Below are positions 1 through 64,000 of a DNA stretch of 64,000 nucleotides, one piece after another. Under the pieces are notes generated by a model that worked only from the letters and a program-made list of their open reading frames with translations, was not told the origin of the DNA and did no database searches. Source of the stretch: Rhodoblastus acidophilus (GTDB lineage: Bacteria > Pseudomonadota > Alphaproteobacteria > Rhizobiales > Beijerinckiaceae); contig NZ_JAOQNX010000025.1 in assembly GCF_025961575.1 (NCBI RefSeq), forward strand, positions 1 to 64,000, read 5' to 3'. Position numbers and translations under genes: made by a program. The first letter of the stretch is position 1. Every line of letters starts with the position of its first letter.

Positions 1-211
1 TCACACCCAACACCCCGGCGCCCTCTGACGAAAGAACCCGGCAGAAAAGCACTTATCGGTCGCGGGAAACTGTTCAGACAACCGGGACCAGCTCTTTCCC
101 GCAACTTAAGCTTAAAGGTAGCGGAGGTCATCCAAGCCGTAGATGTCCCCTCGTGGAGAACTCGCGCGGTCGCGCCATGGAGGGATCAAAGAAGCCGGCT
201 CGGAGTTCTGT

Positions 212-508
212 ATGCTGCAATGCAACCAAGCCGTGGGGGCCGAAATCATGCGTCAAGAATTGATGCAATCGGTCGAAGCCATCTCGCTCCTTCAAAAGCA
301 CATCGCCCGGCAGCAAGAATTCATCGAAATCCTTGAGTCGACGGGCCACGTAAAGGCGGTCGAGGAGGCGCGTGCGCTGTTGGCGGCGATATGGGCTTCG
401 CATGATTTTCATGTCGTCTGTCGAGATCGAATATGCGCCACCTTGGCTCGGCTCGACGGCGCCGGTGGATGCGCTGAAACTGGAACTCGGGAGATGGCTG
501 GGGGTTAA
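212..508 (+). CDS. Small conserved helical protein
   Basis: A protein of about 98 residues if translation starts at 212, which has a GGAG six bases upstream; starts at 143 and 248 are also possible. The core has a heptad-like pattern (HIARQQE followed by EILESTGH and an LLAAIW helix ending in a DR-rich segment). Small proteins with this HIARQ / LE..GH / DRDRL layout are common in Hyphomicrobiales, often next to PAS or signalling genes, but I know no assigned function. It sits 21 bp upstream of a PAS protein on the same strand, so the two may be cotranscribed. Confidence 0.6.
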   Translation: MLQCNQAVGAEIMRQELMQSVEAISLLQKHIARQQEFIEILESTGHVKAVEEARALLAAIWASHDFHVVCRDRICATLARLDGAGGCAETGTREMAGG

Positions 509-529
509 TCAGCCAAGGTCGGGGAGAAA

Positions 530-1378
530 TTGCGCCCGGACGATCGGCTGAACGTCCGGGTTTTTCTTCGCACGCCTTCGGGCATTGTGATCAACGGACC
601 GCGCGTGGTCCGTCATGCGATCCCGAAATCCACGCAAGAAAACGATCGGAGCCTCGGCATGCGGAACTCGGCCAGCGGCGCCGGCGAACGCGCGATTCAG
701 GCGGTTGAAGGACGGTATCGCGATCGGCTTCACGCCGTCCCGGCACATATTGCGGTGATCGATAGAGAGGGCTGGATAAAACTCGGCAATTCAAAGTGGC
801 AAGCCTTCGCGAAGGAAAACGGCGGCCAAGCTGACGCCTATGTGGGACGCAATTACCTTGACGTTTGTCGAGTTTCAGCCCCGAGCGACTCTTATGCCCG
901 GACCGCTCTCGAAGGAATTTCCGCCGTTCTCGACGGCAGTTCCCCACTTTTCACATTGGAATACCCGTGCCACAGCCCATCCGTGCAGCGGTGGTTCCGG
1001 ATGGAAGTCGACCCACTGGATTTCAAGCGTGCAGTCGGCGGGATCGTTGCGCATCTCGATATTACCGAAAGCAAAATGAATGAATTGGCCTTACGGGATG
1101 CGGTCGAGAGCATTCAATCCGACCTTACCGCCACGCGCGACGAGCAAAGGAAAGGTCTCGGTGTAGGCAGCGTTGCGCCAGATGTGAATCATCAACGCAC
1201 TGATGAGAATATATTAGAGGATTTGATAATAGATGCTCATTTCCTTGCGACCAGAATGATATTGTTTGCGAGACGCAGTGGGTTTCCAGAAGGAATTGAC
1301 ACAGAATTCATCGCAAGCCTCCTAAATGAATGGGCATGGAATATTGGATCGGACCTGTTCAAGAGAAAGAACGGTTAA
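530..1378 (+). CDS. PAS-domain protein
   Basis: 282 residues if the TTG at 530 is used, preceded by GGGGAG; a start further in is possible because the first 60 residues look unstructured. A single PAS fold runs from about residue 65 to 180: it begins with a HAVPAHIAVIDREG segment and ends in the PAC-like GIVAHLDITESK. A short coiled linker follows, then a helical tail rich in hydrophobic residues (ILEDLIIDAHFLATRM). There is no kinase, GGDEF or HTH domain, so it is a sensor-only or adaptor protein. Ligand and partner are unknown; the hybrid kinase at 7.2-9.1 kb is a candidate partner only by location. Confidence 0.65.
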   Translation: MRPDDRLNVRVFLRTPSGIVINGPRVVRHAIPKSTQENDRSLGMRNSASGAGERAIQAVEGRYRDRLHAVPAHIAVIDREGWIKLGNSKWQAFAKENGGQADAYVGRNYLDVCRVSAPSDSYARTALEGISAVLDGSSPLFTLEYPCHSPSVQRWFRMEVDPLDFKRAVGGIVAHLDITESKMNELALRDAVESIQSDLTATRDEQRKGLGVGSVAPDVNHQRTDENILEDLIIDAHFLATRMILFARRSGFPEGIDTEFIASLLNEWAWNIGSDLFKRKNG

Positions 1379-1464
1379 ATCGGCCCGAGAAATCGGTCAT
1401 CTAAGCACAAAACAAGCTGTGTGCCCGCTGCCCAACCAATCAGTTCGGAGCGGCAATGCTCCCC

Positions 1465-2022
1465 TCATTCAGCCGGGGGAATCCTCGCTATCGTAGCTTT
1501 GGAAACGCCCAATAGCCGACCGAGATGGCGGACGCCTTCGCCCTTGGCCCGCTCGGACGCGACATATGCGCGCTGATCGGGGGTCAGTTTCGGCTTTCTG
1601 CCAAGCCGACCGCCGCGCTCCACATATCTCTTTCGGCCTTGAGTGGTTCTCGAAACGATGAGGCTTCTCTCGAATTCCGCCAGCCCGCCCAACACGGTGA
1701 TCATCAGGCGCCCGTGGGCGGTGGTCGTATCGCACCAAGCGTCGTGGATTGAGCGGAACTCGGCGCCGGACTTGCCGATCGCGTCCAATATGTTCAACAG
1801 GTCGCGCGTTGAACGGGCCAGCCTGTCGAGCCGGCAGCATGTCAGGCTCGACCCCGGATTAGCCGCGAGGGCCTTCAACGCTTTCGTCAGTTCCTTGCGG
1901 TCAGAACGGGCTCCGCTGACCTTCTCCTGAAAAATCTTCTCGCACCCGGCGGCGCGCAGTTCGTCGACTTGAGATTCAAGCGATTGGCCATCGGTTGAGA
2001 CGCGCGCGTATCCGTATTTCAT
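1465..2022 (-). CDS. Serine recombinase (resolvase/invertase family)
   Basis: 185 residues, the usual size for a small Tn3-type resolvase or invertase. The N-terminal catalytic domain opens with YARVSTDGQ, which carries the active-site serine near residue 9. It continues with the RLDRLARS signature and an LGGLAEFERSLI helix (E-helix region). A C-terminal HTH follows (about residues 145-182, ending VSKATIARI). It would carry out site-specific recombination at short inverted sites, usually resolving cointegrates or inverting DNA. The segment just upstream of its start holds repeated GTCTCA-type motifs, likely its binding sites. All key residues seen are intact, so it is probably active. Confidence 0.9.
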   Translation of the reverse strand: MKYGYARVSTDGQSLESQVDELRAAGCEKIFQEKVSGARSDRKELTKALKALAANPGSSLTCCRLDRLARSTRDLLNILDAIGKSGAEFRSIHDAWCDTTTAHGRLMITVLGGLAEFERSLIVSRTTQGRKRYVERGGRLGRKPKLTPDQRAYVASERAKGEGVRHLGRLLGVSKATIARIPPAE

Positions 2023-2028
2023 GCTGCA

Positions 2029-2112
2029 ATTATGAGACTATATTATGAGACAGTCAAGCCGCTGATTTTCAAGGCCAGAAGAACTGTCCCAGAATTGTTG
2101 AATTTTGAGACG
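2029..2112. repeat. Iterated motif upstream of resolvase (candidate res/operator)
   Basis: The 10-mer ATTATGAGAC occurs at 2029-2038 and again at 2042-2051, a 13-bp period, directly in front of the resolvase start at 2022. A third related copy, ATTTTGAGAC, lies at 2102-2111. It forms the right arm of an imperfect inverted repeat with TGTCCCAGAATT at 2085-2096 (9 of 12 positions pair). Serine resolvases bind short inverted repeats next to their own gene and repress themselves there, so these are candidate subsites. This is inferred from position and repetition only. Confidence 0.45.
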
Positions 2113-2266
2113 CTACCCGCGTGTGGTGGGGTCACTTGATGCGCTGGGATGCCGTCGCGCGATTTGAAACTCTTCGACGAGATGGCTTGCGCCGAACCGC
2201 GCCGATCGCGGCTACGGGTCGAGACCTGCCCGACGAGGCGGGCGCGAAAGGACATTTAGGCCCGCC

Positions 2267-2698
2267 TCAGTTCACTGCGAGTTGTGGCCAGTCGCCAGCA
2301 TTGACGTTGCTCTGCGACAGGCGAAAGACCCCCGGCCACCCACGACAAGGGATGAAATCCACGCTGCGCGGGTTTGAAAAGACAATACCCATCGGTCCCT
2401 CAAACCAAGGCGAATAGGATTTCGCGACGACCGCCTCCACTTTCACCGTGCCAATGATGCCGCCCAGCAACAATTTGTCTAAGTCGGGCGGTCGTCGCGC
2501 TTTGATGCTGCGCATGAATGCGAGGGATGCATCGTAATCCGGCTTCGTCAGGTTTGACGATGCATGAATAGCAATGCGCTGGCCGATTAGCTTACGAAGC
2601 TGTCCTGCCACCGATGATGAGCGGTTCTCGACGTTCTTCTGGCCGAAGATCACGGCCCAAGCCCATGGCTGCCGTATAGAAATCGCGCAGACTTCCAA
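2267..2698 (-). CDS. ASCH-domain protein
   Basis: 143 residues. The start MEVCAISIRQPWAWAV followed by VENRS is the hallmark of ASCH-superfamily proteins, beta-barrel domains related to PUA that are thought to bind RNA or modified nucleotides. Later core strands include QRIAIHAS (residues 40-47) and GGIIGTVKVEAVV (about 79-91). ASCH proteins occur on many islands and phages and a few have nuclease or amidohydrolase activity; no precise role can be assigned here. A degraded second copy lies at 16966-17190 in the same orientation, so the gene was duplicated within the island. Confidence 0.8.
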   Translation of the reverse strand: MEVCAISIRQPWAWAVIFGQKNVENRSSSVAGQLRKLIGQRIAIHASSNLTKPDYDASLAFMRSIKARRPPDLDKLLLGGIIGTVKVEAVVAKSYSPWFEGPMGIVFSNPRSVDFIPCRGWPGVFRLSQSNVNAGDWPQLAVN

Positions 2699-2767
2699 CG
2701 GGTTGGCTCCTTCTTACAGTTCGGATCAGCACGCGGCGGCGCCATAGCCGTTGTCGCCAATGTCCCG

Positions 2768-3262
2768 CTATTTGCGCCCGGCAATGCCTTTCCCATAGCC
2801 GCCGACAGGCTTCGGTTTGCCAGAGCCGACGGCAGGTCGCGATGGTTTAAATCGGCTTTCCGGCTTTGCCACCAATGCGATGCGTTCTTGAATCATGGCC
2901 CAAGGCACGGCGCGGCGAAAGGCGCCGCATTGCGACGCAGACCTCGCGCCAGCGGTTTTCACATCTTCACAGGCGGAAACCAAAATTGCCCTTGGAACTC
3001 CCAAGGCTTCGGCGAGCCAAACCAGTCCCGGCGCACATTGGAAATGGTTATAGATAAACTCGGCGGACCGATTGGACCAGTTGGCGCGGCCATAAACGCC
3101 CGGCCCGTCGTATTCCTTCAACCAACCGTCCAAATGCTCTTTCTGCGAGGAATACCACGGCGCCTTGGCTCCGGGTTTCCGAAGGTCTGCTTCAAGTTTC
3201 AAATGGATAGGGCCGCTTTCATCAAGCCGCCGCACGACGTCGCGAAGTTCCGATGGTCGCAT
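2768..3262 (-). CDS. Hypothetical protein
   Basis: 164 residues on the same strand as the ASCH gene and 69 bp upstream of it. I do not recognise the family. The central part (AEFIYNHFQCAPGLVWLAEALG, about residues 67-88) looks like a well-packed helical core, and the C-terminus is basic and glycine-rich (KPVGGYGKGIAGRK), a composition often seen in nucleic-acid-binding tails. An arginine-rich N-terminus starts MRPSELRDVVRRLD. It may form a two-gene unit with the ASCH gene. Coding potential rests on length and amino-acid composition. Confidence 0.5.
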   Translation of the reverse strand: MRPSELRDVVRRLDESGPIHLKLEADLRKPGAKAPWYSSQKEHLDGWLKEYDGPGVYGRANWSNRSAEFIYNHFQCAPGLVWLAEALGVPRAILVSACEDVKTAGARSASQCGAFRRAVPWAMIQERIALVAKPESRFKPSRPAVGSGKPKPVGGYGKGIAGRK

Positions 3263-4758
3263 GGGGTCAAACCGTATGCTGAAATATTATCAGCGTAAGC
3301 TTCCCTCGGCTGCGTGAAAAGCGAATTTGCAGCTTCAGCCTCGACCCATGGCTTGCGACATGCGCCACTATGTGGCGCAGCCCGGACGTTGATCCACGGA
3401 ACGCTGGCCCGGTCAGAAATGGCTCACCGATATTCGAATATCGCGTTTTCGAAGGGATCAGTCATTTCAATTTTGTGTCGAACTTTCCTGCGAAATCAGG
3501 TTGCGAAATCTCCGTCGAACTCGTGCGCGCCCATGTGCTCGCCGCATCGAGTTCTCATTTCCGTCACGGGCTCCAAAAGGTTTTTCGCTTCAAAGCGGCA
3601 TTATTTTCATCTGGCGGCATACGAATCGGCGAATTGATCCGATTAATTTAGCCATCAACCGCGCATTTGGGTGAATTCATTTAGGGTTGCCTTGCTTCGG
3701 CACATGGCGCGTCGCGCGCCATGCGCTCGCGTCGGCAAACCCTAATTTCCTTCGCACGCTCAACGGTTTTCTCGCGTTGCTCGAAAACCATTTCGCTTGC
3801 TCGGAAATTTATTCCGTTCAATTCCGTCGTAATAATTATTTGCATTTTGATTTCTCATCTGATTTCGGAGCGATGTCTTTTCTCCCCCCTTCCAAAACCA
3901 AATATAATGGAAATGGAAAGGGGGAGAGTTCATAATGGACTTGGGTTCTGACCCCATCGCATAATGCCGACTTGGCCACTTAGGGATTTTAAACCCGGCT
4001 GGCGGTTTCCCGAATACCAGCATGTAGCGGCCCTCTCCGGTCCTCGCCTCACGTAGACTCAAGTTCGGAGTTTTTTCGGATTTTCAATGTGGCGTAACAC
4101 CCTTTTTCATTGCCGACTCCTGCCTTGGCGTAGACTTCATCAGACCAAACGGTTATCAATTTCTTTGGAAATTGAAGCGCGATCCAACGGGCCAGTCTTG
4201 ACGACCGGTTGGATCGGGACGAGCGTCAAATTCATCAAGACGGACTCGTCCTCTTTATCATATTGCCTTTCCGGGTCATTCTCCCGATGGGGCCGTTTAG
4301 AGAGACACCCGCGCTTGGAGTTTGTCTCAATTCCGCCATGTCGGCCCGTCTGCCTTATTGCTCCCGGTCGGGCGACGCGCCGCAGCTACGTCTAAATGTC
4401 CCGGTGCTCATTCGGGGTGGAATAAACCCCCGTAATTCCTGAACGGATATGTGATATAAACTATTTATAACACGCAATAAACCCGATAGTCAATATATTT
4501 AATCAAGCGCAATCGTTATTTTTTGGATACGGTCTTAGAAAGAAGCATCAAAGACTGAACGGTTCGTGCATCGAGCCGATCCTCGCCCTTAATTCATCGG
4601 ACGTTCTTCAAGAAATTGGCGCGATTTGCTTTGGATATGTGATCTCGCCTCGTGCTTGCTGGGACGGAGCTTACCCGACCACTGGGGCCGAAGCTTGCGG
4701 CGAAGCCTTGGCTGTGTTTAGATTCGTATGAAATTCAATACGATTCTGGACACGCTCA
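3263..4758. other. 1.5-kb region without a convincing gene
   Basis: Only short overlapping reading frames of 70-110 codons are open here. Their compositions are unlike protein (rich in Ser, Arg, Cys and His with no recurrent fold pattern) and none has a good ribosome binding site. GC content falls, with AT-rich runs at 3780-3870 and 4440-4530. The stretch is probably decayed island DNA. The only distinct structure I see is the hairpin at 3882-3926. Confidence 0.5.
3882..3926. repeat. Inverted repeat (hairpin)
   Basis: CTCCCCCCTTCC at 3882-3893 pairs with GGAAAGGGGGAG at 3915-3926, with one mismatch across 12 positions and a 21-base loop. It could be a terminator relic or a recombination site. 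No gene ends close by, so its role is open. Confidence 0.4.
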
Positions 4759-5703
4759 TTGCTTGGAAAAATGTTCCGCGCCCATCGGGAGGCCCATGGG
4801 CTGTCTCGCCAGAAGGTTAGTGAACTTTCCGGCCTATCTCCTGCTCAACTTTACCGCCTTGAAGCGCGCAACGAGGCGACCCTCAAGACTTTTGAACTCG
4901 GCGCCGCCGCGATCGGCCTTGATTTCAAGCATTTGGTCGCCGCCCCGACACTGGGCGGCCAGATTAAAGCGGAGCGCACCAAGCAAGGGCTCAGCTTGAG
5001 GACACTGTCGGCGATGACAGGCGTCAGCGTCGGCACCATCAGACGCATAGAGCGTGACGAGGCACACATCGCGAGTGCGGCCAAGATTATGTTTTCGCTT
5101 TCGCCTCAAGCCGCGCCGAAGACGGTTCGACGTGGACCAATAGTTCGAAACCGCGACGTCCAGTTGACGCCTCCTGACCTTCTCGATCAGCTACGCGAAC
5201 TTTTCGGACCAGTGTGTCTAGACCCTTGCGGCAACAATAAAAGCTTTGTGGACGCGAAAACAACGTATTATGAATACCAAGACGGCCTGAGCCTTCCATG
5301 GAAGGGGCATTTTTGCTTCGCAAATCCTCCTTTTAGTGCCATGGCGCCGTGGTTGCTCCGCGCGCATCAGGCATGGAAGTCTGGTGACGTGAAGCGGGTC
5401 GTCTTGCTGCTGCCGATCCGGGCGATCGGCAGCCGCGCGTTTATGAGCGTGGCGCATGACGCGCTTGTCTTTGTGCTGCCGAAGCGTCTGCGGTTCTGGT
5501 CAGCCCAGACCCGTCAGCCGATGCGCGTGACCGCGCCCATGCCTTCGATCGTGGTTCTGTTCGGCGACGAACTTGCGCGGCAAGCGGCCCGCTCGTTGTG
5601 GGGGAATTTCCAATTCACCGCGACCGATCCCGCGAATGTGGACCATCCTGCCGAGACGGGGAGTCGCCCTGTTTCGGTTTCGCAGAATTCACTATTGTCA
5701 TAA
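4759..5703 (+). CDS. Double HTH_XRE + phage-type DNA N6-adenine methyltransferase fusion
   Basis: 314 residues from a TTG start (an ATG at 4771 is the alternative). Two Cro/C1-type helix-turn-helix domains come first: about residues 3-58 (GLSRQKVSELSGLSPAQLYRLE) and 64-110 (GLSLRTLSAMTGVSVGTIRRIE). The rest (about 132-290) matches the phage Dam-like family: LTPPDLLDQL, then CLDPCG, then DGLSLPWKG and the catalytic motif NPPF near residue 190, followed by a VVLLLP strand. It would methylate adenine N6 at a sequence I cannot predict. Methylases of this family are normally single-domain phage proteins; two specific DNA-binding domains at the N-terminus suggest targeting or autoregulation. The AT-rich upstream region is a likely operator. 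Confidence 0.8.
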   Translation: MLGKMFRAHREAHGLSRQKVSELSGLSPAQLYRLEARNEATLKTFELGAAAIGLDFKHLVAAPTLGGQIKAERTKQGLSLRTLSAMTGVSVGTIRRIERDEAHIASAAKIMFSLSPQAAPKTVRRGPIVRNRDVQLTPPDLLDQLRELFGPVCLDPCGNNKSFVDAKTTYYEYQDGLSLPWKGHFCFANPPFSAMAPWLLRAHQAWKSGDVKRVVLLLPIRAIGSRAFMSVAHDALVFVLPKRLRFWSAQTRQPMRVTAPMPSIVVLFGDELARQAARSLWGNFQFTATDPANVDHPAETGSRPVSVSQNSLLS

Positions 5704-6025
5704 TCCGTCTGTCGGCAAATCGACGCAAATCAGTCCGTCAAGAAAATTTTCGATCCGGGGCGCATGGACGTCTTATGGGGGAGATGCGCTGTGATGCGCA
5801 GGAAATAATGCTTGACGTTGCTTTTGCTCCCGCATTACAACATCTTTAACATTACATACAACATTGACATTGCCGTCGATAGATGTAATAATGGTTGCAT
5901 AGTTTGCTGAGGCGATTTCTCCTATCATTCTCGAAGAGTGCATGACGGCTCGGGCGTGAGTTCGATGCATACCCGTTTTGCAGAAAAGATTCATGCAGTG
6001 GATAGATTGTCGCGAGGCTCGTGCA

Positions 6026-6589
6026 ATGTCGTTTTCATACCATACAAAAAGACCTTCAGGCGAGTATGATCGTTTCGATGAAATTCCGAAATACATACCG
6101 ACAAATATCGCAAGCATTGAATGGAATGGCGTGCATATAAAGCGTGCAATAGATGCTATATTTCCTGCTCGCATAGCAGTGGATTGTAATTTTGCGTGGC
6201 CAAAGCTAATTGAGACATTTGAGTGTCCGCTTGTGATGCAATGGCCCCCTTATTCAATCGGTGAGAGACGTTTGCTGATGGCCAACGTGAAAAAATCATA
6301 CAGTCATTATGGCCCAATCGACAAACAGAAATCCGTGACGTGGGGCGTCATGGACGTTTCCGAGGCTTTTGAAAAGAAATCAGACGCGGATGCATACAGA
6401 AAGCAAGAATGGCCAGAAGCGAAGTTAAGCAGAACTAGCAAAAGCGGACTAATATATTTTAGGAATTTCACAGACGGCATTCCGAGCGACCACTGCGAGT
6501 CGCGTGGTGAAACCATATGGACAATTAAGGCGAGATATCTTTGTTTTCGGAGTGACGCTGATGCTGTGATTGCCAAAATGCTCTTATGA
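6026..6589 (+). CDS. Hypothetical protein, low GC
   Basis: 187 residues from the ATG at 6026, chosen because GAGG lies eight bases upstream; an in-frame extension to 5978 exists. The composition is that of a soluble globular protein (many aromatics, Lys, Asp: YDRFDEIPKYIPTN, VMQWPPYSIGERR). The base composition is clearly more AT-rich than neighbouring genes, a sign of separate acquisition. I do not recognise any domain. It is isolated, with about 320 bp of gap on the left counting from the methylase gene and a decayed region on the right. Confidence 0.5.
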   Translation: MSFSYHTKRPSGEYDRFDEIPKYIPTNIASIEWNGVHIKRAIDAIFPARIAVDCNFAWPKLIETFECPLVMQWPPYSIGERRLLMANVKKSYSHYGPIDKQKSVTWGVMDVSEAFEKKSDADAYRKQEWPEAKLSRTSKSGLIYFRNFTDGIPSDHCESRGETIWTIKARYLCFRSDADAVIAKMLL

Positions 6590-7156
6590 GCCGCCTCTAA
6601 TACCGCGCTAAGTTCAAAGGCACTCGACCGGCAAGAACGGGTAGAATTAGTTGTTTCTTGCCCAAGTGGATAGGTGCCCGCCGGTCATCGGCGAGGAGCA
6701 GTTGCGGAAGCGGCTGCGTCGGCGGCAAGGAAGGGCGTGACGAACTCAGCCGAACGGTCTCCACCAGTAAGCCACTCCGCCAAAAAGTTCGCGTAACGAT
6801 CCGGGCTTCACGGGCTTCTCAATCTCGACCAGCACCATCGCCGCGATTCCGCGCTGCAAGCATGTCGCCGCCATCCTCTTCCGCGCAGCCGAAGCCGGCG
6901 GTGATCGCCTTTATCATCGCCTTTTCGGCCTTGATGATCACGACACGCTCTTTCACGGCGAGTGTATAGCCTCTGTGGAGGTTGAGCTTACCTTTCAGCG
7001 ACATGGCTTCACAGCGAACGCTCATGCATGAGTCCTGCGCCCCAAGCCGGGCTGGCGCGCCGAATGGGCCGATCGCTTCCGCAAACGTTGACTCTTTCTT
7101 CGATCAGTGCGCGCGCGACATAGAAATCGCGGCTGGATCGGCCCGGCGGTCCGTCG
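6590..7156. other. Gap with only a possible broken small gene
   Basis: No intact gene is convincing between the hypothetical protein and the hybrid kinase. The minus strand contains two frame-shifted coding-like pieces, listed separately at 6746-7025. The remainder shows no RNA-gene or promoter pattern that I can support. Confidence 0.4.
6746..7025 (-). pseudogene. Possible frameshifted small gene
   Basis: Reading from 7025 leftwards, the first frame encodes a protein-like stretch (LKGKLNLHRGYTLAVKERVV, then KAMIKAITAGFG) and stops at 6819. The overlapping next frame carries a second protein-like stretch (AAMVLVEIEKPVKPGSLREL) to a stop at 6746-6748. Joined by a one-base shift near 6865 they would give one protein of about 90 residues. 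I do not recognise the family; the KP near the end recalls the tail of receiver domains, but that is weak. It could also be chance. Confidence 0.25.
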
Positions 7157-9106
7157 TCAGCTTCGCAACAACGTCGCCAATTTGCGCGCCAACTCGTGGG
7201 GATTGACGGGCTTGTGCAACATCTCAAATCCACTGGTATAAACTTGGCTAATCCGCTCGGGTGCGGTGTCGCCAGTAACGATCAACGTCGGGATCGTGCG
7301 TCCAGCGCGCGCGGCGATCTCGATGGCGGTTTCGGTGCCGGACAACCCGGCGCCCAAGCGGTGATCGGCAATCACGAGGTCAAATCGCCAACCTTCCCGT
7401 TCTCCGACCTCGATTGCCTCCTCCCCGGACTCGACACCGATAACTTCGCAATTCCAGCTTCCAAGGAGCAATTCGAGCCCGGCACGGACCTTGGGATCAT
7501 CCTCAATCACCATTATGCGCCGCCCGGTGACGGTCTCTGCGGCGGCTGATGGAGCGGAAACTACAAAGAGCGGATCAGCGATGGGCACTGTAAGCGTGAA
7601 CCATGTTCCCCGCCCTTCACGAGACCGCACCTGCAAATCGGCCCCAATCAGGCGAACGAGCCGGCTGACGATGGCAAGGCCCAGTCCAAGCCCTTGCCTC
7701 TGATCTCGCCCCGGATTGGCGACCTGATAGAACTCCTCAAAGATGTGCGTAAGCTTGTCCGCCGGGACGCCGACGCCGCTGTCCACGATGTCGATTCGAA
7801 TTCGGTCTCCGCGCTGACGGGCGCCGATGAGCAGGCCGCCGCGATCCGTGTAGCGGATGGCGTTTTCGATTAAATTTCGCAGGATGCGCTCAAGTAGCGC
7901 GGCGTCCGTTCGGGCATGCAGGTCAGGTTGGAAACGACAACGAAGCCTCAGATTCTTCTGCTCACATTCGAGCGTATAGCCGTCGCACAGGCGACGGAGC
8001 ATCCCGTCCACCGCAACGCTCTCCAACTGTGGCGCCACGACGCCCGCATCAACGCGTGAGATGTCGAGGATGCTGGTGAGCAGCGATTGCAGCCCGACCA
8101 GCGCGGACTCCATCATACCGACGGCCTTTTCAACCGTCTCCGCTCCGGCTTTCGGGTTTTTTATGACTGCAAGCAAAAGGACGAGTGCTTGCACAGGTTG
8201 GCGCAGGTCATGGCTGGCGGTGGCCAAGAACTTGGAGCGGGCGAGCAAGGCTCGGTCCCCCTCGGCCTTAGCGATCTTTAGGGCATTCTCCGCTCTTTTC
8301 TGTTCGGTGATCTCACTGACCGTAGCGTTAACTCCGGTGATATTCCCCGCATGATCTTCGAATGGGTAAAGGCTCAATAGCCAATGGCGCGAGAAAAAAT
8401 CATCCTCTTGGCTCTCAGTGCTAAACTCTCGCTCAAAGATGGGTTCTCCGGTATCAAGGACCTGTTTGTATAAAGCTTCAAGTCGTCGCCCAAAATCACC
8501 CAGAACCTCACTTAATGTGCGCCCAATATGAGCCTCAACAGATATTCCATTAACTGACGCAAGATATTTGTTAATCATTACGAATCGCAAATCGCGATCA
8601 ATGAAGCAAAGGCCGACGGGAGCCGTATCATATACCCTTGCAAGCTTTTGGTTGGCTGCTTTAATGCTTGTGATATCGGCTGATACGCACACAATGCCGA
8701 TAACCGACCCATTACCGACGCAAAGCGGCGCCTTGGTTGACCGAAACGTCCGCGTGCCCTGATCGGGTGTATCCCATATTTCCTCGATCACCTCGGGAAT
8801 GCGGGTCTGCATGATGCGCCGGTCGTTCGCCATGACGGTAGCGGCCTGCTCCGGATCGGAGTGTAAATCGGCGTCGGTATGGCCGAGCACATCATCCGCG
8901 CTCTTTCCGATCACCCTGAGAACCGTCGGATTCGCGTAAATAAAGCGACCATTCAAGTCTTTAGCGTAGATCGCGTCTGACGAAAGATCACCAATAGCCT
9001 TGAGGAGCGCGGTTGTCGGATGATCCTCAGTCCCGAGAACGGTAATCTTCCCGACCAATGACTCAGCCTCCAGAAAAATTTCGCCATGCCCTCGCCCACA
9101 CGGCAA
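7157..9106 (-). CDS. Soluble hybrid histidine kinase (PAS-PAS-HisKA-HATPase-REC)
   Basis: 649 residues without any membrane segment or signal peptide. PAS1 spans about 35-150 (DAIYAKDLNGRFIYANP, ends VSADITSIKA). PAS2 spans about 155-270 (TAPVGLCFIDRDLRFVMINK). The dimerisation/phosphoacceptor domain carries His299 in SHDLRQP. The ATPase domain has the N-box NLIENAIRYT (411-420), the DSGVGVP G1 box (442-448) and GLGLGLAIV (472-480). A C-terminal receiver follows, with acidic residues IEDD (534-537), phosphoacceptor Asp581 and Lys632. This domain order resembles cytosolic FixL/NahK-like hybrid kinases. The signal is unknown. No dedicated response regulator is visible nearby, so output may pass through a phosphotransfer protein elsewhere. 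Confidence 0.9.
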   Translation of the reverse strand: MPCGRGHGEIFLEAESLVGKITVLGTEDHPTTALLKAIGDLSSDAIYAKDLNGRFIYANPTVLRVIGKSADDVLGHTDADLHSDPEQAATVMANDRRIMQTRIPEVIEEIWDTPDQGTRTFRSTKAPLCVGNGSVIGIVCVSADITSIKAANQKLARVYDTAPVGLCFIDRDLRFVMINKYLASVNGISVEAHIGRTLSEVLGDFGRRLEALYKQVLDTGEPIFEREFSTESQEDDFFSRHWLLSLYPFEDHAGNITGVNATVSEITEQKRAENALKIAKAEGDRALLARSKFLATASHDLRQPVQALVLLLAVIKNPKAGAETVEKAVGMMESALVGLQSLLTSILDISRVDAGVVAPQLESVAVDGMLRRLCDGYTLECEQKNLRLRCRFQPDLHARTDAALLERILRNLIENAIRYTDRGGLLIGARQRGDRIRIDIVDSGVGVPADKLTHIFEEFYQVANPGRDQRQGLGLGLAIVSRLVRLIGADLQVRSREGRGTWFTLTVPIADPLFVVSAPSAAAETVTGRRIMVIEDDPKVRAGLELLLGSWNCEVIGVESGEEAIEVGEREGWRFDLVIADHRLGAGLSGTETAIEIAARAGRTIPTLIVTGDTAPERISQVYTSGFEMLHKPVNPHELARKLATLLRS

Positions 9107-9362
9107 CGCTCATGTTAGCGCATGGAATTCAACAACGGGAGACGCATTTCTCGGCTGTGGCGATGTGCGCTCGATCAAGTTCGATGTGACCGGCTGCCGC
9201 GACACTCCCGCCCGCGCGCCCGGCGAGTTCGTTGCTTCTGAATCCGTGTTTGCACCGGCCCCGACGGGCGCACGGCGAGAAGCGATCCCGCCCACGCCCT
9301 CGCGGGCAAACCGTTTTGTCGCGGGTCCATCAGGTCAGTGTCCAGCTTTCATAAATACGATC

Positions 9363-9686
9363 ATGAAAAACCAAACCAAAAACGGGGCACACGCGCAGAG
9401 AATGCGCTGCATCGAATTGTTAAAAAGGATCGCTGCGGCCAGAATCGCGGCGCAAGCCGCTCAAAAAGTCGTCATAAATAACCCTCAACAAATCCTCTGC
9501 GACGGCGCGCTGGCGCAAGACATCAAGCAAGAACTCGTCTGGCGGGGTAAGCCGTTCAAGATCGTCGGACAAATTGGGCCGGATGATCCTCACGGCTTCC
9601 CACTCGGCGACTATGTGCTCGAAATCGAGCTTGCGGACGCTGCGTTTTTCAAAATGCACGGCGATCGGGTGAGGCTGATCCAGTGA
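9363..9686 (+). CDS. Small protein A of island module A-X-B
   Basis: 107 residues from the ATG at 9363; an upstream extension to 9165 is open but has non-protein-like composition. The N-terminal half is an alanine-rich helix (ELLKRIAAARIAAQAAQKVV). The C-terminal half is a compact domain with the pattern IL-x-C-x-G..DI.QEL, DP.G, GDY, DA and a final V.LI. The same C-terminal pattern forms the whole of the 67-residue protein at 16341-16544, so the two are paralogues. The next gene starts within the stop codon of this one (GTGA overlap), which indicates translational coupling. Family and function are unknown to me. Confidence 0.65.
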   Translation: MKNQTKNGAHAQRMRCIELLKRIAAARIAAQAAQKVVINNPQQILCDGALAQDIKQELVWRGKPFKIVGQIGPDDPHGFPLGDYVLEIELADAAFFKMHGDRVRLIQ

Positions 9687-10126
9687 GATACCGGGAAGTG
9701 TTCGAGCACATCACGCAGGGCGTGCGATATTACGATCCCGACCCGGATCGGGTTAATGGCAGCCAACCCGCTGGACCCAGCGACCGCGAGTTTGTCCTCT
9801 GGTTTCCCGGATCATTGGACCGCGCTTTACACATTCTCGCCCAATGCGGCGACACGACCAGTCGAGCATGTCAGTTTTGGCTGGCCCGCTTCGATGACAG
9901 GCTGACCAGAGCCGGCTTTCTTCAAATCTGGTCCGACGCTCGCCGCGTGGATGGGGCGTGGCTCGTGCCCGACGTTCTTGCTCTCGAATGGCTGCGCGAT
10001 TCTGCCGGCGTTCGATTGTCCCAATGCGTCGAGATCAGATTTTCGTCGCAAAAGCAGCGGGATGCGTTCATCGCCAAAGCGGGAAATGCTTCAGCCGCGC
10101 CTTCGCCTATGCCGTTGATTTTCTGA
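9683..10126 (+). CDS. Hypothetical protein X of island module A-X-B
   Basis: 147 residues from a GTG that overlaps the stop of protein A by four bases. Its C-terminal part (ALEWLRDSAG followed by VEIRFSSQKQRDAFIAKAG, about residues 98-134) aligns by eye with the equivalent part of protein B (AREWIAENARG then VWVLFLSAEHQERFEKAI). That suggests X and B are distant relatives in tandem. Tryptophans and an acidic surface pattern point to a soluble protein. No catalytic motif is evident. Position in a coupled gene set beside a restriction enzyme invites an anti-restriction or accessory role, but nothing in the sequence proves it. Confidence 0.65.
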   Translation: MRYREVFEHITQGVRYYDPDPDRVNGSQPAGPSDREFVLWFPGSLDRALHILAQCGDTTSRACQFWLARFDDRLTRAGFLQIWSDARRVDGAWLVPDVLALEWLRDSAGVRLSQCVEIRFSSQKQRDAFIAKAGNASAAPSPMPLIF

Positions 10127-10181
10127 ACCCAATTTCGTGGGAGATTGTTTTGTGCCGTATAGCCCAAACGATATAACAATC

Positions 10182-10601
10182 ATGAATTACTCGCTGTCGA
10201 TCGCGTTCGCCGAGATGGTCCTTGCGCAGATTGATGATAGCGATAGTCGCGCCGGTTCCTTCCAGACGGTCAGGTTTCTAAATGACGGCGACGCTTGCCT
10301 CTACCGGCTCAAATTTCCGCGAATCCTCAGATTGAACGAGCGAGAATGGACGATGTCCGCTGACGACGACGCGCGCGAGTGGATTGCCGAAAATGCCCGT
10401 GGAGCCGAAATACGAGACTGGGTCTGGGTCCTATTTCTATCAGCGGAACATCAAGAGCGGTTCGAGAAAGCTATAAAGCTCTCCGCGCCGCACGCAGAGG
10501 TCTGGACAGGGACCGGCGACGCCGCGTCGCTAATGCCAAGCAGACTTTGTGCTCCGCCGCGTTCAAGCGATGATCCCCTCACCGCTCTTGCAGTTCAGTG
10601 A
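10182..10601 (+). CDS. Hypothetical protein B of island module A-X-B
   Basis: 139 residues from the ATG at 10182, 55 bp after protein X (an upstream GTG at 10137 is open). Conserved features, judged against the frameshifted copy at 16549-16939, are FQT.RF, DACL.RL, EWT, WI.E.A, DW, SAE and VWTG. The protein is acidic and soluble with no signal peptide. Its end overlaps the end of the convergent Type ISP gene by seven bases, so the two messages can pair at their 3' ends. No family is recognised; paralogy to 16549-16939 is visible directly in the sequence. Confidence 0.7.
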   Translation: MNYSLSIAFAEMVLAQIDDSDSRAGSFQTVRFLNDGDACLYRLKFPRILRLNEREWTMSADDDAREWIAENARGAEIRDWVWVLFLSAEHQERFEKAIKLSAPHAEVWTGTGDAASLMPSRLCAPPRSSDDPLTALAVQ

Positions 10602-13600
10602 ACGAGATGCGCCCCCGGCTCCAAGATGTCCAGCGCAGGCAGATTCCGCACGATCCGCATGGTTTCGAGGCTGACCGTGATCACCCGGCAGAACAGCATG
10701 AGCGGATAGGCCGGGTCGCCGACCGTCTCGATGGCATAGCGGTTGGCGTCGTTGACGATGCCGCTGGCTGGGTCGGTTTTGACGCACTGCCGCTCCATGA
10801 CCCATTCCAGCGCGGGCTTGCCGTTCACGACGTAATCATAGGCTTCCAGCGGGATGTCCGTCATGGTGATCCGGGGATTGTAAACGACCGTCGTCTTGTC
10901 GATCGCGCCGCGCTTGCCGGCGAACTTCATTTTCTCGACGCGGTAATACGCCACCGGGTCGGGGATGTGGGCAAGGCGTAGGTCGCCTTCCTTGATCGTC
11001 ACTGGGTAAGGCTCGACGCTCTCGAAATCGACGTGGAGATCGCCGAGCCGGCGGCCCGCCTCAACAAAGGCGCGAAAATCCTCTACGCGCTTCATCAACG
11101 GGATGCGAGGCAATTGTTTCGACAGGTTGTCGGCGTAGCGTTCGCGATATTCCTCCGAATGCAGCAGGCCGTAAACGTAGTAGAAGACATCGTCCTTCGT
11201 GATCGCCGCGTCGGGATAGGCGTCGGTGAAAACTTTGAGGCCAACGTCGGTGATTGCGTCGCGTCGAACTGCTGCGCGACTATTCAGGTGTTCGAGCAAG
11301 TGTCCTTGATTTGAGCGGTCGCTCGGCGGGCCGTCGTAAATATATCTGGGAAAACATTGATATCCGCCCATTCCGGGGGCGAGATTAAGGTCAGGTATTG
11401 CATTCACCAAAAGGGCAGAAAAGCCCTTATCTCCACCTGTGCCCGGCACGCAAATAAGAAGATTGTCCGTTGTTATCTCGTCGATAGCGAACAAGCGCGG
11501 CATCTGATAGACCATATCATTAAATGCACGGTTGTAGTAAAGCCACTGACGCATGAATGGGCGATAAAGGCTTGGCACCAAACATTTCTCAGAGAAATCG
11601 AAACGCCTTTCTTTTGCGAAATCCGCCTTTAAGCTTCTGTTCCAACTAATTTTGCTCGTGTCGGTATCAACAAAATCGTCGACGACGGCAGTCCGGTTTT
11701 TTCCGGTCGCATCAGTGAACGTGGCTTTGAACCGGTGAAGCTCTGAGTTGTAAAAAGCAATCATTGACCTCATGTTCTCGGTCAACGCTTTGCGGCTGTA
11801 GTTGTAAGCCCACGCATCTCGCGCCGTCGCAACGCCTCTTGAGAAGTTTTCAAAGATACATTGAGAATTGTCGTTTTCTTTGTTCCCAAGGACCAGAAAC
11901 GCATTGAAGTTTTCATCACGTTTGCTGAGCCAGTCCCCGTGCTCGTCGGGAATGACAATGCTCCAACCGTTGGCTCTCGTTATTCCGCCGATGCTGGCGA
12001 GCTTAGCCGTAGCTGCAAGCTTCTGCTCACGCGACAGATAGTCTCCCACGTCGTGCCAGCAGACTTTGCCTCGTTCGTCCGAGGCCGGATTGATGACCAT
12101 CACCATCACAACCACAGGCTGGCGACTTCCTTGGCCAAAGATTTTGCCACCTTCTTTACGGGATCGTTCGCCGGAGGTGCGCTGGTTGCCGCGCAGATGG
12201 AACACGTGAAGGCTTGTTGCTTCTTTTCTCAAACACTTGCGCAATCCGTCCATTGTGCTGCCGTCGAACCATCCTCCATCAGTCACGAACGCCATAACGC
12301 CACCGGTTTCGCTCAAGCGGTCGCTGGCCCAGCGGATTGCTCTGATGTAGCTATTGTAAAGAGCGTTTTTGTTGGTCGCGTTTGATTGTGCGGCATAAGA
12401 TTCACGGATTCGCTGATCCAAATGATCGTATCGGACGTTGGCCGCGTTATCGTTCGCGCTCTTCTGGCCGGCAGAATACGGGGGATTGCCAATGATAACC
12501 TTGATGGGAAGCTTTTTCTGTCGCGTTCGCCGAGTCGAGTTGTCCGCCATTATTCCAGTGATCAGGTCATCTTTCTCCCAAAGCTGGAATGTATCCGTCA
12601 GACAGATGCCGGGGAATGGCTCGTAAGCTCCTCCCATCTGCTCGTGATAGGCCGCCTCAATGTTGATGGCCGCAATGTAATAGGCCAGCAGCACGATCTC
12701 GTTGGCGTGGATTTCGTGGCGGTATTTGCGCGCCATCTGCTCCGGCGTGATAAGGCCCGATTGCAACAGCCGCGTGATGAATGTGCCCGTGCCAACAAAC
12801 GGATCGATGATGTGGACGCCCTCGCTGCCGAGGGTTTGGCCAAACTCCGATTGTAGGACCTCATCCACGGACTTGATGATGAAGTCCACCACCTCGACCG
12901 GTGTGTAAACGATGCCCAGTCGCGCGGTCAGTTTGGGGAACGCCGCCTTGAAGAACTTGTCGTAAAGCTCGACCACGATCTTCTGTTTCGCGGTGGCGTC
13001 CTCGATCCCCTGCGCGCGCATTTTCACCGACGCATAGAACTTGTCGAGCTTCGTCGCCTCCTTGTCGAGGTTTTGCCGGTCCAGCACGTCCAGAACGCTT
13101 TGCAGGGCCTTCGAGACGGGATTGTGCTGGGCGAAGCTGTAGCCCTCGAACAGAGCGTCGAACACCGGGCGCGTGATGAGATGTTGAGCCAACATCTCAA
13201 TGGCTTCATCCTCGGTGATGCTGTCGTTTAGATCGTCGCGAATTTCGGCGAGGAAGGTCTCGAACGCGCGTTTCTCCTCCGAACCCGCCGCCCTTACCGC
13301 CGCCCGAATTCTGGTCACGTGAATCTCGGCAATCCGCGCCACGTCGGTCGCCCAGTCCTCCCAATATGTGCGCGTCCCGCATTTCTTGACGATCCGCGCC
13401 ATGATGGCTTTGGAGAACTCGTCAAAGCCGAAGGTCAATTGGGTTTGGGGGATGATCCCGCTCGAAATGGAATCTCCCGGCTCGACATCGACCGCGCTGC
13501 CACGTCCGAGGTCCAAGCCAGCGTCACAAGCTGCGGCGCGCTTCGGCAACGTGTTGGTGACGGCGACAATCTCGATGCGCTCGCCGGGGTCGACGCCGAG

Positions 13601-15538
13601 ATCGATCTTGTTGATGGTGGCGTCGAACCGGTCGTCATGGGCGCGCAACGCGTTCAGTATTTGCCAGACCACCTTGTATTTCTCATTATCGTCGAGAGCC
13701 TTTTCGGGCTCGACGCCAGCGGGAACGCCAACGGGCAAAATGACGTAGCCCATCTTCTTACCTTCGGCGCGACGCATGACGCGCCCGACGGATTGGACCA
13801 CGTCGATCTGCGACTTACGCGGATGCAGGAACATGATGGCGTCGAGCGCGGGCACATCCACGCCTTCAGACAAACAGCGCGCGTTGGTCAGAATCCGGCA
13901 AGGGCCGCTTTCCCCGGTGTCCTCCTTCAGCCATGACAGCAGGTGATTGCGGGCGTGCGCGCTGAAACTGCCGTCCACGTGTTCGACTTCACAATCCAGC
14001 AGCGGTATGACCTCGGCAATCTTCGGATCGAGCGCGTCGCGCCATTCTTCGGCGACCCGTTCGAACTCTTGCTGCACCAGCTTCGACCGCTTGATGTCGC
14101 GCGTGAACGCCAGCGCGCGGCGCATGGGACCGGTATCGCCCGCGACATCGGGTTTGAGGTCGGCCTTGGTGAGAGCCTTGTAACAGCCGACGATCTTGGT
14201 CGCGTCGTCGAGGATCAGTTCACTGTTTTCGTCAGCGAGACGCTTTTGCAGGGTTGCGCTGATCGCCTCTTCGTCGACCGCCAGCACGATGACCTTGTAA
14301 TCGGTCAGCAGGCCATTCTGGACCGCCCACGAGAAATTGCGCGTGAACAGCGTCTCACCGAAATAGGCGGGGTTGTCCATCGAGCACAGGACGGCGTTGG
14401 CGTCGCTCGCGGTTCGCTTCACCGCGTCACCAAAGATGCGCGGCGTGGCCGTCATATAGAGACGCTTGGCGCCCTTGATGTAGTCGGCGTTGTGGACGCG
14501 CACGAAATTGCTCTCATCCTCGCCCTCAAGGGTCACGCCGGTCGTGCGGTGGGCCTCGTCGCAGACGATGAGGTCGAACTCTGGCAAACCGAAGTTGGCC
14601 TGCGCTTCGTGAATCGCTTGAATCGACTGGTAGGTGGAAAAGACCACCGTCATGCGATCGGGATCGGCGGCGTTGGCTTTGGCCGCCAGTTTCGCGCCGT
14701 GCGTGGTGGCGGGGATTTCGAGGTCGTGGACATCAATGTCGGCGAGATCGCCATCCTTGGCCTTGCGGACGCCGACCTGAACATCAGAGCAAACGGCGAA
14801 GGATCGGAGCGGCACGACGCAATCAATCGACCACTCGCGGATGGTCTGGGACATCAGGGACAGCGAGGGCACCAGAAACAGAACTCGGGCGCCTTTGCCC
14901 GCCATGGCCTCCGCGATCTTCAATGCCGTATAGGTCTTGCCGGTGCCGCAAGCCATGATCAGCTTGCCGCGATCCGCCGTCTTCAAGCCTTCCTGAACTG
15001 CCGCCAGAGCTTCGGTCTGGTGAGGACGGGGCTGTTTCTTTTCAACGAGCCGCACGACCTTTTCACGCGCGAAGGTCGCCCAATCGATGCCGCTGTCTTC
15101 CAGATCGCTTAGGCCGACGCGCGTGGTGTCGATGGTTTGGTTGTCCAAAGCGGCGTTGGCGTGTTCACTCCATTGGGCGTCGGTTGTGTCGACGATCATT
15201 CGGCGGACTAACGGACGGCGTCCGGACGCGGTGAAAAAGCTATCGATGTCCGACTTCTGGATTCGATAGCCTTCCCGGTAGAATTTGCATTGGACGGCGC
15301 ACCAGTCGTCAGGGCTGTCGGAAAGCTGGGCGACGAGATCGATGCCGGTGTCGCGCTGATCAAGCCGATTTTCCCTTGCCCATTCCGCGTAGGTCAGCAC
15401 GCGCGAGAACTGCGCCTTTTGAGTCGGAGCGTTCTCCAGCCAGACCTTCGTCAGTTGCTCGAAATAGGCGCCCTTTTCTCGCTCGGACGCTGCGTTTTTT
15501 CTATATATTTCAAGTAACTGGCGGAGATTTGTCGGCAT
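10595..15538 (-). CDS. Type ISP restriction-modification enzyme (nuclease-helicase-methyltransferase)
   Basis: 1647 residues from the ATG at 15538, where family-like sequence begins (MPTNLRQLLEIYRKN). A 57-residue open extension to 15709 looks non-coding. An Mrr-like nuclease domain carries D..GID and QCK (about 63-85). An SF2 helicase has GTGKT (198-202), DEAH (327-330), TATPR (about 363) and QSVGRVMRR. A helical coupler follows. The N6-adenine methyltransferase has DPFVGTGTF (about 911) and NPPY (about 1018). The C-terminal 500 residues should be the target-recognition region. This is the LlaGI/LlaBIII architecture: one polypeptide recognises an asymmetric site, methylates one strand, and translocates with ATP to cut unmodified invading DNA. 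All motifs are intact. Confidence 0.92.
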   Translation of the reverse strand: MPTNLRQLLEIYRKNAASEREKGAYFEQLTKVWLENAPTQKAQFSRVLTYAEWARENRLDQRDTGIDLVAQLSDSPDDWCAVQCKFYREGYRIQKSDIDSFFTASGRRPLVRRMIVDTTDAQWSEHANAALDNQTIDTTRVGLSDLEDSGIDWATFAREKVVRLVEKKQPRPHQTEALAAVQEGLKTADRGKLIMACGTGKTYTALKIAEAMAGKGARVLFLVPSLSLMSQTIREWSIDCVVPLRSFAVCSDVQVGVRKAKDGDLADIDVHDLEIPATTHGAKLAAKANAADPDRMTVVFSTYQSIQAIHEAQANFGLPEFDLIVCDEAHRTTGVTLEGEDESNFVRVHNADYIKGAKRLYMTATPRIFGDAVKRTASDANAVLCSMDNPAYFGETLFTRNFSWAVQNGLLTDYKVIVLAVDEEAISATLQKRLADENSELILDDATKIVGCYKALTKADLKPDVAGDTGPMRRALAFTRDIKRSKLVQQEFERVAEEWRDALDPKIAEVIPLLDCEVEHVDGSFSAHARNHLLSWLKEDTGESGPCRILTNARCLSEGVDVPALDAIMFLHPRKSQIDVVQSVGRVMRRAEGKKMGYVILPVGVPAGVEPEKALDDNEKYKVVWQILNALRAHDDRFDATINKIDLGVDPGERIEIVAVTNTLPKRAAACDAGLDLGRGSAVDVEPGDSISSGIIPQTQLTFGFDEFSKAIMARIVKKCGTRTYWEDWATDVARIAEIHVTRIRAAVRAAGSEEKRAFETFLAEIRDDLNDSITEDEAIEMLAQHLITRPVFDALFEGYSFAQHNPVSKALQSVLDVLDRQNLDKEATKLDKFYASVKMRAQGIEDATAKQKIVVELYDKFFKAAFPKLTARLGIVYTPVEVVDFIIKSVDEVLQSEFGQTLGSEGVHIIDPFVGTGTFITRLLQSGLITPEQMARKYRHEIHANEIVLLAYYIAAINIEAAYHEQMGGAYEPFPGICLTDTFQLWEKDDLITGIMADNSTRRTRQKKLPIKVIIGNPPYSAGQKSANDNAANVRYDHLDQRIRESYAAQSNATNKNALYNSYIRAIRWASDRLSETGGVMAFVTDGGWFDGSTMDGLRKCLRKEATSLHVFHLRGNQRTSGERSRKEGGKIFGQGSRQPVVVMVMVINPASDERGKVCWHDVGDYLSREQKLAATAKLASIGGITRANGWSIVIPDEHGDWLSKRDENFNAFLVLGNKENDNSQCIFENFSRGVATARDAWAYNYSRKALTENMRSMIAFYNSELHRFKATFTDATGKNRTAVVDDFVDTDTSKISWNRSLKADFAKERRFDFSEKCLVPSLYRPFMRQWLYYNRAFNDMVYQMPRLFAIDEITTDNLLICVPGTGGDKGFSALLVNAIPDLNLAPGMGGYQCFPRYIYDGPPSDRSNQGHLLEHLNSRAAVRRDAITDVGLKVFTDAYPDAAITKDDVFYYVYGLLHSEEYRERYADNLSKQLPRIPLMKRVEDFRAFVEAGRRLGDLHVDFESVEPYPVTIKEGDLRLAHIPDPVAYYRVEKMKFAGKRGAIDKTTVVYNPRITMTDIPLEAYDYVVNGKPALEWVMERQCVKTDPASGIVNDANRYAIETVGDPAYPLMLFCRVITVSLETMRIVRNLPALDILEPGAHLVH

Positions 15539-15756
15539 TCCGGCACCGTCGGCAAATTGTCTGAGTCGAAAATTTGGTCGACAGGCTATAACGTTGGGGC
15601 AAACACGGCCATGGCTATTTGGCGATTTGCACGGGGATATTGTGCTGTAGTCCGCGTCTACGCAGATTGAGGCGTTCACCGGCCTCGATGACGTCAGAGT
15701 ATGGCTCACTGATCACGGCAGTGGCCGGTGAAATCTCCATTTAGATAAATAGATTC

Positions 15757-16314
15757 ATGAAGTTGGACGAATTCCAGCGACCGCCCTGTGGGTCATTGCT
15801 ATCGGGCAAAGTCCGCCATTTTTGCAGACAAGCTTCGTGCATGAACTGCACGCGTTACGCGGTGAGGCGCCGTTCGACGTTGTTTGCAGGGCGGTGCGCG
15901 CCATGGGCACCCGAGCTTTGGGTATCATTCGTCACGCCGCTGAACGGAATCCCATTCTGGTTGCTCCGACGGCGGCTTCATGACGCTGTCGATCACCGCC
16001 GCGAGAAACATTCGATCTGGAAAAGCTTCGGCCTGATCGCTCGCTGGGACGGGCGGGACAAAGTTCGCGGCGTCGCGTGTCTCGCGCGGCTTGGCTCCAA
16101 TGACATCATCGAACTGATCGGATGCGATGATGTGCGCGCCTTGGAGCAGAATGACGCCAAAACCGTCGCCCAGACGCTTTTGGCTGGGCCAATCGCGCCA
16201 ATATGCGGATCGTTGAAAGGCGTTTTTCTCACGGTGAACCCCAGAACCGGGGCTCGGAATGTGCCCAGCGCGCCCCAGCCCCGCTACTACGAACCCATGC
16301 CATTTCTCTTTTAG
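15757..16314 (+). CDS. Doubtful reading frame upstream of protein A'
   Basis: An open frame of 185 codons with odd composition in its first 80 residues (Cys, Arg, Pro rich). The second half is more protein-like (KSFGLIARWDGRDKVRG, NDIIELIGCDDVRALEQND). A second frame on the same strand, from a TTG at 15822 to a stop at 15981-15983, also reads like protein (FDVVCRAVRAMGTRALGIIR). The opposite strand is open too (15925-16320). One interpretation is a frameshifted gene spanning two plus-strand frames. I cannot choose between them and assign no function. Confidence 0.25.
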   Translation: MKLDEFQRPPCGSLLSGKVRHFCRQASCMNCTRYAVRRRSTLFAGRCAPWAPELWVSFVTPLNGIPFWLLRRRLHDAVDHRREKHSIWKSFGLIARWDGRDKVRGVACLARLGSNDIIELIGCDDVRALEQNDAKTVAQTLLAGPIAPICGSLKGVFLTVNPRTGARNVPSAPQPRYYEPMPFLF

Positions 16315-16340
16315 AATCAATACATTGAAGGATAACTCAT

Positions 16341-16544
16341 ATGAACAAATCCACCATTCTTGTCACCTGCGGAGGAATCGCGGGTGATATCCGTCAGGAA
16401 CTTGGCCCTGCGCGCTCGCAAGTGAAAAAAGTTCACCATGGTGATCCGGTCGGTTCCTACGGCGACTTCATTTTTCGGGTTTCTGAAAACGATGCTGTGC
16501 GGATGATGCTGAAATACCCGCACGCGGTCGAAATCATTCCGTGA
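16341..16544 (+). CDS. Small protein A' (paralogue of protein A)
   Basis: 67 residues with a good ribosome binding site (GAAGGA eight bases before the ATG). It aligns with the C-terminal domain of protein A at 9363-9686: IL, a small residue pair, DI.QEL, DP.G, GD followed by an aromatic, DA, and a final V.II. It lacks the alanine-rich N-terminal helix of A, so A' is the minimal form of the domain. Four bases downstream begins the broken B' gene, repeating the A-then-B order of the first module without X. Function unknown. Confidence 0.65.
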   Translation: MNKSTILVTCGGIAGDIRQELGPARSQVKKVHHGDPVGSYGDFIFRVSENDAVRMMLKYPHAVEIIP

Positions 16545-16548
16545 TGCA

Positions 16549-16939
16549 ATGACCGATTCAACCCGACCATTTGGCGTGTATCCGCTTGAAATCTCTGCTG
16601 TTGAAGCCCTCTTTGTCGAGACAGGAGATCGGAAGTTCGCAGAAGCGTTCCAGACCGCTCGGTTCGTGCGATGTCGACGCCTGCCTTCATCGTCTCGCCT
16701 CTAAAACATGCCGGCTGACCGCGAAAGAATGGACGATTCAGAACGGCGAAGACGCCGTCAGTTGGATCGGAGAACACGCAAGCGATAGCCCCACCGTGAA
16801 CGACTGGTGCTACATCATATTTTGCTCGGCTGAAGCCAAAGCCTTGCTTGACGATGCTATTCGACGACAGCATCCAGAATGTGGGGACGTCTGGACCGGG
16901 CAATCGATCCGGGCCAAGTTGCCTCGATCACGGGAGTAG
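16549..16939 (+). pseudogene. Protein B' with a frameshift (paralogue of B)
   Basis: Translation from the ATG at 16549 gives a B-like start that includes EAFQTARFV, then runs into a stop at about 16705. The overlapping frame continues the alignment from CDVDACLHRL through LTAKEWT, WIGEHA, DWCYIIFCSAE and DVWTG to 16939. The junction lies near 16665-16680, just after the FQT.RF motif. Compared with B at 10182-10601 the order and spacing of conserved motifs are the same, so a one-base shift broke this copy, unless it is a sequencing error or programmed frameshift. No slippery heptamer is evident at the junction. Confidence 0.7.
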
Positions 16940-16965
16940 GCGGCGACGAATCGCCCGCACTGGCG

Positions 16966-17190
16966 TCGAGATGTGGCCAGTCGTCAGCGTCGAACTCGCT
17001 CTGCGGCAGATTTCGCGGCGATCGCCTCGACCTTCACAGTGCAAATGACGCCGCCTAGCATGTCCAAATCCATGCCGCCGGTCGTCGAACCTTTATGCTG
17101 CGCATGAACACGATGGTTGCACCTCACTCGGATTTCGTCAGGTTCGCAGAGATGGTCAATTGCTGGTCGATCAGTTCCGAAACTTCACCC
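16966..17190 (-). pseudogene. Degraded second copy of the ASCH gene
   Basis: The plus-strand text here tracks the plus-strand text of the ASCH gene (2280-2620) in several blocks: GTGGCCAGTCG at one end, a CTCTGCG.CAG block, a central CATGAA block preceded by GCTGCG, and TTCGTCAGGTT near the other end. About 100 bp present in the intact gene (around 2320-2420) are missing, removing the segment containing the PCRGWPG motif, and the N-terminal part with the SIRQPW motif is gone. It is therefore a remnant in the same orientation as the intact gene. Confidence 0.75.
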
Positions 17191-17203
17191 GTTGTTTTTC
17201 GAT

Positions 17204-17269
17204 TTGACATATATATGCGTGTAGTCCATATTATGCGTTAGCGCAATTAAAATCAGTCCAGCATATATG
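17204..17269 (+). promoter_or_regulatory. Promoter and repeat operator upstream of MarR-like gene
   Basis: A perfect -35 hexamer TTGACA (17204-17209) is followed 19 bases later by TATTAT (17229-17234), or 17 bases later by CATATT. Overlapping them are two direct repeats, CATATATATGCGT (17208-17220) and CATATTATGCGT (17227-17238). An inverted copy, GCATATATG, lies at 17261-17269, just ahead of the ribosome binding site AGGAG. MarR-type regulators commonly bind such AT-rich repeats over their own promoter, so autoregulation is likely. Confidence 0.55.
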
Positions 17270-17285
17270 GTCAGGAGAAATCGTG

Positions 17286-17768
17286 ATGCCACCCGACGGC
17301 ACTATGGGCTTCATGCAGTCGCCGGCTCAGCTTGCGCACGGCAAGAAATCGCCGCGAATCAAGTATCAAAACCAGTTGGCGTTATCCGCTGCGGCGGTGC
17401 TGTCGGTCCTAACACAGGAGAGCAAGAAGCTGCCATTGAGCCATTATTTCGCGTTCCTTCGCATCGCGGAGCAGAAGGGAACGACGGTCGGCGATCTGGT
17501 GCGGTTGATGCAGATCGATCAGTCAACCGTGAGTCGGATGACCGACAGTCTGTCGGAGTGGGGTCGGGACGGAGGTCCGGGGCTTGGTCTGATTGAAAGC
17601 ATTGATGATCCCCGCGAGCGACGTAGGAAGGTCTTTTTCCTGACCCGCAAGGGACGCGAACGGATCAATCAGCTTCTGTCCCTGCTGAACGCCGATCATG
17701 TGACGGATTTTGAGCCGATGATGAAGGAGCAGTTCATAGAGGAGTGGAAGACCAAGAAACTTAAATGA
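17286..17768 (+). CDS. MarR-family-like winged-helix regulator
   Basis: About 160 residues from the ATG at 17286 (a GTG at 17283 is equally placed behind AGGAG). The winged helix spans roughly residues 45-125: LSHYFAFLRIAEQKGTTVGDL, recognition helix QIDQSTVSRMTDSL, and a wing containing DDPRERRRKVFFLTRKG, the usual MarR DPRD/R..LT.KG pattern. The C-terminal dimerisation helix is short. It stands between the RM locus and the intron-bearing tRNA and recombinase genes, so it may control island functions. The strong promoter overlapped by repeats suggests autoregulation. The ligand cannot be predicted. Confidence 0.8.
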   Translation: MPPDGTMGFMQSPAQLAHGKKSPRIKYQNQLALSAAAVLSVLTQESKKLPLSHYFAFLRIAEQKGTTVGDLVRLMQIDQSTVSRMTDSLSEWGRDGGPGLGLIESIDDPRERRRKVFFLTRKGRERINQLLSLLNADHVTDFEPMMKEQFIEEWKTKKLK

Positions 17769-17841
17769 ATTTTTGGTGGGACCTACCCGATGATCGCGGC
17801 CTAGCATGAGGCGCGAGTATGGGATATGAAAACGGTTTAGA

Positions 17842-18167
17842 GGCCCCTTGGCGAAATTGGTAGACGCAGCGGACTTGACCCGCGCTTAGGCGCGACCACG
17901 AGTGCCCCGGTGGAAACGCCGGGAGTAGAACGACCCAAATTCGGGGAAGCCTCACGGCGGTGCCGTTGGTAATCCCGAGCGAAGCCCTCAGTTTGGGGGA
18001 ACGTGTAGAGACTAGACGGGTCGCAGCTACGGGTGTCGGCAGACGCCTATGCTGAAGGGATAGTCCAGACCACAAACGGGGCAACATGTCCCGGCGGCGG
18101 AAGCCGTAGCTGGTAAGAAAATCCGCATCCTTCGGGAGTGCCGGTTCGACCCCGGCAGGGGCCACCA
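17842..18167 (+). tRNA. tRNA-Leu(UAA) interrupted by a group I intron
   Basis: The 5' exon (17842-17876) gives acceptor GGCCCCT, a D-arm with GCG/CGC, and the anticodon stem GCGGA followed by loop bases CTT. The 3' exon (18118-18167) continues AAAA, then TCCGC, a variable arm, the T-arm GCCGG-TTCGACC-CCGGC, acceptor AGGGGCC, discriminator A and an encoded CCA. Spliced, the loop is CTTAAAA, so the anticodon is UAA and the amino acid leucine. The intron lies between U34 and A35. The gene is on the island, 73 bp after the MarR-like gene and about 120 bp before the recombinase start, in the same direction. Confidence 0.95.
17877..18117 (+). ncRNA. Group I self-splicing intron (241 nt) in tRNA-Leu(UAA)
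   Basis: Core elements are recognisable in order: P (AAATTCGGGGAAGCC, about 17938-17952), Q (GGTAATCCCGAGC, 17968-17980), R (GTAGAGACTAGACGGG, about 18005-18020) and S (AAGGGATAGTCC, about 18055-18066). The intron ends in G. The 5' exon ACTT can pair with an internal guide GAGT at 17900-17903, leaving the conserved U.G wobble at the splice site. Between them is a small hairpin, CGCGC-TTAG-GCGCG. No homing endonuclease is encoded. Size, position and P/Q/R/S sequences resemble the cyanobacterial and plastid tRNA-Leu(UAA) intron class. Confidence 0.93.
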
Positions 18168-18290
18168 ACCTCTTCAAGAAACACGTGACGATGAAGTGTT
18201 TTTCATACGTGCAGGCTGTTGTGGCTAAAACCGTGCCCAAATCCCCAAACTCACGAGAGAAAGACAGAGAAAAAATTTTGGAGAAAAGAA

Positions 18291-19415
18291 TTGACAAACA
18301 GAAAACAGTTCAAGGTGAACACGAAAGTTGCACCGCGCGGCAAATCATTTGAAGCCACAATCTCGTGGACACCTGAAAAAGGCGCCAGCCGCCGGGAGCG
18401 AATTTCATTCGCCACCGAAAATGAAGCAGAGATGTGGGCGGCAGAGGCAAAGGTTGCCATCATGCGCGGAGGCGAACCGGATATGCTCGGGCGCGCCCGG
18501 AAAGACGATAAGCCCCGAACGCTTGCCGATATGATCGAGTATGTGTTCGCGAACTATTGGAAGGAACAGGCCGGAGGCGAGAAGCAACGCCAAAACGCCT
18601 ACGCTGTTGCCGACCTCCTTGGCCGCAGCAAGATGCTGTCGAAGATCGGCGCCTTCGAAATCAATAAGGTGACGGCGGAACTCAAAGCCGGTGGCAACTC
18701 TGGTGCGACCATCAACCGCAAGCTAGCTGCCCTGCGTCGATGTCTGACCGAAGCGGTCAAGCTCGAAGTCATTTCCAGCCGCCCGACGTGGAAAAAGCAA
18801 AAGGAAACCGAGGGGCGGATTGCCCGCATTTCGCGCGATCTCGAACGTCGGATGCTGGCGTGGTGCAAGCGGATGAGCTTGGACGACATTCACGATTTCA
18901 TCCTGTGGTCGATCAAGGTCGGCAGTCGGAACGGCGAATCGTTGAAGATCACGTTCGCCGACGTCAACCTGCGCGGGAAGACGGCCAACTTTCCCGCCGA
19001 GATCACGAAGAACAAGAAGTTCCGCGCAGTCCCTATCGAGCATCCCGCCGTCATCGAGCTTGTCGAGCGGCGCCGCAAGGCGGCCACGTCCGACGAGCAG
19101 CGCATCTTTGCTGGGCTGACAAAGCGTAAGTTCGATGTGCAGTGGGAAAAGATGCGCGAGGCGTTCGATCTCGTGGATGATCCTGACTTCGTTCCGCATG
19201 TAATTCGCCATGAATTCTGCTCGCGTCTCGCCGAAGCCAACGCAAGCGCGAGCTACATTCAAATGCTGGCTGGCCACCTGACCCTCGCCGTCAGTCAGCG
19301 GTATGTGCATATGTTCGGCAAGGAGGCTCTGGAAGGAGCACGCCGGTTTGTGGACGTGGACGCGGAACCCGTGTCCAACGTTGTGGCTATGGAAAAGGCT
19401 AGGAATCGCAGCTAG
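18291..19415 (+). CDS. Tyrosine recombinase/integrase of the island
   Basis: 374 residues from the TTG at 18291, chosen because GGAGAAAAG stands just upstream; the frame is open back to 18219. An N-terminal arm-binding part is followed by a SAM-like core-binding domain (about 70-160, ending NRKLAALRRCL). The catalytic domain has the first Arg in VGSRNGESL, the beta-hairpin Lys in TKNKKFRAV, H-x-x-R in HVIRHEFCSRL, the second His in LAGH and the nucleophile Tyr in RYVHM. It would integrate and excise the island at tRNA-Leu(UAA). It reads towards the tRNA fragment at 19561, the usual gene order at an attachment site, and is followed by a strong terminator. Confidence 0.93.
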   Translation: MTNRKQFKVNTKVAPRGKSFEATISWTPEKGASRRERISFATENEAEMWAAEAKVAIMRGGEPDMLGRARKDDKPRTLADMIEYVFANYWKEQAGGEKQRQNAYAVADLLGRSKMLSKIGAFEINKVTAELKAGGNSGATINRKLAALRRCLTEAVKLEVISSRPTWKKQKETEGRIARISRDLERRMLAWCKRMSLDDIHDFILWSIKVGSRNGESLKITFADVNLRGKTANFPAEITKNKKFRAVPIEHPAVIELVERRRKAATSDEQRIFAGLTKRKFDVQWEKMREAFDLVDDPDFVPHVIRHEFCSRLAEANASASYIQMLAGHLTLAVSQRYVHMFGKEALEGARRFVDVDAEPVSNVVAMEKARNRS

Positions 19416-19423
19416 TTGCGCAC

Positions 19424-19455
19424 GGGGAAGGGGATTGATCCCCTTCCCGCGTTTT
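19424..19455 (+). terminator. Intrinsic terminator after the integrase gene
   Basis: A perfect 11-bp stem (GGGAAGGGGAT at 19425-19435 with ATCCCCTTCCC at 19438-19448) closes on a two-base loop and is followed by GCGTTTTG. It ends the integrase transcript before the tRNA fragment. Confidence 0.85.
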
Positions 19456-19560
19456 GTGGCGGATCGTGCGAAAACTGTTGCCACAACGGAAGTGATTTAT
19501 GCGTTAGTGCATATGAAAATTGCGATATTTCAATTAATTGCGCTTGGTCTTTTCCGCTGT

Positions 19561-19623
19561 GCAAGAGACTTAAAATCTCTCGGCCGCAAGGCCGTGCCGG
19601 TTCGAACCCGGCCGCCCGCACCA
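19561..19623 (+). repeat. 3' fragment of tRNA-Leu(UAA): island attachment site remnant
   Basis: The segment gives anticodon stem AGAGA/TCTCT around loop CTTAAAA (anticodon TAA at 19571-19573), a long variable arm, a T-arm with GGTTCGAACCC, acceptor half CGCCCGC, discriminator A and CCA. The matching 5' half (GCGGGCG and a D-arm) is absent upstream, so it cannot be a working tRNA. Such 3' tRNA fragments are left at the far end of elements that integrate into a tRNA gene. Its stems differ from those of the intron-containing tRNA at 17842, so the two are not the two ends of one integration event. Confidence 0.88.
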
Positions 19624-19638
19624 AACGCCAAAGGGTGA

Positions 19639-19833
19639 CTACGCTTGCCCCGATTTTCTTGGCGTATATCCGGGCTCCCAAGGTGCGGGACGCCGCGCGA
19701 CCTCCAGCATGTCCGGCGCCGGAGTCGACTCGCCAAGCGCCGCCAGGAAATCAGCAAACCCTTCCTGGCTCATTTCGATCACAGCAAATTCCGACGCCGG
19801 ATCGACATCGGGCTCCGAGCGCGGCTCGCTCAC
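19639..19833 (-). CDS. Small acidic protein coupled to the DnaJ gene
   Basis: 64 residues from a GTG that overlaps the DnaJ stop codon (GTGA), so it is probably translated by re-initiation. The protein is acidic at its N-terminus and ends LEVARRPAPWEPG. The tail pattern of FADFLAALG, then P..P, then RPAPWE recalls the C-terminal end of DUF1778-type antitoxins, but the ribbon-helix-helix part is missing, so this is only a resemblance. The gene lies 16 bp outside the island's attachment fragment, so island insertion may have changed its downstream flank. Confidence 0.5.
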   Translation of the reverse strand: MSEPRSEPDVDPASEFAVIEMSQEGFADFLAALGESTPAPDMLEVARRPAPWEPGYTPRKSGQA

Positions 19834-20792
19834 TTCGCTAACTCCACCCTCGGATCATAGGGCTGCTTCGCCTGCATCTTCTTCGCCACCTCCTGCAGTT
19901 CGGCCCAGTCGCCGTCCGGCAGGGTGATGCGCAGCGTGATCAGCAGGTCGCCCGCGGCATGTCCGCCCGACGCCGGCAGGCCCTTGCCGCGCAACCGCAG
20001 CGTCTTGCCGGAATTGCTCTTCGGCGGCAGGGTCAGCTCGACCTTGCCGCCCAGCGTCGGCGCCTCGACTTTGCCGCCCAGCACCGCCTCGTAAAGAGTC
20101 ACGGGCAGGTCCAGCCGGAGGTCGCGGCCGTCGACGCGGAAATGCGGATGCTTCTGAATATGCACCGTCACCAGCGCATCGCCGGGCGGGCCGCCGCCCG
20201 GGCCGGCCTGGCCCTGGCCGCGCAGACGGATCTGCTTGCCCTCTTCGACGCCGGCGGGAACGTTGACCTCGAGCGTCTTGCCGGCGGGGGTGAGCACGCG
20301 GGCCTTGCCGCCGTGCAAAGCGGTTTCCAGCGACACATAGGTTTCGAGCGTGACATCCGCGCCGGGTTGCGGACGCGCCTGACCCGCGCCGGGGCCGCTA
20401 GCGCCACGCCCGCGGCCGCGTCCCCCCATGCCGAACAGGTCGGAGAAAATATCCGCCGCGTCGAAGGGCGCGCCGCCGCCGAAATTGAAATCGAAATGCG
20501 ACCCGCCGGGACCGCCGCCAGCACCGCCGCGTCGAAACCCGCCGCCGGGAAAACCTTCAAACCCGCGCGGCTTGCCGTCCGCGTCGATCTCGCCTCGGTC
20601 GAAGGCGGCGCGCTTTTTCTCGTCGCCGAGAATTTCGTAAGCCGAATTGACTTCGGCGAATTTCGCCTGCGCCTTGGGGTCGTTCGGATTCTGGTCGGGA
20701 TGGTGCTGTTTGGCGAGTTTCCGGAACGCCTTCTTCACATCCGCCTGCGGGGCGTCCTTGGCCACGCCGAGTATCTGGTAGGGATCGCGCAT
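19830..20792 (-). CDS. DnaJ-class co-chaperone (CbpA/DnaJ C-terminal type)
   Basis: 320 residues from the ATG at 20792 (five more codons are open upstream). The J domain spans residues 2-65 and carries the HPD motif in KQHHPDQNP. It is followed by a Gly/Arg/Phe-rich linker (about 75-140) that includes FSDLFGMGGRGRGRG. Two beta-sandwich substrate-binding domains make up the rest (VTLETYVSLETALHGG; VEAPTLGGKVELTLP). There is no CXXCXGXG zinc-finger region, so it is a type B DnaJ like CbpA, which stimulates DnaK ATPase and delivers unfolded clients. It stands alone apart from the coupled small gene. Confidence 0.92.
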   Translation of the reverse strand: MRDPYQILGVAKDAPQADVKKAFRKLAKQHHPDQNPNDPKAQAKFAEVNSAYEILGDEKKRAAFDRGEIDADGKPRGFEGFPGGGFRRGGAGGGPGGSHFDFNFGGGAPFDAADIFSDLFGMGGRGRGRGASGPGAGQARPQPGADVTLETYVSLETALHGGKARVLTPAGKTLEVNVPAGVEEGKQIRLRGQGQAGPGGGPPGDALVTVHIQKHPHFRVDGRDLRLDLPVTLYEAVLGGKVEAPTLGGKVELTLPPKSNSGKTLRLRGKGLPASGGHAAGDLLITLRITLPDGDWAELQEVAKKMQAKQPYDPRVELAK

Positions 20793-20915
20793 TGTCCTAA
20801 AGCCCATCTGGCAGCCGGTCCGCGAGCGGCCCCGGCGTCCTGTCTTCTGTCATCATGTGGTCTTGAACGCGGCCGAGCGCAAGGGGCGTGCGCCGGGCGC
20901 CGCAGGCAGGCCTCA

Positions 20916-21389
20916 TCAGCCCTTGCGGAACTCGGTCAGCGTCCACATCGCGTCCTTGTCGCGGCAGGCGGCGCCGGAATCCGATTCCGGCCCGGCCGCT
21001 GTGTCGAAACGCGCGGAAAATTTTCGGCAGATCAGCCCGTTTTCCGGATAGGCGAAGCCGACCGGCGTCACCGTTCCATGGGCCTTGCTCACCGGATTGC
21101 TCCAGGCGACGCTCGCGCCATTGCCCTGGGGGTCGAGCGCGATGCCGAGCGCGCCCATGGCGCGGCGCCTGTCCTCCTCGTCGAGCGCGGCGGGCAAAGC
21201 GGGGCGCGCCGGCGCCGCGGCCGGCGGAATGGCGCCGGTCGCCGTCATGTCCACGTCGGGACTGAGCGGCGTGGCGACCGAGCATCCGCACAGGGCGAAG
21301 GGAATCATCACCGTCGCGCGCAAGACCGCAAAAAAATGCAGCCCGCGCGTCGGTGTTTTGCTAGGAAGAAGGCGCGAACGTGCAAGCAA
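20916..21389 (-). CDS. RT0821/Lpp0805-family surface lipoprotein
   Basis: Up to 157 residues; the true start is uncertain (TTG at 21389, or TTG/GTG/ATG codons between 21308 and 21330). A lipobox-like ALCGC follows a hydrophobic stretch, so the mature protein should begin with a lipidated Cys. The mature part (ALGIALDPQGNGASVAWSNP, then G.V.PVG, then ICR.F.A.F) matches the RT0821/Lpp0805 surface-protein family, a small beta-rich domain found in alphaproteobacterial outer membranes. It is divergent from pdxH with 37 bp between the longest possible starts, so promoters may overlap. Confidence 0.7.
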   Translation of the reverse strand: MLARSRLLPSKTPTRGLHFFAVLRATVMIPFALCGCSVATPLSPDVDMTATGAIPPAAAPARPALPAALDEEDRRRAMGALGIALDPQGNGASVAWSNPVSKAHGTVTPVGFAYPENGLICRKFSARFDTAAGPESDSGAACRDKDAMWTLTEFRKG

Positions 21390-21426
21390 GCGGGCGTAAT
21401 CCGTACACAGACTTGAGCATCATCCA

Positions 21427-22041
21427 ATGAACGCGTTAATGGCGGGTAACCTTAAGCCGGAGCATGAGCCCTTTGGTCTGTTCGCGCGCTGGATGGAGGA
21501 GGCGCGGGCCAAGGAAATCAACGATCCCGAGGCCATGTGCCTGGCGAGCGTGGACAAAAACGGCCTGCCCAACGCCCGCATGGTCCTGCTGCGCGGATAT
21601 GACGAGCGCGGCTTCGTCTTCTACACCAATCGCGAAAGCGCCAAGGGCGGCGAGCTCGAATCACATCCCATGGCCGCCGGCGTTCTGCACTGGAAAAGCC
21701 TGCGCAAACAGTTCCGCTTTCGCGGGCCGGTCGAACATGTGACGGAGGCCGAATCGGACCTTTATTTCGCCGGCCGGCCGCGCGACAGCCGCATCGGCGC
21801 CTGGGCCAGCGCGCAATCGCGGCCGCTGGAGAGCCGATTCGCCCTGGAAAAGGCGGTGGCGGCGCAGGCCGCGCGCTTCGGCCTCGGCGAAGTCCCGCGC
21901 CCGCCGCATTGGGGCGGCTATCGCATCCGCCCCGTCGAAATCGAGTTCTGGACGGACAAGCCGTTCCGCCTGCACGAACGCCTGTGCTACCGCCGCGCCG
22001 CGCCGCAGGGCGACTGGAGTTGCGAGGCGCTCTATCCATGA
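21427..22041 (+). CDS. pdxH: Pyridoxamine 5'-phosphate oxidase
   Basis: 204 residues, standard length. The split-barrel flavoprotein fold shows the FMN-binding [18 protein letters not shown] block (51-68), [16 protein letters not shown], the [10 protein letters not shown] block and the C-terminal signature [12 protein letters not shown] with CYRR. It oxidises pyridoxamine or pyridoxine 5'-phosphate to pyridoxal 5'-phosphate with FMN and oxygen, the last step of vitamin B6 synthesis and salvage. The downstream NUDIX gene starts inside its stop codon (ATGA), so the genes are translationally coupled. Confidence 0.95.
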
Positions 22042-22484
22042 GCGGATCGCGCCGTCACTACCCCGACCACCCCGCGGTGGCGGTGAGCATCGCCGTGTTT
22101 CGCGAGGGCGAGGTGTTGCTGGCGACCCGCACCGCCGCGCCCTATCGCAATGTGTTCACCCTGCCGGGCGGGCTGGTCGAAACCGGCGAATCGCTGGAGC
22201 AGGCGGCCTTGCGCGAATTGCGTGAGGAGACCGGGGTCATCGCCGAAATCGCCGGTTTCAACCAGCCGGTCGAGCATATCGAGCGCGATTCGGCGGGGCG
22301 GGTGGAGCGCCATTACGTCATTCTGTCCTTCGCGGCGCGCTGGCTGGCGGGCGAAGGCAAGCCGAGCGCCGAGGCCGGCGAAATCCTGTGGCGGCGTCCC
22401 GACGATCTCGCCGATCTCGCGCTGACGCCGCGCGTCGCGCATGTGATCGCAGACGCGCACAAACTGGTGGAGCGCGGTCGATGA
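22038..22484 (+). CDS. NUDIX hydrolase
   Basis: 148 residues from the ATG overlapping the pdxH stop. The NUDIX box is complete: [20 protein letters not shown] followed by ETGV (about 43-66), with the metal-binding REL.EE core. It would hydrolyse a nucleoside diphosphate linked to another group; the remaining sequence does not fix the substrate. Overlaps at both ends (ATGA with pdxH, ATGA with the next gene) make this a three-gene coupled operon, which may hint at a B6- or cofactor-related housekeeping substrate. Confidence 0.92.
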
Positions 22485-23020
22485 GGGCGCGTATCGCCTT
22501 GCCCGTGCTGCTGGCCGCGCTGCTGACCTCGGAGCCCGCGCCGGCGCAATTCTTCCAGTTCTTCAACCCGCAGCCGGCGCGGCCCCCGGTCGCCGCGCCG
22601 CCGCCGCGCGAGGCCAAGCCGAAACCGAAGAAGCCGCGCGCCAAACAGGAGCAGCGCCGGCCCGTCGCCAAGGCCGAACCGAAAAAGCCGGATGCGCCCA
22701 AGGTCGAGGGGCCGCCGCCGCCGTTCGAGCCGCAGCTCCTGCGTCTCTCCGAGATCATGGGCGCGCTGGCGGTGCTCGACCCGCTCTGCGGCGACAGCGG
22801 CAAGGCCGGCTGGCGCGACAATATGCAGAAACTGATGGACGCCCAGGAGTCCGGCCCCATGCAGCGCGAGCGTCTCGCCGGCGCCTATAATCGCGGCCTG
22901 CGCGGCTACACCTATTTCCATCGGCGCTGCACCGATGGCGCGGAGCTGGCGCGGGTCCGGCTGATGGACGAAGGTGGGCGGCTCGCCCACGAGATCGCCA
23001 CGACCTACCGCGAAAGATAG
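22481..23020 (+). CDS. TIGR02301-family exported protein
   Basis: 179 residues. A signal peptide of about 24 residues ends TSEPAPAQ. A proline/lysine-rich linker (about 30-80: PKPKKPRAK) follows, then the TIGR02301 domain: LLRLSEIMGALAVLDPLCG, then GWRDNMQKLMDAQ, then YNRGLRGYTYFHRRC. The two Cys (in PLCG and RRC) are likely to form a disulfide in the periplasm. The family is restricted mainly to alphaproteobacteria and has no established function. It is the last gene of the pdxH-nudix operon. Confidence 0.85.
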   Translation: MRARIALPVLLAALLTSEPAPAQFFQFFNPQPARPPVAAPPPREAKPKPKKPRAKQEQRRPVAKAEPKKPDAPKVEGPPPPFEPQLLRLSEIMGALAVLDPLCGDSGKAGWRDNMQKLMDAQESGPMQRERLAGAYNRGLRGYTYFHRRCTDGAELARVRLMDEGGRLAHEIATTYRER

Positions 23021-23141
23021 TCCGATCAAGGCGTTGGCGCGATTTCGGCCGATGCGCGCCGCACGAGCCGGGCGGAAAAAATGTTAACCGTTTATTAAGA
23101 CCCTGCTCGCCACCGCCGGCTTTGACGGCTAAGCTTTGTCC

Positions 23142-23405
23142 ATGATGACCCCGAACGATTCTGAAGACGATGTCGAGCTGACCGGCGCCGAGGACGAGCG
23201 CCGCGCGGCTCTGGCCTTTGTCACCGAGGCCTTTGCCGAAGCCATTCTGTCGGGCGTCGAAAGCGAAAGCTTCGCTCATGCCGCCCTGTTCGCCGCCTTG
23301 CAGGAGCTGGTCGAGACCTATGGCGAGGACGCGGTCGCGGCCTTCGCCTCGCGCCTGCCGCAGCGGATCACCTCCGGCGAGTTCACGGTCGCGCTGAAAC
23401 ACTGA
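23142..23405 (+). CDS. Conserved small hypothetical protein
   Basis: 87 residues from the ATG at 23142. It is acidic and largely helical, with the central FVTEAFAEAILSGVESESF followed by HAALFAALQELVETYGEDAV and a short tail ending ITSGEFTVAL. There are no Cys residues or membrane segments. Small proteins of this type are found in Hyphomicrobiales without known function. It is 121 bp after the TIGR02301 gene, behind an AT-rich spacer, and convergent with the sigma-like gene, so it is probably separately transcribed. Confidence 0.6.
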   Translation: MMTPNDSEDDVELTGAEDERRAALAFVTEAFAEAILSGVESESFAHAALFAALQELVETYGEDAVAAFASRLPQRITSGEFTVALKH

Positions 23406-23432
23406 GGCGAGACCTCTGAGGCCAATCGCGCC

Positions 23433-24248
23433 TCAGCGGGCGGCGGCCGACCGGGGCGCGCCCGCGAGCCAGGCGAACACGCTTTTCAACGATCTTTTTC
23501 CGCGCAGGTCGCGCCGAACCGGCGTGAGCCGCGAAAAATCCAGCGTCGCCGGCAGTTTTTCGGCCTCGAGCGTGGCGAAGGCGCCGCGCAGACGCTCCGC
23601 CCCCCGGCGCCAATCTTCCACCCGTCGCGCCGCCTCTTCATCTTGCTCCAGAAGGCCGGCGATTTCCGCGCGCCGCGCGGGATCGAGCCGATCGTCGGCA
23701 AAAAGGTGCAAATCCACCTCGGCGACGCCGCAAGCGGTGCGCAGGTGCGAAAGCCGCCGCCCCGAAATTTCGCTCGACAGTTCGGCGCGGGCGCGGGCGA
23801 GGCCCGCGAGCGCCTGGGCGGCGCTGATGTCGAGCACGGCGGCGATGTCCTCGTGACCGAGCCGCTCCAGCGCGGCGAGAGCGAGCAGCGCCCGCGACTC
23901 GAAGGACAAGCGCGGCAGCGCCCGCGCTTCGGGCGACCAGGGGAAATGCCGGCCGCCGCCGCAGGCCGCCGCGCCTGCGCCTTGGGCGGCCACGTCGCGC
24001 GCCAGCCGGGTGAGGCGGCGCAGCATGGCGAGCCGCAGCGCGCCCGAATGTTGCGCAGAATGTTGGGTTGAGCCTTGCAGCAGTCCGGCGCGCCAGAAAC
24101 TCAGCAGGGTCGCCTGGGCGAGATCGTCGGCGTCCTGGTCGGCGCGGCTGCGCGAACAGGCGCGCGCCCCCGCCACCGGCCAGCGGCCGAGCACGGCATG
24201 GGCGTAACGCCGCAGGGAAAGAGCCAGACCGGCCACACTCTCGCGCAT
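23433..24248 (-). CDS. ECF sigma-like protein fused to anti-sigma-like domain
   Basis: 271 residues. The first 155 residues follow the layout of a small ECF sigma factor: a region-2-like DQDADDLAQATLLSFWRAGL (38-57), then a region-4-like segment with LSFESRALLALAALERLGHEDIAAVLDIS and its helix-turn-helix tail. From about residue 170 a second domain (ACGVAEVDLHLFADDRLDPARRAEI..LLEQDEEAARRVEDW) resembles the cytoplasmic N-terminal part of ECF anti-sigma factors, but the usual zinc-binding HxxxCxxC is not seen and no membrane helix follows. A sigma and its own anti-sigma element in one chain would be self-inhibiting. Domain calls are by eye. Confidence 0.6.
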   Translation of the reverse strand: MRESVAGLALSLRRYAHAVLGRWPVAGARACSRSRADQDADDLAQATLLSFWRAGLLQGSTQHSAQHSGALRLAMLRRLTRLARDVAAQGAGAAACGGGRHFPWSPEARALPRLSFESRALLALAALERLGHEDIAAVLDISAAQALAGLARARAELSSEISGRRLSHLRTACGVAEVDLHLFADDRLDPARRAEIAGLLEQDEEAARRVEDWRRGAERLRGAFATLEAEKLPATLDFSRLTPVRRDLRGKRSLKSVFAWLAGAPRSAAAR

Positions 24249-24540
24249 GGCGCAAACCGCCCCTTGCTTAAGTCCACGCCCGAAGGATCGAAACGCGGTT
24301 CACAAATCGTTAAGAATTAATAAACTGATTCACGCGTCCCCGCCAGACGGCGACAGCGCCAGCGCGCGTTTTCGCCTGTGACAGGGCGTGACGGCGGGGC
24401 GCTGGCGTCCCCGCTCTTGCTTCCGGCGCCCGGCGCGGGTAAATGCCGCGAACGCGCAATTGTGGACCCGACGCGGCGAATCGGCCGACGCCCCAAAGGC
24501 GCCGCTCGCGCCACGCGGAACCGACGATCAGGATTGTTCA

Positions 24541-25394
24541 TGACGATGATTACAGCGGACCCCGCCCCCCTCGCGGTTACATCGGGCGTCTTGCGCGGCA
24601 AGCGCGGGCTGGTGATGGGCCTCGCCAACAACCGCTCGATCGCCTGGGGCATCGCCAAGGCGGCGCGGCTCGCCGGCGCGGAGATCGCGCTGACCTATCA
24701 GGGCGAGGCGCTGGAGCGGCGCGTGCGCCCGCTCGCCGCCGAACTCGAGGCCCATGTGGTCGGCGAATGCGACGTCACCAACGGCGAGTCGATCGACAAG
24801 GTTTTCGCCGAAGTCGAAAAGCTCTGGGGCAAGCTGGACTTCCTGGTCCATTGCATCGCCTATTCCGACAAGGACGAGCTCACCGGCCGCTACATCGACA
24901 CCACCGAGCAGAATTTCACCACTTCGCTGTCGATCTCCTGCTATTCCTTCACCGCCGTCGCGCAGCGCGCGGAAAAGCTGATGAAGGACGGCGGGTCCAT
25001 GCTGACCCTGACCTATTACGGTGCGGAAAAGTGGATGCCGCATTACAATGTGATGGGCGTCGCCAAGGCCGCGCTGGAGGCCAGCGTGCGCTATCTCGCC
25101 GCCGACCTCGGCGAGAAGAACATTACGGTCAACGCCATTTCCGCCGGTCCGATCAAGACGCTCGCCGCCTCCGGCATCGGCGATTTCCGCTACATCCTGA
25201 AGTGGAACGAATATAACGCGCCGCTGCGCCGCACCGTGACCATCGAGGAAGTCGGCGAAAGCGCCGTGTTCCTGCTCTCTCCCATGTCGCGCGGGATCAC
25301 CGGCGAAATCCTGCATGTCGACGCCGGCTACCATGTCGTCGGCATGAAGAATCCCAAGGCGCCCGACATCGGCGAAATCGTCAAGAAGGATTGA
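24541..25394 (+). CDS. fabI: Enoyl-[acyl-carrier-protein] reductase (NADH)
   Basis: 284 residues from the ATG at 24541; the open frame extends upstream without protein-like sequence. A Rossmann fold starts GKRGLVMGLANNRSIAWGIAK, the FabI form of the nucleotide-binding loop. The catalytic residues are Tyr159 (LTYYGAE), Tyr169 and Lys176 in YNVMGVAK. AGPIKTLAASGI covers the substrate-binding loop. It reduces trans-2-enoyl-ACP in the last step of each fatty-acid elongation cycle and is the target of triclosan-type inhibitors. The phosphatase gene downstream overlaps its stop codon, so they form an operon. Confidence 0.95.
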
Positions 25395-25978
25395 CGGCGC
25401 TGCAGCTGTTCTTCCTGCGCCACGGCGAAACCGACTGGAACGCCGAAGGGCGCCTGCAGGGCCAGCAGGACATTCCGCTCAACGCTTTGGGTCGCCGCCA
25501 GGCGGCCCAGGCCGGCCGCAAGCTCAAGAAAATTTTTGGCGCAGGCGGCGTTCCGGCGGTCTGGCAGGCCTCGCCGCTCACGCGCACCCGCGACACAATG
25601 ACGCTGGCGCGCGCCGAACTGGGCCTGCCCGCCGCGGGCGTGCGCCTCGACGACCGCTTGAAAGAGTTCACCTTCGGCCGCTGGGAAGGTAAGACCTGGC
25701 CGGACGTCATGGCCCTGGACCCCGAGGGCGCGGCGGCGCGGGACCGCGACAAGTGGAATTTTTGCCCCCCCGGCGGCGAATCCTACGCCCATCTGGCGGA
25801 GCGGCTGCGGCCCTGGCTCGCCGAACAGCAGCCGCCGACGGTGGTCGTCTCCCATGGCGGCGTCGCCCGCGCGCTGATGCATCTCATCGGCGGCCTCCCC
25901 ATCGAGCGCGCCCCCACCGCCGACATCTGGCAGGGCAGGGTGCTGGTGTTTTCAACGGGGAAGTTCGAGTGGGTGTGA
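25391..25978 (+). CDS. Histidine phosphatase family protein
   Basis: 195 residues from a TTG that overlaps the fabI stop (TTGA). It contains the phosphohistidine signature LRHGETDWN (His11 nucleophile), the second arginine in the LTRTRDT segment, the acidic KEFTFGRWEGK block and the second histidine in VVSHGGVAR. The family includes phosphoglycerate-mutase-like phosphatases; the sequence does not decide whether the substrate is phosphoglycerate, a cobalamin intermediate or another phosphomonoester. Its end overlaps the convergent gene at 25952-27163 by 27 bp. Confidence 0.9.
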   Translation: MTALQLFFLRHGETDWNAEGRLQGQQDIPLNALGRRQAAQAGRKLKKIFGAGGVPAVWQASPLTRTRDTMTLARAELGLPAAGVRLDDRLKEFTFGRWEGKTWPDVMALDPEGAAARDRDKWNFCPPGGESYAHLAERLRPWLAEQQPPTVVVSHGGVARALMHLIGGLPIERAPTADIWQGRVLVFSTGKFEWV

Positions 25979-27163
25979 GGCGGGCGCGAATTTTTGTGCG
26001 CACAGGTCGGGCGAATGGTTGGGCGGCCAGGCTCCGCGCAGGATATTGCCGCCGATTTGCGTGACCAGCGTCCGATAGGTCGCGCCATCGCCGGCGACGC
26101 AGGCCATGCCGGCGAATTCGTTGAGGCTCCAGACGCTGTGGGGATAACGCGCGCGCGCCTCTTCAAAACCCCGCTTCATTTTCGGCCAGGAGGCTTCGGT
26201 CTCGCCGAAAAAGTCGACATTGCCGCTGTTGGTGGCCAAAATCCTGAGATAGATCCAGGTGTAGAGCATCGCGCCATATGTGTTCCTGGGGTTCTCCGTG
26301 GCCTCCGTGGCGAAAGCCTCCACCAATTTCCAGGAGCCTCCCCATTTCGGGCTGAGATGGTCGGCGACCTGCGTATAGTCCTGGGAACAGTCCTGCTTGG
26401 TCTCGACCGCTTGCTTGAGGGCGTCCATCGCCTGTTGCATCGGCGCGCCGGATTCGGTGAGCACGCCAATATATTCGCGGTGCCAAACCGGATTGTTCGC
26501 GGCGTAGGCCTTGCTTTCGCGCAGGACGGCCTCGGCCTTGGCCATGCGGTCCCGGAACAGCCGCCATCCCTCGGGCGAGACGGTGTTGGCGTAGCCGCCT
26601 CCGCGCGCGTTCCAGGCGTAAACGCGCCAATAGATGGCCTCCGTGACCGCGGCGGCCGCTGATTTCGGCTTGGCGTCCCGCCAATGCCGGAGGATTCGGC
26701 CGTCCTTCTCCCAATAGGCGGCGCTGAATCGCCGCGAAAGCGAGGTGTGGTACGTCAGCAGCTTGAGCCCGCCATTGGCGCTCCGCTGGTTCGGCTGATT
26801 CCAATCGTCGAACAGCCGGTCGAGATCGTCGAATTGCTCCCGCTCGAACAGCTGGTCGGGGAGCGCCGCGAGCTGCAGCCAGCTGTTGCCGCCGTCGAAC
26901 CATTTGGGCCGGCCCTCGGCGTCCAGATCGCCGACGCCCGTATCCGCCGGAATCGTCGGCGCGAGGTCGCCGGTGAAGGAGCCGTCGGGCGGCGACAGAT
27001 GGTAGCGCATGTTCAGATTGGCGAGGTAGCGCGCATAGGCGTAACCGTCATTCTGTGCGGCGACCTGCGCCGGCGTCAGTGGGGACCTGGTCGCGTCCTC
27101 GGCGGCGCCGGCGGAGGCGGAAAGAGACAAAAGAAAAGCGAGGGAAAATAGAGGGGATCGCAT
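25952..27163 (-). CDS. Exported DUF4034-like protein
   Basis: 403 residues with a clear signal peptide (MRSPLFSLAFLLSLSASAGA, cleavage after AGA). The mature part is a helical repeat-like protein rich in Trp, Tyr and Arg: REQFDDLDRLFDDWNQ, SRRFSAAYWEKDGRILRHW, VWHREYIGVLTESGAP and EARARYPHSVWSLNEFAGMAC. This layout resembles DUF4034 proteins, periplasmic proteins with TPR-like repeats and no assigned activity. It is convergent with the histidine phosphatase gene and divergent from the gene at 27266. Only one internal Cys pair is seen, so a disulfide is possible. Confidence 0.65.
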   Translation of the reverse strand: MRSPLFSLAFLLSLSASAGAAEDATRSPLTPAQVAAQNDGYAYARYLANLNMRYHLSPPDGSFTGDLAPTIPADTGVGDLDAEGRPKWFDGGNSWLQLAALPDQLFEREQFDDLDRLFDDWNQPNQRSANGGLKLLTYHTSLSRRFSAAYWEKDGRILRHWRDAKPKSAAAAVTEAIYWRVYAWNARGGGYANTVSPEGWRLFRDRMAKAEAVLRESKAYAANNPVWHREYIGVLTESGAPMQQAMDALKQAVETKQDCSQDYTQVADHLSPKWGGSWKLVEAFATEATENPRNTYGAMLYTWIYLRILATNSGNVDFFGETEASWPKMKRGFEEARARYPHSVWSLNEFAGMACVAGDGATYRTLVTQIGGNILRGAWPPNHSPDLCAQKFAPASHPLELPR

Positions 27164-27265
27164 GCCGCAACGATAGCCGGCGGCGCGTTGCGCAAGGCCT
27201 AACGCGCCGCTTAAAATTCAGGGCAATCACCTAGGCGGCGGCCCTAGGTTGCCGAAGCGTCATGC

Positions 27266-27673
27266 GTGACTAACTTGCCCGAACTGAAGCGCCGCTTGGG
27301 GCGCGATTCGCGAGACCGATCCTTGACCGACCGCCGGGCCATCGCAGAAAAAGTCAGAGCGCGCGCCACCGAGGCCGGGCGCGCCTTCGCCTTCCATTTC
27401 TTTCTGCGCTACGGCGACCACACCGATCCCGCGACCGCGCGCGACTGCGCCCTCGCCCGGCGCTTTTTCGCCCTGGCCGCCGGGGAGGCCCTGGCGGAGC
27501 AAAAAATGCTCGATGAGGCCGACCGGCCGCTGATGAGCGAATATGCGCTTGCCGCCGTCGAGGTCGCGTTCAACGAGCGTTTGCGCGCCCTGGCGGCGGA
27601 GAAATTCGAACCCGTCCGGTTGGGCTGGACCCCGGATCAGTCCCGGGACGCCCCGTCGCCGCCGCCGGCCTGA
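27266..27673 (+). CDS. Hypothetical protein
   Basis: 135 residues from a GTG. It is soluble and predicted almost wholly helical (RRAIAEKVRARATEAGRAFAF, then LARRFFALAAGEALAEQ, then YALAAVEVAFNERLRALAAEK), with no Cys motif, signal or membrane segment. I do not recognise the family. Its last 37 bases overlap the end of the convergent prephenate dehydrogenase gene. Codon use matches the surrounding core genes, so it is probably resident. Confidence 0.5.
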   Translation: MTNLPELKRRLGRDSRDRSLTDRRAIAEKVRARATEAGRAFAFHFFLRYGDHTDPATARDCALARRFFALAAGEALAEQKMLDEADRPLMSEYALAAVEVAFNERLRALAAEKFEPVRLGWTPDQSRDAPSPPPA

Positions 27674-28449
27674 GCGTCGCGCTCGCCGTTCTGTTCCAGC
27701 TGTTCCGCCAGCTCCGCCGCCAGCCCGAAAAATTTCCGCCGCACGTCGGGGGCGTAGGGGTTCATCCGCTCGATGGCGTAAAAAACCTCGGGCGCGTCAT
27801 AGCGCACCATCTCGACCACCCGCATCAGCAGATCGAAGCTGACGGTGGTCATGGCGCGGGGCAGGGGCTCCATCTCCACCAAAACCTTGGCGATCAGATG
27901 CACAAGGCCCTGCACCATGGCGGCCTCGCGGTCGTGCTGTTCCGGCGTGGCGATGATCGCGTCGAGCGCCAGGGTCTGGCGCAGCCAGCCCGCCAGCGGC
28001 CGGGTCCAATGGCCGCGAATCGGGCAGAGCACGATCTTCATCCCCTTGACGCCGCCGCGCGCGGATTGCGGTCCGAACATCGGATGGGTGCCGATAATGT
28101 CGACCTGCTCCGGCAATTCCTCGCGCATGATCTGCGCCGGCAAGACTTTGACGGAACAGACGTCGATGACCAGAGCGCCCTGGCGCAGGTGCGGCCGAAT
28201 GTCGCGGCAGGTCTGGCGCAGCGCCGGGACCGGCACGGCGAGGATCACCACGTCGCAGCCGGCGGCTTCCGCCAGGCTGGCGAAGCGCACGCCCTTGATC
28301 GGCTCCTTCGGGGTGGGATCGTAGCCGAGCAGCGGCAGCCGGGCGCCGACATGGGCGGCGATCAGCCGGCCGAAGGCGCCGAGACCGATCAGTCCGATCC
28401 GCGGCGGCCCGCCTTTTCTCCTGACCGGATGTTTCGAACCCTGATTCAT
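27637..28449 (-). CDS. Prephenate/arogenate dehydrogenase family protein
   Basis: 270 residues. The N-terminal Rossmann domain starts IGLIGLGAFGRLIA (18-31) with the GxGxxG nucleotide loop. DVVILAVPV marks the end of the beta-alpha fold. The substrate-side motif GTHPMFGPQSA (about 120-130) includes the conserved His, and a helical dimerisation domain follows (LVHLIAKVLVEMEPLP). It would oxidatively decarboxylate prephenate or arogenate towards tyrosine. It lacks a chorismate mutase domain, unlike enterobacterial TyrA. No other aromatic-pathway gene is adjacent. Confidence 0.88.
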   Translation of the reverse strand: MNQGSKHPVRRKGGPPRIGLIGLGAFGRLIAAHVGARLPLLGYDPTPKEPIKGVRFASLAEAAGCDVVILAVPVPALRQTCRDIRPHLRQGALVIDVCSVKVLPAQIMREELPEQVDIIGTHPMFGPQSARGGVKGMKIVLCPIRGHWTRPLAGWLRQTLALDAIIATPEQHDREAAMVQGLVHLIAKVLVEMEPLPRAMTTVSFDLLMRVVEMVRYDAPEVFYAIERMNPYAPDVRRKFFGLAAELAEQLEQNGERDAQAGGGDGASRD

Positions 28450-28799
28450 ATCTCCCCGCGCGCCTGACTTGCTTTGGCCCGGTCAAGCCGTTCACCCCGC
28501 GAAAGTCAAGTTCCGCACAGCGCCCGGGGCTGAACGCCAACCGTGGTCTTAACCATTTGGAAGCCATTCCGAACAAATATGCGTTCAAGGCGCCGTTGGG
28601 TCGTGAAGCCGCGGCGGGGCGGCGCCAGTAAGAGTTCCTCATTGCGATGATGTCTTGACGACTAGGGCGCGCGTTCTCTGGCGCCCGACGCTGATTGCAG
28701 CGGTCGCGCCGATGATTTTTTGCGTCGCGTTCGGATTTGAGTCGGTTTGCCGCGTCAGGGCGCGGCAAACGCGAAGGCATATTGCCCAGGGATTGTCGC
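28450..28799. other. 350-bp gap before the autotransporter
   Basis: No gene is convincing here. A short frame from a TTG at 28655 encodes a hydrophobic peptide (LIAAVAPMIFCVAFGF) but runs into the autotransporter start, so it is probably chance. I see no clear promoter. Confidence 0.4.
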
Positions 28800-31787
28800 A
28801 TGAGTCATTTTCGTACCCGTTTGCTGGCCTCCGTCGCCGGCGCCGCCATGATCGCGCATGCGCACGCCGGTCAATTCGTCAATGGCGGCTTTGAAGCGGG
28901 GACGCTCACGGGCTGGACCCAGGGCGGCGGCGTCTGGTCGAGCGGCGATTATCCCGTCCCCGCCGATTACCTGCCCGGCGGACGGAATTACGTCGCCAAT
29001 TCGGCCGCAATCACGATCATGAACCCGGGCTACGACCCCAACACCGACGACAGGCTCGCCACGGTCTATAGCGGCGGCCATTCCGTGATGATCAACAATC
29101 CGACGCCGGACAATTCCGTCTCGGTGCTCAGCCAGCGCGTCAGCGCTTACACGGATTCGCACATTTCCTTCGCCTTCGCCGCGGTGCTGGAATCCTCTCA
29201 CGGCCTGACCGATTCCGATTCCTTCATCGTCACCGCCACCGACGCTACGCTGAACAAGGTGATCTATAGCTACAACATCAATTCGGCCAACGCGCCCGGC
29301 CTGTTCAATCCGTCCCAGCTCCAGAAGGGATGGTATTATTCGAACTGGATGACCCAGTACATCAATGTCGGCCGTCTCGCCGGCCATGACTTCGTCCTGT
29401 CGATCCTGGCCAATGACTGCCCCTATGGCGCGCATGCCGGCTACGCCTATCTCGACAATGTCGGCTCCGCCGTGCCGCCGGTGTCCGGCGACGGCATCCA
29501 GTACTGGAATGGCGCGGCGAAGGGCCCGACCGGCGCGCTTGGCGGCGGCGACGGAACCTGGACCGCGCTGAGCCAGAACTGGACCGACAACACCGGCGTC
29601 TGGGGCGGCGCGCTCAACCCGTTGGTCGGCGGCCCGGTGTTCGCGGGGCCGAAGGGAACGGTCAAGGTCAGCAACAGCAATGGCCAGGTCAGCATTGGCG
29701 CGGCGCAATTCCTCACCGACGGCTATGTGATCAAGGGCGATCCGATCCGGCTTAGGGACGGCACCGTCTGGGTCGCGGTCGGCGACGGCAGCAACCAGGG
29801 CTATTCCGACATCACCGCCACAATCGACGCGCCGCTGTTTGGCGGCGGCGGCCTGACCAAGGTGGACAATGGCGTGCTCGTCCTCAACGGCGTCAACACC
29901 TATACCGGCGTCACCACCGCCGACACCGGCACGCTGATCGGCTCGGCCACGAGTTTCGGCAAGGGCCAGGTGATGATCTACGACAAATTCGTCATCGACC
30001 AGCCGACCGCCGCCAATTTCGACAATCTGATCAGCGGCTGGGGCTCGTTCGAGAAGCGCGGCGCCGGCATGCTGACCCTGACGGCGGCCAGCGATTTCTG
30101 GGGCGACACTTTGGTGTCGGCGGGCGAATTGCGCGTTCAGGGCGCGCTGTCGGGCTCAACCGTCACCGTCGGCGCCGGGGGCAAGCTCAGCGGCGCCGGA
30201 ACGGTGGGCGGCGTGGTGGCGCAGGCGGGCGCGGTGGTCGCGCCGGGAACGGGCGCCCTCGACCGATTGACCGTCGCGGGCGACTACATCCAGCAGAAGG
30301 GCGCCGACCTGCAGATCCAGGTCAAGACGGTGACGGGCAACAGCGGGCTGACGGTCGCCGGCGCCGCCAAATTCGATCCCGCCGGCGGCGCGAAGCTCGA
30401 CATCACCAATCTCGACCTCGCCAACGCCCAGAAGATCGACCGAAGCAACTACTGGATTCTGGAAAACCGCTACCCGATCCTCACCGCCGCCAAGGGCGTG
30501 AGCGGCGCGCCCTCGCTCGCCGGGCCGACTTTCGTCTCGGCCTTCTACGACCTCAAGGTCAACACCGACCAGACCCATGTCTATCTCGACGTGGCGCAGA
30601 CCACGGCCTTCGACGCCTTCGCCCGGACCCGCAACCAGCGCGCCGCCGCGCAGGGCCTCGATTCCGTCAACAAGGGCGAGCTCTACAACGCCATCGGCTA
30701 TCTCGGCACGGCGGCCGGCGATCCCCGGGCCGAGGCGCGGCGCGCCTATGACGCCATTTCCGGCGAGGTCTACGCCTCCGCCCGCACCGTGATGATCGAG
30801 GACAGCCGCATCGTGCGCGACACGTTCGTCCTGCGCCTGAGCGACGCCGAGGACGCCGATGTCTCCGCCTCGCTGCCGCTCGGCTATGCGCCGACGCAAA
30901 CCGCCTTTCCCGCGCTCAAGGACGCGCCTGCGACGGCGAGCGCCAATGGGGCTTGGATCCAGGGCTTTGATACTTGGGGCTCGAACGCGAGCGACGGCAA
31001 CGCCATGGCGCTCACCCATCGGACCGGCGGCGTGCTGTTCGGCTATGACAATCTGCTCGGCGATCTCGTCCGCGTCGGCGTCGCCGGCGGCCTCAGCCAG
31101 ACCGCCTTCGACGTCGCCGATCGCGCCGCCAAGGGGACCAGCGACAATTGGCACGCCGGCGTCTATGCGGGAACCCGGCTGAACGGCTGGGGTTTGAAGG
31201 CGGGCGCGGCCTGGACGGCGAGCAATTTCAGCGTCGCGCGCACGGCGGCCTTCGACGCCGCCTCCAACGCCTTCTACCCCGGCTATTCCAACCGCCTGTC
31301 GGGCCGGGGCCGCGATTCCACGGCGCAAGCCTTCGGCGACCTCAGCTATCGCATGCGCGCCGGCGCGGCCTGGTACGAGCCCTACGACAATCTCGCCTAT
31401 GTGAGCGTCAACAGCGACCCGTTCACCGAGACGGGCGGCGCGGCGGCGCTGCACGCCGTCTCCAACGATACGCGGGTCGCCTTCAACACGCTCGGCGTCC
31501 GCGCGGCCTATGCTTATAATGTGGGCGCGGCGGTCTCGACCCTGCGCGGCGAACTGGGCTGGCAGCACGCCTTCGGCGATCTCGCCCCGCAGCAGATGCT
31601 GAAATTCGTCGGCGGCTCCGCCTTCACCATCTATGGCGCGCCCGTGGCGGAAAACGCCATGGTGGTGAAGGGCGCGGTCGATGTGGCGCTGACGGACTCG
31701 CTGTTCGTGACGGCGCGCTATGGCGCGCAGCTCGCCAAATCCGCCAATGACCAGAGCGTCAAGGGCGCGATGGCCTACAAGTTCTGA
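28800..31787 (+). CDS. Type V autotransporter with beta-domain
   Basis: 995 residues from the ATG at 28800; a longer frame to 28737 would add 21 charged residues before the signal. The signal peptide MSHFRTRLLASVAGAAMIAHAHA is followed by a PEP-CTERM-like jelly-roll segment (GQFVNGGFEAGTLTGWTQGG, about 23-215). A beta-helix passenger with an autotransporter repeat follows (LTKVDNGVLVLNGVNTYTG; ELRVQGALSGS.VTVGAGGKLSGAGTVGG, about 340-480). A C-terminal barrel of about 270 residues ends in AMAYKF, the usual terminal aromatic. It should expose or release the passenger at the cell surface, for adhesion or biofilm by family analogy. Neighbours give no further clue. Confidence 0.9.
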   Translation: MSHFRTRLLASVAGAAMIAHAHAGQFVNGGFEAGTLTGWTQGGGVWSSGDYPVPADYLPGGRNYVANSAAITIMNPGYDPNTDDRLATVYSGGHSVMINNPTPDNSVSVLSQRVSAYTDSHISFAFAAVLESSHGLTDSDSFIVTATDATLNKVIYSYNINSANAPGLFNPSQLQKGWYYSNWMTQYINVGRLAGHDFVLSILANDCPYGAHAGYAYLDNVGSAVPPVSGDGIQYWNGAAKGPTGALGGGDGTWTALSQNWTDNTGVWGGALNPLVGGPVFAGPKGTVKVSNSNGQVSIGAAQFLTDGYVIKGDPIRLRDGTVWVAVGDGSNQGYSDITATIDAPLFGGGGLTKVDNGVLVLNGVNTYTGVTTADTGTLIGSATSFGKGQVMIYDKFVIDQPTAANFDNLISGWGSFEKRGAGMLTLTAASDFWGDTLVSAGELRVQGALSGSTVTVGAGGKLSGAGTVGGVVAQAGAVVAPGTGALDRLTVAGDYIQQKGADLQIQVKTVTGNSGLTVAGAAKFDPAGGAKLDITNLDLANAQKIDRSNYWILENRYPILTAAKGVSGAPSLAGPTFVSAFYDLKVNTDQTHVYLDVAQTTAFDAFARTRNQRAAAQGLDSVNKGELYNAIGYLGTAAGDPRAEARRAYDAISGEVYASARTVMIEDSRIVRDTFVLRLSDAEDADVSASLPLGYAPTQTAFPALKDAPATASANGAWIQGFDTWGSNASDGNAMALTHRTGGVLFGYDNLLGDLVRVGVAGGLSQTAFDVADRAAKGTSDNWHAGVYAGTRLNGWGLKAGAAWTASNFSVARTAAFDAASNAFYPGYSNRLSGRGRDSTAQAFGDLSYRMRAGAAWYEPYDNLAYVSVNSDPFTETGGAAALHAVSNDTRVAFNTLGVRAAYAYNVGAAVSTLRGELGWQHAFGDLAPQQMLKFVGGSAFTIYGAPVAENAMVVKGAVDVALTDSLFVTARYGAQLAKSANDQSVKGAMAYKF

Positions 31788-31829
31788 GCGGCTCGGAGTT
31801 CAAAAAGCCGGAAGCAAGCCGCATCGACG

Positions 31830-31855
31830 CGTCATGCCCGTTCCCGGGCATGACG
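31830..31855. terminator. Hairpin after the autotransporter gene
   Basis: CGTCATGCCCG (31830-31840) pairs perfectly with CGGGCATGACG (31845-31855) around a four-base loop. There is no T-run, so it may be an extragenic palindrome of the same family seen at 52674 and 53327 rather than a pure terminator. It separates convergent genes. Confidence 0.55.
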
Positions 31856-31884
31856 TGTGTCAGATGGTTCGCGTTCCGATTCTC

Positions 31885-32007
31885 TTACTTCACCGGGTCC
31901 GGCGCGTGGCAAACGCCCGGAAACGTGTTGAATTTCGACCAGTCCCCGCAGGTCGTGCAGCCGGAGACCAGCAGACAGACGGCGGCGATACTCAAAAACT
32001 TGCCCAT
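31885..32007 (-). CDS. Very short lipoprotein
   Basis: 40 residues. The N-terminus MGKFLSIAAVCLLVSGC is a classic lipoprotein signal with lipobox LVSGC. The mature part is only 24 residues, beginning CTTCGDWSKFN and ending APDPVK, with three Cys in all. Such tiny lipoproteins occur near envelope genes in alphaproteobacteria, with no assigned function. It is 86 bp downstream of the SDR gene on the same strand and may share its transcript. Confidence 0.6.
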   Translation of the reverse strand: MGKFLSIAAVCLLVSGCTTCGDWSKFNTFPGVCHAPDPVK

Positions 32008-32093
32008 ATGGCGCCTGATCCCGAAAGAGCCTTCAAACGCGAGCTTGAGGGGAGAGGGGGGCAGGTGTCAAGCGGGCCAAATCTGGACCGAAT

Positions 32094-32939
32094 TTACGCC
32101 GGAAAATCACAGGCGGCCGCGACCTCGGCGCCGGCCTCCAGCTCGCGCACAAATCCTTGCGTGCGCTCGCTGATCGCCTTCTGCGCCACGGAGCCGAGCA
32201 CCAGCCGCAGCGGCGGGTTTTCGCTCTGCGCCGCCGCGATGATCGCGCGCGCCCCGCGAACGGGGTCACCGAGCTGGCTCCCGCTGCTGCTCTGCACGGC
32301 GTTGCGCCGGGCGAGGGCGGTTTCGGCATAGGCGGGGATCGGGTTTTTCGGCGTTTTCAGCGAGCGCCCCGCCCAATCCGTGCGGAACGGTCCGGGCTCG
32401 ACGATCACAACCTTGACGCCGAGCGGGGCCAGCTCCTTGGACATGGCCTCGGACAGGCCTTCGACGGCGAATTTTGTGGCGTTGTAATAGCCGATGCCGG
32501 GAAAGCCGCAGACCCCGGCCATGGAGGAAATGTTGACGATCACGCCCGCCCCTTGCGCCCGCATGATCGGCAGCACGGCGCGGCACAGCGCGGCGAGCCC
32601 GAACACATTGGTCTCGAACATGGCGCGGATGTCGTCGTCCTCGCCCTCCTCGATCGCGGCGAGATAGCCATAGCCGGCATTGTTGACGAGCGCGTCGATG
32701 CGCCCGAACCTGTCCTGCGCCGCCTTTACTGCGGCGGCGATCGCGTCGGTCTTGTCGACGTCGAGCGCAAGGCCGAGGGCGTTTTCCGGCGAAAGCGCGA
32801 CGAGGTCGGCGACTTTTTGCGCGTCGCGGGCGGTGACGACCACCTTTTTGCCGGCTTCCAGCAATTGCCGGGCGAGTTCGCGGCCAAATCCGGTGGAACA
32901 TCCGGTGATGAACCAGACGGAGCGATCCGTTTGCGTCAT
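32094..32939 (-). CDS. Short-chain dehydrogenase/reductase
   Basis: 281 residues from the ATG at 32939; the frame is open much further upstream over the neighbouring gene's start but without family sequence. TGCSTGFG (12-19) binds the cofactor, NNAG lies at 86-89, Ser138 is in the ISS motif, and Tyr152/Lys156 are in YYNATK. EPGPFRTDWAG follows. It is a classical NAD(P)-dependent SDR close to the oxidoreductases often annotated as retinol/sterol dehydrogenase-like, with unknown substrate. It is divergent from the NRPS-like gene, 190 bp apart. Confidence 0.9.
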   Translation of the reverse strand: MTQTDRSVWFITGCSTGFGRELARQLLEAGKKVVVTARDAQKVADLVALSPENALGLALDVDKTDAIAAAVKAAQDRFGRIDALVNNAGYGYLAAIEEGEDDDIRAMFETNVFGLAALCRAVLPIMRAQGAGVIVNISSMAGVCGFPGIGYYNATKFAVEGLSEAMSKELAPLGVKVVIVEPGPFRTDWAGRSLKTPKNPIPAYAETALARRNAVQSSSGSQLGDPVRGARAIIAAAQSENPPLRLVLGSVAQKAISERTQGFVRELEAGAEVAAACDFPA

Positions 32940-33129
32940 ATTTCCGCCTCCGATTGCATGGATTTCAAAACCTAACACCGATCCGCCGACCGGAAAACCG
33001 GTCGCGGAAAGGCCCCACTTTGCGGGTAGGACGCCGCCGTAAACCATGTTAGACCGGACCGCCCGCTTTGCGCGCGCCTGGCAGGGGTTGCGGACTCGCG
33101 ACCCGCCCAAAAATCTAGCGGATTGAAAG

Positions 33130-36100
33130 ATGAGCGAATTGGACGCCGAAACGATTGCCGTGTCCGAGGCGGGCGCCTCGGAGTCGCGCTCGCAGCCATC
33201 GGTCTTGCGCGGCGCGCGGCGTCCCGAATTGTTGCGTGACGAGATTCTGGCGGAAATCTTCGCCGCCACCGTCGAGGCGGCGCCCCAGGCCATCGCCATG
33301 ACGACGATGGAGCGCAAGATTTCCTACGCCCGCGTCGACCACGAGGCGACCGCCATCGCGCGCGGCCTGATTCGCCGCGGCGTCGGCCCCGGGGATGTCG
33401 TCGGCCTCTGGGGCGCGCGCGGCCCCGAACTGCTGATCGGCCAGATCGCCATCGCCAAGACCGGCGCCGCCTGGCTGCCGTTCGACGCCGACGCGCCGGT
33501 CGAGCGCATCGACACCTGCCTGCAAGACGCGGGCGCCAAGGGCCTTCTCACCTCCGAAACTTTCGCCGCCAAGGCGAAAGGCGGGATCAGCGTCGCGCTC
33601 TTCACCGAGGCCGATCTGGTCGATCCCGCCGACCAGTCGCCGGTCGACGCGCGGAAGAACGGGGCGACGCCCGACCATCCCGCCTACATGATCTATACCT
33701 CGGGTTCGACGGGCACGCCGAAAGGCATTGTCATCACCGGGCGCAACATCTGCCATTACCTGCGCTCCGCCAACGAAAGCTATAAAATCAACGTCGACGA
33801 CGTCGTGTTCCAGGGCGCCTCCATCGCCTTCGACCTGTCGATGGAGGAAATCTGGATTCCCTATCTGGTCGGCGCCGAGCTTTTTGTGGCCACGCCGGAA
33901 GTCCTGGGCGAGGCGGAAAAGCTGCCCGAACTGATGGAGGAAATCGGCGTCACCGTGCTCGACACGGTGCCGACGCTGCTGTCGCTGCTGCCGCGCGACA
34001 TTCCCAGCCTGCGCGTCATCATTCTTGGCGGCGAGGCCTGCCCGCCCGCGGTCGCCGCGCGCTGGTGCAAGCCCGGCCGCACCATTTTCAATTCCTATGG
34101 CCCCACGGAAGCCACCGTGGTCGCCACCATGGCCGAGGTTTTGCCCGACAGGCCCGTGACCATCGGCGGTCCCATCGCCAATTACACCTGTTATGTCGCC
34201 GACGAGGCCAACACGCTGCTGCCGCGCGGCGTCGAAGGCGAGCTTTTGATCGGCGGTCCCGGCGTGGCGCGCGGCTATCTCAAGCGCGACCAGCTGACGG
34301 CGGAAAAATTCATCCCGAACCCGTTCCCCTCCACCGGGGACGATCCGATCCTCTATCGCTCCGGCGACGCCGTGGTGATGGAGGCGGACGGCAGCATTTC
34401 CTTCCACGGCCGCATCGACGACCAGGTGAAGATCCGCGGCTTTCGCGTCGAACTCGGCGAGATCGAATCCAAACTGTCGGTCCAGCCGGGGGTCAAGCAG
34501 GCGGCGGTGGTGCTGCGCAACGACGACGGCCTGGACCAGCTGGTCGCCTTCCTGGTCCCCGAACCGGGCGTGACCCTCGACCACAAGATTTTGCGCACCA
34601 ATCTGCGCGCCACCCTGCCGCCCTATATGACGCCAGCGCGTTACGAGACGCGCGAGGCGCTGCCGCGCCTGTCCTCTGGAAAAGTCGACCGCAAGGCGCT
34701 GAAGAAGGAGCCGCTCACCGCGCCTTCCGCCGCGGACGAGACGCAGGAGGAGCCGCAGACCGAGACCGAGGCGATTCTGCTCGATGCGGCCAAAAAAGTG
34801 CTGCCGCCGCAAAGCATCCCGTTCGAGGCCGACTTCTTCACCGATCTCGGCGGCCATTCGCTGCTCGCCGCGCGCTTCGTCTCCATCGTCCGCCAGACGC
34901 CGCGGCTTGCCGGCGTCACCTTGCAGGACATGTATGCCGGCCGGACGCTCCGCGCCATATCCGCGCTGCTCGATGAAAAATCCGCGGTCGCGGGCGCGCC
35001 GAAAGATTTGTCGTTCGAGCCGCCGCCCTTGCTCCGGCGTTTTTTCTGCGGTCTCGCTCAGGCCATCGCCTTGCCGTTCATCGTGGCGCTGGCCACGGCG
35101 CAATGGCTCGGCATTTTCGTCTCCTACATGCTGCTCACCGACACCGACGCCTCCTTCCTGCAAGAGGTGGCCTCGCTGCTCGGCGTGTATCTGATCGTCC
35201 AGATTCTCACCGTCTTCATCGCCATAGCGGTCAAATGGATCGTCATCGGGCGGTTCAAGCCGGGCCGCTATCCGCTATGGGGTTTTTATTACTTCCGCTG
35301 GTGGCTGGTGGTGCGCGTGCTCATGCTCACGCACATCAAATGGTTCCAGGGCTCGCCCTTGATGCGGGTCTATCTCCAGGCTTTGGGAGTCAAGGTGGGC
35401 GCGGACGCCAATATTTCCGAGCTGGAAATGGGCGCGCTCGACCTCATTTCCATCGGCGCGGGCACGACCATCGGCCAGCGCGCCAACCTGTCCAACGTGT
35501 CCTTCGTCGGCAATGAGATGATTGTCGGCACGATCGACATCGGCCCGGATTGCTACGTCGGCACCAGCTGCGTGATCGAGGAGAATTGCGTGCTGGAGGA
35601 GGGCGCGGAGCTGCGCGACCTCACCGCCCTCGCGCCGCACACCCGCGTCCGCGCCTGGGAAATCTGGGACGGGTCGCCGGGCAAATGCGTCGGCTCCGTC
35701 GACAAGGAATCCTTGCGCCCCTTCGCCACCGTGTCCAAGGCCAAGCGCAGCCTGCAGACCTTCCTCTATACGCTGCTGCTGCTGTCGATTCCCCCGGTCG
35801 GTCTGCTGCCTTTGTTCCCGGCGTTCTGGGTGTTCGACCGCATCGACGAATTTTTGGGGCTCGCCGCGACCAGCCGCCAGCTCTATATGGCGGCCATTCC
35901 GATCATGGCCTGGCCCACCTCGTTCGTCATGGTGCTGGTGACCGTCGGGTTCATCGCCGGCGTGCGCTGGATCGTGCTGCCGCGGGTGCGCGAAGGCTAT
36001 TATTCCGTCTTCTCCTGGTTCTACATGCGCAAATGGGCGGTGGCGCTGGCGACGGAAGTGACGCTCGAAACCCTGTCGTCGCTCTACGCCACCATCTACA

Positions 36101-37173
36101 TGCGCGCCTGGTACCGCCTGATGGGCGCGAAAATCGGCAAGGATTCCGAGATTTCGACCAATCTTGCCGGCCGCTACGACCTCGTCGAGATCGGCGACAA
36201 ATGTTTCATCGCCGACGAGGTGGTGCTGGGCGACGAGGATGTCCGGCGCGGCTGGATGCGCCTGGAAAAGCTCAAGACGGGCTCGCGGGTGTTCGTCGGC
36301 AATGACGGCGTGGTGCCGCCCGGCGCGGTCATCCCCGATGATTGCCTGATCGGCATCAAGTCAAAACCGCCGGCCAATGACCTGATGTCCCACCACGACA
36401 CCTGGTTCGGGTCGCCGCCGATCAAATTGCCGGTGCGCCAGCGGTTTGACGGCGGCGGCGCCAACTGGACCTATGAAGCGCCGAAATGGCGCAAGGTTGC
36501 GCGCGGCGTTTTTGAAGCCGTCCATATTTCGCTTCCGACCATGCTGTTCATCACCTTCGGCACCTGGGCGATCGAATGGTTCGGGCCGGCCCTGCTCGAC
36601 GGCCATTTCGGCCAGGTCTTGTGGATGTTCGTCGTCGCCTCGGCGATCATCGCCATGGCCATGACCGCCGTCGTCATCATGGTCAAATGGGTGACCATGG
36701 GTCGTTACGAGCCGGTGACAAAACCGATGTGGTCGTGGTGGGCGATGCGAACGGAAGCCGTGGCGGTGCTCTACTGGGGCCTCGCCGGCAAAGCTTTGTT
36801 GGAGCCTTTGCGCGGCACGCCGTTCCTGCCCTGGGTGATGCGGCTGTTCGGCGCCAAGATCGGCAAGGGGTGTTTGTTCGAAATGACCGACATCACCGAA
36901 TTCGACTGCGTCGAGGTCGGCGATTTCTGCACCTTGAACTCGCTGTGCGCCCTGCAAACCCATTTGTACGAAGACCGGGTGATGAAAGTCGGCCGCGTCA
37001 AATTGGGCTCGGGCGTGACGGTCGGCGCGGGCTCCACGGTGCTCTACGATTCCCATGTCGGCGATTTCGCCCGGCTGGGGCCGCTGACCATTGTGATGAA
37101 GGGCGAATCGATCCCCGCCCATACGGAATGGGAGGGCTCGCCCGCCGTGCCCGCCAAGCCGAAGGCGGCGTGA
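33130..37173 (+). CDS. Pls/PosA-type NRPS-like membrane enzyme (A-T-tandem hexapeptide domains)
   Basis: 1347 residues. The adenylation domain spans about 40-540: A3 YTSGSTGTPKG near 189, A5 NSYGPTEATV, A7 YRSGDAV, A8 GRIDDQVKIRGFRVELGEIE and A10 SSGKVDRKAL. A thiolation domain carries its phosphopantetheine serine in DLGGHSLLAAR near 577. The remaining 700 residues alternate membrane helices (about 640-720, 875-960 and 1135-1200) with hexapeptide-repeat acyltransferase-like segments (GAGTTIGQRANLSNVSFVG; IGDKCFIADEVVLGDEDV; VKLGSGVTVGAGSTVL). This matches epsilon-poly-L-lysine synthetase-like proteins, which link a single amino acid into short homopolymers. There is no condensation or thioesterase domain. 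The substrate needs A-domain pocket analysis. A MarR regulator follows. Confidence 0.88.
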   Translation: MSELDAETIAVSEAGASESRSQPSVLRGARRPELLRDEILAEIFAATVEAAPQAIAMTTMERKISYARVDHEATAIARGLIRRGVGPGDVVGLWGARGPELLIGQIAIAKTGAAWLPFDADAPVERIDTCLQDAGAKGLLTSETFAAKAKGGISVALFTEADLVDPADQSPVDARKNGATPDHPAYMIYTSGSTGTPKGIVITGRNICHYLRSANESYKINVDDVVFQGASIAFDLSMEEIWIPYLVGAELFVATPEVLGEAEKLPELMEEIGVTVLDTVPTLLSLLPRDIPSLRVIILGGEACPPAVAARWCKPGRTIFNSYGPTEATVVATMAEVLPDRPVTIGGPIANYTCYVADEANTLLPRGVEGELLIGGPGVARGYLKRDQLTAEKFIPNPFPSTGDDPILYRSGDAVVMEADGSISFHGRIDDQVKIRGFRVELGEIESKLSVQPGVKQAAVVLRNDDGLDQLVAFLVPEPGVTLDHKILRTNLRATLPPYMTPARYETREALPRLSSGKVDRKALKKEPLTAPSAADETQEEPQTETEAILLDAAKKVLPPQSIPFEADFFTDLGGHSLLAARFVSIVRQTPRLAGVTLQDMYAGRTLRAISALLDEKSAVAGAPKDLSFEPPPLLRRFFCGLAQAIALPFIVALATAQWLGIFVSYMLLTDTDASFLQEVASLLGVYLIVQILTVFIAIAVKWIVIGRFKPGRYPLWGFYYFRWWLVVRVLMLTHIKWFQGSPLMRVYLQALGVKVGADANISELEMGALDLISIGAGTTIGQRANLSNVSFVGNEMIVGTIDIGPDCYVGTSCVIEENCVLEEGAELRDLTALAPHTRVRAWEIWDGSPGKCVGSVDKESLRPFATVSKAKRSLQTFLYTLLLLSIPPVGLLPLFPAFWVFDRIDEFLGLAATSRQLYMAAIPIMAWPTSFVMVLVTVGFIAGVRWIVLPRVREGYYSVFSWFYMRKWAVALATEVTLETLSSLYATIYMRAWYRLMGAKIGKDSEISTNLAGRYDLVEIGDKCFIADEVVLGDEDVRRGWMRLEKLKTGSRVFVGNDGVVPPGAVIPDDCLIGIKSKPPANDLMSHHDTWFGSPPIKLPVRQRFDGGGANWTYEAPKWRKVARGVFEAVHISLPTMLFITFGTWAIEWFGPALLDGHFGQVLWMFVVASAIIAMAMTAVVIMVKWVTMGRYEPVTKPMWSWWAMRTEAVAVLYWGLAGKALLEPLRGTPFLPWVMRLFGAKIGKGCLFEMTDITEFDCVEVGDFCTLNSLCALQTHLYEDRVMKVGRVKLGSGVTVGAGSTVLYDSHVGDFARLGPLTIVMKGESIPAHTEWEGSPAVPAKPKAA

Positions 37174-37189
37174 AACCCTTGAAATTGCA

Positions 37190-37238
37190 GCCCTCGCCCC
37201 GAGGAGGCGCCGCAGGCGCCGTCTCGCAGGGCGAGGGC
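37190..37238. repeat. Extragenic palindrome after the NRPS-like gene
   Basis: GCCCTCGCCC (37190-37199) pairs perfectly with GGGCGAGGGC (37229-37238). The interior holds a second small palindrome, GGCGCCGCAGGCGCC. The core GAGGAGGC..CCGCAGG..CCGTCTCG recurs, reversed, at about 53445-53470, so it belongs to a dispersed repeat family and may also end transcription. Confidence 0.65.
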
Positions 37239-37333
37239 GGTCCCCGCGTCCCACGGCCTGCGCAATCCGCGAAGCGATCTTGCGCAAACCGTATGAAAGG
37301 TTACGGTCGTTCCCGGGAGGCTAGCGCCTGAGA

Positions 37334-37792
37334 ATGAACCATCACAACGAGGCCTTGCGGGTCTGGTTTCGCCTGATCCGTCTGCACACGCGGAGCCGCA
37401 TGGCGATCGCCAATCGCCTGCGCGCTTACGACCTGTCCGTGCCGCAATGCGACGTGCTGACCACGCTCACCGAGCGCGAGGGCATTTCGCAGCAGGAGCT
37501 GGCGGCGCGGCTTTATGTCACCAAGGGCAATATTTCCGGTCTGGTCGACCGTCTCGTCGCCAGCGGACTGGTGGAGCGCCGCTCCTTGCAGAGCGACCGC
37601 CGCTCGCACGCCATCCACCTGACCCCGGCCGGCCGCGAACTGGCGCGCAAGGGGATCGAGGCGCAGCAGGCCTTTGTCTCCGACACTTTTGGGCGGATCG
37701 CCCCGGAGCGGCTCGCCCAGCTCGACGATCTGCTGCTGGAGCTGCGCGAGCACGTCCGCGTCTCCGGCGACGCCGTGGAGCAGGACGCCTGA
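37334..37792 (+). CDS. MarR-family transcriptional regulator
   Basis: 152 residues. The winged helix spans about 30-105: LSVPQCDVLTTLTEREGISQ, recognition helix YVTKGNISGLVDRLVASGLV, and wing ERRSLQSDRRSHAIHLTPAG, with the conserved D.R at its tip. Flanking helices form the dimer interface. It lies between the NRPS-like gene and an amidase gene on the same strand, so it may regulate either in response to a small, probably aromatic, ligand. No operator is obvious in the spacer, which is largely taken up by the palindrome at 37190. Confidence 0.9.
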   Translation: MNHHNEALRVWFRLIRLHTRSRMAIANRLRAYDLSVPQCDVLTTLTEREGISQQELAARLYVTKGNISGLVDRLVASGLVERRSLQSDRRSHAIHLTPAGRELARKGIEAQQAFVSDTFGRIAPERLAQLDDLLLELREHVRVSGDAVEQDA

Positions 37793-37894
37793 TGACTCGA
37801 GGGAACGGGATCGCCTTGCGCCCACGCAATCGGCTGATGCGCGCGGCCCGTCGCCGGCGCACTGCATTCCGTCCCCCGTGGACACGAGCCTGAC

Positions 37895-39361
37895 TTGACC
37901 GACTTCACCGATTTCGACGAGGCGTTTTTCGCCGCGCCGGCGCTCGCCTGGCGCGACGCGCTGAAAAAACGCGACTTTTCCGCCTGCGAATTGTTTGACG
38001 CCCTCTGGGGCCGCGTCATGGAGCGCAATCCGCCGCTCAACGCGCTGATCGCCTGGGACGAATCTTTCGCGCGACGCGCGGCCGAGGACTCGGATCGCCG
38101 GCTCGCCCGCCGCGACGGCCTGCCGCTCGACGGTCTGCCGCTGTCGATCAAGGACAGTTTCGCCGTCACCGGCATGCCGACCACCTCCGGCGCCGAGGAG
38201 CTCGCCGATTTTTTTGCCGAAGAGGACGCGCTCGCCGTGGCGCGGCTGCGCGCCGCCGGCGCGATCATCTTCGCCAAGAGCAACGTCCCCCGGCTGACCG
38301 GCGATTTCCAGACGCATAACGCGCTGTTCGACGCCACCAGCAACCCCTGGGATTTGTCCCGGTCGCCCGGAGGGTCCTCCGGCGGCGCGGCGGCGGCGGT
38401 CGCGGCGGGTTTCACCGCCTTCGAGCTGGGCTCGGACCTGGGCGGCTCCATCCGCTGGCCGGCGCATGCCTGCGGCGTCTACGGGCTGAAGACCAGCTGG
38501 AGCCAGGTCCCGATGCTCGGCCACATTCCGCCGCTGCCGTCGATCAAACTGAAAAGCCCGCCCGACATGGGCGTGGCCGGGCCGATGGCGCGCTCGGCCC
38601 GCGATCTGGAGCTGGCGCTGTCGATCGTCGCCGGGCCGGTCAACGCCGCCGGCCCCGCTTTTTTGCAAAAGCCCAGGCGCCGGGCGCCGAAAGACTGGCG
38701 GATCGCGCTTTGGCTGGAGCCGGGTTTCGCCCCCGTCGACCCGGAAGTGGAGCAGGGCGTGTTGCTGGCGGCCGATCTTTTCCGCGAGGCCGGGGCGCGC
38801 ATCGAGCCGGAAAAGCCCGGTTTCGCCCTGGCGGAGGCGCTGGAGATCTACGCCCTGCTCAACTTCGCCATCGGTTTCGCCGGCGCGCCGCCCAAGGCGC
38901 GCGACGAGGCGCTGGCGCAGGCCGGCGACTCCGAATGGGCGGCGCTGCGGGCGCGGGCCGCGCGCATGGATGCGGCGGCCTATGCCGCGCTGATGACCCG
39001 TCGCGCCGCGATCAAGCGCGCCTTCGCCGCTTTTTTCGAAAATTGGGACGCCATTTTATGCCCGCCGGCGCCTTGTCTCGCCATCACGCACGATCTTTCG
39101 CCCGATCCGTTTTCACGACGCCTGCCTCTGCGCGGCGGCGAATTGCCGTACCACGACCTGCTCAAATGGGCCTGCCTGGCGGCGCTCGCGCATCTGCCGG
39201 CGGCGGTCGCCCCGGTGACCCCGGGACCCTCCGGCCTGCCGCGCGGCGCGCAAATTATTTGTCCCTATGACGAGGATCGCTCCGCCATCGCTTTGGCGCA
39301 GATTCTGGAGGAGCAACACAAATTTTCGCCGCCGCCATTTCCTTTTGGCACAGGGGAATGA
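37895..39361 (+). CDS. Amidase (amidase-signature family)
   Basis: 488 residues from a TTG start. The Ser-cisSer-Lys triad is complete: Lys86 in LPLSIKDSF, the glycine-rich signature SPGGSSGG (157-164) with the cis-serine, and nucleophile Ser185 in GSDLGGSIRWPA. It hydrolyses a carboxamide; the similarity to GatA is only at family level and the pocket region (PMLGHIPPLPSIKLKSPPDM) differs, so a tRNA-amidotransferase role is unlikely. It follows MarR by about 100 bp, which suggests amide catabolism under MarR control, an inference from order only. Confidence 0.9.
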   Translation: MTDFTDFDEAFFAAPALAWRDALKKRDFSACELFDALWGRVMERNPPLNALIAWDESFARRAAEDSDRRLARRDGLPLDGLPLSIKDSFAVTGMPTTSGAEELADFFAEEDALAVARLRAAGAIIFAKSNVPRLTGDFQTHNALFDATSNPWDLSRSPGGSSGGAAAAVAAGFTAFELGSDLGGSIRWPAHACGVYGLKTSWSQVPMLGHIPPLPSIKLKSPPDMGVAGPMARSARDLELALSIVAGPVNAAGPAFLQKPRRRAPKDWRIALWLEPGFAPVDPEVEQGVLLAADLFREAGARIEPEKPGFALAEALEIYALLNFAIGFAGAPPKARDEALAQAGDSEWAALRARAARMDAAAYAALMTRRAAIKRAFAAFFENWDAILCPPAPCLAITHDLSPDPFSRRLPLRGGELPYHDLLKWACLAALAHLPAAVAPVTPGPSGLPRGAQIICPYDEDRSAIALAQILEEQHKFSPPPFPFGTGE

Positions 39362-39482
39362 GGGCCTATTTAACCCCGGCTTTACGCTGATCGTTCAGAT
39401 TGCGAGTGTGGTTTTCGCTCTTCGCTAACGTTAACGGAGCGGCGGAACCGCCGTGCGTAACGCGTAAGCCGCGAGTTGTCCC

Positions 39483-39689
39483 ATGAGCGAGTTGTTCCAA
39501 AACCCCGTCCCCGCCCAGCCGCCTCGCGAGGACGCGCGCGATCTGCAATCGCGGCTCTATCGTGAAATCGGCGTCGCCGCGGTCGAAGCGGCCCTGTTCG
39601 CGCCGGACCTGCTGCTGGCCGAGATCAACCAGCGCAACGCCCGCGGCGCGGAAACCAAGGTTCTGCCGTTCCCCGCCAAGGCGGCGTAA
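39483..39689 (+). CDS. Small hypothetical protein
   Basis: 68 residues, soluble, with a proline-rich N-terminus and a helical middle (DARDLQSRLYREIGVAAVEAALF) ending in a basic tail (KVLPFPAKAA). No family is recognised. It is followed ten bases later by a strong terminator, which supports a real transcript, and codon use fits the core genome. Confidence 0.55.
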   Translation: MSELFQNPVPAQPPREDARDLQSRLYREIGVAAVEAALFAPDLLLAEINQRNARGAETKVLPFPAKAA

Positions 39690-39698
39690 GTTCAAAAT

Positions 39699-39728
39699 GT
39701 CGCCCCGCGGAAGCGGGGCGACGTTTTT
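39699..39728 (+). terminator. Intrinsic terminator
   Basis: GTCGCCCCGC (39699-39708) pairs perfectly with GCGGGGCGAC (39713-39722) around GGAA, followed by GTTTTT. It lies between convergent genes and ends the small hypothetical transcript; the opposite strand has no T-run. Confidence 0.88.
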
Positions 39729-39732
39729 CAAC

Positions 39733-40716
39733 CTAGCCGATCTCGACCACGACGCGGCCGCGCACCTTGCCGGCCAGAATTTTTTCCGCCGTCTCGATCA
39801 CCTGATCGAAGCCGATGGTCGTGGTCAGCGCCTCCAGCTTGGCCGGGTCGAGATCGCGGGCGAGCCGCGCCCAGGCGGCAAGGCGCTTGGCCTTGGGCTG
39901 CATCACCGAATCGATGCCGAGCAGGGACACGCCGCGCAGGATGAACGGCGCGACGGTGGCGGGCAAATCCATGCCCTGCGCCAGGCCGCAGGCGGCGACC
40001 GCCCCCTCATATTTGGTCTGCGCCAGCACATTGGCCAGCGTGTGCGAGCCGACGCTGTCCACCGCCGCCGCCCAGCGCTCCTTCCACAGCGGACGCCCCG
40101 GCCCGGAGAGTTCTGCGCGGTCGATGATTTCCGCCGCCCCGAGTTTTTTCAAAAACTCGGCTTCCTCGGGACGCCCGGTCGAGGCGATCACATGCCAGCC
40201 CAGCGTCGCCAGCAAGGACACGGCGACGGAGCCGACGCCGCCCGCCGCGCCGGTGACCAGAACCGGCCCGCGCTCGGGGGTGAGGCCGTGTTTTTCCAGC
40301 GCCAGCACGGCGAGTTGCGCGGTATAGCCGGCGGTGCCGATGGCCATGGCCTGCGCGGGCGAAAACTCTTTTGGAAGCGGCACCAGCCATTCCGCCTTCA
40401 CCCGCGCTTTTTGCGCATAGGCGCCGAGATGCGTCTCGCCGAGCCCCCAGCCGTTGAGCACAACGGCGTCGCCGGGCTTGAACTCAGGATTTGAAGAACT
40501 TTCCACCACGCCGGCGAAATCGACGCCGGGAATCATGGGAAAGCGGCGAACGACGGGGCTCTTGCCGGTGATGGCGAGGCCATCCTTGTAATTGACGGTG
40601 GAATGGCTGATCCGGACGGTGACATCGCCGTCCATCAATTCGGACTCGTCGAATTCGGAATAGGAGGCGGCATAAGCCGGCTCCTTGACGATGCGAATGG
40701 CTTTGAATTTTGACAT
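39733..40716 (-). CDS. AcuI/YhdH-type NADPH quinone/acrylyl-CoA reductase
   Basis: 327 residues, a zinc-free medium-chain reductase. The N-terminal GroES-like domain has [31 protein letters not shown] and [16 protein letters not shown], all typical of YhdH/AcuI. The Rossmann domain has [17 protein letters not shown], and [16 protein letters not shown] follows as the NADP-binding segment. AcuI reduces toxic acrylyl-CoA to propionyl-CoA; YhdH homologues are annotated similarly. It is transcribed alone, convergent with the gene at 39483. Confidence 0.88.
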
Positions 40717-40828
40717 GACGCCCTCCCGTTTGAGGGATCAGAGCTTGCGGCGGACGCGGCGTCAAGCTGGGATGGCTTGAAACTCGCCCCCAGAAGTGCA
40801 ACTATTGCATCCTCGAAAAAGTTGTTTC

Positions 40829-41062
40829 ATGCCCGTCTTGCAGCGCTTTGGCGCGGTCAGCCTTCGCATCTATGCGGACGACCATCGACCGCCGCATTTC
40901 CATATTGTCTCGCCGGAATTTCAGGTTCTGGTGCGCATGTCGGATTGGGCGGTGATCGCCGGGGACGCGCGCGCCGCCGACCTTGCCGAGGCCCTGGCCT
41001 GGGCGCGCGAGCACAAGGCGTTCTTGGCGTTGAAATGGGCTGAATTGAACGAGAGGACCTGA
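40829..41062 (+). CDS. DUF4160 protein
   Basis: 77 residues from the ATG at 40829. The pattern RFGAVSLRIYADDHRPPHFH near the start, with the DDH..PHFH signature, identifies DUF4160. A short helix, AADLAEALAWAREHKAFLALKW, ends the protein. The gene is followed after one base by a DUF2442 gene; this pair is common in bacteria and is sometimes proposed to be a toxin-antitoxin-like unit, without proof. Conserved Asp and His residues suggest metal or phosphate binding. Confidence 0.85.
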   Translation: MPVLQRFGAVSLRIYADDHRPPHFHIVSPEFQVLVRMSDWAVIAGDARAADLAEALAWAREHKAFLALKWAELNERT

Positions 41063-41063
41063 C

Positions 41064-41519
41064 ATGCCTCGGAAAATCTTGCCGCGAATCCTTGCCGTCG
41101 CGGCGGCCGATCCCGCAACAAAACTTCGGATCGACTGGGACAATGGCGCGCAAACCGTTGTCGATGTGTCCGGCCTGATCGAGACCTTTCGCGTTTACGC
41201 GCCCCTGCGCGACCCCGCTTTGTTCCGGCAGGTTGCCGTCGGCGAGCACGGGACCGACCTTGTCTGGTCGGATGAACTCGACATGGCCGCCGACACGCTC
41301 TGGCGCCTCGCGCAGGAACAGACGGGCGCCACGCTGTCACCCGAGGCCTTTCGGCAATGGCGCGTGCGCAAGGCCTATACCCTTGACAATGCGGCGGCCG
41401 CGCTCGGCCTGAGCCGCCGCATGGTGGCCTATTACGAACAGGGCAAGAAGCCGATCCCGCGTGTGGTGGCGCTGGCGACGCGGGCCCTGGAGATGGAGCC
41501 CGACGCGATCGCGTCGTAA
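41064..41519 (+). CDS. DUF2442 protein with C-terminal HTH
   Basis: 151 residues. The first 75 residues fit DUF2442 (LRIDWDNGAQTVVDVSGLI, then PLRDPALFRQVAVGEHGTDLVW), a small beta-rich domain. From about residue 95 a helix-turn-helix of XRE type follows (FRQWRVRKAYTLDNAAAALGLSRRMVAYYEQGKKPIP). The HTH fusion points to DNA binding and autoregulation, like an antitoxin, while DUF4160 upstream would be the partner. The two genes are almost contiguous and surely cotranscribed. Confidence 0.82.
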   Translation: MPRKILPRILAVAAADPATKLRIDWDNGAQTVVDVSGLIETFRVYAPLRDPALFRQVAVGEHGTDLVWSDELDMAADTLWRLAQEQTGATLSPEAFRQWRVRKAYTLDNAAAALGLSRRMVAYYEQGKKPIPRVVALATRALEMEPDAIAS

Positions 41520-41737
41520 GGCGCCAAAGCGACGTCCCGCACAACCCCCGATCGCAAAGACCGCGGGGCTGCAACAAAATCGTCACGCCAAGGCCTTGAT
41601 CTTACGCGACTTAGCGGCCGCCGGGCAGCCCCGGCGCCGAGCCGCTCCGGACTCATGCCTGGAGCAAAACCCCTCACCTCAACCCATGACCAACGAGGTA
41701 TGAGCCACGCGCAAGTGGCGAGCACAGGAGTAGAAGT

Positions 41738-42145
41738 TTGAAGGTTTTGACGATCCTCGTCGCGCTCGTCGCGACGCCGACCGCCACGATGGCTTCTGAA
41801 AACCAGGCCGTCCGTTCCATGATCTCCGCCAAGGTCTCCTCAGAGATCGGCGCGCAATGGGTCCCAACGGCGTTAAAAATCGCCCAGATCGAATCCCATA
41901 TGCAATGCAATCCCCGCGGCAACAGCCGGCATCACGGCGTGTTCCAGGTCGGCGATCCCCACCGCTTCGGCATCTCTCCGTCGGCCGCCCGCACCTGCGC
42001 CGGCGGCATCGCCGCGGGCGTCGCCCATATGGCCGCCTGCATCAGAATGGGCGCCGCGAACGCCCGCCAGATGATGGTCTGCCACAACGCCGGCAACCCC
42101 TTCGCCCGGCATGTCGAACGCGCCTATCGCGTCGCGCTGCGCTAA
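41738..42145 (+). CDS. Small lytic transglycosylase-like protein
   Basis: 135 residues from a TTG. It has a signal peptide (MKVLTILVALVATPTATMASE) and a short SLT-type domain: LKIAQIESHMQCNPRGNS, carrying the catalytic Glu in IES, then HHGVFQVGDPHRFG, the counterpart of the G..Q hallmark, and MMVCHNAGNPFARHVERAYR at the end, where the usual Y(N)xG motif reads CHNAG. The domain is shorter than in full Slt enzymes and Cys pairs may stabilise it. It would cleave peptidoglycan locally, for example during assembly of an envelope complex, but no secretion genes are adjacent. Confidence 0.78.
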   Translation: MKVLTILVALVATPTATMASENQAVRSMISAKVSSEIGAQWVPTALKIAQIESHMQCNPRGNSRHHGVFQVGDPHRFGISPSAARTCAGGIAAGVAHMAACIRMGAANARQMMVCHNAGNPFARHVERAYRVALR

Positions 42146-42279
42146 AAATTCGCGGCCGGGCGACAGCCCGGTCGCTTCCCCGGAGTTTCCTTAGTCTTAA
42201 CAATTAGATGCGCCAAATGACGGCGTCTGTTAAGACTACGTCTGCTTTCCCGATTCTTCCCGCGCCCAGGACCGATCGC

Positions 42280-42492
42280 ATGACCCTGCAAGAAATGCTC
42301 GCGGCTGACACGATCAGCGAATTGCAAGGCGACATCGTCGCGGCCGTTCAAAGCGCGCTCAAGCGCCACGGCGACGACCCGGCCTTCGGCGTGATTGCGG
42401 CCTCGGCCTTCACCCTGGCGGTGCGCGAGCTTGCGAACACCTGCGGTCCCAAATTCGAACCGACTGTGATCAAAGGCCTTCAGGCGCTCTGA
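42280..42492 (+). CDS. Small hypothetical protein
   Basis: 70 residues from the ATG at 42280, which has AGGA eight bases upstream; an upstream ATG at 42208 lacks a binding site. The helical sequence MTLQEMLAADTISELQGDIV, then VQSALKRHGDDPAFGVIAAS, then FTLAVRELANTCG suggests a small bundle with a single Cys. No family is recognised. It is convergent with the FAD oxidase gene, with eight bases between stops. Confidence 0.5.
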   Translation: MTLQEMLAADTISELQGDIVAAVQSALKRHGDDPAFGVIAASAFTLAVRELANTCGPKFEPTVIKGLQAL

Positions 42493-42499
42493 TTGGCGC

Positions 42500-43903
42500 C
42501 TAAAGCACCTTCCCCGGATTCAGCGTCCCCTTCGGGTCCAGCGCGGTCTTGAAGCGGCGCATGACCTCCAGCGCCACCGGGTCCTTCACCCCTGGCAACA
42601 AATCGCGCTTCAGCACGCCAACGCCGTGCTCGGCGGAAATCGAACCGTGCATGCGCGTCACCACCGCATGGACCGCCTCGTTCAGCTCCTCCCAGCGCGC
42701 CAGAAACGCCGCCTTGTCGGCCCCGACCGGCTGGGTGATGTTGTAATGCACGTTGCCGTCGCCCATGTGCCCGAACGGCACGGGACGCGCGCCCGGAATG
42801 GTTTTTTCGACAATCGGCCCGGCCTCCGCCAAAAAGGCCGGAACCAGCGCCACGGGCAAGCACACGTCGTGCTTGATCGACCCGCCCTCGTGCTTCTGTT
42901 TTTCCGACAGATTTTCGCGCAGCGTCCAAAACGCTTTGCGCTGGTCGAGCGAGGCGGCGACCACCGCATCCTCAATGATGTCCTTTTCGAAGGCGGCTTC
43001 AAGCAGCGCCATCAACTTGTCTGCGAGCCCGGACGCCGATGGCGACGCCAGTTCCAGCAGCACATACCATTTGTGCTGGCCTTCGAGCGGTTCGCGCGCG
43101 CCTTCCGTGTGCGTTATGACGATCTCGATGCCAAACCGCGACATGAATTCAAAGGTCTTGAGGTCCGGCCCGGCAATGCTTTGGGCCAGCATCAGCAGCT
43201 CAAGGCATTTTTCCGGGCTGTCCAACCCGATCAGCGCCGTCTCCACCGCGCGCGGGCGCGGATAAAGTTTGACCACCGCCGCCGTGATCACGCCGAGCGT
43301 CCCCTCCGAGCCCATGAACACGTGCTTCAAATCGTAGCCGGTGTTGTCTTTGCGCAGTTTCGAAAGGTTGTTCAGCAGCTTGCCGTCGGCGAGGGCCACT
43401 TCCAGGCCGGTGACGAGGTCGCGGGCGTTGCCATAGGCGAGCACGGCGGTGCCGCCGGCGTTGGAGGCCAGATTGCCGCCGATGGTGCAGGACCCCTCGG
43501 CCGCCAGCGACAGCGGAAACAGCCGGTCGACGCTTTCGGCGGCTTCCTGCACTTTTTGCAGGGTGACGCCGGCTTCGACGATCATGGTGTTGGACGCCGG
43601 GTCGATCTCGCGAATCTTGTCGAGCCGGTTCAGCGACAGCAGGATTTGCGTGCCGGATTGATCGGTGATCTGGCCGCCGACGAGCCCGGTATTGCCGCCC
43701 TGCGGTACAATTTTCAGGCCATGGGCGTCGGCATAGCCGAGCACCGCCGCCACTTCTTGCGCCGAGCCGGGGCGAACCACGCAAGCCGCCTTGCCATGCC
43801 AGAGGTCGCGCGGCTCGCTCATATAGCCGGCCATATCGGCGCCGGTCAGCACATATTTGTCGCCGACAATGTCCGCGAGCGCCTTGGCGATTTGCTCAGC
43901 CAT
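42500..43903 (-). CDS. FAD-linked oxidase (D-2-hydroxyacid dehydrogenase type)
   Basis: 467 residues. The FAD-binding PP-loop region (VVRPGSAQEVAAVL, then VPQGGNTGLVGGQ) and EGSCTIGGNLASNAGG identify the vanillyl-alcohol-oxidase fold. The C-terminal domain has HMGDGNVHYNI and HGVGVLKRD, typical of GlcD, D-lactate and D-2-hydroxyglutarate dehydrogenases. It oxidises a D-2-hydroxyacid and passes electrons to an acceptor protein or quinone. No GlcE/GlcF partners are nearby, which favours a stand-alone D-lactate or D-2-hydroxyglutarate type. Confidence 0.9.
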   Translation of the reverse strand: MAEQIAKALADIVGDKYVLTGADMAGYMSEPRDLWHGKAACVVRPGSAQEVAAVLGYADAHGLKIVPQGGNTGLVGGQITDQSGTQILLSLNRLDKIREIDPASNTMIVEAGVTLQKVQEAAESVDRLFPLSLAAEGSCTIGGNLASNAGGTAVLAYGNARDLVTGLEVALADGKLLNNLSKLRKDNTGYDLKHVFMGSEGTLGVITAAVVKLYPRPRAVETALIGLDSPEKCLELLMLAQSIAGPDLKTFEFMSRFGIEIVITHTEGAREPLEGQHKWYVLLELASPSASGLADKLMALLEAAFEKDIIEDAVVAASLDQRKAFWTLRENLSEKQKHEGGSIKHDVCLPVALVPAFLAEAGPIVEKTIPGARPVPFGHMGDGNVHYNITQPVGADKAAFLARWEELNEAVHAVVTRMHGSISAEHGVGVLKRDLLPGVKDPVALEVMRRFKTALDPKGTLNPGKVL

Positions 43904-43917
43904 TTCATCCTCAAACG

Positions 43918-45183
43918 TCAGCCAAGCAGGCGGCGCTTCTTCTTCGCGCGCAAAGCTTTGGCGAAAATCCCGATGACCTCCACATGCGGCGAATAGAGGA
44001 ATTGGTCAACAGGAATGACGCGGTCCAGCGCATAGCCGCCGGCGACCAAAATCTTGGCGTCGCGGGCAAAAGTCTGGGCGTTGCAGGACACCGCCGCGAT
44101 TTTCGGGATGCTGCTGCGCGCGAGTTCGCGGGCTTGCGCCTCGGCGCCGGCCCGGGGCGGGTCGAACACCAGGGCGTCGAATTTTTCCAGCTCCGCCGGG
44201 AGCAGCGGGCGGACGAACAGGTCGCGGACCTCGCCCTTCACCCCGCGCAGGTTTTGGGTATTGTGCGCGGCGCGCAAACAGGCGTTGAGCGCCGCCGCGT
44301 CGCTCTCGACGCAGAAAACCTCCGCCTGTTCCGCCAGCCGCAGGGCGAAAGCGCCGGAGCCGGAGAACAGGTCGGCGCATTTTTTCGCCCCCGAAAGCGC
44401 GTCGACGACCACGGAGGTCAAAACCTCCTCGCCGGCCGCCGTCGCCTGCAAAAACCCGCCCGGCGGCGGCGTCACCACCGCGCGCCCCGAAACAATTTCC
44501 GGCGCGCGGCGCTCGATCAGCACAATGCCGTGGTTGGAGATGCGCGCGAGGTCAAGTTTTTGCGCCGCCGCGATCAGAGCCTGTTCGGTGTCGAAATCGA
44601 GCTTGCCGCAGCCGCGCACGTCGACGTCGAGCCCGGTTCGCGAGCCGGTGACGACGATGTCGAGCGGCTTTTCCGTCCCGGCGAGTTTTTCGGCGATCTC
44701 GCGCGCCGCGGCGACGGCGCCGGCCATGTCTGGCGCGAGAATGGGGCAGGCGTCGAGTTCAAAAATCTTGTGGCTGCGGGCCTCCATAAAGCCGACGCGG
44801 GCGCGGCCACGGAAATCGAAGCGGGCGTGAAAGGTGGCGCGGCGCCGGCCCGCGCCCCAGGCGGCGCGCAGCGGCGCCACTTCGGCGGCGAGTCCGGCAT
44901 GGCGCAGGGCGTCCACCACAAGGCTGCGCTTCCATTCGGCATAGGCGTCGGGCGCCAGCGTCTGCACGGCGCAGCCGCCGCAGGCGGAAAAGTGCGGGCA
45001 GGGCGCGGCGACCCGGTCCGCCGATGGTTTTAAGACCTCGACCAGCCGGCCGCGTTCGCCGTCGACTTCGGCCAAGACCTCCTCGCCGGGCAGGGCGAAG
45101 GGGACGAAGACAGGGCCTTTGGCCATGCCGTCGCCGCGCGAGGTCAATTTGTCGATGAAAAGTCGGGCGTTGAGGTCGATCAC
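43918..45183 (-). CDS. 23S rRNA (uracil-5)-methyltransferase family protein
   Basis: 421 residues from a GTG that overlaps the tlyA stop (GTGA). It has a short TRAM-like N-terminal part and an iron-sulfur cysteine set, C62-x5-C68-x2-C71, with a fourth Cys in DACPIL. The SAM-binding motif is DLFSGSGAF, FDPPRAGA is the DPP motif, and the catalytic Cys is in VSCNAQTFARD. This is the RlmD/RlmC (RumA/RumB) group, which makes 5-methyluridine in 23S rRNA; which uridine is modified cannot be read from the sequence. Coupling with tlyA puts two RNA-methylation genes in one operon. Confidence 0.9.
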   Translation of the reverse strand: MIDLNARLFIDKLTSRGDGMAKGPVFVPFALPGEEVLAEVDGERGRLVEVLKPSADRVAAPCPHFSACGGCAVQTLAPDAYAEWKRSLVVDALRHAGLAAEVAPLRAAWGAGRRRATFHARFDFRGRARVGFMEARSHKIFELDACPILAPDMAGAVAAAREIAEKLAGTEKPLDIVVTGSRTGLDVDVRGCGKLDFDTEQALIAAAQKLDLARISNHGIVLIERRAPEIVSGRAVVTPPPGGFLQATAAGEEVLTSVVVDALSGAKKCADLFSGSGAFALRLAEQAEVFCVESDAAALNACLRAAHNTQNLRGVKGEVRDLFVRPLLPAELEKFDALVFDPPRAGAEAQARELARSSIPKIAAVSCNAQTFARDAKILVAGGYALDRVIPVDQFLYSPHVEVIGIFAKALRAKKKRRLLG

Positions 45184-45905
45184 GCGCGGCGCGCTCCTAA
45201 CAAGAATTCCACATTGCCGTCGCCGCCGTGGATCGGCGAAGGGACGACGCCCAGCACGCGCCAGCCCAGGCCGGCGACCAAGGTTTTGATCTTTTCGCAG
45301 ATTTTTTCGCGCACGAGCGCGTCGCGGACAAACCCTTTTCGGACTTGCTCCGGCCCCGCCTCGAACTGCGGTTTTATGAGAATCGCGGCCTCGGCGCCGG
45401 GACCGGCCAGGGCGAGGACCGGCGGCAGGACCAGGGCGAGCGAGATAAAGCTGACATCGCAAACGATCAGTTCCGGCGCCCCCGGCAGGTCGGCCAAGGT
45501 CAGCTTGCGCGCGTCGAATTTTTCGAAGGCGGTCACGCGTGGATCGCGCGCGATCTTTTCGTGCAATTGGCCGGAGCCCACGTCCACGCAGGTTACATGC
45601 GCCGCGCCGCGAGACAGCAGCACGTCGGCGAACCCGCCGGTCGAGGCGCCGATGTCCAGCGCGCGCTTGCCCTCCGGCAAAATGCCAAAGGCCTCAAGCG
45701 CCGCCGCCAGTTTGACGCCGCCCCGCGACACCCAGGGATAGGGGGCCTCCGCCTCGATCTTCGCCGCCTCGTCCACGGGTTCGGACGGTTTCGTCACCAA
45801 AATCCCGTCGCGGCGCACCAGCCCGGCCTCGATCGCCTCGCGCGCCTTGGCGCGGCTTGGGAAAAGCCCGCGGGCGACCAGGGCCATATCTGCGCGCTGG
45901 GTCAT
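45180..45905 (-). CDS. tlyA: TlyA-family rRNA (cytidine-2'-O)-methyltransferase
   Basis: 241 residues from the ATG at 45905. An S4 RNA-binding domain comes first (ADMALVARGLFPSRAKAREA, then RRDGILVTKPSEPV), followed by the VSRGGVKLAAALEAFG linker and an FtsJ-like methyltransferase with LDIGASTGGF and CDVSFISL and a KPQFEAG motif. In mycobacteria TlyA 2'-O-methylates cytidines in 16S and 23S rRNA and gives capreomycin sensitivity; the family is also called a haemolysin, which is considered a misnomer. In many alphaproteobacteria it sits just after dxs; here dxs lies 1.7 kb away, beyond the DUF3422 gene. Confidence 0.93.
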   Translation of the reverse strand: MTQRADMALVARGLFPSRAKAREAIEAGLVRRDGILVTKPSEPVDEAAKIEAEAPYPWVSRGGVKLAAALEAFGILPEGKRALDIGASTGGFADVLLSRGAAHVTCVDVGSGQLHEKIARDPRVTAFEKFDARKLTLADLPGAPELIVCDVSFISLALVLPPVLALAGPGAEAAILIKPQFEAGPEQVRKGFVRDALVREKICEKIKTLVAGLGWRVLGVVPSPIHGGDGNVEFLLGARRA

Positions 45906-46001
45906 GAACTGTCCTTGGGGATCGGGCGAAAGCGGGGCTTGTCGAGCGCGAAGCTTCCTGCGCCTATCACATCGGGACGCGCGAGAGAAGCGGCGGGGCG
46001 C

Positions 46002-47642
46002 ATGGACGACACATCCGAAAAAATCGCGGTTCGGACTTTTCGCCAGATCCTGTTCTGGCCGTTGCAGCTGATGCCGCTGTCGGCGCCGCGCGCCCAGCAT
46101 TGGGACGCGCTGGAGGAGCATTCCGACTGGATGCGCCTCGAAGACGATTTTCCCTCCGATGTCGGGCGCTACCGCGAGCGCCACTATCGCGAATTCGTCG
46201 CCTTCCTGCCCCACGTCCAGCGTTTTCTCTACGGGGAGCGCGGCGGCGCCGCGAGCTATGGCGAGTCGCCGCTGCGGATTTACCGGCGCAAGAACATTTC
46301 CGCCGTGCGGGTGCGCGCGCCGGATGAAACGGAAAGCCGCACGTTTCGGGTCAAACACGCCGACGTCTATTTCTTCTTCGACGCCGACGTGATCATCCCC
46401 GTGATCGAAATCTGGGCCGACGACATCGACCTCGACATCGCCCTGGACACGATGAACCGGTTCGGACGCGCCTATCCCTCAGGCTGGGACGAGCGCGGCG
46501 AGCCCGCCAATTGCTTTGACAGCGTTGAATGGCTCGACGCCGATGGCGCCCCTCTCGCCCAGTCCGATCTCGGCGACATCGAGCGGTTTTATTCGGCTGT
46601 GGTCAGCGAACAGGTGGTGGAGATCGGCGCCCATTGGGATTTTCTCTTGCGCCCGATGCGTCTCCACCGCGCCGGGGTCAACGCTCCGGTGCGCTACCGT
46701 CCGCTGGAATTCCATCGCATGCCGCTGATGGCGTTTTTGGCGGTGGACGATCCCTTGCGCCTCACCCGCGCCGAATTCGTGCGGCTTGCCTATTCCGCCG
46801 CGCCGGGCCCGCGCAAAGCGCTGCCGATGTCCACCGCCTTTCTCGAGAATTTCGAGAAAAACCACTGTTACGACCGTTACTTCGATCCCGAGCGCAGCGA
46901 TCCCGACTGGCTCAATATGCGGATCATGTGCACGGCCCAGGCCTTTGTCATGGTCGGGCGATCAGGCGACCCCGCCTATGCCGATCCCGAGCGCGGCTAT
47001 CTCGGCCAGTTCCGCCACCAGTTCTTCATGCTCGGCATGATCGCGCATTTCCATCGCGCGGCGGTGCTGATGATGTCGAACCGCCTTGTCGAGGTGATCC
47101 GCCGGCTCGACCCCGGCGACGGCCGCACCGTCGGGCGGTTCCGCCGCGACATTCGCAACCTCTCCGCCGCCTTCCTGCGCTTCACCCACCGCTATTATTT
47201 TTCCGAAGTCTCGGACCAGGCGGTGCTGCGCGACATTTTTAAGATGTGGTCGACGCAGCTCGGCACGGCGGCGCTGTTTCAGGAGCTGCGCGACGAGGTC
47301 AATGACGGCGAAAGTTTTATGGAGGCCGATCTGTTGCGCCGTCAGGCCGTGACCATCCTGCAACTCACCGTGGTCACCATGCTCAGCCTGATCGGCACGG
47401 TCACCACCGGTTTTCTCGGAATGAACATTTTCGCGCATGCCGACCTGCCGCCCTGGGACCGGTTCCAGATCTTCCTGGCGGTGTTCATCCCGACCACGCT
47501 GCTCACCTTCTACACGGTGATGAAGTCGCGGCGGCTCGCCAACTTTTTGGACGCGCTGGGCAATGAGCGGGCGAGCTGGGCGCTGCGCTTCAAGGCGCTG
47601 GCCCATGTCTGGCGGCGCGGCGAGGGGGATTTTGGCGAGTGA
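46002..47642 (+). CDS. DUF3422 protein, CorA-like membrane protein
   Basis: 546 residues from the ATG at 46002; the open frame upstream is antisense to tlyA and not coding. The long cytoplasmic part has the DUF3422 pattern (RIYRRKNISAVRVRAPDET, NMRIMCTAQAFVMVGRSGD, RRLDPGDGRTVGRFRRDI). At the C-terminus two hydrophobic helices, LQLTVVTMLSLIGTVTTGFLG and FQIFLAVFIPTTLLTFYTV, enclose the tripeptide GMN, as in CorA magnesium channels. A divalent-cation transport role is therefore likely. It is divergent from tlyA and convergent with dxs. Confidence 0.82.
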   Translation: MDDTSEKIAVRTFRQILFWPLQLMPLSAPRAQHWDALEEHSDWMRLEDDFPSDVGRYRERHYREFVAFLPHVQRFLYGERGGAASYGESPLRIYRRKNISAVRVRAPDETESRTFRVKHADVYFFFDADVIIPVIEIWADDIDLDIALDTMNRFGRAYPSGWDERGEPANCFDSVEWLDADGAPLAQSDLGDIERFYSAVVSEQVVEIGAHWDFLLRPMRLHRAGVNAPVRYRPLEFHRMPLMAFLAVDDPLRLTRAEFVRLAYSAAPGPRKALPMSTAFLENFEKNHCYDRYFDPERSDPDWLNMRIMCTAQAFVMVGRSGDPAYADPERGYLGQFRHQFFMLGMIAHFHRAAVLMMSNRLVEVIRRLDPGDGRTVGRFRRDIRNLSAAFLRFTHRYYFSEVSDQAVLRDIFKMWSTQLGTAALFQELRDEVNDGESFMEADLLRRQAVTILQLTVVTMLSLIGTVTTGFLGMNIFAHADLPPWDRFQIFLAVFIPTTLLTFYTVMKSRRLANFLDALGNERASWALRFKALAHVWRRGEGDFGE

Positions 47643-47650
47643 CGGCGCCC

Positions 47651-47673
47651 CTTCTCCCCTTGCGGGAGAAGGG
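47651..47673. terminator. Bidirectional hairpin between DUF3422 and dxs
   Basis: CCTTCTCCC (47651-47659) pairs with GGGAGAAGG (47665-47673) in the 37-bp gap between two convergent genes. The same stem sequence recurs after ppdK at 52559, so it is a dispersed palindrome used as a terminator. Confidence 0.7.
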
Positions 47674-47679
47674 AGAGCC

Positions 47680-49599
47680 TCAGGCCCGAGCCGCCACAGC
47701 CGGGGCCTTGCCCAGCACGCTCAAAACCTTGGCGACGATGCCCGCCGTATCCAGGCCGGCCTTGGCGTAAAGCTTCTCCGGGCTGTCGTGGTCGAGATAG
47801 ACGTCGGGCAGCACCATGGCGCGCGCCTTCAGGCCGCGATCGAGAAAACCGTCCTCGGCGAGCTGCTGCAGCACATAGGAGCCGAAGCCGCCGATTGACC
47901 CCTCTTCCACGGTGATCAGCGCCTCATGCGAGGAAGCGAGCTGGCGCACCAGTTCGACGTCCAGCGGCTTGGCGAAGCGGGCGTCGGCGACCGTCACCGA
48001 AATCCCCTGCGCCGCCAGCTGGTCGGCGGCGTTCAGCGCCTCGTAGAGACGCGGGCCGAGCGTCAGGATGGCGACCTTGTCGCCCTTCCGCACAATGCGG
48101 CCCTTGCCGATTTCGAGCGGAACGCCCTCTTGCGGCATCTCCACGCCAAAACCGTCGCCGCGCGGATAGCGCAGCGCGATCGGGCCATCGTCATGGGCGA
48201 CGGCGGTCGCGACCATATGCACCAGCTCCGCCTCATCGGCGGCGGCCATGATCACCATATTCGGCAGGCAGCCCAGGAAGGCCACGTCGAACGCGCCCGC
48301 ATGGGTGGCGCCGTCGGCGCCGACCAGACCGGCGCGGTCGATGGCGAAGCGCACCGGCAGCTTTTGCAGCGACACGTCGTGCATCACCTGATCATAGGCG
48401 CGCTGCAGGAAGGTCGAATAAATCGCGCAGAACGGCTTCAAGCCTTCGGCGGCGAGGCCCGCCGCAAAGGTCACCGCATGCTGCTCGGCGATGCCCACGT
48501 CGAAGGTGCGGTCCGGGAACACATGTTCGAACAGGTCGACGCCGGTGCCGCTCGGCATGGCCGCGGTGACCGCGACGATCTTGGGGTCCTTCTCGCCCTC
48601 CTTGGCCAGCGACTGGCCAAAAACCTTGGTGAAGGACGGCGCATTGGCCTTGGGCTTGAACTGCGCGCCGGTGACCACGTCGAACTTGTTGACGCCGTGG
48701 TACTTGTCCTTGGCGGCTTCGGCCGGCGGATAGCCCTTGCCCTTCTGCGTGACGACATGCAGCAGCACGGGGCCGCCGGGATCGGTGTCGCGCACGTTTT
48801 TCAGCACGGGCAGCAGATGGTCGAGATTATGGCCGTCGATCGGGCCGATATAGTAAAAGCCCAGTTCCTCGAACAGCGTGCCGCCGGTGACATAGGTGCG
48901 GGCGTGCTCGACGGCGCGGGTCAGCGCCCGGTCGACGCTCTTCGGCAAATGGGCGGAAATCTGCTTGCCGACGTCGCGCAGTTTCAGGAAATTCTTGTCC
49001 GAGGACAGGCGGGCCAAATAGGACGACATGGCGCCGGTCGGCGGCGCGATCGACATGTCATTGTCGTTGAGGATCACGGTCAGCCGCGATTGCATGGCGC
49101 CGGCATTGTTCATCGCCTCAAAGGCCATGCCGGCCGACATCGAGCCGTCGCCGATCACGGCGACCACATGATTGTCGCGCTTCAGCAGATCGCGGGCCAC
49201 GGCCATGCCGACGCCGACGGAAATCGAGGTCGACGAATGTCCGGCGCCAAACGGGTCGTATTCGCTCTCGGCGCGCTTGGTGAAGCCGGAGAGGCCGCCG
49301 CCCTGGCGCAGCGTCTTGATGCGGTCGCGCCGTCCGGTGAGAATCTTGTGCGGATAGGCCTGGTGTCCCACGTCCCAGATCAGCCGGTCGTCGGGCGTGT
49401 TGAATACGTAGTGCAGCGCAACGGTGAGTTCGACCACGCCGAGGCTCGAGCCCAGGTGCCCGCCGGTGACCGCCACCGTATCGATCGTCGCGCGACGGAC
49501 TTCATCGGCCAGGGCCCTGAGGTCGCTTTCCGGAAGACGGCGCAGATCGGCGGGGATTTTCACCTTGTCGAGCAGGGATTGTTTCGTCAAATCAGTCAC
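47680..49599 (-). CDS. dxs: 1-deoxy-D-xylulose-5-phosphate synthase
   Basis: 639 residues, full length. The thiamine-diphosphate domain has [19 protein letters not shown] near the start and [18 protein letters not shown] as the ThDP/Mg motif. The transketolase pyrimidine-binding domain follows ([17 protein letters not shown], with the catalytic Glu/His region), then a C-terminal domain. It condenses pyruvate and glyceraldehyde 3-phosphate to DXP, the first step of the MEP isoprenoid pathway and a source for thiamine and B6 rings. It is transcribed alone here. Confidence 0.96.
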
Positions 49600-49862
49600 A
49601 GCGCACTCAATATCTCACGGGCTCCGGGAGCCAAGGCGAATGGCTGCTTTACACGCAACCGCTCGCTGGGGCAATGAATCCCGCGCAAGTTTGTGACGCA
49701 GGGGCCCCGACAGGCTATAGCCTTTTGTTTAGGGAACACCTTGACGCGCTTGCGCCGGGCGGTATTCATCCTGTTGGTTCCCGTCGGGGAGGCGGAGCCT
49801 GCCCGCGGGCCATTCAGCTTCGCGTGGCGTCACTCTGTGTCGGACGCTAAAGGAAAACAACA

Positions 49863-52541
<2,679 letters not shown>

Positions 52542-52558
52542 CGAGACCCGCGACGTCT

Positions 52559-52637
52559 CCTTCTCCCCTTGCGGGAGAAGGTGGCTCGCGCCAATGGGCG
52601 TCGAAAGACGCCCGTCTTTCGACGGGCTTTGGCGCGA
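52559..52637. repeat. Composite palindromic repeat after ppdK
   Basis: CCTTCTCCC/GGGAGAAGG (52559-52581) is followed by GTCGAAAGAC/GTCTTTCGAC (52600-52623), the latter nested in an outer CTCGCGCCAA ... TTGGCGCGAG pair (about 52585-52638). The first stem should terminate ppdK transcription. Confidence 0.7.
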
Positions 52638-52670
52638 GACGGATGAGGGGGCGCCCGTCCCAGCACGACC

Positions 52671-52775
52671 GTCATGCCCGGGCTTGTCCCGGGCATCCAC
52701 GCCAGCCCGCAAGTCCAAAGCGGCGGCGGCAACGCGAAGCCTCCCTGCCGTCATTGCGAGCCAATGGGTCCGGCC
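52671..52775 (+). repeat. Left arm of long inverted repeat
   Basis: The first 50 bases (52671-52720, including ATGCCCGGG at 52674 and its partner CCCGGGCAT at 52688) are exactly reverse-complementary to 53303-53352. Similarity continues more loosely to the TCATTGCGAG motif at about 52751-52760, whose partner is at about 53261-53270. This unit type is common in alphaproteobacterial intergenic regions. Confidence 0.8.
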
Positions 52776-53108
52776 CTCGGCCGGCACACAGGCTCCGCGC
52801 CAGCGAGGGTCGGCCTTGGCCATTCCATTCATGAATGCGGAGGGTCCGGCGCGCTGAATTTTTGGTTCTTTATGGCGCCCTTGGCGCCCCCGGCAAACGG
52901 GCGATTTCGCGAAATTTCTACGCAGGGTTGAATGCGATTCGCGAAAAGTGATCGCAAATCGCGTGTTTTTCTGCATTTTCGTGAAAAAACCGCGCAAAAT
53001 GCGTCGGTTTTTGCGCGTACAACTCTGAGGTTGTTGCGGCGGCGATGCGGCGGTCGGGCTGCGCGATGGTCAGAAAAGGTCTCATATTTCAGCAGTTTGC
53101 GCTGAAAA

Positions 53109-53123
53109 GTTTCACGTGGAACA
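53109..53123. promoter_or_regulatory. parS-like ParB binding palindrome
   Basis: GTTTCACGTGGAACA differs from the bacterial parS consensus TGTTTCACGTGAAACA only in one inner arm base (a G for A), apart from the outermost left base, which is A here (53108) instead of T. The CACGTG core and both arms are palindromic except for one pair. ParB nucleates at such sites near the replication origin. I found no parA or parB gene in the window. Confidence 0.55.
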
Positions 53124-53249
53124 TAGCGGGAACAGATTTTTGGCGTTTGTCAAGTTGGCAAATCCATTTTCCACTTTTCACTCAATGGCGGTTTTGGCTT
53201 TGATTCGCTGACGCAGGCCATTCGTCGCTCGCGCGATCCCTGGATTGCT

Positions 53250-53352
53250 TCGCTTCGCTCGCAATGACGGCGCGGCGGGGTCGTTTTGCGTTCCCACCGA
53301 CCCTTTGGACTTGCGGGCTGGCGTGGATGCCCGGGACAAGCCCGGGCATGAC
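53250..53352 (-). repeat. Right arm of long inverted repeat
   Basis: The mirror copy of 52671-52775. Bases 53303-53352 are an exact reverse complement of 52671-52720; the remainder, towards CGCAATGACGG at about 53260, is a looser match. Further right (about 53436-53485) another palindrome has the core CGAGACGGCCGCC/GGCGGCC, related to the repeat at 37190. Confidence 0.8.
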
Positions 53353-53671
53353 GTGGGAGCGTAGCGTCAGGCCGTGGTGGCGCCGCCATTCTTCAGCGCA
53401 GCTTGCGCCGGCGTGAGGCGGGCGTGGACCGCCCTCGTGGTTCGAGACGGCCGCCTGCGGCGGCCTCCTCACCATGAGGGCTAACGGGTTGGGGCCGCGA
53501 CTTTTGCGCTCACGCGAATCATGCGTCGCTTGCAGGAGCACCGCGCCAGCCCCCCCTAATCGTAAACGAAACGCCCAAGCCAGACCCTTGCTGGCGCAGC
53601 ACGGCATGAACTGTTACCTCTGTTCAGCGTGACTGCGTTCACCGAGGCGAGCGAAGCTGCGGGGAATTTTT

Positions 53672-54091
53672 ATGCGCCAAACCCAAAAAGTCCTGACGCT
53701 CAAAACCAAGGGGCAGGGCCTCTACGAATTCACGCCGGAAGCCCGCGCCTTTTTGCGCGGCGCGCATCTGCGCCTGGGGCAACTCACCATTTTCTGCCGC
53801 CACACCTCAGCGTCGCTGCTGATCCAGGAAAACGCCGACCCCGCGGTGGTCGACGATCTCAAAACCTTTTTCGCCCATATCGCGCCCGAGGGCAGGGGCC
53901 TTTACGTCCATGACACCGAGGGCCCCGACGACATGCCGGCCCACATCCGCTCCGCTTTGACCCAAACCAGCCTGACCATCCCCTTCGCCGACGGCGAACT
54001 GGCTCTGGGGACCTGGCAGGGTATTTATCTGTTCGAGCACCGTCGCCCCGCCCACCATCGCGAAATCGTCTTGCACGCGCTCGGCGAATAG
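53672..54091 (+). CDS. yjbQ: YjbQ family protein (UPF0047)
   Basis: 139 residues. The family signature appears in order: QGLYEFTPEARAFLR, then GQLTIFCRHTSASLLIQENADP, then MPAHIRSALTQTSLTIPFAD, then LGTWQGIYLFEHRRPAHHRE. The conserved His in CRHTSAS and in the tail are the presumed active-site residues. E. coli YjbQ has weak thiamine-phosphate synthase activity; the physiological role is unsettled. It is 67 bp upstream of the MeaB/ArgK gene on the same strand. Confidence 0.92.
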   Translation: MRQTQKVLTLKTKGQGLYEFTPEARAFLRGAHLRLGQLTIFCRHTSASLLIQENADPAVVDDLKTFFAHIAPEGRGLYVHDTEGPDDMPAHIRSALTQTSLTIPFADGELALGTWQGIYLFEHRRPAHHREIVLHALGE

Positions 54092-54157
54092 TCGGCTTTT
54101 CATCCCGCGCTTTTGCCATTACCGAATGCGGGATCAAAGTCTGCCAAAGGTCCAGCC

Positions 54158-55090
54158 GTGCCGCCCTTTCCCGATCTCAAAACCATCGCCGAAGGCGGCA
54201 AGCGCGGCCTGTCCCGCGCCCTGGCCCTGGTCGAGACCCACGAGGGCACGGCTGAACTCGCCACCCTCCTCGACGCGGCGCTGGCGCAAACCCGCGCCCA
54301 TACCGCCGGCCTCACCGGCCCGCCCGGCGTCGGCAAATCCACGCTGACCAATGCGCTGCTGCGCGACTGGCGCGCGAAAAAAGAGACGGTGGGCGTGATC
54401 GCCGTCGACCCCTCGTCGCGGCGCACGGGAGGCGCGCTGCTCGGCGACCGCGCCCGCATGGCCACCGACCCCGAGGACCAGGGCGTGTTCGTCCGCTCCA
54501 TGGCCGCCCGCGACCGGCTCGGCGGCCTCTCCGACCAGACGGTCGCCGCCAGCGCGATCATGCGCGCGCTCTACGACCGCGTGCTGATCGAAAGCGTCGG
54601 CATCGGCCAGTCCGAGGCCGATATTTCCTTCGCCGTCGATACGGTGATCCTCTGCGTCCAGCCCGGCTCCGGCGACAGCCTGCAATTCATGAAAGCCGGC
54701 GTGATGGAGCTGCCCGACATTGTCGTGGTGACAAAAGCCGACATGGGCGACGTCGCGCAGCGGGCGAGAAACGAGGTCGAGGGCGCGCTCACCCTGTTCG
54801 AGCGCGACGACGACTGGCGCGTGCCGGTGATTTTGGCATCGGCGACCCATGGCGCCGGCGGCATCGCCGAACTGCACAAGGCGCTCGCCGATCACCGCGC
54901 CTGGGCCGAGGGCGCCGGCGCCCTCGACGCGCGGCGAAAAATGCAGCAACAGGCTTGGATCGACGAATCGATTCGCGCCCGCTTCGGGACCGAAGGCCTG
55001 TTTCACGCCAAGGGGGTGGCGGCGGAAGGCGGTCCCTTTACCCGAGAGCTGCAAATTGCGCGGGAACTGATCCGGCGGCTTGCAGGCTGA
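54158..55090 (+). CDS. MeaB/ArgK-family GTPase
   Basis: 310 residues from the GTG at 54158, which has AAAGG seven bases upstream; the frame is open to 54113. The P-loop GLTGPPGVGKST (about 56-67) is followed by VIAVDPSSRRTGGALLGDR and ARMATDPEDQGVFVRSMA, then IESVGIGQSEADI and a TKAD guanine-specificity motif. These GTPases load and protect adenosylcobalamin-dependent mutases such as methylmalonyl-CoA mutase. No mutase gene is in the window. The last 53 bases overlap the convergent small gene below. Confidence 0.92.
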   Translation: MPPFPDLKTIAEGGKRGLSRALALVETHEGTAELATLLDAALAQTRAHTAGLTGPPGVGKSTLTNALLRDWRAKKETVGVIAVDPSSRRTGGALLGDRARMATDPEDQGVFVRSMAARDRLGGLSDQTVAASAIMRALYDRVLIESVGIGQSEADISFAVDTVILCVQPGSGDSLQFMKAGVMELPDIVVVTKADMGDVAQRARNEVEGALTLFERDDDWRVPVILASATHGAGGIAELHKALADHRAWAEGAGALDARRKMQQQAWIDESIRARFGTEGLFHAKGVAAEGGPFTRELQIARELIRRLAG

Positions 55091-55256
55091 CGGCGTCCGC
55101 CATCAATTCGTCCGCATGCGCGAACGGCTGATGCGCCGCGGCCATGGCGTCGATTTCGCGCAGCCGCTCCTCCAGCGCCAGCAGGCGGCAATAGAGGTCG
55201 AAAATCTCGCTGCGGGTCAAACCGCGCGGCGCCTCAGGCTCGGATCCGTTTTCCAT
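55038..55256 (-). CDS. Small acidic hypothetical protein
   Basis: 72 residues from the ATG at 55256. The middle is a strong amphipathic helix (IFDLYCRLLALEERLREIDA) reminiscent of small coiled-coil proteins, followed by MAAAHQPFAHADELMADAV. No family is recognised. It overlaps the 3' end of the MeaB gene in the opposite direction by 53 bp, so the two may influence each other. Composition and start-site context are reasonable but not decisive. Confidence 0.45.
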   Translation of the reverse strand: MENGSEPEAPRGLTRSEIFDLYCRLLALEERLREIDAMAAAHQPFAHADELMADAVSLQAAGSVPAQFAALG

Positions 55257-55376
55257 GTCGCTGCGCCCTAGATCTGATTCGTCTCGGGACGAGGCTAGGC
55301 TAAGCTGCCGGTAGGTCAACCCGAGTAAATCGCCGACGGGCATGACAAGACGTTCGCCGCGCGCTATGATGGCGGG

Positions 55377-55709
55377 ATGGCGAATTGGCTGCGTCTCATT
55401 CTCTCTGTCGTCGCGCTCGTCGGCCTGCTGGCCGCGGGAACGGGCGGCGTTGCGGCCAAGAGCGCGCATCATTGCTGCCCCGAAATGACGTCCATGACCC
55501 TGGACGATCACGCGACCGACTGCGGCGATTCCAAAACCTTGCCGGATTGCTGTGTGTTCGGCGCCTGCGCGGTGCTGCCGCCGGTGGCGCCGCCGGTCGC
55601 CTCGACCGCCGCGCCGGTCGTGTTCGCCAAGACCGCCGCCGCCCTGCGCGACGACGCGGGTCCGCCGAGCCGCTCGCTTTCCCCGGATTTGCGACCTCCC
55701 ATCGCGTGA
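55377..55709 (+). CDS. Cys/His-rich exported protein of the efflux operon
   Basis: 110 residues. A signal peptide (about MANWLRLILSVVALVGLLAAGTGGVAA) precedes a short mature domain with HHCCPEM, DHATDCGD and PDCCVFGAC, seven Cys in all, likely metal ligands or disulfides. It resembles DUF2946-like proteins found next to heavy-metal RND genes. It is 83 bp upstream of the CusB-like gene, so it is likely the first gene of the efflux operon and may bind copper or a related ion in the periplasm. Confidence 0.75.
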   Translation: MANWLRLILSVVALVGLLAAGTGGVAAKSAHHCCPEMTSMTLDDHATDCGDSKTLPDCCVFGACAVLPPVAPPVASTAAPVVFAKTAAALRDDAGPPSRSLSPDLRPPIA

Positions 55710-55792
55710 AGCCGTCCCACGTTCCCCCCGAAAAAAGGGCGGGAGCGGCGCGTCTTCATGTTTGAGGCCGGTGCGCCGGCCGGGAGTCCAAA

Positions 55793-56950
55793 ATGCTTTT
55801 TTCTCGCCTGACGGGCGCGCTCGCGCTCGCGGCTTGCCTCGCCTGCGGCGTCCTCGCCGCGCAAGCCGAGGAGGCCGCGCCAAAGCGCATCCTCTATTAC
55901 CGCAATCCCATGGGCCTCGCCGACACCTCCATGGTTCCGAAAAAGGACGGGATGGGGATGGACTACATCCCCGTCTACGAGGGCGAGGAGGACGAGACCG
56001 CCATCAAAATCGCGCCGGGAAAGGTTCAGCGCACCGGCGTGCGCTCGGAACCGGCGACCCGCCGCATCCTGGCGACACGAATCCGCGTCCCCGGAACCAT
56101 CCAGCTCGACGAGCGCCGCATCACCCTGGTCTCCACCCGCGCCACCGCCTTCATTGAAGGGGTCGCCGAGGTCACGACCGGCGAAAGGGTGAAAAAGGGC
56201 CAGGTCCTGTTCCGGTTCTATTCGCCCGAAATCGCTTCCGCCGCCGCCCAATATTTCGCCAACCCCGGCTTTGAAGGCGCGCGACGCCGGCTTGACGTGC
56301 TCGACGTCCCCCCCGAATTCATTGCGGAGATCGACCGGGCGCGAAAAATTCCGTTGAGCCTGGAATGGCGGGCGCCGCGCGACGGCATTGTCTTCGAGCG
56401 CAACGCGTTTGAGGGCATGAAGGCCGAGCCCGGGCAACAACTGTTCAAGATCGTCGACCTGCAAAAAGTCTGGGCGCTGGTCGATGTCGCCGAGCGCGAT
56501 TATGCGCGCATCAAACCGGGGCAAAAAGTCTTGGTCCAGGCGCGTGGCATGCCGGGCCAAAATTTCTCCGGCGTGGTCAGCCTCGTCTATCCGCAGATCA
56601 GCAAGGAAACCCGCACCGCCCGCGTGCGCGTCGAACTGCAAAACCCCGACCTGGCTCTGCGCCCCGACATGTATGTCGACGCCGAAATTTTTGCCGGCGA
56701 CGACGACAAAATCATCGCCGCGCCCGACGGCGCAATCATCGATTCCGGCGCAAAGCAGCTCGTACTGCTCGACCTGGGCGAGGGCCGTTTCGAGCCGCGC
56801 GAGGTCAAGCTCGGCCGGCGCGGCGACGGTTTTGTCGAAATCCGCGAAGGCGTGGCCGAGGGCGACAAATTGGTGACCTCGGCGAACTTTTTGATCGACG
56901 CCGAGAGCAATCTGAAAGCGGCGCTGAAAAATTTCGGAGAGCCCAAATGA
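55793..56950 (+). CDS. cusB: Heavy-metal RND efflux periplasmic adaptor (CusB-like)
   Basis: 385 residues. The signal peptide ends VLAAQA. An N-terminal heavy-metal-binding segment (ILYYRNPMGLADTSMVPKKDGMGMDY, quoted positions about 33-58, with its Met cluster) is typical of CusB/CzcB-type proteins and binds Cu(I)/Ag(I) through Met. The membrane-fusion core follows: RIRVPGTIQLDERRI, then barrel-sandwich hybrid GVAEVTTGERVKKGQVLF and beta-barrel ARIKPGQKVLVQARGMPGQ. It bridges the inner-membrane pump to an outer-membrane channel. Its stop overlaps the next gene's start (ATGA). Confidence 0.92.
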   Translation: MLFSRLTGALALAACLACGVLAAQAEEAAPKRILYYRNPMGLADTSMVPKKDGMGMDYIPVYEGEEDETAIKIAPGKVQRTGVRSEPATRRILATRIRVPGTIQLDERRITLVSTRATAFIEGVAEVTTGERVKKGQVLFRFYSPEIASAAAQYFANPGFEGARRRLDVLDVPPEFIAEIDRARKIPLSLEWRAPRDGIVFERNAFEGMKAEPGQQLFKIVDLQKVWALVDVAERDYARIKPGQKVLVQARGMPGQNFSGVVSLVYPQISKETRTARVRVELQNPDLALRPDMYVDAEIFAGDDDKIIAAPDGAIIDSGAKQLVLLDLGEGRFEPREVKLGRRGDGFVEIREGVAEGDKLVTSANFLIDAESNLKAALKNFGEPK

Positions 56951-59900
56951 TCGGCCGCCTCATCGCCTGGTCGGCGCGCAATCTCGTGCTGGTCTTCATC
57001 GCCACGGCTTTTCTGGTCGCCGCCGGCGTCCAGGCCGTCAAAACCCTGCCGCTCGACGCGCTCCCCGACCTCTCCGACGCCCAGGTCATCGTCTACACCG
57101 AAGTTCCCGGACAGGCGCCGCAGGTGGTCGAGGATCAGCTCACGTACCCGCTCGCCAGCGCCATGCTCACCGTGCCCAAATCCAAAGTGGTGCGCGGCTT
57201 CTCCTTCTTCGGCGTCTCCTTCGTCTACATCATTTTTGAAGACGGGACGGACTTGTACTGGGCGCGCTCGCGCGTCCTCGAATTTTTGGGCGCGGCTGGG
57301 AAAAAACTGCCCGCCGGCGTCACGCCAACCCTGGGCCCAGACGCCACCGGCGTCGGCTGGGTCTATCAATACGCCGTCGTCGCCAAACAAATGACGCTCG
57401 CCGAACTGCGCTCGCTCCAGGACTGGACCCTGCGCTACGGCCTCGCCAAGGCGGAAGGGGTGGCGGAAGTCGCCAGCGTCGGCGGTTTCGTCAAGCAATA
57501 TAACGTTGTGGTCGATCCGAGCCGCCTCAAGGCCCTCAACATTCCGCTACAAAAACTGCGCGACGCCATTCGCGCCAGCAACGCCGATGTCGGCGGCCGC
57601 AGCGTCGAACTCTCGGAATTCGAATATATTGTTCGTGCGCGCGGCTATCTTCGCGGCGTCGCGGACCTTGAAAACATCGTGCTGAAAGCGGAGGGCGGCA
57701 CGCCGCTGCTGCTCAAGGATGTGGCGCGCGTGGAGATCGGCCCCGACGAGCGACGCGGCATCACCGAATTGAACGGCGAAGGCGAGGTCGCCAGCGGCAT
57801 CGCCCTGCAGCGCTACGGCGCCAACGCGCTCAGCGTCATCGACAACGTCAAGGCGACGCTGGCGCAACTCGCGCCAAGCCTCCCCAAGGGCGTCGAAATC
57901 CTGCCGGTCTACGACCGCTCGCAGCTCATCCATGCCGCCATCGAAACGCTCAAACACACGCTCGCCGAGGAAAGCGTCATCGTCGCGCTGGTCTGCATCA
58001 TCTTCCTGCTGCATGTGCGCAGCGCGCTGGTCGCCATTATCATGCTGCCGGTGGGCGTGCTCATGGCCTTCGCCGCCATGAAATTTTTCGGCCTCAGCTC
58101 CAATATCATGAGCCTCGGCGGCATCGCCATCGCCATCGGCGCCATGGTCGACGCCGCCATCGTCATGATCGAGAACGCCCACAAGCATCTGGAGCGCGCC
58201 CCGCCGGAAAAACCGCGCCTGGAAATCCTCATCGAGGCGGCGACCGAGGTCGGCCCAGCCCTGTTCTTCAGCCTGCTGGTGATCACGGTCTCGTTCCTGC
58301 CGATCTTTTCGCTGGAGGCGCAGGAAGGCCGGCTGTTCAGCCCGCTCGCCTACACCAAAACGTTTGCGATGGCGGCGGCGGCGTTTTTGTCCGTGACCCT
58401 GGTCCCGGCGCTGATGGTGGTTTTTGTCCGCGGTAAAATCGTCGCGGAGGCCAAAAACCCGATCAATCGCTTCCTGATCTGGCTTTACCGCCCCGTAATC
58501 CGCGTCGTCTTACGCGCCCGCGTCGCCACAATATTGCTGGCCGTGGCCATCCTCGCCGCGACGGCGCTCCCCGCGCAAAAAATCGGCAGCGAGTTCATGC
58601 CGACGCTCAACGAGGGCACGCTGCTCTACATGCCGACAACCCTGCCGGGCCTGTCGGTGACCAAGGCGGCCGAACTGCTGCAAACCCAGGACCGCATCAT
58701 CAAAAGTTTTGCCGAGGTCGAAAGCGCCTATGGCAAGGCGGGCCGCGTCAACAGCGCCACCGATCCGGCGCCCACAGAAATGTTCGAGACGGTGATCCAG
58801 CTCAAGCCTAGGGAGCAATGGCGCCCAGGCCTGACCGTGGAAAAACTCATTGCCGAGATGGACGCGGCGCTGCAATTCCCCGGCGTTTCCAACGCCTGGA
58901 CCATGCCGATCAAAGGCCGGCTCGACATGCTCTCGACCGGCATCCGCACCCCGGTCGGCGTCAAAATCTTCGGCCGCGATCTCAACGAGATCGAAGGCCT
59001 GGCGCGGCAGGTCGAAAGCGTCCTCAAAAACGTGCCGGGCACATCGAGCGCCTATGCCGAACGCATCATCGGCGGCTATTATCTCGAGGTGGTTCCCGAC
59101 CGTTCCGCGCTCGCCCGCTACGGCCTGATGATCGGCGACGTGCAGGACGTGATCGCCGCCGCGCTCGGCGGCGAGACGGTGACGACCACGGTCGAAGGCC
59201 GCGAACGCTATGGCGTCAACATCCGCTATCCCCGCGATGACAGGTCGTCGCCGCAGGCCATCGCCGATGACGTGCTGATCCCGCTGCCGAATGGCGGAAC
59301 CACGCCGCTCGGCGAGGTCGCCAAGGTGCAGCTCGCGCGCGGCCCCACCTCGATCCGCACCGAGAACGGACAGCTCGCGGCCTATGTCTTTGTCGACGTG
59401 CGCGACCGCGACATCGGCTCCTATGTCGCCGAGGCCAAGGCGGCGGTGGCGCAGTCCGTCAAATTCCCGCCCGGCGCCTATGTCACATGGAGCGGTCAGT
59501 ACGAATATATGGAGCGCGCGGCGGCGAAGCTGAAACTCGTGATTCCTGTCACGCTGCTGCTGATCCTGCTGTTGCTGTACCTCAACTTCCGCAGCCTCAC
59601 CGAAACGCTGATCGTGATGGCCTCGCTGCCCTTCGCGCTGGTCGGCGGCGTCTGGCTGATGGCTTCTCTCAACTTCAACATGTCGGTGGCGGTCGCGGTC
59701 GGCTTTATCGCGCTGGCCGGCGTCGCCGCCGAAACCGGCGTGGTCATGCTGATCTATCTCGACCACGCCCGCCGCGAACTGATGACGGCGCGCGCCAAGC
59801 AGGGCGCGCCGTTCACCCGCGAAGATCTGCACCGCGCCATCATGCTCGGCGCGGTCGAGCGCGTGCGCCCAAAGATGATGACGGTGGCGGCGATCATGGC

Positions 59901-60120
59901 CGGCCTCCTGCCCATCCTGTGGAGCACAGGCGCAGGCTCCGAAGTGATGCAGCGCATTGCGGTGCCGATGATCGGCGGCATGGTCTCGTCGACGCTGCTG
60001 ACCCTGATCGTCATCCCGGCGATCTACGATCTCGTCAAAGGTTTTGGCCTGCCGCGCGAAAACGCGACGGCGCGCCAACCCGTCCTAACTCAGCACAGCG
60101 GCCCCATCGCCGCCGAATAA
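56947..60120 (+). CDS. cusA: Heavy-metal RND efflux pump (CusA/CzcA family)
   Basis: 1057 residues, full length. The protein starts MIGRLIAWSARNLVLVFIAT. Twelve transmembrane helices and two large periplasmic loops fit RND architecture. The TM4 segment GGIAIAIGAMVDAAIVMIEN carries the proton-relay Asp and nearby Glu typical of the HME branch. The periplasmic cleft is Met-containing (SNAWTMPIKGRLDM), as in CusA. It expels monovalent copper/silver or divalent zinc/cobalt/cadmium using proton flow; the CusF-like gene downstream favours Cu/Ag. Start and stop are tightly packed with the neighbours. Confidence 0.94.
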   Translation: MIGRLIAWSARNLVLVFIATAFLVAAGVQAVKTLPLDALPDLSDAQVIVYTEVPGQAPQVVEDQLTYPLASAMLTVPKSKVVRGFSFFGVSFVYIIFEDGTDLYWARSRVLEFLGAAGKKLPAGVTPTLGPDATGVGWVYQYAVVAKQMTLAELRSLQDWTLRYGLAKAEGVAEVASVGGFVKQYNVVVDPSRLKALNIPLQKLRDAIRASNADVGGRSVELSEFEYIVRARGYLRGVADLENIVLKAEGGTPLLLKDVARVEIGPDERRGITELNGEGEVASGIALQRYGANALSVIDNVKATLAQLAPSLPKGVEILPVYDRSQLIHAAIETLKHTLAEESVIVALVCIIFLLHVRSALVAIIMLPVGVLMAFAAMKFFGLSSNIMSLGGIAIAIGAMVDAAIVMIENAHKHLERAPPEKPRLEILIEAATEVGPALFFSLLVITVSFLPIFSLEAQEGRLFSPLAYTKTFAMAAAAFLSVTLVPALMVVFVRGKIVAEAKNPINRFLIWLYRPVIRVVLRARVATILLAVAILAATALPAQKIGSEFMPTLNEGTLLYMPTTLPGLSVTKAAELLQTQDRIIKSFAEVESAYGKAGRVNSATDPAPTEMFETVIQLKPREQWRPGLTVEKLIAEMDAALQFPGVSNAWTMPIKGRLDMLSTGIRTPVGVKIFGRDLNEIEGLARQVESVLKNVPGTSSAYAERIIGGYYLEVVPDRSALARYGLMIGDVQDVIAAALGGETVTTTVEGRERYGVNIRYPRDDRSSPQAIADDVLIPLPNGGTTPLGEVAKVQLARGPTSIRTENGQLAAYVFVDVRDRDIGSYVAEAKAAVAQSVKFPPGAYVTWSGQYEYMERAAAKLKLVIPVTLLLILLLLYLNFRSLTETLIVMASLPFALVGGVWLMASLNFNMSVAVAVGFIALAGVAAETGVVMLIYLDHARRELMTARAKQGAPFTREDLHRAIMLGAVERVRPKMMTVAAIMAGLLPILWSTGAGSEVMQRIAVPMIGGMVSSTLLTLIVIPAIYDLVKGFGLPRENATARQPVLTQHSGPIAAE

Positions 60121-60130
60121 GGAGAAGCCT

Positions 60131-60451
60131 ATGCAAAAAATCTGTCTCGCCGCCGCGCTGGCCGCCGCCATTCCCCTCGCCGCAATCCCCGCGCGCGCCG
60201 CCGAAAAAATCGTCGTCGCTCAAGCGGAAAAACCAACAGGCGAGGGCACGGTCAACAGCATCGACGCCGCCAGCAAAAAACTCAACATGACCCATGGCCC
60301 CGTCGCGGCGCTCAAATGGCCTGGGATGACCATGGATTTCAATGTCGCGCCCGGCGTCGATCTGAGCGCGCTCAAGAGCGGCGAAAAAGTCGTGTTCACT
60401 CTGTCGCGCGGCGCCGGCGGCTATGTGATCGACAGCATCAAGCCGCAATAA
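60131..60451 (+). CDS. cusF: CusF-like periplasmic metallochaperone
   Basis: 106 residues with a signal peptide ending ARAA. The Cu(I)-binding motif of CusF is present: His in THGPVAALKWPG, the capping Trp, and the two Met in GMTM. The small OB-fold beta-barrel ends YVIDSIKPQ. It delivers copper or silver to the CusBA pump. Only ten bases separate it from cusA, so it is part of the operon. Its end abuts the stop codon of the convergent ABC-2 permease gene at 60452. Confidence 0.93.
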   Translation: MQKICLAAALAAAIPLAAIPARAAEKIVVAQAEKPTGEGTVNSIDAASKKLNMTHGPVAALKWPGMTMDFNVAPGVDLSALKSGEKVVFTLSRGAGGYVIDSIKPQ

Positions 60452-61561
60452 TCACTGCACCTTGCGCTGGAACATCCAGGCCGCCGAGGCCATGGTGACC
60501 ACAGCGACGACGGCCATCGGCCAGATGCGCTGCGCGACAAGCCAGAACGGCATGTCGCGCAGAAACAGCCCGCGCACGATGACCAGAATGTGGGTGAGCG
60601 GATTGGTCAGCGCGAGCGGCTGCAGCCAGTCCGGCATGTTCTGCACCGGCGAGGAAAAACCCGACAGCATCATCGCCGGCATCATCACCAGCATGATCCC
60701 CATCATCGCCTGCTGCTGCGTCGACACCAGCGAGGAGATGAACAAAGCGATGCCGATCACCGCGATCAGAAACACGGTCAGCGACAGGAACAGCATCGCC
60801 GCCGAGCCCAGCAGCGGAATGCCGAACAGCAGGATGACAATGCCGGTGATGACGACGCATTGCGCAAGGCCCACCAGCAGCCCGGGCGCGGCCTTGCCGG
60901 AGATGATCTCTAGCGGCTGCAAGGGCGACACCAGCAATTGCTCGAACGTGCCCAACTCGCGTTCGCGCGCGACCGACATGCCGACCATCATCAGCACCAT
61001 GGTCATCGGCAGGGTCGCGATCAAGACGGGGACCATGGCGTTGCGATAATCGCGATTGGGATTGTACCAGCTGCGGTCGACGATGCGGCTGTCGGCGCTG
61101 ACATTCTCGGGCGCAAAAGCGTCGGTCCCGAACTGGCTGATGATGGTGTTGAGATAGGAGTTGACGATCTGCGCGCTGTTCGACTTGCGCCCGTCGAGCA
61201 GCACCAAAACATCAGGCGTCTCGCGCGCGGCGAGCTTGCGGGAAAAATCCTGGCCGATCTGAACGACCACCATCACCTCCTGGCGGTCGATGGCGGCGCG
61301 CGCGGCAGCCTGGCTGTCGTAGCGGCGAATCTCGGAAAAAGCGGAGGCGCGCTCGAACCGGCTGATGAGCTGTTGCGATTGCGCGCCCCAATCCTGGTTG
61401 ACCACGCCGACCGGCACATTGGTGACTTCTATGGTCGCTGCGAAGGCGAACAGAAAAACCTGGATCAACGGCGGCATCACCAGCGCGACGCGGGCCTTGG
61501 GGTCGCGAAAGGCGGCGAGCAGCTCCTTGACGACCAATGCGGAAAGGCGGGTCCACAGCAT
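60452..61561 (-). CDS. ABC-2 type exporter permease
   Basis: 369 residues from the ATG at 61561; the same frame is open through the previous gene but antisense shadows explain that. The N-terminal helix (VALVMPPLIQVFLFAFAATI) is followed by a large extracytoplasmic loop (about 50-190) and then five membrane helices, with RERELGTFEQLLVSPLQPLE, the cytoplasmic coupling segment, and QQQAMMGIMLVMMPAMMLSGF. This is the YhhJ/YbhR/YbhS type. With the next two genes it forms a drug/bile-salt-like exporter. Five bases separate it from the upstream permease. Confidence 0.9.
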   Translation of the reverse strand: MLWTRLSALVVKELLAAFRDPKARVALVMPPLIQVFLFAFAATIEVTNVPVGVVNQDWGAQSQQLISRFERASAFSEIRRYDSQAAARAAIDRQEVMVVVQIGQDFSRKLAARETPDVLVLLDGRKSNSAQIVNSYLNTIISQFGTDAFAPENVSADSRIVDRSWYNPNRDYRNAMVPVLIATLPMTMVLMMVGMSVARERELGTFEQLLVSPLQPLEIISGKAAPGLLVGLAQCVVITGIVILLFGIPLLGSAAMLFLSLTVFLIAVIGIALFISSLVSTQQQAMMGIMLVMMPAMMLSGFSSPVQNMPDWLQPLALTNPLTHILVIVRGLFLRDMPFWLVAQRIWPMAVVAVVTMASAAWMFQRKVQ

Positions 61562-61566
61562 GGTTT

Positions 61567-62688
61567 TTAGTCCAGCCGCTGGCGCGTTTTTCGCGCGGTG
61601 AGGGTGAACAAAGCGGTGGCCATGGCGAGCAGCACAAGGCTTCCCGGAAGGATCACCGCCCAGATGTCGCCGGCGAGAAAAATGGTTTGCAGCCCCGGCA
61701 CGTAATAATAGGCCGGCACGATGCGCGCAAAAGCGCGCAACGGCGCCGGCATGCTCGCGACCTCGAACAGGAAGCCGGAGAAGTAAAGGCCCGGCAAAAA
61801 GGCGACCAGCATGGCGATCTGGCTGGCGATGAATTGTGTGCGCGCCACGGTCGAGATCAGCAGGCCGATGCTCAGCGCCACCATCAGGAACAGCGCGGTG
61901 AAGGCGGTGAGGACGAGAAACGAGCCGCGCAGCGGAATGTCGAACACGAACAGGGACGCGGCGACGCACACGCCCATGGCGATCATGCCGAGCACGAAAT
62001 TCGGCACGAGTTTGCCGATGATGAATTCGACCACGCCGACGGGGGTCGCCAGCAGCGCCTCCATCGTGCCGCGCTCCCATTCGCGCGACACGACCAGCGC
62101 GGTGAGCATGGAGCCGATCATCATCTGGATCAGCGAGATCGAGCCGGGCACGAGAAAGCGGCGGCTTTGCAGCTCGGGATTGAACCAGAACCGCGATTTG
62201 ATGTCGATCTGACCGGGGGGAGACGCCTCGGCGCCGAGGCCCCGCTGTTCCCGCCAAGACGCCCAGGCACCCTGCATGTAGCCGGTCACCAGCGCAGCGG
62301 TGTTGGGATCGCTGCCGTCGGAAATGACCTGGATGGCGGCGGTGTCGCCGCGCGAAAGACGCGCCGAAAAATCGCCGGACAGAACGATCACGCCATTGAG
62401 CTTTCCGGCGGCGAGATCGTCGACGAAGGCGCGGCGATCGGACGATTCCTTGACGTCGAAATAGGGCGTGTTCGACAGCGCCACCAAGAATTCGCGCGCG
62501 GCGGGCGTCGGCTCCTCGATCACCAATCCAACTTTCAGCCGCGTGGCGTCGAAGGAAATGCCGAAGCCGAACAGAAAGAGCAGGAGAGCCGGCAGCACGA
62601 AGGCGACGACAAAACTGGAGGGGTCGCGCGACACCTGCCGCGTTTCCTTGATGATCAGGGCGCGGATGCGCCGCCAGCGCGCGTTCAT
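61567..62688 (-). CDS. ABC-2 type exporter permease
   Basis: 373 residues. The topology is the same as its neighbour: a first helix FVVAFVLPALLLFLFGFGI, an extracytoplasmic domain of about 150 residues, then helices with VVSREWERGTMEALLATPV as the coupling motif and YFSGFLFEVASMP near the end. It starts inside the stop codon of the ATPase gene (ATGA overlap), so ATPase and both permeases are translationally linked in one operon, as in ybhFSR or yhiI-rbbA-yhhJ clusters. Confidence 0.9.
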   Translation of the reverse strand: MNARWRRIRALIIKETRQVSRDPSSFVVAFVLPALLLFLFGFGISFDATRLKVGLVIEEPTPAAREFLVALSNTPYFDVKESSDRRAFVDDLAAGKLNGVIVLSGDFSARLSRGDTAAIQVISDGSDPNTAALVTGYMQGAWASWREQRGLGAEASPPGQIDIKSRFWFNPELQSRRFLVPGSISLIQMMIGSMLTALVVSREWERGTMEALLATPVGVVEFIIGKLVPNFVLGMIAMGVCVAASLFVFDIPLRGSFLVLTAFTALFLMVALSIGLLISTVARTQFIASQIAMLVAFLPGLYFSGFLFEVASMPAPLRAFARIVPAYYYVPGLQTIFLAGDIWAVILPGSLVLLAMATALFTLTARKTRQRLD

Positions 62689-64000
62689 GCGGCGGCCCCC
62701 CGCTGGCGGTCGTTCTCCTCCACCAGAGCGATGAACGCATCCTCAAGCGTCGGGTTAGGCAGCGCGTCCGAACGCACGCGTGTCTGTAACTCTTCGGGGG
62801 CGCCGGTGGCGATGGCCTTGCCGCGATAGATCAGCGCGACGCGGTCGCAATATTCGGCCTCGTCCATGAAATGGGTGGTGACCATCACCGTCACCCCGCG
62901 CCCGACCATGGCGTTGATGGTCGCCCAGAACTCGCGGCGGGTGAGCGGATCGACGCCGGAAGTGGGTTCGTCGAGGAACAAAACGGGCGGTTCATGCATG
63001 ATTGCCGCGGACAAAGCGAGGCGTTGTTTAAAACCGAGCGGAAGGCCGCCGGCATTGGCGTCGAGATGCGGCGCGAGGTCGAAGGCGTCGACCACGCGCG
63101 CCACGGCGTCGCGGCGCCTCGCGCCGGAAAGCCCATAGGCGCCGGCGAAAAATTCCAGGTTTTGCCGCACGCTGAGATCGCCATAGAGCGAAAATTTCTG
63201 CGCCATATAGCCAAGCCGCGCCCGCGCGGCGGAAGGCGCCTTGGCGAGGTCGAGGCCGTCGACCAGCGCCGCGCCTTCGCTGGGCCGCAGCAGCCCGCAC
63301 ATCATTTTGAACGTGGTGGATTTGCCGGCGCCATTGGGCCCGAGCAGGCCAAAAATCTCGCCGCGCTCGATGCGAAAGGTGATGTGATCCGCGGCGGTGA
63401 AATCGCCGAACCGCCGTGTCAGCCCGCGCGCCTCGACCGGCGGCGCGGCTTTTTCGTCCAAAATTTTGCGCGCCCGCGCCGCGAGCGTGCGTTTCGAGGC
63501 GCCGCCGAGCAGCGCGACAAAAGCGTCCTCGAACCGGGGCGCCGTCGCGACGATTTCGACGGGCGCCGCGACCCCCAAAATGTCAGGCGTCGGCGCGGGC
63601 GCGCCTTTCGCCGTGACAAGACGGATGGATTGGCCCTGCATCACGCCATCGACAATGTTCGGATTTTGCAGCGCGCGCGAAAGTCCTTCGCGCCGTTCGG
63701 CGCCGGCGCCGCGCGCAAAAAACACGCGGCCTTTCATGGTCGCGGTCATCGCCTTGGGGTCGCCCTGGTAGAGCACGCGGCCCGCATTCATCACGACGAC
63801 TTCGGCGCAATTTTCGGCCTCGTCGAGATAGGCCGTGCTCCAGACCACGCCGACGCCTTCGCTGATCAGCGTATAAACCATGCGCCAGAGTTCGCGCCGC
63901 GAGATCGGATCGACGCCGACGCTGGGCTCGTCGAGCAACAACAGTTTTGGCGAGCGCAGCATGGCGCAGGCGAGCCCAAGCTTTTGCTTCATGCCGCCGG
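62685..64000 (-). CDS. Dual ABC ATPase of ABC-2 exporter (5' end outside window)
   Basis: At least 438 residues are visible and the gene runs off the right edge. The window edge cuts the first ATPase domain just before its signature (GGMKQKLGLA), followed by Walker B LLLLDEPSVGVDP. A linker and a complete second ATPase domain follow, with LLGPNGAGKST (Walker A), GFKQRLALSAAIMHEPPVLF (signature), and LDEPTSGVDP. Two ATPase domains in one chain is the YbhF/RbbA arrangement. It powers the two permeases downstream; a membrane-fusion partner is probably encoded just beyond the edge. Confidence 0.93.
   Translation of the reverse strand, partial: GGMKQKLGLACAMLRSPKLLLLDEPSVGVDPISRRELWRMVYTLISEGVGVVWSTAYLDEAENCAEVVVMNAGRVLYQGDPKAMTATMKGRVFFARGAGAERREGLSRALQNPNIVDGVMQGQSIRLVTAKGAPAPTPDILGVAAPVEIVATAPRFEDAFVALLGGASKRTLAARARKILDEKAAPPVEARGLTRRFGDFTAADHITFRIERGEIFGLLGPNGAGKSTTFKMMCGLLRPSEGAALVDGLDLAKAPSAARARLGYMAQKFSLYGDLSVRQNLEFFAGAYGLSGARRRDAVARVVDAFDLAPHLDANAGGLPLGFKQRLALSAAIMHEPPVLFLDEPTSGVDPLTRREFWATINAMVGRGVTVMVTTHFMDEAEYCDRVALIYRGKAIATGAPEELQTRVRSDALPNPTLEDAFIALVEENDRQRGAAA

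Follow-up and report, generated by a model that had tools for sequence, protein, structure and literature searches.

A Rhodoblastus acidophilus island that splits the resident tRNA-Leu(UAA) gene and carries its own putatively compensating copy, interrupted by a group I intron

In the classical tRNA-gene island, as the Islander abstract puts it, the target is regenerated at one end and a displaced fragment is left at the other; Islander lists 2083 of 3919 islands as anticodon-centred, a favoured att site. According to the description of tRNA-dependent lysogeny in actinobacteriophages (PMC10865867), integration destroys the host tRNA gene, and a tRNA of the same isotype encoded by the element keeps the cell alive; the word "intron" occurs once in the text of that paper, in the title of a reference. 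Group I introns are reported in the T-loop of tmRNA, which is also a common integration target (PMC11915505). In searches of the openly licensed literature, none of the titles and abstract openings listed describes an intron-bearing compensating tRNA. Here we describe an island in the alphaproteobacterium Rhodoblastus acidophilus for which we suggest, with considerable confidence, tRNA-dependent integration with a compensating tRNA-Leu(UAA) that is matured by a group I ribozyme.

The window analysed is a stretch of 64,000 nucleotides (positions 1 to 64,000 of contig NZ_JAOQNX010000025.1). On its forward strand lies a tRNA-Leu(UAA) gene in two exons, 17842-17876, which ends at U34, and 18118-18167, which encodes the CCA end; between them, an insert of 241 nt with a terminal G (17877-18117, forward strand) splits the anticodon loop. 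A preliminary description of this DNA had read these exons as joining into a complete tRNA-Leu(UAA) around an insert of this length and position, and both parts of this reading hold: ARAGORN with introns allowed reports tRNA-Leu(taa) i(36,241), and in the predicted fold of the joined exons the acceptor, anticodon, variable and T arms form. Default ARAGORN, which allows no introns, finds zero tRNAs in the window. The guide sequence that had been proposed to give a U.G pair at the 5' splice site can also be read directly, as the U ahead of the splice site pairs with G (ACUU versus GAGU). Cyanobacterial and plastid tRNA-Leu(UAA) introns have a terminal G and a core of the same kind.

The group I core elements claimed in the preliminary description are borne out by covariation. 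We aligned the window intron with 47 introns from relatives using a covariance model; of the 1055 cells in the helices P3, P4, P6, P7 and P8, among them those of the P3/P7 pseudoknot, 99.8% are paired, a count somewhat favoured by the placing of the helices on the window sequence. At 10 of the 22 core pairs both sides have changed, in 68 cells altogether, a level of covariation reached by 0 of 500 shuffles, while slid controls are 25-50% paired; the model used for the alignment already contains some of the counted helices, though not P7. The entire pre-tRNA folds with a z of -3.25. The intron core is fully formed, and P3, P6, P7 and P8 covary. The covariance search with Rfam gave a more mixed answer: RF00028 does match the intron (34.1 bits, E 4.6e-7, when 501 bases are searched), but the score falls short of the gathering score of 50 bits, which is why a whole-window Rfam search at gathering scores returns an empty list. 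Since 19 of the 26 genomes of relatives that are positive for RF00028 are likewise without a match above the cut-off, the cut-off is strict for this intron subclass. A covariance model built from nine introns gives the window intron 155.7 bits, a match by construction, as the intron is one of the nine. Self-splicing of the intron is what we infer from these features. The P10 guide is atypical: the core is preceded by the three bases CAC, whereas TT stands there in 36 of the 37 other tRNA-Leu(UAA) introns read, so that the P10 pairing with AAAA of exon 2 looks weak.

That this tRNA is borne by an island, as had been proposed, is supported by a step in G+C content, by an integrase and by att cores at a broken resident gene. 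The right-hand part of the island occupies window positions 1-19560, with a G+C content of 0.54-0.59 per 2 kb versus 0.63-0.70 beyond 20 kb; the left-hand part, also of low G+C, is found on another contig (G000:C33:45859-53197). At the right end lies a 21-bp att core, GCAAGAGACTTAAAATCTCTC (19561-19581, forward strand), which is repeated exactly at the left end (G000:C33:45838-45858). Between the split tRNA and the high-G+C side there is a tyrosine integrase, followed by the 3' half of a resident, intronless tRNA-Leu(UAA) gene (19561-19623, forward strand), with an intact anticodon arm and severed from its 5' half. The 5' half is located at positions 45814-45858 of C33, where it runs into low-G+C DNA with no tRNA 3' half; the 21 bp of GCAAGAGACTTAAAATCTCTC are common to both halves. 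The two island ends thus lie on different contigs, C33 and the window's own C25, which are not joined by sequence. A match on a third contig, C54, was considered as the resident 5' half and rejected.

In the congener G001, the flank on the C33 side and the flank on the window side are collinear and meet at an intact intronless tRNA-Leu(UAA) gene, their overlap being the same 21 bp as the core. The overlap is 21 bp in G008 and 22 bp in G005, both with more gaps in the flanking matches, so the uninterrupted site is seen in all three congeners compared. An intact intronless tRNA-Leu(UAA) gene was read in 7 of 10 congeners, and it is absent from the stretch fetched for each of G003, G007 and G009. 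The 21-bp repeat stops at the anticodon arm and the tRNA is not rebuilt, so the regenerated target of a classical island is not seen here; as far as the sequence tells, the element has integrated in a tRNA gene and left both halves incomplete. The preliminary description had missed two points: the resident tRNA-Leu(UAA) is broken by the island, and no intact copy other than the island's own was found. It had also considered that the same intron might sit in the resident gene of all relatives; this was found in 0 of 10 genomes of the genus. The island also encodes a single-chain restriction enzyme of type ISP/IIG (window 10595-15709; Pfam; PADLOC, 2198 bits), several of whose neighbouring genes have no assignment.

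The tRNA adjoins the integrase, as it would if the intron-bearing gene were the resident one and the island had integrated at its 3' end and rebuilt it. To this ordinary arrangement we give next to no weight and have rejected it on account of the broken resident gene, which lies in two halves elsewhere and is whole and intronless in congeners; low-G+C DNA flanks the intron-bearing tRNA on both sides, and no second copy of its 3' end was found in the window (25 bases with up to 3 mismatches, or 14 bases with up to 2).

RF00005 finds 47 tRNAs in the genome, the split one not included, and ARAGORN assigns an anticodon to all 47. By the two methods, none of these is a tRNA-Leu(UAA), in a genome rated 100% complete, so the island copy must serve. 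The element encodes the same isotype as its target, tRNA-Leu(UAA), and a cell that carries the integrated element is expected to need the element's tRNA to survive. UUA codons would be readable only once the intron has spliced, and the cell appears to depend on an intron that removes itself. Of 23 host-like open frames, 6 contain TTA codons (7 among 13,198 codons), and because they are so rare there, the tRNA might be less than essential. This scarcity and the atypical P10 guide would also suit a dead intron, with UUA being read by another tRNA. We believe this to be very improbable, however, as the core is fully formed and no other tRNA-Leu(UAA) was found, and the island frames use TTA more (18 of 5,543 codons).

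The split tRNA is part of an integration module, together with a MarR-type regulator (17283-17768, forward strand; Pfam MarR, PHROG 9665) and the tyrosine integrase, a 398-aa open frame at 18219-19415 on the same strand (PF00589, E 2.5e-17) whose true start is probably further in. Among named phages, the top-ranked relatives of the integrase belong to temperate T7-like phages; 85 phage records match, all with less than 60% identity and the first with 33%, and the best 40 of the 85 were inspected. Over the aligned part, the MarR protein is 26-36% identical to the product of the gene just upstream of the integrase in seven of eight T7-like phages, with no match in the eighth, BB8. Among eight phage records fetched of the 85 matching, there are six in which a complete tRNA-Leu lies no more than 2 kb from the integrase, with the anticodon UAA in LUZ100, YIMV22061 and Pasto and UAG in RHEph21, RHEph01 and TRX32-1, while no tRNA was seen near the integrase of BB8 and RHph_I20. 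LUZ100 and TRX32-1 share with the window the order of small regulator, tRNA-Leu and integrase, their tRNA being in the opposite direction. Direct relatives of the integrase are present in 3 of 396 other genomes of the family (E 1e-25), and a single-protein scan found none in the genome-contig or viral-contig sets.

A similar association is seen in uncultivated viruses and in chromosomes. We took the best 80 of 460 integrase relatives in IMG/VR, and ARAGORN finds a tRNA gene in 39 of the 80 loci (25 Leu-UAA, 8 Leu-CAA, 4 Leu-UAG, 1 Lys and 1 Cys; 35 distinct tRNA sequences), while 41 have none, some of these being cut by contig ends. In the first 21 of 50 chromosomal loci, a tRNA-Leu lies within 1.5 kb in 13, one of them in a tRNA cluster, another tRNA in 3 and none in 5. 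Five viral loci have a GACTTAAAATC core 8-11 nt beyond the tRNA, which we read as a putative attP. One viral contig carries a hammerhead type II ribozyme upstream of the integrase (L114:1325-1394; Rfam 38.2 bits, cut-off 37). The intron model finds no match in 93 other loci, and in 26 further stretches (21 genome loci, wider views of three relatives and two stretches of this genome) it reaches only 10.5 bits (E 0.7); in the absence of a convincing match in related loci, the window is an exception in its own integrase family.

The relative G014 harbours an element of ~42 kb with a T7-like RNA polymerase (50% to LUZ100) at ~114.8-157.3 kb of its contig (G014:C13; L340-L342). Its integration has split a tRNA-Leu(UAA) gene, with a core of 8 bp, and the element brings a tRNA-Leu(UAA) of its own whose variable loop is short; only some of the 42 tRNAs of G014 had their anticodon assigned, and we make no claim that the element's tRNA is the sole one for UAA. 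In the Rhodoblastus island, two partial phage RNA polymerases used as queries gave no match in window 1-19581 or in C33:33200-53197, on contigs that are unjoined. The authors of the LUZ100 study propose imprecise excision as the way in which the phage acquired its tRNA-Leu (PMC10134795); compensation for a broken host gene fits the phage tRNA-Leu data better.

The course of events that we favour is then as follows. The island carries a MarR-tRNA-Leu-integrase module of the temperate T7-like phage kind, whose integrase is predicted to have recombined the 21-bp island core with the anticodon arm of the host tRNA-Leu(UAA). The host gene is not rebuilt, its 5' half lying at one island end and its 3' half at the other, as the sequence of both ends shows, and the host would survive by means of the whole tRNA-Leu(UAA) that is present on the island. 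As this copy is interrupted after U34, it would need to self-splice before UUA can be read; the overall logic would be that of tRNA-dependent lysogeny, with a ribozyme maturing the compensating tRNA. The broken halves with their shared 21-bp repeat and the collinear uninterrupted sites in three congeners argue for this, as do the module order shared with LUZ100 and TRX32-1, the tRNA-Leu genes near related integrases, the G014 element, the lack of a tRNA-Leu(UAA) among the 47 other tRNAs, the occurrence of TTA codons in host-like frames and the intact, covarying intron core. Against it stand the CAC in place of a typical P10 guide, the RF00028 score below the cut-off, the position of the island ends on different contigs and the rarity of TTA in host frames; moreover, about half of the viral loci and two of the eight phages with related integrases show no tRNA.

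We know of no vehicle for the patchy spread of group I introns in tRNA genes. The preliminary description contrasted the intron with the well-known proteobacterial ones in tRNA-Arg(CCU) and tRNA-Ile(CAU), but tRNA introns of this class are no rarity in the order: counting the present one, 50 of 397 genomes of the order carry such tRNA introns, and 38 of the 48 introns read, the window's included, are in tRNA-Leu(UAA), the isotypes being a reading of the exons aided by ARAGORN, which misplaces several splice sites. RF00028 is positive in 26 of 150 relatives, again with this genome counted, and in 0 of 10 congeners. A mobile element as vehicle, which had been proposed for this intron, is plausible in general terms: contigs of IMG/VR matching the intron core came to 22 and then to at least 120 stretches, 99 loci were read (77 of them new; ~39 more were left out), and on 60 of the 99 ARAGORN with introns places split tRNAs that contain the core motif (62 calls, some with odd anticodons and doubtful). 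The donor of the window intron, in turn, is not resolved by a tree of the introns, in which it is a long branch of unsupported placement (no cyanobacterial intron is included). A clade of the window intron with two introns of tRNA-Thr(UGU) is not rejected (p-AU 0.33), nor is a single clade of all tRNA-Leu(UAA) introns (p-AU 0.25); the very long branch L190 was left out of that tree. One tRNA-Thr(UGU) intron of the pair has the same CAC ahead of the core as the window intron, while the second has GAC; this is a hint rather than a result.

Several of these introns lie in other hosts or settings. Introns of the class were found in tRNA-Thr(UGU) (L198, L210) and, by our own reading, in tRNA-Thr(GGU) (L290, L291) and tRNA-Leu(CAA) (L190); to our knowledge, none of these three has been reported as a host of such introns in alphaproteobacteria. 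Plasmid pCTX-M3 has an unannotated stretch (L484:2958-3256) with ~70% identity to the intron and to the first part of exon 2; it has an aac(3)-IId gene within 1 kb, is given an odd anticodon by ARAGORN with introns, and may be a tRNA-Leu intron gene or a remnant of one. Altogether 1271 plasmid records matched, and among the matches listed (the best 20 of the 1271) most are from Escherichia and Klebsiella. A plasmid of Bradyrhizobium sp. ISRA443, typed as conjugative, carries a tRNA-Leu(UAA) with a 204-nt intron (L485:3994-4283).

Within 2.5 kb of an intron-split tRNA, an integrase-like frame was found by profile in only 1 of the 99 IMG/VR loci, L387, a viral contig where the group I intron splits a tRNA-Lys(CUU) (L387:6025-6311) and where no second core was found in the locus. 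Among the genomes, another integrase-like frame lies within 1.5 kb of the intron tRNA in G019 (weak), G090, G444 and G553; a second GACTTAAAATC is present as one-mismatch copies in G444 and G553, and is not found in G090 or G019.

The intron may simply be a passenger, the element having taken up an intron-bearing tRNA-Leu(UAA), or the intron having moved into the element's tRNA, with no gain to the element. We regard this as probable, given how many genomes of the order have such introns and that no other examined locus of this integrase family has one; it is less easily reconciled with our failure to find a tRNA with these exons that could be the donor, and with a similar arrangement in an unrelated phage. 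This is the Gordonia phage Daredevil (NC_048021.1), the best (two records, E 1e-13) of 8 matching records when the pre-tRNA served as a blastn query against phages. In Daredevil, a group I intron of 238 nt interrupts a tRNA-Lys(UUU) gene (L483:4924-5235), ~570 bp from the integrase. In print, Daredevil is given as being without a tRNA of its own, its named target is tRNA-Lys-TTT, and a figure legend states that it lacks tRNA-Ile2-CAT; the tRNA-Lys(UUU) was probably overlooked because the gene is split. The clear plaques of Daredevil may mean that the intron tRNA does not work in Gordonia terrae. Four of five related phages fetched have a tRNA(CAU) at much the same place, and the fifth, BrutonGaster, has a tRNA-Lys(UUU) that is unannotated in the stretch inspected. 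In both BrutonGaster and OneUp, the annotation places a tRNA splicing ligase ~2-3 kb away from the integrase (L486:2664-3881 and L488:2047-3264). As the integrase of Daredevil has no significant BLASTP similarity to that of the window, the two are taken as apparently independent cases.

A different role for the intron is suggested by its position: by interrupting the anticodon arm, it could hide the element's tRNA from the element's own integrase, which would otherwise meet a second core near attP. In both cases the intron lies inside the att core sequence, next to integrases with no significant similarity, and in Daredevil the joined exons would hold a 16-bp exact copy of an attP-like core ~170 bp away, while five related intronless Gordonia phages share only 9, 10, 9, 10 and fewer than 8 bp. 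The joined exons of the window would share 11 central bp with its core. However, among 33 intronless T7-like modules there are 15 in which an attP-like copy no more than 700 bp away matches the module's own tRNA over 8-13 bp, the shortest of these matches perhaps being due to chance, and since these share as much, the window is not unusual in this respect; the lack of the intron from the other loci of the integrase family, the best score there being the 10.5 bits mentioned above, also speaks against such a role. Daredevil thus speaks for masking and the window is neutral, and because the anticodon loop is in any case where tRNA introns of this class are placed, we consider masking unlikely on balance. 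A shade more doubtful still is the wider proposal that intron-split compensating tRNAs would be a distinct and repeatedly evolved device, working as RNA while the gene is invisible to its own anticodon-loop integrase. If this were true, anticodon-loop introns in resident tRNA genes would by the same logic make hosts immune to such elements; this idea is testable.

On the preferred reading, that of tRNA-dependent integration, a mobile element has replaced a host gene with an intron-bearing one, and the intron would thus be kept for as long as the element stays. This would widen the range of tRNA-dependent integration to include an island and also, judging from gene order, the temperate T7-like phages, in which the tRNA-Leu had previously been read as a leftover. 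For annotation, the lesson is that compensating tRNAs can escape tRNA finders that do not allow for introns, Daredevil being a published negative that has such a gene.

The island resembles tRNA-dependent lysogeny, as set out by Guerrero-Bustamante and Hatfull 2024, in its tyrosine integrase, its core in the anticodon arm, a tRNA that is not rebuilt and the supply of the same isotype; it differs from those phages in being an island, in its alphaproteobacterial host, in an integrase of the T7-like type and in a compensating tRNA split by an intron. The core of 21 bp compares with 8-17 bp in those rows of Table 2 examined that are marked No for tRNA reconstruction (PMC10865867). With the cyanobacterial and plastid introns (PMC4033280), it shares tRNA-Leu(UAA) and the anticodon loop, but here the intron is on a mobile island and the resident gene is intronless. 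LUZ100 (PMC10134795) has the same MarR-tRNA-Leu-integrase order with related integrase and MarR proteins, whereas its T7-like RNA polymerase has no counterpart found in the sequenced parts of the island. In Daredevil, too, an intron-split tRNA lies near the integrase and has the isotype of the named target, but the integrase is unrelated, and Daredevil is a phage with tRNA-Lys(UUU) where we have an island with tRNA-Leu(UAA). What the present case adds to tRNA-dependent lysogeny as described for actinobacteriophages is that it concerns an island, that the host is an alphaproteobacterium and that an intron interrupts the compensating tRNA.
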